This document shows, one piece after another, positions 1 through 21,632 of a DNA stretch of 21,632 nucleotides. Each line of letters opens with the position of its first letter. Position 1 is the first letter of the stretch. The DNA lies in the IMG/VR virus record IMGVR_UViG_3300049489_000557, positions 1 through 21,632 of that record; one strand, 5' to 3'. Under the pieces are notes generated by a model. The model did no database searches and was not told where the DNA came from. It worked only from the letters and a program-made list of their open reading frames with translations. A program made the translations under genes and the position numbers. Origin of the DNA: a virus.

Positions 1-499
1 GCCCCCGTCCGGCGGACCCGGCGCTGGCCCAGGCGCTGGCGATCTCAATCACTTCGGTCTGGTTGACGCCGTAAGCCGAGCTAAGCTTCTCGAACGACTT
101 GGCCAGCTCGTCGGTCTCTTCTTTGACGCGCTCGTTGCTGTAAGAGAGATCGCCGTAAACCTTGACCACTTGCACCATGGCACGCTCGATGTCCATGCTG
201 AACTTGAACAAGGCAGCACCCGCCAAGGCAATCGGCAGGGTGAAGTTGTAAGTCAACTGTCGGCCGACCCAGTTCAGATTCTTGCCGTGGTTGATCAACG
301 CATTCGACTGGAGCGCCTTGGCGAAGTTGAGTTGGGCGCCGCCAGCGGCCTTCAAAGCGTTGAGGTAGCCGCTGAGCCCGCCCCGAGCGGTGGCGGTGGC
401 GGCCGAGTTCACGCCCCTCACAGCAGCAGAGGTGGCGGCGAGCTGGGCCTGGGCCTGCTTCGCCGCCACTCTGATGATGATGTTGAGCGTTGCGTCCAT
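1..499 (-). CDS. Tail tape-measure protein, N-terminal part (truncated by window edge)
   Basis: The minus strand reads open from an ATG at 499 to the window edge, giving the first 166 residues with no stop. The ATG follows the stop of the frameshifted chaperone by one base (TAATATG), and CGGAAG upstream can serve as ribosome binding site. The N-terminus (MDATLNIIIRVAAKQAQ) is an Ala/Gln-rich helix. It is followed by a hydrophobic stretch (FTLPIALAGAALFKFS, about residues 87-102) and the segment SMDIERAMVQVVKVYGDLS, a pattern typical of TP901-type tape measures. Tape-measure proteins set tail length and are ejected with the DNA. Position straight after the G/GT chaperone supports the call. The 3' end and total length cannot be seen. 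Confidence 0.88.
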   Translation of the reverse strand, partial: MDATLNIIIRVAAKQAQAQLAATSAAVRGVNSAATATARGGLSGYLNALKAAGGAQLNFAKALQSNALINHGKNLNWVGRQLTYNFTLPIALAGAALFKFSMDIERAMVQVVKVYGDLSYSNERVKEETDELAKSFEKLSSAYGVNQTEVIEIASAWASAGSAGRG

Positions 500-500
500 A

Positions 501-1279
501 TTACTTCCGGCGATTCTTCCTGGCTTCCATGGCCCGACGGCGATTCTCGGCGGCAATCTTGATCTGGTCGATGATCAAGAAGTCGTCGAGAACCTTGGGA
601 TGCTGGTCGTAGATTCCTCCCGCCACTGGCAGGTGATTCCACTTGAACATCTGACACTGAATGTAGAGCCTCAGTGACTCATGGATTCTGCCCTCAAAGA
701 GCTTGCCGTTAAAGTAGGACTGGCATTGAGCCTCTAGGACTCTTTTCCCTCGGCCTCCTGGACCTTCTTGTCTCGCAGCTCGTTCAGCTCGGCGATCTGC
801 TCGTCGATGTCCTCGATGGTGACGTCGCCGACGAGCCAGGGGTTCTTGTCCCGAATGTCCTTCTCGATCCGGTCGATGATGGCCGGAGGAGCCTTGTCCA
901 GGAACTGCTTGAGCGAGCCGGGGGAGAACGTGATCGGAGAGACCACGCCATCCTTGTTGGCTCGAACGAGGTTCCAGCCGACGATGGCGCTCTCCAGCAG
1001 AGCGTGGCGCTCGTCCCCCGTGGCCATCTTCATGAAGGCGTCGCCGCTCTTCTGGAGACGCACCTCGCGATTCACCTGGTTCATGTACTTGCGGCGAGCG
1101 CCCTCGTTGAGCGTCTGGTGCTCGATGAACGAACGCCCGTCGTCCAAGATCACTCGATGCACCTGATCGAAGCCGAAGTAGTCGACCTGGAGATGCTCCT
1201 CCGTCGACACTCCAGCGGCCCTCATCTCGGCCTGCATCCGCTCGGCTCGTGCCGTCTCGTCATCCAGTTCGGTGTCCAT
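501..1279 (-). CDS. Tail assembly chaperone GT fusion made by -1 programmed frameshift
   Basis: Ribosomes starting at ATG 1279 can slip back one base at GGGAAAA (743-749) and read on to TAA at 501-503. This adds 80 residues to the first 179 for a fusion of about 259 residues. The extension (RVLEAQCQSYFNGKLFEGRI at its start, ending EARKNRRK) is fully open, charged and protein-like, and begins without a start codon of its own in the right place. In lambda and many siphoviruses the short G and long GT products are made in a fixed ratio and hold the tape measure during tail assembly. Slippery heptamer phase, position between tail tube and tape measure, and the open -1 frame are all visible; the frameshift rate is not. 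Confidence 0.88.
734..1279 (-). CDS. Tail assembly chaperone, short form (G-type)
   Basis: This 181-residue protein starts at ATG 1279 behind a strong CAGGAGG ribosome binding site and ends at TAG 734-736, three codons after the slippery heptamer. It is acidic and helical, with a C-terminal segment IEDIDEQIAELNELRDKK that looks like a short coiled coil. It follows the tail tube gene and precedes the tape measure, the place of lambda gpG-type chaperones. The sequence itself was not recognised as a particular family member; the call rests on position and on the frameshift arrangement. Its role would be to keep the tape measure soluble and recruit tail tube subunits. Confidence 0.85.
   Translation of the reverse strand: MDTELDDETARAERMQAEMRAAGVSTEEHLQVDYFGFDQVHRVILDDGRSFIEHQTLNEGARRKYMNQVNREVRLQKSGDAFMKMATGDERHALLESAIVGWNLVRANKDGVVSPITFSPGSLKQFLDKAPPAIIDRIEKDIRDKNPWLVGDVTIEDIDEQIAELNELRDKKVQEAEGKES
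743..749 (-). other. Slippery heptamer GGGAAAA for -1 frameshift
   Basis: On the minus strand the zero-frame codons GAG GGA AAA GAG contain G GGA AAA in the X XXY YYZ phase needed for tandem slippage. Lambda G-T uses the closely similar GGGAAAG. The zero-frame stop follows three codons later and the -1 frame stays open for another 80 codons. Confidence 0.88.
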
Positions 1280-1321
1280 TGTGTGGCCTCCTGTGCCCTT
1301 GGTGGTATTGCGGTGATTGGA

Positions 1322-2344
1322 TCAGTTGATCGTGGCGTAGCTGTTCTTGACCGCAGCCGTGAGGATCGGGGTCGCCAATACCGGCTGCACCGCACGAATC
1401 TCGATGTCGTGCTCCAGCACGTCGTCGCCGCTCGGGTCGACCGAGAACGGGGCGATGATCGCGACCGGCACCGTGATCGTGAGGGTGTACTTGACGCCAG
1501 CGTTGGCGCCAGGGATGTCCTCCCACGAAGCGATCGTGATGATCACGTCGTCCTTGAAGGACGTGCCGCCGTAGGTAGTGGCGCCGGGGGCGCCCCACAT
1601 CGCCGTCTTCCAGAGCGCAGCGTCGTTCGGGCGGATGGTGACACCCATGGTGACCTCGCGGCGCTTCTCGGTGAGTTCGCTGAGCGTCAGCGAGCCGAGG
1701 CGGAAGTCATCATCTTCGATGTTGTTCGCGATGTCCATCGAGAACGACTTGGCGGGAAGGGTGGCGCCGTTCCACTGGACGGTGATGTTGGTGCCCACCA
1801 GCAGCGGGCTGCCGTCGATGCGCTTGGCGCCGTCGGCCGTGGCCGTGGCCGTGGCCTGGGTCAAGGCGATGTAGCTCGCCGTGGTCATCAGGTAGCCGTT
1901 GGCGTCGGCCTCTATGTGAAGCGTGTTCAACTTGGCGTCGGTGTAGCGGAACGTCTCGAATCCGTTGCCGATCTTCTCCTCGATCGACACCCACGGCACG
2001 GTCGTGGCTGGCGTGATGGAGTGCGTGTAGCCAAGGAGGGCGCTGCCGGTGGGGGCAGCCTTGGTGCCGAGAGCGTGATAGAGCAGGAAGCCGAGCGCCT
2101 CCATGCGGGCGTACATGTCGTACTCGCCCGAGAACGAGATGGGCCCCAGTCCAGCGTTCGGAACGTCACGACTGCCGCCGATCTCGGCGTCCGGAATCAT
2201 CAGCTCGCGGTTGCCGCCCATGGCCCCCGAGCGCGTGTACATGAAGACGCCCTGGTTGGGAGCCACGGCGCCGGGATCGGCGTAGGTGCCCTTGGCGGCC
2301 TGGGTGCGAATGCCGACGTGACCGGCTTGCGAAAGGAAGGGCAT
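1322..2344 (-). CDS. Major tail (tube) protein
   Basis: A 340-residue protein starting at ATG 2344, with AAGGAG nine bases upstream. The sequence begins MPFLSQAGHVGIRTQAAKGT and is rich in beta-strand-like, Thr/Gly-rich segments such as KYTLTITVPVAI near the C-terminus. It contains no transmembrane segment. The opening (glycine/alanine turn, then a KGTYADPGA-like stretch) resembles phage tail tube proteins, which stack as hexamers around the tape measure. It follows the tail terminator candidate and a small coiled-coil gene, and precedes the chaperone gene, the usual place for the tube gene. The ribosome binding site overlaps the stop of the upstream gene, so the two are likely translated together. 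Confidence 0.85.
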   Translation of the reverse strand: MPFLSQAGHVGIRTQAAKGTYADPGAVAPNQGVFMYTRSGAMGGNRELMIPDAEIGGSRDVPNAGLGPISFSGEYDMYARMEALGFLLYHALGTKAAPTGSALLGYTHSITPATTVPWVSIEEKIGNGFETFRYTDAKLNTLHIEADANGYLMTTASYIALTQATATATADGAKRIDGSPLLVGTNITVQWNGATLPAKSFSMDIANNIEDDDFRLGSLTLSELTEKRREVTMGVTIRPNDAALWKTAMWGAPGATTYGGTSFKDDVIITIASWEDIPGANAGVKYTLTITVPVAIIAPFSVDPSGDDVLEHDIEIRAVQPVLATPILTAAVKNSYATIN

Positions 2345-2350
2345 CTTGGA

Positions 2351-2638
2351 TCACTCCTTGTTCTGGACAGCTTCGCCATCCGAGGTCTGGGTCTTCGCCG
2401 AAGTCGACGTGGGGGTGGGAGCTGGTGCTGGCGCCGGGGCCGACTCCACGGGAACCGACGCCTTGAGGGCGGCCAGTTCGGCCTGGAGGGTGACTTCCTC
2501 TTGACGGAGGCGAGCCAGGCGGTATGCGGCCGTGGTCTCGGCCTCGCGAACGGCCATGGCCTGACGCTGGTCGGCGATCTCATCGCGCAGCGCGTCCACG
2601 GCTGCCCGTGCCTCGTTGATCTCTTGCTCCGTTGCCAT
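2351..2638 (-). CDS. Small coiled-coil protein of unknown function in the tail module
   Basis: A 95-residue protein from ATG 2638 with a strong ribosome binding site (TAGGAGG, six to seven bases before the start). Residues 1-60 form a likely coiled coil (MATEQEINEARAAVDALRDE and onward, heptad-like Ala/Leu spacing). The remainder is a low-complexity Pro/Ala/Thr/Ser tail (APAPAPAPTPTSTS). No enzymatic motif is present. It sits between the tail terminator candidate and the tail tube gene, so a role in tail assembly, perhaps as a scaffold or accessory chaperone, is an inference from position only. Confidence 0.72.
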   Translation of the reverse strand: MATEQEINEARAAVDALRDEIADQRQAMAVREAETTAAYRLARLRQEEVTLQAELAALKASVPVESAPAPAPAPTPTSTSAKTQTSDGEAVQNKE

Positions 2639-2648
2639 CCCTGGCCTC

Positions 2649-3137
2649 CTACTGCTGCGTTGTTTCTGTGGTCACGACGATCTCTGTTTTCGCAAGATAC
2701 ATGAACCCCACATTCATCCTGGAGGCCATGAACTCCTGGCGGAGAACATCGACCTTTTGGACTCTCTCGTAGCTGCCCATGAATACTTCAACTTGCGAAG
2801 TCAAAGCTACATGCAAATCGGGGTCGCGGTACAGTATTGCACGAATGGCCTTGGCGTCGACCGAAAACATCGCTCGCCCGCCCTCGGGATCGCCGCTGAT
2901 CAAGCTGTTCTGGATGACGATCTTGTATTCAGACCGATAAGGCTCCGGAGAGCCGCCAATCAACTTGTCCGCCGGATTCGCGGCCCAGTCTGTCGGAAAG
3001 ATGCAGATGGAACGGCTGGGATCGGTCGGCGAGATCGGGCGAGCGAAGATGGTGTATTCGCCATCGGCGTTCAGATTGCGCTCCATCGCGACAGCGATGG
3101 GTGGCACGAATGCCATTGGAAACAAGTCGACGGCCAC
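2649..3137 (-). CDS. Probable tail terminator or neck protein
   Basis: A 162-residue protein from GTG 3137; the G of the upstream TAG stop is the first base of this GTG. The ribosome binding site is weak (TTAGG), so translational coupling is likely. Features include MAVDLFPMAFVPPIAVAMER at the start and a central MFSVDAKAIRAILYRDPDLH segment. It has no membrane segment or catalytic motif. Its place after the tail completion gene and before the tail tube matches the lambda gpU or tail terminator slot, which caps the tail tube where it joins the head. The family was not recognised from sequence. An internal ATG at 3116 is a possible but poorer start. Confidence 0.6.
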   Translation of the reverse strand: MAVDLFPMAFVPPIAVAMERNLNADGEYTIFARPISPTDPSRSICIFPTDWAANPADKLIGGSPEPYRSEYKIVIQNSLISGDPEGGRAMFSVDAKAIRAILYRDPDLHVALTSQVEVFMGSYERVQKVDVLRQEFMASRMNVGFMYLAKTEIVVTTETTQQ

Positions 3138-3733
3138 TACAGCGAGCCTAACGGGCCAAGAGTGTGGATGCCAGCCACGGAGTTCATGATGTGAATCTGA
3201 AGCATGTTCATGATGGCAACACGATCAGCCGCATTCAGCACCAGGACAGGCCGCGCCGGGGTGTTGATGTACGCCCCCCAGCCGTCGTGCCATTCACTGT
3301 TGCCGTGCTGAGCGGTACCAATCTTCTTCTGCATTACTTCGTCTCCGGGGTCGCCGGGAACCGCAATCTGGGCCACGCCGTACCCAACCGCGATGTCGCG
3401 GCTGGACACCAAGTGCTCCATCATTTCGCCAGTCCGCTCATTGATCGCCCAGTCGTCGTACTGGCCCATTGCGTGGCGAATCCGCTTGGTAGACTCTTTC
3501 AATGGAGCCCAAGTGGTGTCTCCGCCATTGTAAGCGAAACGGTCGACGATCTGATCCTGCAAGTACGGGTGGACCATGTGCTCCATGAACGAACGCATCA
3601 TGCTGGTCACAGAAAGCTCCACGGCGAACAGGACGCTCTGAGTGGTAGCCGAATCGACCTCAACCGAGAAGACGCCTACCGCCCCGCCGGAACGGCGACG
3701 AAACATCTTGTCGACGCTGACTGCGGCAACCAC
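3137..3733 (-). CDS. Probable tail completion or virion morphogenesis protein (Mu gpG / HK97 gp10-like)
   Basis: A 198-residue protein from GTG 3733, with GGGGTG as a modest ribosome binding site. The segment DRFAYNGGDTTWAPLKEST followed by KRIRHAMGQYDDWAINERTG closely resembles the core of Mu virion morphogenesis proteins, where 'W.pL...T...R' is followed by a segment ending in '.r.G.l...l'. The later stretch KKIGTAQHGNSEWHDGWGAY with RPVLVLNAAD also fits, since these proteins commonly have a 'R.flg.s..d' ending. They act at the head-tail joint or tail completion. Flanking head-tail genes support the call. It ends at TAG 3137-3139. Confidence 0.68.
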   Translation of the reverse strand: MVAAVSVDKMFRRRSGGAVGVFSVEVDSATTQSVLFAVELSVTSMMRSFMEHMVHPYLQDQIVDRFAYNGGDTTWAPLKESTKRIRHAMGQYDDWAINERTGEMMEHLVSSRDIAVGYGVAQIAVPGDPGDEVMQKKIGTAQHGNSEWHDGWGAYINTPARPVLVLNAADRVAIMNMLQIHIMNSVAGIHTLGPLGSL

Positions 3734-3736
3734 GGG

Positions 3737-4264
3737 TCACCCCGAACCAGGCGCCCAGGTCTCGACCATCAGCCCGGCGGTCGAGGGCGTCATGAAGTTG
3801 AACTCGAAAGCTTCAACCGCAGAGTATTCATCACGATTCTGGCTGCCCGGAACGCGAGCGATTGGGTCGCTCACTTCGGCGTCAGCGATGTCGCCCCTCG
3901 GAGAGCCGTCGCCGTCCACCCGCTCAGCGCCCACGAGCACGACATCGCCGTTGGCGACGGCCATCAGTTCCATCAGCGCCTCCTTGACGAGCTGCAAAGC
4001 GTAGGCGTGGATCGAACTTTCTGAATGCGCCACTGTCGCCGCCATGATGATGCGCCCAGAAGCCAGCTTGCGATGGATGGAACGAACAAGCCCGCCCTGT
4101 CCGTTCGGAAGCGACTCGATGTCGATCGGCACCGCGTACATGACGCCGAGCTTGGCGTCGATCTCCTCGGCGGTCATTTCCAAGTACTGACCGGGGCTGA
4201 TCGACGCCGGAAGGGCTGAAGTCAACTCACCCAGAAGAAGGTCGGTTGGTTCGCAATAGCTCAT
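3737..4264 (-). CDS. Probable head-tail connector / neck protein
   Basis: A 175-residue protein starting at ATG 4264 (MSYCEPTDLLLGE), chosen over a GTG nine bases upstream because GGTGGA lies just before the ATG. The opening, a Tyr followed by 'ptDLLlGEL', matches head-tail adaptor proteins such as HK97 gp6 or DUF1320 members, which begin with 'Y.t..dl...lg'. A central helix (SIHAYALQLVKEALMELMAV) and C-terminal EYSAVEAFEFNFMTP follow. Adaptors of this kind form a dodecameric ring below the portal. Its place between capsid and tail completion genes agrees. It is separated from the upstream PVE-repeat gene by a 54-base gap without features. Confidence 0.62.
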   Translation of the reverse strand: MSYCEPTDLLLGELTSALPASISPGQYLEMTAEEIDAKLGVMYAVPIDIESLPNGQGGLVRSIHRKLASGRIIMAATVAHSESSIHAYALQLVKEALMELMAVANGDVVLVGAERVDGDGSPRGDIADAEVSDPIARVPGSQNRDEYSAVEAFEFNFMTPSTAGLMVETWAPGSG

Positions 4265-4318
4265 CTGGTCCACCCGTCAGCCGGACGGAAGGGTGCTGGC
4301 CTCCCGTCCGGCACAAGG

Positions 4319-4609
4319 TCACTCGAATACGAACTCGGGCTCGACGGGCTCGACGGGCTCGACGGGCTCGACGGGCTCGACGGGCTCGACGGGCTCGACG
4401 GGCTCGACGGGCTCGACGGGCTCGACGGGCTCGACGGGCTCGACGGGCTCGACGGGCTCGCCCTTCCAGTTGGAAGGCGGAAGCTGGACCCGGCACATCT
4501 CTTCATGCTCCAAGACGGCCAGCGCCTCGGCCGACGGCTCCCCGAGGGGACGATCCAACGGGTTCGCTGCGTTCTGGTACTCGGGGGCTACCCCGATCCA
4601 GTTGCTCAC
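4319..4609 (-). CDS. Short protein ending in 13 Pro-Val-Glu repeats, unknown function
   Basis: The start is GTG 4609, joined to the stop of the major capsid gene by a GTGA overlap. The product is 96 residues. Residues 1-51 (VSNWIGVAPEYQNAANPLDR at the start) are non-repetitive. Residues 52-90 are 13 copies of PVE, and the protein ends PEFVFE. The repeat would be an extended, negatively charged, proline-rich rod. It is encoded by a perfect 9-bp tandem repeat, so copy-number change would preserve the frame. Lying between the major capsid and the connector genes, it may be a capsid accessory or surface protein, but this is inference. I do not recognise the non-repeat part. Confidence 0.8.
   Translation of the reverse strand: MSNWIGVAPEYQNAANPLDRPLGEPSAEALAVLEHEEMCRVQLPPSNWKGEPVEPVEPVEPVEPVEPVEPVEPVEPVEPVEPVEPVEPVEPEFVFE
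4335..4459. repeat. Perfect 9-bp tandem repeat (GGGCTCGAC, 13 copies)
   Basis: The plus strand shows GGGCTCGAC repeated head to tail, with GAC triplets at every ninth base from 4343 to 4451, 13 in all and no visible substitution. On the coding (minus) strand it reads CCC GTC GAG, giving Pro-Val-Glu. It also creates long shadow reading frames (Gly-Ser-Thr and Arg-Arg-Ala repeats) on the other strand. Confidence 0.95.
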
Positions 4610-5736
4610 GCCAGGGCGTCCATGGTGAAGGTGTACTCCATGAGCGGGAAGACCGGGAACGCCTTGACGCCGGTGCCCCGGTTGAGGCCCCACGGATCGC
4701 GGGTCTCCTGCTCCCACTCGTAGAAGCCAGGCTGCCAGTTGCCCTCGGGGTGCGGACTGGTGAGCATCCGGCCGAGCCCCAACTCGTTGCCGAATTCGGC
4801 GACGTCGGCCTCGTCCGGCAGGAACAGAATGCGGTTCTGCGGGAAGAAGCGGTTGTTGGTGATGACCGTGCTGCCCTGCGGGCGAGTCCGGTAGACCGCG
4901 TCGTACTCGGTGAAGGTGACGTTGGTGGCGTTCTGGACCACCTGAAGGGCCGCCTGCGGCCCCCAGCCTTCCATGAGGTAGTTGAGGTCGATCGGCTTGG
5001 AGCCGGTGGCCCCAACCAGGCCCGAGCGAGCAATGAACTTGTCGCTCTTCATGATCGAGTTGATCACCTTGCGGCTGGTCATCGCACGCGTGATGCGGAC
5101 GCCGTAGGTGTCGAACATGAAGTCCTGAACCGCCAGGATGTCGCCGATCGGGTCGGAGCCCGCCGTCCCCCAGAGGCCGGAGGTCGGGGCCTGCGCCTGT
5201 TGACCCGCCGGACGACCGTAGTCGACCGAGAACACGATCTTGCCGTCGTTGTAGGCGATCGTGCCGGTGGACATCGCCGACATGATCAGCCACTCCATCC
5301 GGTTGTCCAGCTTGCGGCGGCGGAGTGCGTCCTCGCGTGCGAGCTTCGACTGGAAGTCAGAGACCATGTTGCCGACGGTGAGCGGAAGATCCAGCTCACC
5401 GGACAGGCGAGCTTCGACCAGGAGGTTCTCCCGGTACTTGGTGACGTCGCTCGCCGAGTAGTGATCCTTGTGTGCCCAGTCGATGACCGATGCGCGTCCG
5501 GTGCCACCGAAGAGCAGGTCCTTCTGGGCCAGCTCAGACTCAGCGTCCTCGGCCCGAGCCGGGGCGAGGCCGTCGGTGAGACCCTTGGCGTAGTCGAAGA
5601 TCACGTCGTCGGACGCAACCTCCATCCACGGGAAGAGCTGAAGCCCGATGTGAGTCAGCGGGGGCTGAATCTCCCGGATGGTTCCGAGCGCCACTTCCTT
5701 ACGGACGAGGCGGTCCTGTGTTGGGTATGCGGTCAT
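4606..5736 (-). CDS. Major capsid protein (lambda gpE-like family)
   Basis: A 376-residue protein from ATG 5736 with GGTAGGAG upstream. The sequence (MTAYPTQDRLVRKEVALGTI, then PPLTHIGLQLFPWMEVASDD) follows the lambda E pattern of an N-terminal arm leading into 'lf.pw..v.sddv.f'. Other fitting segments are LDLPLTVGNMVSDFQSKLAR, with the long helix EDALRRRKLDNRMEWLIMSA, and DFMFDTYGVRITRAMTSRKV. The length is close to the family norm of roughly 340-380 residues. It forms the icosahedral head with the upstream decoration protein. No chaperonin-like or protease motif is present. The upstream SD lies inside a short inverted repeat (5737-5750), and the stop overlaps the next gene. Confidence 0.9.
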   Translation of the reverse strand: MTAYPTQDRLVRKEVALGTIREIQPPLTHIGLQLFPWMEVASDDVIFDYAKGLTDGLAPARAEDAESELAQKDLLFGGTGRASVIDWAHKDHYSASDVTKYRENLLVEARLSGELDLPLTVGNMVSDFQSKLAREDALRRRKLDNRMEWLIMSAMSTGTIAYNDGKIVFSVDYGRPAGQQAQAPTSGLWGTAGSDPIGDILAVQDFMFDTYGVRITRAMTSRKVINSIMKSDKFIARSGLVGATGSKPIDLNYLMEGWGPQAALQVVQNATNVTFTEYDAVYRTRPQGSTVITNNRFFPQNRILFLPDEADVAEFGNELGLGRMLTSPHPEGNWQPGFYEWEQETRDPWGLNRGTGVKAFPVFPLMEYTFTMDALA

Positions 5737-5750
5737 GTAGGGCTCCTACC

Positions 5751-6554
5751 TCACTTGTAGCTGATGTTCTTGGTCGCTGCCAGAGCAATCATGGCGTCGC
5801 GAGTGGTGTTGGTCAGGGCGATGGCGGAACCGAGAGCGTTGTACTCCAGGCACCACGCCTGCACGACCGTGGCTTCGTACACGACCGAGACGACGACGTC
5901 GCGCTCGACGAGCTGCCAGGGCACGAACGTGTCGACGATGCCGACGATGTTGGCGGTGCTGCTGCGACCGTCGGTTGCGCCGGAGACGCCGGGCGTGGTT
6001 GTGGCCACGGTGATGCCGGGCGTGCTGCCCGTCAGGGACGCCGTGTTGGCGGTGATCGCCGGAACGTCTGCGCCGATCTCGCCGTTGTAGGTGATCGTGA
6101 GGGCAGCGCCAGGGAAGGCTCCGCCCGTGACGGTGATGTCGTCACCGATCTCCTTGTAGGCGTCCGACAGGTTCGCGTCGGCGGCGATGGCCGCACGAAT
6201 GGCTGCCTGGACCACGGAGATGCTGGCGTTCCAGGCGATCGGCGCCGTGGTTGCACCGAGCACCGTGAGGGTGTAGGTACCGCCAGAGATCGTCCCGGAC
6301 TGCGTGAGGGTCTGCACCTCGTCCGTACCGGCCGCCTGGAAGACGCCGACCTTGCCGGTGTCCGTGCCGCTGGTGATCTTGGCGATCACGGTGCCCGGCT
6401 GGAGGATCTTGGTGGGAACCCCGTCGACCATCACGAACGGGATGCCGGACTGGGCGAACGTGTAGCTCTCGGTCTTGATGTCCTGCGTGGACCGAAGGTA
6501 GGCGTTCTTGCCGAACGGCTGCCGAGCAGCCTTGCTGGTCTGGAATGTGGCCAT
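5751..6554 (-). CDS. Probable head decoration protein with inserted beta-rich domain
   Basis: A 267-residue protein from ATG 6554 with AAGGAG eight bases upstream. Residues about 25-75 (GIPFVMVDGVPTKILQPGTV then IAKITSGTDTGKVGVFQ) look like lambda D-type decoration proteins, which have 'l..Gtvl.k.....gk...'. Residues about 85-200 form a Thr/Gly-rich segment (GGTYTLTVLGATTAPIAWNA, then ITVTGGAFPGAALTITYNGE). This is a beta-rich unit common in phage virion proteins, where 'G.ytLt..G.tT..i..na....v' leads to 'vtG....g..tvtf.g'. It therefore looks like a decoration protein carrying an extra surface domain. The place just before the major capsid gene is the lambda D slot. Confidence 0.75.
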   Translation of the reverse strand: MATFQTSKAARQPFGKNAYLRSTQDIKTESYTFAQSGIPFVMVDGVPTKILQPGTVIAKITSGTDTGKVGVFQAAGTDEVQTLTQSGTISGGTYTLTVLGATTAPIAWNASISVVQAAIRAAIAADANLSDAYKEIGDDITVTGGAFPGAALTITYNGEIGADVPAITANTASLTGSTPGITVATTTPGVSGATDGRSSTANIVGIVDTFVPWQLVERDVVVSVVYEATVVQAWCLEYNALGSAIALTNTTRDAMIALAATKNISYK

Positions 6555-6566
6555 GGGGGTTTCTCC

Positions 6567-7739
6567 TTACGCCGTGGCGTTCTTGAGGGTCTGGAGTTCC
6601 TGGAACGAACTCATCTTCTGGATCTCTTCCGGGCTGACGCCCCTGGCACGGTGGTTCGCCACGATGCCTTCCAGAACCGAGATGCGATCGGCGCGAGCGT
6701 CATCGCCGAGATTGCCGCCGGTCCCATCGACGTTGTGCCGAGCGAACAGGTTGGCGGGCGCCATCCCTTCGAATCCTTCACGGAAGGCGGCGAACTGCTC
6801 GTCGCTCATGGGCTGGATCACGGCACGAAACTTGGCTGCCTGCGGGCCGGTGATGACCCTGGCGCTCACCAGGCCGTCCAAGAATGCGGTGCGGCTGGAC
6901 TCGATGGTCTCGGTCCGGAAGGTCTCCAACGACACGATGTGTGCCTGCACCGCCGCGTAGTCCGAGACGTCCTCGATCCCGTTGATGCGGAAGACGTGGG
7001 GCTGCATGTTGGCTCGATGTGCTCCCACTGGCTCACGAGTCTGATCAGCAGCAGCAACGGCAGCGTCATCGTCAGCCTGAGCAGCGGCCTGATCAGCAGC
7101 AGCCCGAGCAGCGGCCTGATCAGCAGCAGCCTGGTCGGCAGCGGCCTGGTCGGCAGCGGCCTGGTCGGCAGCGGCCTGGTCGGCAGCGGCCTGGTCGGCG
7201 ACAGCATCGGCGTCATCCTGGTTGGTCTGGTCATTGGAAGTGGTCATGTCATCTCCGTGGTCGGCGATCCGGTACAGGCCCTCGACCGCTGGGAAGTCAA
7301 CGAACGCAAGGCCGAGCACCACAGGATCGTACTTTGTTCCATCATTTGCAACGTATGCGCCGATCTCGATGGATCGGTTGCGGTACTTCTTCTCGTCCCA
7401 CTTGCCCTTGGCCTCCCAGGAAGCCCACTCCCAGTCGCCGAACAGGAAGTCGCCAACGCGACGAACCGAAAGGAAGTATCCGACAACGTCCTTGATCGAG
7501 ATGGTGTGATCTTCGCGAACCGGGACGTTCGGGACGATGTTGGCGTCACGCAGCAAGTAGAAGTTCTCCACCGCGGCGTCGAGATCGTCGTGGGTCCAGG
7601 TCCGCTCGCGCCCGAACATGTCTGTGAACGTGCCGACGCGAAAGATCTTGATATCGCGCTCGATCAGGTCGCTCGACTGAGCGACCATCAGGTCAAGTTC
7701 GGAGAACCCGAACTTGAACGAGGCTTCGATACCGGTCAT
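6567..7739 (-). CDS. Prohead protease fused to scaffold
   Basis: A 390-residue protein, start taken as ATG 7739; an in-frame ATG at 7769 is an alternative and neither has a clear ribosome binding site. Residues about 1-160 (IERDIKIFRVGTFTDMFGRE, RTWTHDDLDAAVENF, then LGLAFVDFPAVEGL) match Mu gpI-type capsid maturation proteases, which share 'i.i...G.ftd..G....t..dl...v.nf' and 'l....fp.v.gl'. Residues about 180-231 are Ala-Asp-Gln repeats forming a linker or long helix. The C-terminal part (about 240-390) is helical and should act as scaffold. Protease-scaffold fusions let the scaffold be degraded as the head matures. Catalytic residues were not assigned with confidence. The position before decoration and capsid genes is standard. 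Confidence 0.75.
   Translation of the reverse strand: MTGIEASFKFGFSELDLMVAQSSDLIERDIKIFRVGTFTDMFGRERTWTHDDLDAAVENFYLLRDANIVPNVPVREDHTISIKDVVGYFLSVRRVGDFLFGDWEWASWEAKGKWDEKKYRNRSIEIGAYVANDGTKYDPVVLGLAFVDFPAVEGLYRIADHGDDMTTSNDQTNQDDADAVADQAAADQAAADQAAADQAAADQAAADQAAARAAADQAAAQADDDAAVAAADQTREPVGAHRANMQPHVFRINGIEDVSDYAAVQAHIVSLETFRTETIESSRTAFLDGLVSARVITGPQAAKFRAVIQPMSDEQFAAFREGFEGMAPANLFARHNVDGTGGNLGDDARADRISVLEGIVANHRARGVSPEEIQKMSSFQELQTLKNATA
7044..7202. repeat. 15-bp tandem repeats encoding Ala-Asp-Gln-Ala-Ala
   Basis: The plus strand repeats GCGGCCTGGTCGGCA in tandem at 7125-7200, with more diverged copies (GCAGCGGCCTGATCA) continuing to about 7044. On the coding strand the repeat gives ADQAA blocks in the linker between the protease and scaffold parts. 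The copies nearest the protease are the most uniform, which suggests recent expansion there. Confidence 0.88.
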
Positions 7740-7787
7740 GGTTCGGCATCGTACACGTAAGACCTGCATCGAATGCCAGCATTGGAT

Positions 7788-8033
7788 TCAATCTCGCTTT
7801 TGGACTTCCATGATCTCGCCCAACTTGATGCGCCAAACCCTGTTGCACTCTCGGCATACGATCTCGACCCGCCCCCCGAACACTCGCATGTCCAGCAGGG
7901 AACGGGCGCCCTTCATGTGGCGAACCCACAGGAATGGGGCACCGCCCTCGATGCCAGCCTTGGCGAGAAGTGGACGGCGAGAACAAACACACCGAACCTC
8001 CTGGGGCGCTTCGATATCAGGCACCCACTCCAC
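7788..8033 (-). CDS. Small Com-like zinc-ribbon protein
   Basis: The start is taken as GTG 8033 (VEWVPDIEAPQEV), overlapping the portal gene by 17 bases; GTG 8024 is an alternative and neither has a strong ribosome binding site. The 81-residue product has a CVC pair at residues 15-17, followed by RRPLLAKA, and VEIVCRECNRVW with Cys 60 and 63. This layout (Cys pair, 'lLak', later 'veikC.rC') is that of Com-type zinc ribbons, named after the Mu mom translational activator, and similar small proteins occur near phage head genes. Function here is unknown; zinc binding is inferred from the four cysteines. Confidence 0.68.
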   Translation of the reverse strand: MEWVPDIEAPQEVRCVCSRRPLLAKAGIEGGAPFLWVRHMKGARSLLDMRVFGGRVEIVCRECNRVWRIKLGEIMEVQKRD

Positions 8034-9408
8034 CCGTCGGGGGGTCGGAGGGGGACGCCACGCTCTCGGTGCGGTCGGTGCGCCCAACTTCGTCGCGCCC
8101 GTCCGCCTGTTGGGTGTCCTGCCCTTGGACCTCGCGCACTTCAGAGAGCCTCATCCCCAAAGCCATGCCGAGGTCGTCGAGGTCAACGGAGGCCGCACCG
8201 GTTCGCAGCAGCGTGGTGATCATCGCCCGAATGGTCTCCACGTTGTCTCGGCCGAAAGGGCGAATCTTCCACTGGACCGGGGGGGCCTTGGGACTGAAGT
8301 TGTAGCCCTTGATGCGCTCGCAGATGTAAGGGTCGATGTACTCCTTGATGTCCGACGCCAAGGCGTTGAGGGCGTGCATCCAGGTCTGAGTATGCTGAAC
8401 GCCCAGATTCAGGGAGCCGCGGTCGCCGGAGCGCATGAGCAGCATGGGAGTGAAGATGGCGAGGCTGATTTCTTCGTCCAGGCGGGACAGATACCGCTCG
8501 AAGTCGGCCCCACGCATCTGGGACTCCAGGTACTCGATGTCGTACATATATTCGCTACGAACCGAAGCGGTGGGGTCGCGGTCGGACGGCAACACGACGC
8601 TGCCGCTGGAGCGGAGGCGCTGCATGGCGTTCTCCACGACCTGCTTGCCGGTCATCTCGACATCTTCGCCGTTCTCGTTCTTGAACTGGAACTCCTCCTG
8701 GAATGGAGCACGTCCGATCGGCGTGGGCTCGCCGAATCGTTCGAAGTAGCGGTTCGAGAAGAGGTGAACCAGCAGCGAGAAGTACCAAGGCACGAATGCC
8801 GGTTGCAGCAACTTGCGCCCGTAGTAGTTGCCGTGCTCCCGCAGCACCGGGTACCAGAACGACTGTTCGGGCGGGATGGGGTAGGAGAGCCCCGTCTTCT
8901 TGATCCCGTCAAAAACCTTAACTTTCGGAACGATGTGGTTCGAGACGCCCGGCGGACGGTAGGTGCTGGGCACCTCCTTCCAGTTGACGGCCGCCTGGCC
9001 CGGCGGAAGGTCCTTCACCTTGGAAATGAAGATATTGGCGTCGTTGTTGGCGTTGTCCCACTCCAGCACCATCGGCGAATAGCCAGCCCAGTAAGCGGTC
9101 GAAAGACCACGAACCAGTTGCGTCCAGATCAGGCGGAGATTCTGCTCGACGAGATCGGCAATCTTCTGGTCCTCGCACTCCACGTACCAATCGCACTGAT
9201 GAAGCATGAAGGTGATCATGGAAAGCGAGGCGTGGACCTGCGGATGCGTTCGCATCTCCGAATAGTCCGTCAGCGTCAACTTGGAAACGTCGAACATGAT
9301 CGCCGGAGAACCCGCGAACGGTTGATACTGATCGAGCCAGGTGTTGTCGAACGAGGGGCCCGTGGCGGGAGGTGCCGCCTTCTTGAAGAAATATGCTTCG
9401 CTGGACAT
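8017..9408 (-). CDS. Portal protein (DUF935 / Mu gp29-like)
   Basis: A 463-residue protein starting at ATG 9408 (MSSEAYFFKKAAPPAT), chosen because it forms a TGATG junction with the terminase stop and has AAGG eight bases upstream; GTG 9435 is a weaker alternative. Supporting segments are RTHPQVHASLSMITFMLHQC with DWYVE, a central WYFSLLVHLFSNRYFERFGE, and near the C-terminus the helix ERYLSRLDEEISLAIFTPML followed by GSLNLGVQHTQTWMHAL. These match DUF935-type portals, which have '.d..i...ilg' and 'gs.a...vh'. The portal forms the dodecameric ring through which terminase pumps DNA. It follows terminase and precedes the protease, as expected. The last 30 residues are a disordered, charged tail. 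Confidence 0.85.
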   Translation of the reverse strand: MSSEAYFFKKAAPPATGPSFDNTWLDQYQPFAGSPAIMFDVSKLTLTDYSEMRTHPQVHASLSMITFMLHQCDWYVECEDQKIADLVEQNLRLIWTQLVRGLSTAYWAGYSPMVLEWDNANNDANIFISKVKDLPPGQAAVNWKEVPSTYRPPGVSNHIVPKVKVFDGIKKTGLSYPIPPEQSFWYPVLREHGNYYGRKLLQPAFVPWYFSLLVHLFSNRYFERFGEPTPIGRAPFQEEFQFKNENGEDVEMTGKQVVENAMQRLRSSGSVVLPSDRDPTASVRSEYMYDIEYLESQMRGADFERYLSRLDEEISLAIFTPMLLMRSGDRGSLNLGVQHTQTWMHALNALASDIKEYIDPYICERIKGYNFSPKAPPVQWKIRPFGRDNVETIRAMITTLLRTGAASVDLDDLGMALGMRLSEVREVQGQDTQQADGRDEVGRTDRTESVASPSDPPTGGVGA

Positions 9409-12170
9409 CACATGCGCCTTGTCGGTGGTCTCCACTGGATCGGATCGGTGTCAACCCTCGGCGCAATCGGCGCTCGCGGCGTGCCGCCGACGAAAGCGGG
9501 ATGCGAACTTGGGCTCATTCTGCCATTACTAGCACCATCGACCCCCTCCTGGCTCCCCATGGGATTCACGGAGGACATTCGACGATGGAATCTCGGGTCG
9601 CCCATGATGCTGGAAACCACGCAAGCGATGGCGTCAGCGACGTCTTTGGAGCCGTCCGGCGGGTGATCAATCTTCGAGCCTTCGTCTTGGAGCTGGGACA
9701 GCTCCTTGTAAACGATGTCCATCAAAGTTGGGTCCGCCGGAGACGTTGGCACCATGTAGGGCGGGATCGCCACCCGACCCTCGACTACGGCATCATGCAG
9801 GTCGAAGAACGGCAGCGTAGTGCGGTCAGCAGACAAGACCTCCGTCATGATGCGACGCCGTTGAAGCTGCTGGCGCATGTCGGTGCTGTTGTGGATGAAG
9901 ACACCAGCCCCGATCGCGAAGTTGTGGTGCTCGTCGATGGAGAGGTCGTACACATCTTCGGTCTCGCCGCAATCCGTCACGGAGACGACCTTGTGATTGG
10001 ATCGGTCGCGCCGTCGATAGGTGACCGGCTCCGGCACGCAGCGTCCGTTGATCTCGCCGTAAGAAAAGTCATTCCAGCCGTTGAATCCGGCCTCCCTGAC
10101 TCTGGAGTAGATCAAGTCCTGAGACACGCCGAGTTCCTTGGCGGGAATCCTCCAGGAGTAGCCTCGGAACGGCTCCAGCATCTCGATCGTGACATCACGT
10201 CGCCGACGTCGAGCGTCCAGACCCGTTCGTCGCTTGTTCGACTCCGAGACAACCCGACTCATCTTCTCCCGGTGCCCTGGTTGCTCCCAGATTGCCTTGG
10301 CGTGCAGAACTCGATGATCGTGAATCGTCATCACCTCCAGGTTCTCGGGGGCGTTGTTTCGCTTGCCGAAATCCTTGTGGTGGACGATCTCGCCCTTCCG
10401 GAGCGGCGGGGCCACCATGCGGTGGGTGTACTGCCAGCGCCCCCCCGACTTGCGACCCGGCTGCATGACTCTCTCGTAGCCTTGAAGCCCCTTCCAGTCG
10501 TCGGGTGTCACGTCTCGGTAAAGCGGCATCAATGAGTCGCCGGGGCGCAGGTCACGAGCCTCGCGATACGAGCCGTCCCTCATCATGAATCGGTGATCGC
10601 AGGTGGTCTTCACGACCTCACCGTTGTCGAGCAGCACCTCCAACACCGGCTTCGTTCCGGTCTTCCATGCCTTGACGCATCGGCCCGGAACGATTCGCCC
10701 GGTGGCGTGGCTGTACGAGTATGTCCAGAAGCCGCCCTTGGGGTGGCTCTGAGCCAATTCGGCAATGGTTCGGTTCTGGCCGTCGAGCGTCGGGATGATC
10801 ATGTCACCTACGATACACTGGAAACCGTCGGTCGTGATCTTGGTGATGTTGAACTTGCGATCGTACTTGAGCTGATAGATGAGCTGCCGGATGTCGCCCA
10901 GATACAGCTCTCGCCCCGGAGGCGCCTGAATCCTCATCACCAAGTCAAAGATGATGAACGGCTTGCGCTCGTCGTCGTAGGTGACCATCTCGGCGACGTG
11001 GGCAATGGCGAGCCCCAGCGCGTCGCCGTCGGGCGAGAACGCGATGTCGATGTGACCAACTCGGGGGACACTGTTCTGGGCGCGCAAGCCATCATGGAAG
11101 TTGTTGTTGGCGTCCACAGGCACGAAGTTGCCGTAGCGCTCGATGTAGGCGGTCCGGCACAGGTCGATCTTCGATGGATCGTGGAACAGCGGGCTATTGA
11201 CTTCGGGCGGACGGCCAGCAAGGTCGCGTAGCGCCTTCTGGGGGCTGTTCAAGAAGTCTCGCTCATAGACGAGCGGCACCTCGATGATGTGTGACGGGAA
11301 GCCCTGGAGGGCGGCCAGGTCTTTCGTGGTGAACACGTAGCGCTGGGTGTCGTACCAGAAAGACGCCCTGCTCCCGTCCGGGTTGAGGAACTTCTCCCAG
11401 CCCATGGATTCCCAGATCGTGATCAGGCTCGTGTACGCCTTCGGGTCCTGGCGCATCTTGCGATACATCTTGGCGGCGAAGCCCGACGCCTTCTTCATCT
11501 GCCCGACAATCAACAAGAAACCGCGATCCTGGAAGCGAGAGGTGATGCGGCCGTGGATCGTGGTGTATCCCTGGTCGGCGTAGTCCTTGTTCTTGGTGAT
11601 CTTGTGGGAGTCGGCCTCGTCGAGAATGCCGCCCAGGATGTTGTAGCCCTCGAAGGTGGTCTCCGCGGAGTCGCCAGGGATGATCCAGACGTCCTTGGGG
11701 AATCGAAATTGGTTCTTGAATGCCTTGTCGTAGGGGTAGTTCTTCTTGAACCACGGCGAGTTGTCGATGCGCGCCTTGATGTCACCGAACACGACCTCCT
11801 TGGCCTGCGTCTCGGAAGTCGACATCTGCATGAAAGCGATTCGAGTGCCAGCCATCATCCCGAAGTGCCCCTGCGGGTCTTTCAAGCAAAGAACCCAGTG
11901 GGCCATGTAGGGAATGATGATCGAAGCCAAGGTGGTCTTGCCGACGCCGATGCCGCCAGTAAAGATGCCCTGCTCGTATCGAGCAATTCGGTCCGGATTG
12001 GTCTCGGTGCCAAAAATGTCGATGAGGATTTGCTTGAGAATCGGCCTGACGTTGTGCTCGATGTTCAAGTAATCCGGTCCGAGAAACTCCAGGATCGAAG
12101 CTGGCCTCTGCTCGAATTGAGGATTGTCCTTGAGCCAGACGAACTCGGCTTGGAAGCTAGTCGTCGTCAC
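9408..12170 (-). CDS. Terminase large subunit (TerL) interrupted by an intein
   Basis: The start is taken as GTG 12170, since CGAGGTCC lies upstream; GTG 12194 in frame has no ribosome binding site. The precursor is 920 residues; removing the 310-residue intein leaves 610. The ATPase part has Walker A GIGVGKTT (about 73-80) and Walker B with catalytic Glu in ILGGILDEAD (about 178-187). The nuclease part has HIDIAFSPDGDA (373-384), TKITTDGFQ directly before the intein with S762 after it, and HPPDGSKDVADAIA (836-849), the expected acidic motifs of the RNase H-like fold. TerL pumps DNA into the head and cuts concatemers. The gene overlaps the upstream 484-residue gene by 14 bases, and its stop overlaps the portal start. 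Confidence 0.95.
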   Translation of the reverse strand: MTTTSFQAEFVWLKDNPQFEQRPASILEFLGPDYLNIEHNVRPILKQILIDIFGTETNPDRIARYEQGIFTGGIGVGKTTLASIIIPYMAHWVLCLKDPQGHFGMMAGTRIAFMQMSTSETQAKEVVFGDIKARIDNSPWFKKNYPYDKAFKNQFRFPKDVWIIPGDSAETTFEGYNILGGILDEADSHKITKNKDYADQGYTTIHGRITSRFQDRGFLLIVGQMKKASGFAAKMYRKMRQDPKAYTSLITIWESMGWEKFLNPDGSRASFWYDTQRYVFTTKDLAALQGFPSHIIEVPLVYERDFLNSPQKALRDLAGRPPEVNSPLFHDPSKIDLCRTAYIERYGNFVPVDANNNFHDGLRAQNSVPRVGHIDIAFSPDGDALGLAIAHVAEMVTYDDERKPFIIFDLVMRIQAPPGRELYLGDIRQLIYQLKYDRKFNITKITTDGFQCIVGDMIIPTLDGQNRTIAELAQSHPKGGFWTYSYSHATGRIVPGRCVKAWKTGTKPVLEVLLDNGEVVKTTCDHRFMMRDGSYREARDLRPGDSLMPLYRDVTPDDWKGLQGYERVMQPGRKSGGRWQYTHRMVAPPLRKGEIVHHKDFGKRNNAPENLEVMTIHDHRVLHAKAIWEQPGHREKMSRVVSESNKRRTGLDARRRRRDVTIEMLEPFRGYSWRIPAKELGVSQDLIYSRVREAGFNGWNDFSYGEINGRCVPEPVTYRRRDRSNHKVVSVTDCGETEDVYDLSIDEHHNFAIGAGVFIHNSTDMRQQLQRRRIMTEVLSADRTTLPFFDLHDAVVEGRVAIPPYMVPTSPADPTLMDIVYKELSQLQDEGSKIDHPPDGSKDVADAIACVVSSIMGDPRFHRRMSSVNPMGSQEGVDGASNGRMSPSSHPAFVGGTPRAPIAPRVDTDPIQWRPPTRRM
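9888..10817 (-). mobile_element. Intein with HNH homing endonuclease inside TerL
   Basis: This 310-residue in-frame insertion begins with Cys (CIVGDMIIPTLDG, block A) and ends GVFIHN followed by Ser, the expected splice junction. Block B is present as VVKTTCDHRF, with the Thr-x-x-His pair. The C-terminal part (VSVTDCGETEDVYDLSIDEH, then HNFAIGAGVFIHN) is block F/G. Between them lies an HNH endonuclease core (GEIVHHKDFGKRNNAPENLE, then VMTIHDHRVLH), followed by an Arg-rich stretch and a likely helix-turn-helix (RIPAKELGVSQDLIYSRVRE). All splicing residues seen are intact, so it should splice and could spread by homing. It interrupts the second acidic motif of the nuclease domain. Confidence 0.95.
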
Positions 12171-13611
12171 TGGACTGGACCTCGATCGCGACACGATGGA
12201 TCGGCGGGTCTTCGCCGCGCATCACGGCTTCAACCTGCTCGATCGTGGCGTCGGCGAGGGGAATCCCGAACTGCTCCAACTTGGCCGCGACCCCCGCCAT
12301 GATCTCCTGCGGGGTGGCGCTGGCGACGGCGCCAGCGTTGGCGTTGACAATGCCGACGTTGACCCTGCCACTCGCCATCTGAGCGGCGATCGCCGGGTCC
12401 AGCAAGCGGGCCATCTGGATCGCTCGATCAAAGACGCCGTTGGCGAGAGTCGTCACCTGTGGGGAAAGTCTGTACTGGCCAGTCTGATTTGCGAGTTCTT
12501 GCTCAGTGAGGAGCGCTCGCTCCAGTCGCTCCGTGTTCGCGCTGAGGAGCGCACTGCACCCGTCGATGATGTCGCTCGCCTTGCGCGAGCGAAACTGGTT
12601 CGACAGCTTTTGACCTTCGGTTCCGTCCACGATGCAAATTGCTCCTGCCCGAGAGTATGGACAACGATGGGCTATTGTGCAAGTATCACAAAGCCACTTG
12701 TCGCCTATTTCGACGACTCGGGGCCTGTATCTCGTTGCCACGGGAACCCAATCGTCATCTGACGATTCGTAATCTACGGCACCGTCGGGGCTGCGACCCT
12801 GGAAGGCATACAACTTTTCCTGGTTTCGCTCGGCCCACAGCAGTGACTTCAAGTTGAAGCGGTATGCGAATTGCCCTCGCTCGGAGCGATCCTTCATGCG
12901 AACGAAACGCGCCAACGACTCGCCGATGAGCTTGCCCCAGTGGTTGAAGTCTCTCCAGGAGTCCATGTCGCGAAGAATCTGGCCGTTCGGCATCAGCAGG
13001 GTCGGCATGTCACCAACCCAGTCGATCGTCACGGGGTGGTCGAAGCCATCAACCGAGATGCCAACAGTACGGGCAACGCTCTTGCCGCCGTGAAAGTGGA
13101 AGCGCACATCGTAGACGCGCCGCATGTCAGAGACGTGGCTCATCATCCCTTGCCACTCGAAGCGGTCTTTGGGCGGGTTGCGGATCAAGACAATCGGGCG
13201 CTGACCAGGAACACACTTATAGGGCGTCGAGTCGCCCCAGAAGGTTCCCACCTCGTCGCCCGGTTTCGGGTAATCGCGACACAGGTCGCGAAGGCGATTG
13301 AGAGTGGAGTCACGGAACGACCAGCTTGGATAGGCGGCCACTGGACGGCTCCAGCCCTGTTCACTGCTGTAGAGCAGAGACACGCGGCCGTCGTACTCAA
13401 CCAGCAGCGCTTCCCAGGGTCTGCCCCTGCCGTAGAAGTCAAGTAGCCTCTTGGGGTCGATCGCCATGTTGCGCTTGAACTGGTAGGTCTTCTGAGTGAA
13501 GACGAACTTGGAAATCCCGAGGTCAAGGCAGATGTGGATGTTCTTGCCGGGGTTGAGGACCCAGAGTTGAGACCGTTCGGTCCACGGACTAGCGATTCTG
13601 TCGTCCGTCAT
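12157..13611 (-). CDS. Unknown 484-residue protein directly before terminase (possible small-terminase role)
   Basis: The start is ATG 13611 (MTDDRIASPW) with AAGGA six bases upstream; it overlaps the helicase-primase gene by 23 bases. I do not recognise the N-terminal 300 residues. A Cys cluster, C-x2-C-x5-C-x8-C (308, 311, 317, 326; CDTCTIAHRC at its start), could bind zinc or an iron-sulfur cluster. After it comes a helical stretch (about 340-410) that includes RSRKASDIIDGCSALLSANT, ERLERALLTEQELANQ and TTLANGVFDRAIQMARLLDP. Such a helical region, immediately before TerL, could serve in small-terminase-like DNA or TerL binding, but the protein is much longer than usual small subunits (about 100-200 residues). 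Replication-linked function is equally possible. Confidence 0.8.
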   Translation of the reverse strand: MTDDRIASPWTERSQLWVLNPGKNIHICLDLGISKFVFTQKTYQFKRNMAIDPKRLLDFYGRGRPWEALLVEYDGRVSLLYSSEQGWSRPVAAYPSWSFRDSTLNRLRDLCRDYPKPGDEVGTFWGDSTPYKCVPGQRPIVLIRNPPKDRFEWQGMMSHVSDMRRVYDVRFHFHGGKSVARTVGISVDGFDHPVTIDWVGDMPTLLMPNGQILRDMDSWRDFNHWGKLIGESLARFVRMKDRSERGQFAYRFNLKSLLWAERNQEKLYAFQGRSPDGAVDYESSDDDWVPVATRYRPRVVEIGDKWLCDTCTIAHRCPYSRAGAICIVDGTEGQKLSNQFRSRKASDIIDGCSALLSANTERLERALLTEQELANQTGQYRLSPQVTTLANGVFDRAIQMARLLDPAIAAQMASGRVNVGIVNANAGAVASATPQEIMAGVAAKLEQFGIPLADATIEQVEAVMRGEDPPIHRVAIEVQSSDDD

Positions 13612-15886
13612 AGAAGTCCTTGAACTTGTACTTCTTGTTGTGCGAGTCACCAAACACAATGAAGTCCCCGTCGGGGATCACAGCGACCGATCGCTCACCC
13701 GAACCCCACGGCCCCTCCAGAAGCGACACGACAACCAATGCACCCTCTTTGGTCGCGAGATCAAGTGCCCGAGATCGAACCTCATTGTCAGCCGCCCTCC
13801 ACCACTTGGTGGCCTTGATCATCCGGGTCTCCGGCCACTCACCCTTTCTGTCGAAGTATTCACCGGTCCACTCGACGATCTGGTCAAAGAGCAAGCTCTT
13901 TTCGGACCTCTCGGGCTTGACATACTCCACCATCGAGGCGGCGCACGGGATCAAGTAGCTCGACACCAAGTTGTACGATGCGTTGACGTGGCGCACTTCG
14001 ATCAGTGGCGAGTTCTCGTTAACGGCCAGCAGGAAGGCCATCCTGAGCATCATGATCTGCCAGCGAGAGAACATCGGGGACATGTCCCGGATGGCGTTGA
14101 GTCGACCGTTGAGCGGATGAGAGTCGATCAGTAGCCCGGCCTCATCGCTGAACGGGATGACGCGCCCAGATCGGCAATCCTTCCACATGCGTTCGTACTT
14201 GGCGATGTAGTCAGGCTTGGGATCGTGCGCCACCACCTTGGTGAACAGGCGCGGAGCCCGCGAGCGACCCATGAAGAAAATCATGCGATTGAAGAAACCG
14301 CTTACGAGGTCTTTCTTCTCGGCGAGGTCGCGAAGTGCGTCATTCTGCGTGAGAAATGTTGCCGTGAAGTACGAATCGTGAACCGACCGGTAGCCGCCGG
14401 TCAGCGAGTGATCCTCAGCAACCAGTTCGGGCTCGGGCCTTGTCTTGGCGAAGTCATGAAAACGCATCACCCGCTGCTTGATGTGCTCGCCACCTTGGCG
14501 GCGCGAGCGGGAAATGAACTGAGCCAGCTCGTCCTCGACGTACCAGGCGTTCGTAGGGACTTCGGTAGTAATGCTGGGGTCGCTCGGGTCCATCAGGTCG
14601 GTGCGGATGCGCTGGGTCAGCGCCTCGGCAGAGGCGGTACTGGTGATCCTCTTGACCCCCGTCCCCATGCTCGGGTCCCACCGGACGCCCGTAGCGGTCG
14701 AAAGCAGCGCTGCGAGCCGAGCGGTGGCGGTCGACTTGCCGGAGGCGGTGCTGCCCACAATCACCGACATCGTAGAACCGGTGAGCGTGAGGCCGAAGGA
14801 CATCGACGTCGTGTCGTGGCCACAAGCGATGCCGATTGCCTGGAGCGCAAGCCCCATAAAGAATTCTGGCGGCACCCAGTCCAACTCTTCCTCGGCCTGC
14901 ATCATCCAGGAGTACAGAAACGTGTCCTCGTTGACACCAAGATCCCTCCACTCGAACGAGGGGACGTCTTCGACGTCGAAGAACTCATCTTCGTCGATCT
15001 CTGCCTCCAACTCCAGACCGCGAAGCAGTACGTCGTCGGTGATGGTGATCGGCTCGTCCGCCTCGGCGGACGGCGGGACAGATGGTTCGAAGAAGTCTTC
15101 GTAGCTGAGCGGCCCGTCCTCGGTGGCCTCCACGATCGTGGTGGCCACCGGCTCCATGATGGACTCGGGCTCGGACTCAGCGTCTTCGTCGATCAAATTG
15201 GAGGCCCACGTTGAAGTTTCCGCCTCCACCACGAAGCCTCCATCGGAGGTGGAGACGATCTGTATCCCCAAGTCGTCGGCCATCTCCCTGACGATGGTGG
15301 CGAACTGGCTGGACCGGTGAAAATCGCTTGGCTGCAACCCGTGCTTGGCCGCGGCGTAGAAGTCAATCACGTCGCCGCCGACTTGGCATTTTCCGCAATA
15401 CCAAGTGTTCTTCTGGGTGTTCACCCAAGCGGACGGCTTGTTGTCGACGTGATGCGAGTACGGACACCGAACCTTGACGCCTTCGGTGCGATTGTCTTTG
15501 ATGTTGGGTTGAGGTTTGCCCCAGGTCCGGACAGCCTGGACAATTCCAACCATTGACTTGATCTGCGGAACGTAGTCGGGGTGGTCATACACTTCGTCCG
15601 GAATGTCCTTGTCGAACTCGGACGGCAGGTCGGGCAGGGGCTGGATTGGCGCAGAAGAGACAGACGGCCCCGCTTGATTCTCCTCCCAGACACTCTCGGC
15701 CTGTTTGTTCAAGCCAACGGCTTGAAACTTGATGATTGCGCCGCCCGGCATCACGCGCTCTCTGCGTTCCGAGCGTTCGGCGCCGTCGTCTGGATACACG
15801 ATTTCGAGCAACTGCTCGATGACCTCGGCGGTGATCTCTCCGACGTCGAATCGGCGCACGAAGTTGTCGAAATTCAAGTCACTCAT
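13589..15886 (-). CDS. Replicative primase-helicase-type protein: CHC2-like zinc motif plus P-loop ATPase (DUF3987-like)
   Basis: A 765-residue protein from ATG 15886, joined to the primase stop by ATGA. Residues 141-175 (CPYSHHVDNKPSAWV, then WYCGKCQVGGDVIDFYAA) match the DnaG-type CHC2 zinc ribbon, with Cys141, His145/146, Cys164 and Cys167. An acidic, low-complexity linker follows (about 230-310). Residues 378-386 carry Walker A (GSTASGKST). Downstream segments YVEDELAQFISRSRRQ, FTATFLTQNDALRDLA and SGFFNRMIFF resemble DUF3987-type phage ATPases. A DnaG-type catalytic TOPRIM domain is absent, so the zinc motif probably works with the neighbouring AEP. It should unwind or prime at the phage replication fork. 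Confidence 0.85.
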   Translation of the reverse strand: MSDLNFDNFVRRFDVGEITAEVIEQLLEIVYPDDGAERSERRERVMPGGAIIKFQAVGLNKQAESVWEENQAGPSVSSAPIQPLPDLPSEFDKDIPDEVYDHPDYVPQIKSMVGIVQAVRTWGKPQPNIKDNRTEGVKVRCPYSHHVDNKPSAWVNTQKNTWYCGKCQVGGDVIDFYAAAKHGLQPSDFHRSSQFATIVREMADDLGIQIVSTSDGGFVVEAETSTWASNLIDEDAESEPESIMEPVATTIVEATEDGPLSYEDFFEPSVPPSAEADEPITITDDVLLRGLELEAEIDEDEFFDVEDVPSFEWRDLGVNEDTFLYSWMMQAEEELDWVPPEFFMGLALQAIGIACGHDTTSMSFGLTLTGSTMSVIVGSTASGKSTATARLAALLSTATGVRWDPSMGTGVKRITSTASAEALTQRIRTDLMDPSDPSITTEVPTNAWYVEDELAQFISRSRRQGGEHIKQRVMRFHDFAKTRPEPELVAEDHSLTGGYRSVHDSYFTATFLTQNDALRDLAEKKDLVSGFFNRMIFFMGRSRAPRLFTKVVAHDPKPDYIAKYERMWKDCRSGRVIPFSDEAGLLIDSHPLNGRLNAIRDMSPMFSRWQIMMLRMAFLLAVNENSPLIEVRHVNASYNLVSSYLIPCAASMVEYVKPERSEKSLLFDQIVEWTGEYFDRKGEWPETRMIKATKWWRAADNEVRSRALDLATKEGALVVVSLLEGPWGSGERSVAVIPDGDFIVFGDSHNKKYKFKDFYDGRQNR

Positions 15887-16722
15887 TCCACGAGTTCCCA
15901 TTCCAGATTGACGCAAGCGGCCTGGAGCCGAAGGGCGTCCATGGAGTTGCACTTCGGCAGCTTCCATGACGGAATCGACGGAATCTGCGGATCGAGGGCG
16001 TAGGTGCGAATGCCCCGTTCGTGCATTCCGAACGGCAGACGAATCAGGTTTCCAAGCGAATCGGGGTCGGTCAGGGCGTCCTGCTTGGGAAAGACCTCGA
16101 TGTCCAGACCGGTCCCGTTGCTGTAGAAGCTCTCACTGGTCCGCTTGAAAATCGGGATTCCATCCATCACGGAATGCGCCATCGCTCGGGCCTCGGCAGC
16201 GGGGACCAGTTGGCCAAACGGCACGAAGACGTGAGCCCCGCCGCCCGTGATGATGGTTGTGCTCGCGAGGCCGAGCGAGTCGCCGACCTCCTTGGCGATG
16301 AAGCGAACCGTCGAATGAATCAGCGAACAAGCCCAGCGGTGCGCCGGATGGCTCTCGTCATGGAGCGCTGCTTCCAGGTCGCCGTGGTGCTGAATGGCGA
16401 GATCGAGTTCGCCGATCGCTCCGTCAACGGGGGCATCGGGCAGGTCCTTGATGATGAAGTAATCCGAGTCGGGCTTCAAGTCGACATCGAATGCGATGCA
16501 GCGAACCATCGAATCGGCGTCGAGCAGGTAGGCGCCAAGACAAGTGGGGCCAAAGAGATGGTTTCTGAAGTCAGATATCTTGAACTTCTCGCGCTTTGCG
16601 ATCCATTGACCGCTCTTGAATACTGCTTTCGCTTCCCGCCTGCCCACGAAGAGCAGGCCCATCAACTTCGCTGCCTCGCGCAGCATCGCTTCACGTCGTT
16701 CGTCGCTGTGTCCGTCAGCCAC
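15883..16722 (-). CDS. Archaeo-eukaryotic-type primase (AEP / PrimPol-like)
   Basis: The start is GTG 16722, with AAAGGA seven bases upstream and a promoter further out; longer readings run through the intergenic hairpin. The 279-residue product carries AEP motif I IAFDVDLKPD (DVD at 79-81), motif II TGGGAHVFVPFG (159-170) and motif III LDIEVFPKQ (206-213) followed by GNLIRLPFGMH (224-234). This ordering is that of phage and TOTE-type AEP primases. It lays down RNA or DNA primers, possibly with polymerase activity. It has no zinc or helicase domain of its own; these lie in the next gene, which overlaps by four bases. All catalytic acidic positions looked for are present. Confidence 0.9.
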   Translation of the reverse strand: MADGHSDERREAMLREAAKLMGLLFVGRREAKAVFKSGQWIAKREKFKISDFRNHLFGPTCLGAYLLDADSMVRCIAFDVDLKPDSDYFIIKDLPDAPVDGAIGELDLAIQHHGDLEAALHDESHPAHRWACSLIHSTVRFIAKEVGDSLGLASTTIITGGGAHVFVPFGQLVPAAEARAMAHSVMDGIPIFKRTSESFYSNGTGLDIEVFPKQDALTDPDSLGNLIRLPFGMHERGIRTYALDPQIPSIPSWKLPKCNSMDALRLQAACVNLEWELVE

Positions 16723-16754
16723 AGGGTGGTCCTTTCGTCGGTGCGGGGTGAATG

Positions 16755-16783
16755 AACCTAGCCGATCCGAGAGTGCGACGCAA
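16755..16783 (-). promoter_or_regulatory. Probable promoter for the replication genes
   Basis: The minus strand has TTGCGT (16778-16783), a 17-base spacer and TAGGTT (16755-16760), which fits the actinobacterial TANNNT -10 box. The predicted start point near 16748 gives a leader of about 25 bases containing AAAGGA (16730-16735) before GTG 16722. Confidence 0.6.
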
Positions 16784-16805
16784 TGGGGCGATGCCGGAAA
16801 GAGGT

Positions 16806-16858
16806 GAAGCCCCGACCCACGCCCGAGTGACGGCTCGGATGTATTGGGTCGGGGCTTC
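16806..16858. terminator. Large GC-rich hairpin, probable transcription terminator or regulatory structure
   Basis: A perfect 14-bp inverted repeat (GAAGCCCCGACCCA at 16806-16819 and its complement at 16845-16858) encloses a second short stem (CCGAG at 16823-16827, CTCGG at 16834-16838). It lies about 70 bases after the ribbon-helix-helix gene and before the replication promoter. There is no U-rich tail on either side, only a weak CCTCTTTCC on the minus-strand side. High-GC bacteria often terminate without one, so termination is likely but not proven. Confidence 0.65.
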
Positions 16859-16881
16859 CGCACCTCGACAGACCGGAGTGG

Positions 16882-16900
16882 CTATCGAAGAATACGATAG
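16882..16900. promoter_or_regulatory. Short palindrome, operator candidate
   Basis: CTATCG, seven bases, then CGATAG: a perfect 6-bp inverted repeat 12 to 30 bases after the hairpin-bearing segment's upper edge. It lies within about 100 bases of the replication promoter and 31 bases from the stop of a ribbon-helix-helix gene, so it could be a binding site for a repressor. A chance palindrome remains possible. Confidence 0.4.
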
Positions 16901-16930
16901 GGGACGAACGCCGTGGCGTCAACCCCGCAC

Positions 16931-17353
16931 TCAGAGTTCCGGTATGTCTTCGTCCGGGGCGACCCAGGTGACGTCTCCGCTGTTAGCGGTGGCTCCGGCA
17001 AGAGTTATGGTCCCCGAGCTGGCGGTGGTTGGGCCCGGAAGCGTGGCTGGCCAGATGTCAGTCCCGGCGCGGTATTTGGCGCTTGCAGTGGGCGCTGCCG
17101 GTGCGGTTCGAGGCGGATCGCCGGTCGGCACGGAACGCCATCCGGCCTCCGACAACTTGGCGTGCTCGGCCAGCACCCGCAACCCCCAAGCGTTGAGACT
17201 GAGACCCTCGCGTTTGGCCGCCTCCATGAAGCGATCCTTGAGGTTCGGGTGCATTCGCAGCAGGAAGCTGGCGTTGGATGGCTTGGTCTCTGCTTGGCCG
17301 ACCGGCGGCAGCGAAAGGTCGACGCCAACGTCTGGCTGGGCTCGCACGTTCAT
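16931..17353 (-). CDS. Ribbon-helix-helix protein (HicB/Arc-like), probable DNA-binding regulator
   Basis: The start is ATG 17353, joined by ATGA to the upstream gene, with a strong AAGGAG site. Of 140 residues, about 28-65 (SFLLRMHPNLKDRFMEAAKR then EGLSLNAWGLRVLAEH) match the ribbon-helix-helix fold of Arc and HicB-type proteins: a beta strand with 'flLR..p.lkd', then two helices with 'SLNAw...vL'. The C-terminal half is Pro/Ala/Thr-rich and likely disordered. These proteins bind DNA as dimers and often repress their own operon. It precedes the hairpin, palindrome and replication promoter, so it may control the replication genes. No toxin partner is visible next to it. Confidence 0.75.
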   Translation of the reverse strand: MNVRAQPDVGVDLSLPPVGQAETKPSNASFLLRMHPNLKDRFMEAAKREGLSLNAWGLRVLAEHAKLSEAGWRSVPTGDPPRTAPAAPTASAKYRAGTDIWPATLPGPTTASSGTITLAGATANSGDVTWVAPDEDIPEL

Positions 17354-17565
17354 CGCTTGCTCCTTGGTGGAACGATCAAGACGATCGCTTCGTGAAAGTT
17401 GATGAGCTGGCCGCCGTGCACCCGCAGCCGAGGGGCGGCATCGTCGGGGTCGCACACGATCGTGCCGTGATAAGACCGGATGCAAGGGGCATCGGAGGGG
17501 CCGACGTCGGCGATCACCTCGGCCTCCAGACCGCGACACAGGTAGTCCACATCTCGCCACCTCAT
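17350..17565 (-). CDS. Unknown 71-residue protein
   Basis: The start is ATG 17565 (MRWRDVDYLCRGLEAEVIAD), linked to the preceding stop by ATGA, with GGGGGTCG upstream as a weak binding site. It is compact and mixed alpha/beta in appearance (residues 30-71: DAPCIRSYHGTIVCDPDDAA, then HEAIVLIVPPRSK). Two Cys at 20 and 38 and a third at 48 are not arranged as a zinc motif. No HicA or other toxin motif is visible, although it is directly upstream of the ribbon-helix-helix gene. Function unknown. Confidence 0.65.
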   Translation of the reverse strand: MRWRDVDYLCRGLEAEVIADVGPSDAPCIRSYHGTIVCDPDDAAPRLRVHGGQLINFHEAIVLIVPPRSKR

Positions 17566-17987
17566 GAGTCGACCCCCGGATTCACTTCGGACCACTCGAA
17601 CAGCGGCCCCAGGGTTTCGACGCCATCTGCGTCCGTGGTAACGGTACTCATCTTGCCAGTGCGGCGCAACTTGTCAGCAAATCTCCAGCCGGAGACACCT
17701 TCGATCAGCGCTTGGCGTGCGGCTTCGAAAGCGGCGATGACTTCGGGCCGGGCGGCCGCCCTCATGATGGCTTCGCCAGCGCCCTCCATCCCGGCGTCGT
17801 CGCAAGCCCATTCGGCTTCGCTCTCGGCGATCACGTCGGCGGACCGCACAAACTCGGCGAAGCCGGTGACGGTCCACTCCTCGATGGTCGTGACGCCCTC
17901 GCCGCCGTCGTCCCACCAGAGTTCCCAGACGTCGTGGGGATCGTCGTGGAGAATCTCGGCGCCTTCCAGGCCGTAGAGGTGGTTCAC
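17562..17987 (-). CDS. Unknown acidic 141-residue protein
   Basis: The start is GTG 17987 (MNHLYGLEGAEILHDDPHDV), overlapping the upstream stop as GTGA, with GAAGGGG as binding site. The protein is strongly acidic and rich in Trp and Glu (WELWWDDGGEG). It has a helical Ala/Glu-rich centre (EAEWACDDAGMEGAGEAIMR) and no membrane segment. It lies in an operon of small genes between the early promoter and the replication genes. Small acidic phage proteins sometimes mimic DNA or bind host proteins, but nothing here shows this. Function unknown. Confidence 0.7.
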   Translation of the reverse strand: MNHLYGLEGAEILHDDPHDVWELWWDDGGEGVTTIEEWTVTGFAEFVRSADVIAESEAEWACDDAGMEGAGEAIMRAAARPEVIAAFEAARQALIEGVSGWRFADKLRRTGKMSTVTTDADGVETLGPLFEWSEVNPGVDS

Positions 17988-18403
17988 CGGGGCGCCCCTT
18001 CGTTGGAGTGGCGGATGGCGAGGCGGACGGCATCACGAAGCAGGCGGCGCATGTTGTCCAGCACGAGCGGCGGACCCACAAAGATGATCTCTTGGGGCTC
18101 CGCCGGTCCGCTGGAGGTGTAGACGAAGCGCAAGATGGGGAACCGGTGTTCGGTCCCGACACTGATCGCCCCGGCCTCGATGGTCACTTGGTCAAACATG
18201 ATCTTCTCGTCGACCGGGTTGTCCACTTCGCGATGCTCGATCAACGGGGCATCGAAGGACTCGATGTTGTCCAGGTCGATCGGAAGAAACTGCGCCACGA
18301 AGCGCACGTCGTCCCAGGTCGGGTCCGGGGCGTCCGGTGACTGCGAGTGGATGCGAAGCCGACGCAGCCGCTCGGCATCAGCGGAGGTTGGTGTCTTGTT
18401 CAA
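17984..18403 (-). CDS. Unknown 139-residue protein with a TTG start
   Basis: The reading frame starts at TTG 18403 with a good AAAGGAG seven bases upstream, in the 22-base gap after the 24-residue gene. This is the only convincing TTG start here. The product (MNKTPTSADAERLRRLRIHS) has a basic N-terminus, then LPIDLDNIESFDAPLIEHRE and a C-terminal SGPAEPQEIIFVGPPLVLDN, followed by MRRLLRDAVRLAIRHSN. Alternating hydrophobic residues suggest beta strands with a final helix. I do not recognise the family. Its stop overlaps the next GTG. Confidence 0.7.
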   Translation of the reverse strand: MNKTPTSADAERLRRLRIHSQSPDAPDPTWDDVRFVAQFLPIDLDNIESFDAPLIEHREVDNPVDEKIMFDQVTIEAGAISVGTEHRFPILRFVYTSSGPAEPQEIIFVGPPLVLDNMRRLLRDAVRLAIRHSNEGAPR

Positions 18404-18425
18404 GGTGTGCTCCTTTGGGGGAAGT

Positions 18426-18500
18426 TTAACGAGGCTTGGTGCCGACGGCGATTATGACGAAGAGAGCGGCCAGGGTCACCCAGGCCCATCCGCTGCTCAT
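18426..18500 (-). CDS. 24-residue single-span membrane peptide
   Basis: ATG 18500 forms a TGATG junction with the upstream stop and the frame ends at TAA 18426-18428. The product is MSSGWAWVTLAALFVIIAVG followed by TKPR: a single hydrophobic span with a basic tail, typical of tiny inner-membrane peptides. The ribosome binding site is weak (GGGGTCC), so coupling to the upstream gene is needed. Small membrane peptides encoded by phages can act in superinfection exclusion or as holin-like proteins, but which applies here is unknown. It is too short for most gene callers. Confidence 0.6.
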   Translation of the reverse strand: MSSGWAWVTLAALFVIIAVGTKPR

Positions 18501-18841
18501 CACTTGGACCCCGCGCTCAGGACGGGCGTCATCGCCACATAGTGGTCGTACTCGGGCGATTCGTAGCCGGAGACCTCGGTGAAGCCTTCCAGCCGCACCG
18601 GAATCTCGTCGAGCGAGAGGTACTCGCTCGGATAGTCGCCAAGCTGTGCGCTTCGATTGCAGATCGGACACTCGTCGGTGTAGATGCTGGCCCCGTCGAT
18701 GGCGTCCCATCGGAACATCCAGACGTGCGAGAACATCCCGGCTTCGCAGTTGTCGGGGCAGGGCGGACCAATGAAGTCGCGCTCGGGCGGAAGGATGGTC
18801 CAATGGATCTTCACTGTGGTGGCTTGGTCGGAGTTGCTCAC
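18500..18841 (-). CDS. Unknown 113-residue protein with two Cys pairs
   Basis: The start is GTG 18841, overlapping the upstream stop as GTGA and preceded by GAAGGGGGG. The protein (MSNSDQATTVKIHWTILPPE) has CPDNC at about residues 28-32 and CPIC at about 58-61, a pattern suggesting a zinc site, then a C-terminal acidic segment (YPSEYLSLDEIPVRLEGFTE). It appears soluble. It is one of several Cys-paired small proteins in this cluster. No known family recognised. Confidence 0.7.
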   Translation of the reverse strand: MSNSDQATTVKIHWTILPPERDFIGPPCPDNCEAGMFSHVWMFRWDAIDGASIYTDECPICNRSAQLGDYPSEYLSLDEIPVRLEGFTEVSGYESPEYDHYVAMTPVLSAGSK

Positions 18842-19038
18842 GATGCGCCCCCCCTTCGTCTGTGACTGCGAATCCAGGCCACCCCGAGCGCAGCGGACGC
18901 CGCCCCGTGGGCGATTAAGTCAGCTTTTGCCCCGAAGTCGTCGGACCAATCGTGTGACGGATGCCCGAACCACGGCCAGATGCCGAACAGCGCGGTCCAG
19001 CCGACGAACAGCCACAGCAGGATGCGGTCGCCGGTCAT
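18838..19038 (-). CDS. Small two-span membrane protein
   Basis: The start is ATG 19038, joined by ATGA to the upstream stop. The 66-residue product opens MTGDRILLWLFVGWTALFGI with a clear transmembrane segment (about 6-24). A second more weakly hydrophobic stretch (LIAHGAASAALGVAWI, about 41-56) comes before a basic tail (RSHRRRGGAS). A holin-like protein is possible but no endolysin gene is nearby, and small membrane proteins in early operons often have other roles. It has only a weak ribosome binding site (GCAGG), so it probably relies on translational coupling. Confidence 0.65.
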   Translation of the reverse strand: MTGDRILLWLFVGWTALFGIWPWFGHPSHDWSDDFGAKADLIAHGAASAALGVAWIRSHRRRGGAS

Positions 19039-19535
19039 GGGTGAACCTGCAACTGGACGGCGCACGTCCCCGGCTTGGCGGCAGGCGGGAGGGTGATGAT
19101 CTCGCCGTCCTGGCAGAACCCCTCGGTGTTGGTCCGCAGAATGGCCGTCTCGTCCATCATGTCGATGTGGTCGATGTGGCCGTGCTCCCAGTCGTTGGAG
19201 TTGTCCACGATCGGCAGCACCATGCCGGGGACGACTGAGACACGGAAAGTAATAAGGTCGCAGCGCAGAGCGTTGGCAAGCGTGTCGCATAGCTGCTCCA
19301 CTTCCACGGTGAACGTGTGTCGGCCGGTGCTGTCGCAGTCGGGGCAGGGGGCGTCAATCACCATCTCGTCAGACACATACCCGCTCCCGCCGCAGCTCCC
19401 GCACGGACGGTCGAGATGCTTGACGGGTGGGCTGTCATCCAGCGTCCACGACCCGAGCGCCCACCACGCCGTGCCGTCGTCGTTGAACGAGATGTGGTCG
19501 GTTGGAGTGCGTGGAGGGACAATCATGCTGCTCAT
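19035..19535 (-). CDS. Protein with a DnaJ-type zinc-finger motif
   Basis: The start is ATG 19535 (MSSMIVPPRTPTDH), which overlaps the upstream stop as ATGA and lies within the repeated junction element. The product is 166 residues. Residues 45-71 (CGSCGGSGYVSDEM, then CPDCDSTGRH) form two CxxC(x)GxG-like knuckles with Cys 45, 48, 64 and 67, as in the zinc domain of DnaJ. There is no J domain, so this is not a DnaJ protein. The rest (VEQLCDTLANALRCDLITFR, then DHIDMMDETAILRTNTEGF) was not recognised. The motif often binds unfolded chains or RNA, but the role here is unknown. Confidence 0.75.
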   Translation of the reverse strand: MSSMIVPPRTPTDHISFNDDGTAWWALGSWTLDDSPPVKHLDRPCGSCGGSGYVSDEMVIDAPCPDCDSTGRHTFTVEVEQLCDTLANALRCDLITFRVSVVPGMVLPIVDNSNDWEHGHIDHIDMMDETAILRTNTEGFCQDGEIITLPPAAKPGTCAVQLQVHP

Positions 19536-19741
19536 GAGCCGCTTGCCTTCGGGTATCGCGTGCAGCATTCGTCGCATTCCAGCATCGGGAACAGGGGGTC
19601 ATCCGACGTGGCATCGGGCAGCGGTTTGTTGCAGTTGCAGCACTCGAACGTCAGGTCTGGTGGCTCGCAGTCATCGTGTGGCGCGTCACAGAGATCGCAC
19701 CAGACGAACGACCCCACGTCGTAAACGTCGTCGCCGCTCAT
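19532..19741 (-). CDS. Small zinc-ribbon-like protein with repeat-encoded tail
   Basis: The start is taken as ATG 19741, an ATGA junction preceded by CAGGATGGG; ATG 19750 in frame is less likely. The 69-residue product (MSGDDVYDVGSFVWCDLCDA) has CDLC at 15-18, CCNC at about 35-38 and CDECC at about 56-60, enough cysteines for one or two zinc sites. Its C-terminus RYPKASGS is encoded by a copy of the repeated junction element. Probably a small metal-binding protein; function unknown. Confidence 0.72.
   Translation of the reverse strand: MSGDDVYDVGSFVWCDLCDAPHDDCEPPDLTFECCNCNKPLPDATSDDPLFPMLECDECCTRYPKASGS
19542..19563. repeat. Junction repeat, copy E (half element)
   Basis: Twenty-two bases identical to copy C, followed directly by CGGCTC and ATG 19535. 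It lacks the CAGGAAGGG part and encodes the RYPKAS tail of the 69-residue protein. Confidence 0.8.
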
Positions 19742-20091
19742 GTGGCCCATCCTGATCGGTCAGAGGCGTCGGGGTCCTTCGGGTATGGATCGTCGGGCGG
19801 AAGCGGGAACATCCGAACCAATCGTCCTCTCGCATCGGAGAGCAGCCTGCGGGCCTCTTGGCGCTGCTCGTACGCCGCGTCTCGGTGTTGAGCGGCCTTG
19901 CGGAGATTCTCTTGCTCCTCCATCAGCCGCTCCTGGGCTTCGATGTACGCAGTCTCGGCAGCTTCCAGTTCAGCCACGTACCTGATTCGCAGGTCGGCCA
20001 GTGGGACGTTGCCCTCGCCAGGGACGTGACCCAGGTTGACATTTGCGTGCTCAGAACTCGCCCACTTGTTCGGGCCTTCCGGCTGCTTCAC
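19738..20091 (-). CDS. Coiled-coil protein with repeat-encoded tail
   Basis: The start is GTG 20091 with CAGGAAGGGG upstream inside a repeat copy. Of 117 residues, about 33-90 (ADLRIRYVAELEAAETAYIE, AQERLMEEQENLRKAAQHRD, then AAYEQRQEARRLLSDAR) form a long amphipathic helix or coiled coil. The C-terminus DPYPKDPDASDRSGWAT is encoded by another repeat copy. There is no catalytic motif or membrane span. It could dimerise or bind a partner; no function can be assigned. Confidence 0.72.
   Translation of the reverse strand: MKQPEGPNKWASSEHANVNLGHVPGEGNVPLADLRIRYVAELEAAETAYIEAQERLMEEQENLRKAAQHRDAAYEQRQEARRLLSDARGRLVRMFPLPPDDPYPKDPDASDRSGWAT
19746..19786. repeat. Junction repeat, copy D
   Basis: A diverged copy: ATACCCGAAGGACCCCGACG, then CCTCTGACCGATCAGGATGG before ATG 19741. 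It encodes the PYPKDPDASDRSG tail of the coiled-coil protein. Confidence 0.78.
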
Positions 20092-20098
20092 GTCGCGC

Positions 20099-20143
20099 CC
20101 CTTCCTGATTGGCTAGTGTCACTTGCCTTCGGGTATCGCGTGC
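20099..20143. repeat. Junction repeat, copy C (non-coding)
   Basis: Starts with the same CGATACCCGAAGG but has a different middle (CAAGTGACACTAGCCAAT) before CAGGAAGGGG and GTG 20091. It shares 22 identical bases (20122-20143) with copy E. It lies outside any coding sequence except at its upper edge. Confidence 0.82.
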
Positions 20144-20335
20144 TCACTGCTGCGACCTCCACCAGTCGAGGGCCTCCCGCTGCTGCTCGGCTTGTTCCAG
20201 GTCGATGACGCACGACTTGAGTTCAGATGGCGTGTGGTCCCGAACCGCCGCCCCGCAGAACTCGCACGGTTGAGTAAAAACCGACACTTCCGTCCCGTCC
20301 GTGCCTGTGGGTTCGTCCCATCCATCCCGCCACAT
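20144..20335 (-). CDS. Unknown 63-residue protein with a CxxC motif
   Basis: The start is ATG 20335, joined to the upstream stop as TGATG, with a strong TCAGGAGG in a repeat copy nine bases upstream. The product (MWRDGWDEPTGTDGTEVSVF) has CEFC at 24-27 and a further Cys at about 42. The helical C-terminus is VIDLEQAEQQREALDWWRSQ followed by Q. It stops at 20144 before another repeat copy, which here lies outside the coding sequence. Possibly zinc-binding; no family recognised. Confidence 0.68.
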   Translation of the reverse strand: MWRDGWDEPTGTDGTEVSVFTQPCEFCGAAVRDHTPSELKSCVIDLEQAEQQREALDWWRSQQ

Positions 20336-20538
20336 CAGACAGTCCCTCCTGATCGGCCAGAGGCGGTGGAATCCTTCGGGTCTGCGCCGTTCCGCTTGCC
20401 GTCATCATCAAAGTCGGACGGGTCGAACGCTGCACCGTGGACGATGTGTCGAAGCCACGCACGCTCAATGTCCGTCAACTGTGACGGGCGTTTGGAGATC
20501 CACGCACTTATACGTTCGTCGTACGCACGTACGCTCAC
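20335..20538 (-). CDS. Unknown 67-residue protein with repeat-encoded tail
   Basis: The start is GTG 20538, a GTGA junction preceded by CAGGAAGGG; longer readings have no binding site. The product is MSVRAYDERISAWISKRPSQ, then LTDIERAWLRHIVHGAAFDP and a tail. It looks like a small helical domain of about 40 residues. The final PKDSTASGRSGGTV comes from a copy of the repeated junction element and is nearly identical to the tail of the 175-residue upstream protein. No function can be assigned. Confidence 0.68.
   Translation of the reverse strand: MSVRAYDERISAWISKRPSQLTDIERAWLRHIVHGAAFDPSDFDDDGKRNGADPKDSTASGRSGGTV
20344..20383. repeat. Junction repeat, copy B
   Basis: Identical to copy A over 29 bases (20353-20381), ending in the binding site TCAGGAGGG before ATG 20335. 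It encodes the PKDSTASGRSG tail of the 67-residue protein. Confidence 0.88.
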
Positions 20539-20729
20539 GGCGTGGCCCTTCCTGTCCGGTATGGACCACGAATTGCGTGGCGCTGGTTGCAGGTTTCCGA
20601 GTGATATCCGTCGGGGTCGTAGCCGCCATCTTCTGCAATGGCGCATTCCCCACAGCAGAACAGGACTGTGGTCTGACGGTCGCACGCTGGGTTACTGCAA
20701 GGCCACAACCGACGATCGTTTGCGTTCAC
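20535..20729 (-). CDS. Small Cys-rich protein, probable zinc ribbon
   Basis: The start is GTG 20729, overlapping the upstream stop as GTGA, with CAGGAAGGG seven to eight bases upstream. The 64-residue product (MNANDRRLWPCSNPACDRQT) has CSNPAC at 11-16 and CCGEC at about 25-29, with a further Cys and His near the C-terminus (SETCNQRH). The Cys spacing suggests a short metal-binding ribbon similar to those found in phage-encoded anti-host or regulatory proteins. No named family was recognised. Confidence 0.7.
   Translation of the reverse strand: MNANDRRLWPCSNPACDRQTTVLFCCGECAIAEDGGYDPDGYHSETCNQRHAIRGPYRTGRATP
20546..20562. repeat. Junction repeat, shortened copy F
   Basis: Minus strand ATACCGGACAGGAAGGG: the two ends of the element without the middle, placed eight bases before GTG 20538. 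It is the most degenerate copy and could be a chance resemblance, though it sits at the expected distance from a start. Confidence 0.45.
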
Positions 20730-21253
20730 GATTCGTCCCTTCCTGTTCGGCCAGAGGCGGTGGAATCCTTCGGGTATCGCGTGGCGGCGAACGCGTCGGC
20801 CTGCTCCTTGCAGTACCCGTAGTACCCCCCCAACGCTTCCCAGATCGCCACGTCGCCGCGCTGGAAGAACGCCGCCATGATCGACTCAGCGCCGAGGCCA
20901 GAGCCGTCGTAGTAGCAACCGCCGTCGATCACGTCACACTCGCTGCGCTCGTATTCGCCTTCGTAGAGGGGTGTGCGCCAGTGGCGTCCAAGGTCGCTCG
21001 CCATCGGCTCGGACGGGATGGGGTGGATGCCGTCCAGGCAGGGCAGTGGCACCCTCACGTCCACCCTGTCACCCCATTCGCTGGTGATGATGTGTGTCGG
21101 CAGCCATCCCGTGTGCATCACGAACTGCACCGAGCCGTCATCCCCGTGGAGAAGGAACCACATCCTCATCGACGCGCGCCCGTACTTGCCTTTCGTTTCC
21201 TCGACTCGGTCGTAGCCGGGCTCGAATCTGATCTCTCGTCGGAGTTCGCTCAT
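20726..21253 (-). CDS. Unknown 175-residue phage protein with repeat-encoded tail
   Basis: The start is ATG 21253 (MSELRREIRFEPGYDRVEET), overlapping the upstream stop as ATGA. Longer readings in this frame cross the upstream gene and are rejected. Recognisable segments are MRMWFLLHGDDGSVQFVMHT with GWLPTH, and ERSECDVIDGGCYYDGSGLG followed by AESIMAAFFQRGDVAIWEAL. Cysteine, tyrosine and glycine clustering at CDVIDGGCYYDGSG looks conserved, as in phage proteins of unknown function. The C-terminus RYPKDSTASGRTGRDES is encoded by the first copy of the repeated junction element. The protein appears soluble. Confidence 0.72.
   Translation of the reverse strand: MSELRREIRFEPGYDRVEETKGKYGRASMRMWFLLHGDDGSVQFVMHTGWLPTHIITSEWGDRVDVRVPLPCLDGIHPIPSEPMASDLGRHWRTPLYEGEYERSECDVIDGGCYYDGSGLGAESIMAAFFQRGDVAIWEALGGYYGYCKEQADAFAATRYPKDSTASGRTGRDES
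20737..20781. repeat. Junction repeat, copy A
   Basis: This element reads on the minus strand as CGCGATACCCGAAGG, a variable middle, then CAGGAAGGG just before a start codon. Copies A and B share a 29-base identical stretch (20747-20775 here). It encodes the tail of the 175-residue protein and supplies the binding site of the next gene. Confidence 0.88.
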
Positions 21254-21444
21254 GTTGCGGCCAGAGCGCCGTCCGCGAGCTGGCGCAACGCGCTCTCGAC
21301 GCCCTCGTGTCCGTAGTCGTCCACGAGGCCCTGGAGGCCGTGGATCAACCGAGGGGACACGCTGCCGTCGAAGATGCTCGGCGGCGAGTAGCCGGAATCC
21401 GCTTGGTTTTTCGGGGATGCGCTGATCAAGTTGTCGGTCGTCAT
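21250..21444 (-). CDS. Unknown 64-residue protein, first gene of the operon, probably leaderless
   Basis: The start is ATG 21444 (MTTDNLISASPKNQADSGYS); no ribosome binding site precedes it, but a strong promoter places the likely transcription start within about two bases of the ATG, so the message is probably leaderless. Longer readings in this frame run through the 11-bp repeats and are rejected. The C-terminal half (LIHGLQGLVDDYGHEGVESA, then LRQLADGALAAT) looks like a small helical domain. The family was not recognised. Its promoter position suggests an early role. Confidence 0.7.
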   Translation of the reverse strand: MTTDNLISASPKNQADSGYSPPSIFDGSVSPRLIHGLQGLVDDYGHEGVESALRQLADGALAAT

Positions 21445-21452
21445 GGAGCGAC

Positions 21453-21480
21453 ATGATATCACATTGATAGCTGTTGTCAA
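21453..21480 (-). promoter_or_regulatory. Strong sigma-70-type promoter for the small-gene operon
   Basis: The minus strand has TTGACA (21475-21480, perfect), a 16-base spacer and TATCAT (21453-21458) with an upstream TG (TGATATCAT), an extended -10. The predicted start point is about 21446-21444, at the ATG of the first gene. An operator-like palindrome overlaps the -10 box. Confidence 0.82.
21455..21471. promoter_or_regulatory. Operator-like site overlapping the early promoter
   Basis: GATATCAC, one base, TTGATAGC: an imperfect palindrome (6 of 8 complementary) that overlaps the -10 box and spacer of the early promoter. A more symmetrical relative lies about 150 bases away at 21604-21620. 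The shared TGATATCAC half-site suggests a common repressor. Confidence 0.55.
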
Positions 21481-21523
21481 CTGCCAACTCGAATTACTTG
21501 ACAGCACGGCCCCGCCTCGGCTT

Positions 21524-21579
21524 GCAGGCAAGGCGCAGGCAGGCTTGCAAGCAAGGCGCAAGCAAGGCGCAAGCAAGCT
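21524..21579. repeat. Iteron-like tandem repeats, 11-bp unit GCAAGCAAGGC
   Basis: The plus strand carries five head-to-tail units: GCAGGCAAGGC (21524), a 12-base variant (21535), GCAAGCAAGGC (21547), the same again (21558) and GCAAGCAAGCT (21569). Two units are identical. They lie just upstream of the early promoter and the operator sites. Such arrays can be replication-initiator binding sites or regulator sites; which applies cannot be told. Confidence 0.78.
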
Positions 21580-21603
21580 TGGCCCGAGTGGCTGTTTCGG
21601 TCT

Positions 21604-21620
21604 GATATCACTGTGATGTC
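21604..21620. promoter_or_regulatory. Second operator-like palindrome near window edge
   Basis: GATATCAC, one base, GTGATGTC: a palindrome with 7 of 8 complementary positions, flanked by T and A. It shares its left half with the site at 21455-21471. It probably controls a gene that lies beyond the right edge or the early promoter from a distance. Confidence 0.55.
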
Positions 21621-21632
21621 ATTATTCTCCCC

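Follow-up and report, generated by a model that had tools for sequence, protein, structure and literature searches.

Translated borders of putative single-gene cassettes at the junctions of small phage genes, and their probable exchange among phages

The 21.6 kb window, by which we mean the whole stretch of viral DNA analyzed here, is a fragment of a tailed phage genome from a virus record. Its minus strand, read from position 21253 downward, carries a row of small genes followed by genes for primase, helicase, terminase, portal, protease, capsid and tail proteins. The capsid is related to the capsids of Gordonia phage GTE7 and its allies, and the nearest relative of the window, contig G001, has a capsid that is 85% identical. 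The large terminase gene (9408-12194, minus strand) contains an in-frame intein with an HNH endonuclease at about residues 460-769, which starts with CIVGD, ends with FIHN-S and matches Pfam Intein_splicing (3.8e-21), and relatives have no intein at the same site. About 14 tandem copies of the 9-mer CGGGCTCGA are located beside the capsid gene at 4336-4460.

The small-gene array begins with gene 1 (20726-21253, 175 aa) and continues on the minus strand with gene 2 (20535-20729, 64 aa, Cys-rich), gene 3 (20335-20538, 67 aa), gene 4 (20144-20335, 63 aa), gene 5 (19738-20091, 117 aa) and gene 6 (19532-19741, 69 aa), with gene 7 (19035-19535, 166 aa) located downstream of the array. A promoter-like site, TTGACA-16-TATCAT, lies upstream of the array at 21453-21480 on the minus strand, as a match to the consensus. 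The site (window 21430-21490) seems to recur in relatives together with GATATCA motifs (TTGACA...GATATCAT), at about 1450-1480 in L149, 16360-16400 in L156 and 17560-17590 in L159, and perhaps serves an early repressor as its operator.

Six successive junctions of the small genes are occupied by a repeat, all on the minus strand. Four copies are full, namely c1 (20726-20779), c3 (20333-20385), c4 (20088-20147) and c5 (19738-19788), whereas c2 (20535-20564) consists of the right half alone and c6 (19532-19558) of the left half alone. The string ACCCGAAGG is found at 20775, 20381, 20134, 19784 and 19554, and CAGGAAGGG or a close form of it at 20745, 20554, 20351, 20107 and 19754. The initial annotation had listed at least five clear copies and one reduced copy; the repeats are real, although the count has to be revised to four full copies, one right half and one left half. 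The identities that it reported between pairs of copies, 29 bases for c1 and c3 and 22 bases for c4 and c6, are exact and represent the longest non-tandem repeats in the window. Its statement that the element is confined to this region also holds, as position-specific matrices built from the copies find no comparable site in the rest of the window; the 9-mer ACCCGAAGG has one further occurrence outside the array, at 11446.

Every copy forms the 3' end of an open reading frame, always in one constant frame. This is usually the frame of the upstream gene, and at c4, which is preceded by the stop of gene 4, it is a mini-ORF of 19 codons with a GTG that overlaps this stop. At each copy the stop codon overlaps the start of the gene that follows, as GTGA, ATGA or TGATG: GTGA at c1, where the stop of gene 1 overlaps the start of gene 2, and at c2, TGATG at c3, and ATGA at c5 and c6. 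The encoded tails are TRYPKDSTASGRTGRDES, PYRTGRATP, ADPKDSTASGRSGGTV, STRYPKASDTSQSGRGAT, DPYPKDPDASDRSGWAT and TRYPKASGS for c1 to c6, respectively, the first of them being the C-terminal tail of gene 1. The translation of the element as a C-terminal tail was missed in the earlier description. The frame, identical in every copy, would suit a conserved C-terminal peptide tag (YPKxSxxSGRSGR) through which several small proteins share one location or fate. In the conserved cores of 15-17 copies, however, the third codon positions are almost fixed whereas the first and second vary, and variation of this kind does not favour conservation at the peptide level. The codon variants TAC/GAC/TGC/AAC in the left half and ACA/TCA/GCA in the right half point the same way, and the mini-ORFs attach the peptide to no protein; we consider a peptide tag most improbable.

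The two halves, hereafter B (left) and C (right), recur separately in other phages. The pattern of the left half matched contig G012 and, in a relaxed form, also G013 and G014, while the right-half pattern matched G013 and a variant of it matched G001, G012, G014 and G015; patterns derived from separate halves chose the same unrelated contigs among 2.9 million. Matrices run over the whole records added copies that the patterns had missed, including both sites of the second cassette of G012, the pair at 5259 and 5432 of G014 and a second pair in G015. The common layout consists of a C border (GCATACCGARCAGGAAGGGCC, then the overlapping stop and start), a single small ORF, and, as the last codons of this ORF, a B border (CCATACCCGAAGGYAAGYGA) that reaches up to the start of the next gene. 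At all seven C sites of G012, G014 and G015 the order C-ORF-B is found on one strand with exactly one ORF between, whereas none of 200,000 random placements gave this order at more than 3 sites. As C always precedes one small ORF and B stands at its end, the full element reads as the B of one cassette plus the C of the next, i.e. the joint between neighbouring cassettes, and the adjoining B and C give the 40-45 base composite seen in the window. That the element is two different borders joined was another point missed in the initial annotation. B itself resembles C, the two being imperfect direct repeats. Like c4 of the window, phages G012, G014 and G015 show versions with a mini-ORF that starts at the upstream stop.

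Apart from the related pair G013 and G014, the carriers share almost nothing with each other or with the window beyond the small genes of the region, and yet otherwise dissimilar carriers have words of 26, 23, 22 and 20 bases in common that are located in the borders; the 26 identical bases are shared by c4 and a B border of the unrelated phage G012. Relatives of gene 7 are present in G014 and G015, and a transmembrane gene of the window (18838-19038) has a relative in G012 that follows a B border and another gene. Several otherwise unrelated phages thus appear to carry one-gene cassettes with the same border at each end. Local duplication within one phage, by tandem gene duplication or slippage and with no exchange between phages, could account for the long identities of c1 with c3 and of c4 with c6. 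It is contradicted by the same borders around other genes in the unrelated phages G012-G015, the intervening proteins have no Pfam family and no resemblance to each other on inspection, and we find this explanation very hard to credit.

The carriers number only six contigs, every one of them metagenomic and most of them fragments, and their hosts are probably actinobacteria. Three of the six bear adjacent JGI sample numbers and could stem from a single study. A further 1.17 Mb was screened in 126 other phage contigs, nearly all of which were chosen for containing a loose form of the motif; no right-half site exceeded 18 bits there, and only two left-half sites exceeded 17.5 bits, both of them lacking an in-frame stop. 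The loose pattern itself (ACCCGAAGG, a gap and CAGGA) and a tighter version of it gave what appear to be chance matches in viral contigs. In the nearest relatives by capsid the exact 9-mer revealed no array; the profile then found a C-ORF-B cassette in G001 despite this negative result. GenBank isolate phages showed no borders above the chance level, and the flanking DNA of two cassettes, one flanking protein and the gene 6 protein had no match among isolates. In bacterial genomes the B pattern had no match, and two matches to the C pattern, away from any stop/start joint, were taken as chance. An unrelated contig, L046, has two B-like sites 850 bases apart (1110 and 1954), one of them right before an ATG and without an in-frame stop, which could be chance matches or a variant form.

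In three comparisons genes have been gained, lost or swapped at the borders, which supports the cassette idea. First, gene X of the window (17350-17565, minus strand, 71 aa) overlaps gene Y (16931-17353, minus strand) by ATGA, forming an empty site that is filled in G001 by a whole cassette between X and Y (L149:2704-3206). There the homologue of X ends in a C border (PGLYRAGRAT), a new 80-codon gene comes next and has a degenerate B border (PNQKASAETSEP) at its end, and the start of Y overlaps the stop of this cassette gene. The flanking proteins of the window and G001 are only 47% and 58% identical, and therefore this breakpoint is known at the gene level only. Second, contigs G013 and G014 are related over 10 kb and at one locus have a common upstream gene and a common downstream exonuclease gene, between which one contig has two cassettes and the other a different single cassette. 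Their DNA is 87% identical up to position 366 of G013, inside C, and 81% identical again from position 972, at the edge of B, and the inserts are unrelated. Third, the protein of gene 6 is 91% identical in G013, where both of its neighbours are different and where no other true gene is common with the window; the DNA similarity of the two is limited to 19763-19546 and both begins and ends within the borders. The mosaic breakpoints coincide with borders by DNA for G013/G014 and window/G013 and at the gene level for window/G001.

These comparisons show from the sequence that gene gain, loss or replacement occurs at the borders. The initial annotation had suggested that the element may mark gene cassettes and provide sites for swapping small genes, and it named a profile search of related phages as the check. 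This proposal is borne out, as copies do exist in other phages, where they are placed at gene starts and at the borders of genes that were gained, lost or replaced. We conclude that the element very probably represents the borders of single-gene cassettes exchanged by phages.

The C half holds AGGAAGG at ribosome-binding distance, and pairing with the anti-Shine-Dalgarno sequence before the starts that follow C has a mean of -7.2 kcal/mol versus -3.6 kcal/mol at random ATG/GTG codons. The corresponding value for the B half is about -4.5, which is weak and near the background. Given the Shine-Dalgarno-like stretch of the right half, the built-in ribosome binding site ascribed to the element in the initial annotation is correct for that half; for the left half it is weak at best.

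Start-associated sequences (SAS) and extended SAS (ESAS) are known from cluster K mycobacteriophages (PMC3203893) and from Microbacterium phages of cluster EF (PMC7302621). The likeness to those of cluster K had been noticed earlier for its position and with the remark that the sequence differs. The position agrees, since the repeats lie immediately before start codons and overlap the ribosome-binding position. The elements described here have another sequence and no inverted repeats, are coding rather than intergenic, and are linked to gene swap. The 13 bp SAS consensus of cluster K, GGGATAGGAGCCC, has one chance-level match in the window (5740-5752, two mismatches) and that of cluster EF, GGGAAAGGACCCC, has none, and the 17 bp imperfect inverted repeats that lie upstream in the cluster K ESAS are absent at the elements. 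With neither a SAS consensus nor ESAS inverted repeats, membership in this family is rejected. A signal of the same general type, which tunes translation or binds a phage protein or RNA and has no role in gene exchange, would fit the location of all copies next to start codons and the conservation of the Shine-Dalgarno-like core of C beyond the Shine-Dalgarno sequence itself. It leaves unexplained the C-ORF-B order, the swapped inserts at one locus and the sharing among unrelated phages, and the B half ends genes and has a weak Shine-Dalgarno sequence; we regard such a signal as quite unlikely.

The closest known things to the element are phage boundary sequences, proposed as recombination sites between modules of lambdoid phages (Clark et al. 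2001, as cited in PMC2629481 and PMC2327257). The idea is discussed in PMC3029335, according to which such sequences cannot be found at most mosaic borders. Both systems have short homology at junctions, overlapping ATGA stop/starts and a Shine-Dalgarno sequence just before them, and the lambda nin junctions that we read end in similar G-rich ATGA strings. The nin region of lambda belongs with the boundary-sequence cases, for which general recombination has been proposed to swap genes. As expected of boundary sequences, a short conserved junction sequence is found here in otherwise different phages and mosaic breakpoints coincide with it. In contrast to the lambdoid examples, the present borders have distinct sides (C at the 5' end, B at the 3' end), travel with single genes, form composites in arrays, and recur in phages that have almost no further gene in common.

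At stop/start junctions, a single gene flanked by short direct repeats can be either present or missing, as is known from Corndog gene 14, gained or lost at a 17 bp direct repeat (PMC4351075), and from Brujita and Island3, with repeats of about 50 bp (PMC3029335). Those are single cases, whereas here one set of borders serves many genes in several phage lineages. The PeSL promoter-terminator cassettes of T4-type phages (Arbiol 2010; Comeau 2014), as they are presented in PMC4503421, are similar in that repeated signal elements at gene borders mediate the shuffling of small genes. By that account PeSLs are transcriptional and structured, while the elements of the window are translational and lie within coding sequence. 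In place of an early promoter and a stem-loop, no promoter was found inside the array, between genes, and RNA at the element folded no better than shuffled sequences and had no Rfam match.

Gene cassettes of integrons are alike as arrays of unrelated single-ORF cassettes with common joints, and differ from the present case, in which the joints are translated and hold start signals. Neither the folding test nor the search for inverted repeats found a folded attC-like site at the elements. A dedicated site-specific system, integron-like and with its own phage recombinase acting on B and C, would agree with the standard borders, the variable single genes, the tandem array and the likeness of B and C as imperfect direct repeats. 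It is nevertheless unlikely, as judged from the lack of a structured or palindromic site and from borders that differ by several bases; in a non-exhaustive look at carriers that are mostly fragments, neither an integrase nor a recombinase common to them was found. A broader proposal is a phage-wide mobile cassette system, comparable to the circulation of integron cassettes among bacteria. One-gene cassettes with standard, translated borders at their 5' and 3' ends would pass between unrelated phages that have the same hosts, and a recombinase, either dedicated or co-opted, would act on B and C to move them. We consider this rather unlikely.

In the favoured model of exchanged single-gene cassettes, the short homology of the borders would guide recombination when phages infect the same cell, with annealing and exonuclease systems of the Red, RecT or RecE type from phages as the probable machinery. 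The neighbours of the cassettes include a RecE-like exonuclease (G012b), another exonuclease (G013/G014) and a primase (G015a), and general phage recombination is in line with the exonuclease genes beside some cassettes. Exchange itself is seen as an outcome, and general recombination on short homology is its presumed agent.

The architecture, the constant frame and the overlapping stops and starts are evident from the letters themselves, and this anatomy suggests translational coupling. In the simplest reading all genes of the array would be on one message and rely on ribosomes being relayed wherever a stop overlaps a start. Insertion of a gene would normally part the downstream start from its ribosome-binding site, which lies within the upstream gene. 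The problem of entry may be solved by C, where a mini-ORF or an in-frame fusion to the upstream gene would catch ribosomes and hand them to the cassette gene, and that of exit by the B border. The in-frame linker, the embedded Shine-Dalgarno sequence and the stop/start overlap would keep ribosomes moving from the upstream gene to the cassette and on to the downstream gene, so that the inserted gene would neither break the operon nor require its own promoter. Stop, ribosome-binding and start signals are all present in the borders, as a gene would need for slotting into or out of an operon with translation intact.

It has long been asked how phages acquire the many small genes of unknown function that they carry, and recombination at boundary sequences was proposed as an answer decades ago. 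Here the borders are visible, reused for many genes, common to unrelated phages and tied to actual insertions and replacements, which makes the boundary-recombination model testable. Boundary sequences as recombination points of lambdoid phages are an established idea, PeSLs have a similar role in T4-type phages, and single genes between direct repeats are on record, to judge by PMC3029335, PMC4503421 and PMC4351075. As far as this literature goes, what is new is that the borders are standard on both sides, are translated, form composite joints in arrays and extend across unrelated phages. The borders suggest a design rule, whereby an accessory gene equipped with a leader mini-ORF, a start signal of its own and an in-frame linker at its exit could enter an operon without disturbing translation, and they provide a search key for accessory genes in phage genomes.

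Other repeated sites were observed in relatives of the window. Many degenerate repeats around CACCATCGTGTC are found in the relatives G004 and G003 (L157, 16400-20000, and L154, 11800-14400), where they likely encode a repetitive structural protein. The distant relative G008 has several copies of the palindrome TGTTTCACGTGAAACA at about 3204-6253 of L165, which we take to match the ParB centromere site parS, and a copy is also present in G014.

Follow-up and report, generated by a model that had tools for sequence, protein, structure and literature searches.

In the temperate phage P22, the ribbon-helix-helix (RHH) repressors Arc and Mnt control the early promoter. The locus described here resembles that system in its small phage-encoded RHH protein, its dyad operator lying over an early promoter and its proposed shut-off logic; it differs in that P22 is temperate, whereas here binding is predicted, the strand contact residues of the protein are not conserved and the operator sequence is a different one. 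In mycobacteriophage L5, short asymmetric repressor sites are dispersed over the genome. The likeness to L5 is that of a strong sigma70-like actinophage promoter overlapped by a binding site, a putative one in our case, but the present contigs have just one or two dyads each, and a repressor gene was not found. The dyad has the 17-bp length of the lambda operators and the TATCA/TGATA half-sites of Tn10 tetO, in which, however, the half-sites are 1 nt apart rather than 3 nt; TetR of Tn10 was rejected as a reader of the dyad because this half-site spacing does not fit, and no relative of CI, Cro or TetR was found. A further likeness, the placing of the −10 box directly ahead of the start codon, is to the leaderless genes of Actinobacteria as treated in the available text of two papers (PMC3160421; PMC4633059), although those are host genes, many of them with measured starts, whereas the start here is predicted. 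According to the same text, Actinobacteria have many such genes, in which the −10 box lies ∼12 nt ahead of the start (PMC3160421; PMC4633059), with a range of 8–14 nt under discussion (PMC3160421), and mycobacteria commonly produce leaderless messages (PMC4633059).

The DNA analysed, hereafter the window, is an entire virus contig of 21,632 bases. In the list of open reading frames its genes are carried by the minus strand and include those for tape measure, capsid, portal, terminase, helicase and primase; to the right of the primase, small genes of unknown function extend up to the contig end, and the noncoding DNA preceding the first of them is the stretch named in the earlier note. The first gene (21250–21444, minus strand) encodes 64 amino acids and its stop overlaps the ATG of the second (20726–21253, minus strand; 175 amino acids); both are of unknown function, and a search of viral contigs with the second gene's protein returned no relative. 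Comparison of the window with Rfam gave no match. At the capsid gene the gene caller wrongly chose a frame on the plus strand; the gene is identified by protein similarity: the capsid protein is at most ∼55% identical to those of a group comprising GTE7, GMA7, GordTnk2, ReqiDocB7, Camerico and Perlina. Since these are phages of Gordonia, Tsukamurella and Rhodococcus, the host is probably an actinobacterium. The likeness to this group extends to distant primase and helicase genes but not to the DNA of 18600–21632, which found no match in a search of annotated phages. Within 2 mismatches, no dyad was present in the primase regions of Perlina, DocB7, GTE7 and Camerico, and Camerico also differs in that its primase run diverges from the terminase. 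In ReqiDocB7 (L134) and Perlina (L133), a repeated promoter-like TTGACATTC...TAGACT precedes several genes, in some cases with a dyad over the −35 element.

Closer relatives came from the primase/polymerase (15883–16722, minus strand). A protein search with it returned two IMG/VR contigs, of 77,319 b (G001, also labelled L004 or L022) and 45,146 b (G002; L005 or L090), and an alignment search added a third, of 58,767 b (G003; L125 or L092), which had already been met through the pattern scan described below and whose primase was in the query alignment. Together with the window (G000) these form a family within which primase identity is 69–71%. The corresponding alignment search with the helicase yielded only one further contig, the distant L129.

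On the minus strand ahead of the first gene lies a TTGACA-16-TATCAT promoter with 11 of 12 consensus matches, comprising a perfect −35 hexamer (21475–21480) and the extended −10 element TGATATCAT (21453–21461), in which TGA precedes TATCAT at 21458–21453. The Sigma70/SigA-type arrangement, with hexamers spaced 16–18 nt apart and TG before the −10 box, is kept in all four contigs, as is the G before the −35 hexamer. The site ranks first of five promoter-like sites in 16500–21632, where the other four match at 9 of 12 positions and shuffled sequence gave 0.6 sites on average (sd 0.7); under a slightly different scan rule it is also the best of six in the whole window. Its position and strength suggest that it serves early transcription, and both its activity and its start site are predicted from sequence.

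The ATG of the first gene (21442–21444, minus strand) follows a pyrimidine-rich stretch and lies 8 nt past the −10 box, which leaves no room for a ribosome site. The first T of the −10 box is 14 nt ahead of the ATG, with no Shine–Dalgarno sequence between them. As this is the edge of the leaderless range (∼8–14 nt), a leader of 0–2 nt is a fair statement of the prediction. Both distances recur in G001, and in G003 each is 1 nt longer (9 nt and 15 nt). The first-gene proteins of G001 and G003 are related (51% in the alignment), which supports these genes, and the G001 protein had no match among annotated-phage proteins. In G002 the promoter is not followed by an ATG, the next plausible start being ∼85 nt further on, and so leaderlessness is not universal in the family; in the other three contigs a leaderless start is likely. 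The absence of a Shine–Dalgarno sequence is by itself a weak argument, because by our own motif rule such a motif accompanies only 12 of the 27 called genes of the window and its absence from the other 15 makes it nothing unusual. The earlier note had described a near-consensus extended −10 promoter with its start at a first ATG devoid of a ribosome site; the promoter is borne out by its score and by its conservation in all four contigs, and the predicted start is upheld as lying at the ATG or within ∼2 nt of it. Among the papers listed on leaderless phage early promoters, none was seen to match this system. At the left end of G001 (L006 1590–1640), a rightward run begins with TTGCAA-16-TATGAT-6-ATG, a layout that by eye also looks leaderless.

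Over this promoter lies the first of two 17-bp dyads that we regard as putative operators. O1 (21455–21471; GATATCACATTGATAGC, minus strand GCTATCAATGTGATATC) covers the spacer and shares four bases with the −10 box, and O2 (21604–21620; GATATCACTGTGATGTC, minus strand GACATCACAGTGATATC) is centred 149 bp upstream of it. The arms pair at six of eight positions in O1 and seven of eight in O2. Each contains a single copy of the full half-site GATATCAC and is therefore an imperfect dyad; a third copy in the window lies within the gene region (20601–20608, minus strand). Only O1 and O2 lie within one mismatch of the consensus GATATCANNNTGATATC in the window, as against 0.0007 sites expected from base composition and none found in 300 windows simulated to second order. 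This consensus was fixed after the window and G002 had been seen, and the case consequently rests on conservation in the relatives. By eye, there was no convincing rightward promoter at O2, and a text search of the literature for GTGATATCAC with ‘operator’ gave no match.

The pattern TTGACA-N5/6-TATCA-N3-TGATAT precedes the first gene in all four primase-bearing contigs, the window included, while the surrounding DNA has diverged. In the four-contig alignment of 85–87 nt, the invariant positions are essentially GTTGACA, G.TATCA, TGATAT and the last T of the −10 box, with divergent flanks on either side. Because all four contigs carry the element at the same place in diverged DNA, the dyads are not due to chance. 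Since the spacer TATCA does not belong to the promoter elements, its invariance calls for another reader. Elsewhere in the ∼203 kb of the four contigs there is no other site within one mismatch, or within two in G001, whose own site has two mismatches. The upstream dyad is found in two of the four, the window and G002 (L005 1311–1327 and 1460–1476), and is absent from G001 and G003. The two dyads are 149 bp apart in both contigs, yet the 132 nt between them match at only 34 positions (shuffle mean 35.1, sd 5.0); the same spacing across unrelated DNA suggests that it is constrained, perhaps by looping, in these two cases. As the upstream dyads do not carry the final T of the −10 box, promoter function does not account for their conserved right arm. 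O1 is a dyad over a promoter that recurs in the relatives and goes beyond chance, as a repressor operator would, and binding by a cognate repressor is predicted. The earlier claim of paired palindromes sharing a half-site, one of them over the −10 box, is confirmed, the inner dyad in four contigs and the upstream one in two. Taken on its sequence, the locus appears to be a real and conserved early promoter of leaderless type, bearing a putative operator, in an undescribed phage group. Between O1 and O2 the window has tandem repeats of ∼11 bp and 23 bp (21519–21577). Arrays with a period of ∼11–12 bp, roughly helically phased, are found near the early promoter in every contig, at varying positions and with differing sequence (L005 1367–1400; L004 980–1023; L092 7733–7777).

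A pattern scan of viral contigs found 111 stretches carrying the promoter and dyad, three from the family (L022, L090, L092) and 108 unrelated to it, and the motif alone is therefore not specific. In the unrelated stretches there are 111 sites; four lack a downstream ORF, and the 81 distinct ORFs behind the others showed, on inspection by eye, no prevailing regulator class; the copy in L039 precedes an RHH-like ORF. In low-GC phage contigs (L047, L059, L060, L066, L080, L083, L117 and others), TTGACAAGGTGATATCACTATGATATAAT-like promoters stand ahead of transposase-like genes, which we take to be of the TnpB type.

The gene immediately upstream of the primase (16931–17353, minus strand) encodes an Arc/HicB-like RHH protein and is the only gene between the promoter and the primase with homologues in all four contigs. 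Pfam HicB scored above its cut-off in two of the three proteins scanned, those of the window and G001, and at 18.0 bits against a cut-off of 21 in G002; Arc-like PHROG matches were also obtained. The structure model has two helices and is of low confidence elsewhere (mean pLDDT 48), so that the assignment of an Arc/HicB-type strand-helix-helix domain draws on the Pfam match and a low-confidence model. The G001 protein had no match among annotated-phage proteins. When 49 smaller G001 proteins were compared with Pfam, two DNA-binding regulators emerged, this protein and a 64-amino-acid HTH_17 protein that is conserved in G001 and G003, the window and G002 being without that region. By comparison with Arc, the DNA-facing strand positions of the RHH protein are presumably 29, 31 and 33, of which only R33 is invariant (29 is S/Q/R/T and 31 is L/V/L/V across the family); one invariant contact in three is odd if this protein reads a conserved operator. 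It is the best candidate for the reader of the dyad, but we put it forward tentatively and consider the pairing less likely than not. MerR-type promoters have spacers of 19–20 nt, and activation of that type was discarded because the spacer here is 16–17 nt. Just ahead of the primase gene there is a second promoter-like site, TTGACG-N17-TATSRT, in the window (16894–16922, minus strand), in G001 (L009 13969, minus strand) and in G003 (L132 14033, minus strand).

From the observed sequence features, their conservation and their spacing, we infer a scheme of repression that would run as follows. The host's main sigma factor would use the promoter to transcribe the genes that run leftward in an actinobacteriophage-like phage, and the leaderless transcript would begin at, or within ∼2 nt of, the first-gene ATG. 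A dimeric DNA-binding protein would read the 17-bp dyad G-N-YATCA-N3-TGATATC over the spacer and −10 box and so block RNA polymerase; where a second dyad sits 149 bp (∼14 helical turns) upstream, looping of the DNA may allow cooperation between a dimer at each site. The regulator may be the Arc/HicB-like RHH protein from the same gene run. The purpose would most likely be early-gene shut-off by negative feedback, which we favour over a lysogeny switch because the lineage looks virulent. In its general form, in which a dimeric regulator turns off an early promoter served by the host's sigma factor, we consider this scheme reasonably probable. The full version, in which a virulent actinophage lineage employs a looping switch of two operators 149 bp apart on a leaderless early promoter, with an RHH protein from the same run and shut-off without lysogeny, is a good deal more speculative and, taken as a whole, unlikely. 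Should its loop and RHH pairing be real, it would illustrate how phages that lack lysogeny can shut off their early genes tightly. In any case, the locus provides the four contigs, an uncultured phage group, with a conserved control site that is open to testing.

An operator over an early promoter is also the classical layout of immunity, and the dyads might bind a lysogeny repressor encoded elsewhere in a temperate phage. G001 has a tyrosine recombinase, and G001 and G003 share the excisionase-like HTH_17 protein. However, the repressor gene that the earlier note had envisaged just past the right edge was not called in any of the three relatives: in the 0.9 kb (G001), 1.4 kb (G002) and 1.2 kb (G003) upstream of the promoter, no ORF of at least 40 amino acids passed the codon score threshold of 6 (best 4.4). 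An integrase family is present in one contig of the four, G001, in a set whose members are incomplete or of unestablished completeness, and among the matches listed its recombinase shares 30–34% identity with recombinases from Gordonia and Rhodococcus phages that are regarded as lytic. For GordTnk2 and its kin, the available text of one report records failure to isolate lysogens and the view that the recombinase is no integrase (PMC4563357), and that of another makes the same argument for Reynauld, Trogglehumper and their kin (PMC13313380). Primase and capsid alignments run against 84,980 species genomes (genome_contigs), in scans that use few peptide patterns, found no relatives and hence no related prophages. 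We consider an immunity operator unlikely; a temperate lifestyle is unsupported by these sequences, and nothing shows that the phage is able to become dormant in its host. Thus the promoter, the predicted leaderless start and the putative paired operators of the earlier interpretation are supported, the adjacent repressor gene and the temperate lifestyle are not, and the inference of a temperate phage from an operator on an early promoter is corrected.

Some contigs have a single site and the phage-encoded regulator is a candidate only, both of which would suit a host regulator that reads the dyad, whether the phage senses the state of the host or the host represses the phage. The dyad is nevertheless kept across phages with 69–71% primase identity, which may not share one host, and we think this reading quite unlikely. 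The repeats and dyads could instead mark the upstream noncoding stretch as a replication or partition site adjoining the promoter, given that all four contigs have noncoding ends with repeats and that an extended noncoding stretch bearing inverted repeats is found in distant relatives, as described in the available text of PMC4563357; but the dyad is tied to the −10 box and spacer in all four and occurs in only one or two places, which makes this explanation improbable. It is more improbable still that the palindrome is an accident of an extended −10 TGATAT and its spacer: the right arm does overlap the promoter consensus, and many unrelated promoters fit the pattern, but against this stand the invariant TATCA, an O2 that lies outside any promoter and the minute number of sites expected per window.

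Three observations concern other parts of these genomes. G001 encodes a Ku-domain protein (L006 10096–10938). The ORF for the terminase large subunit in the window (9408–12194, minus strand) is ∼310 amino acids longer than in G001 and G002, and we take the additional stretch to be intein-like. Finally, a perfect 9-bp tandem repeat of 13.9 copies lies at 4336–4460, in a small ORF adjoining the capsid gene.
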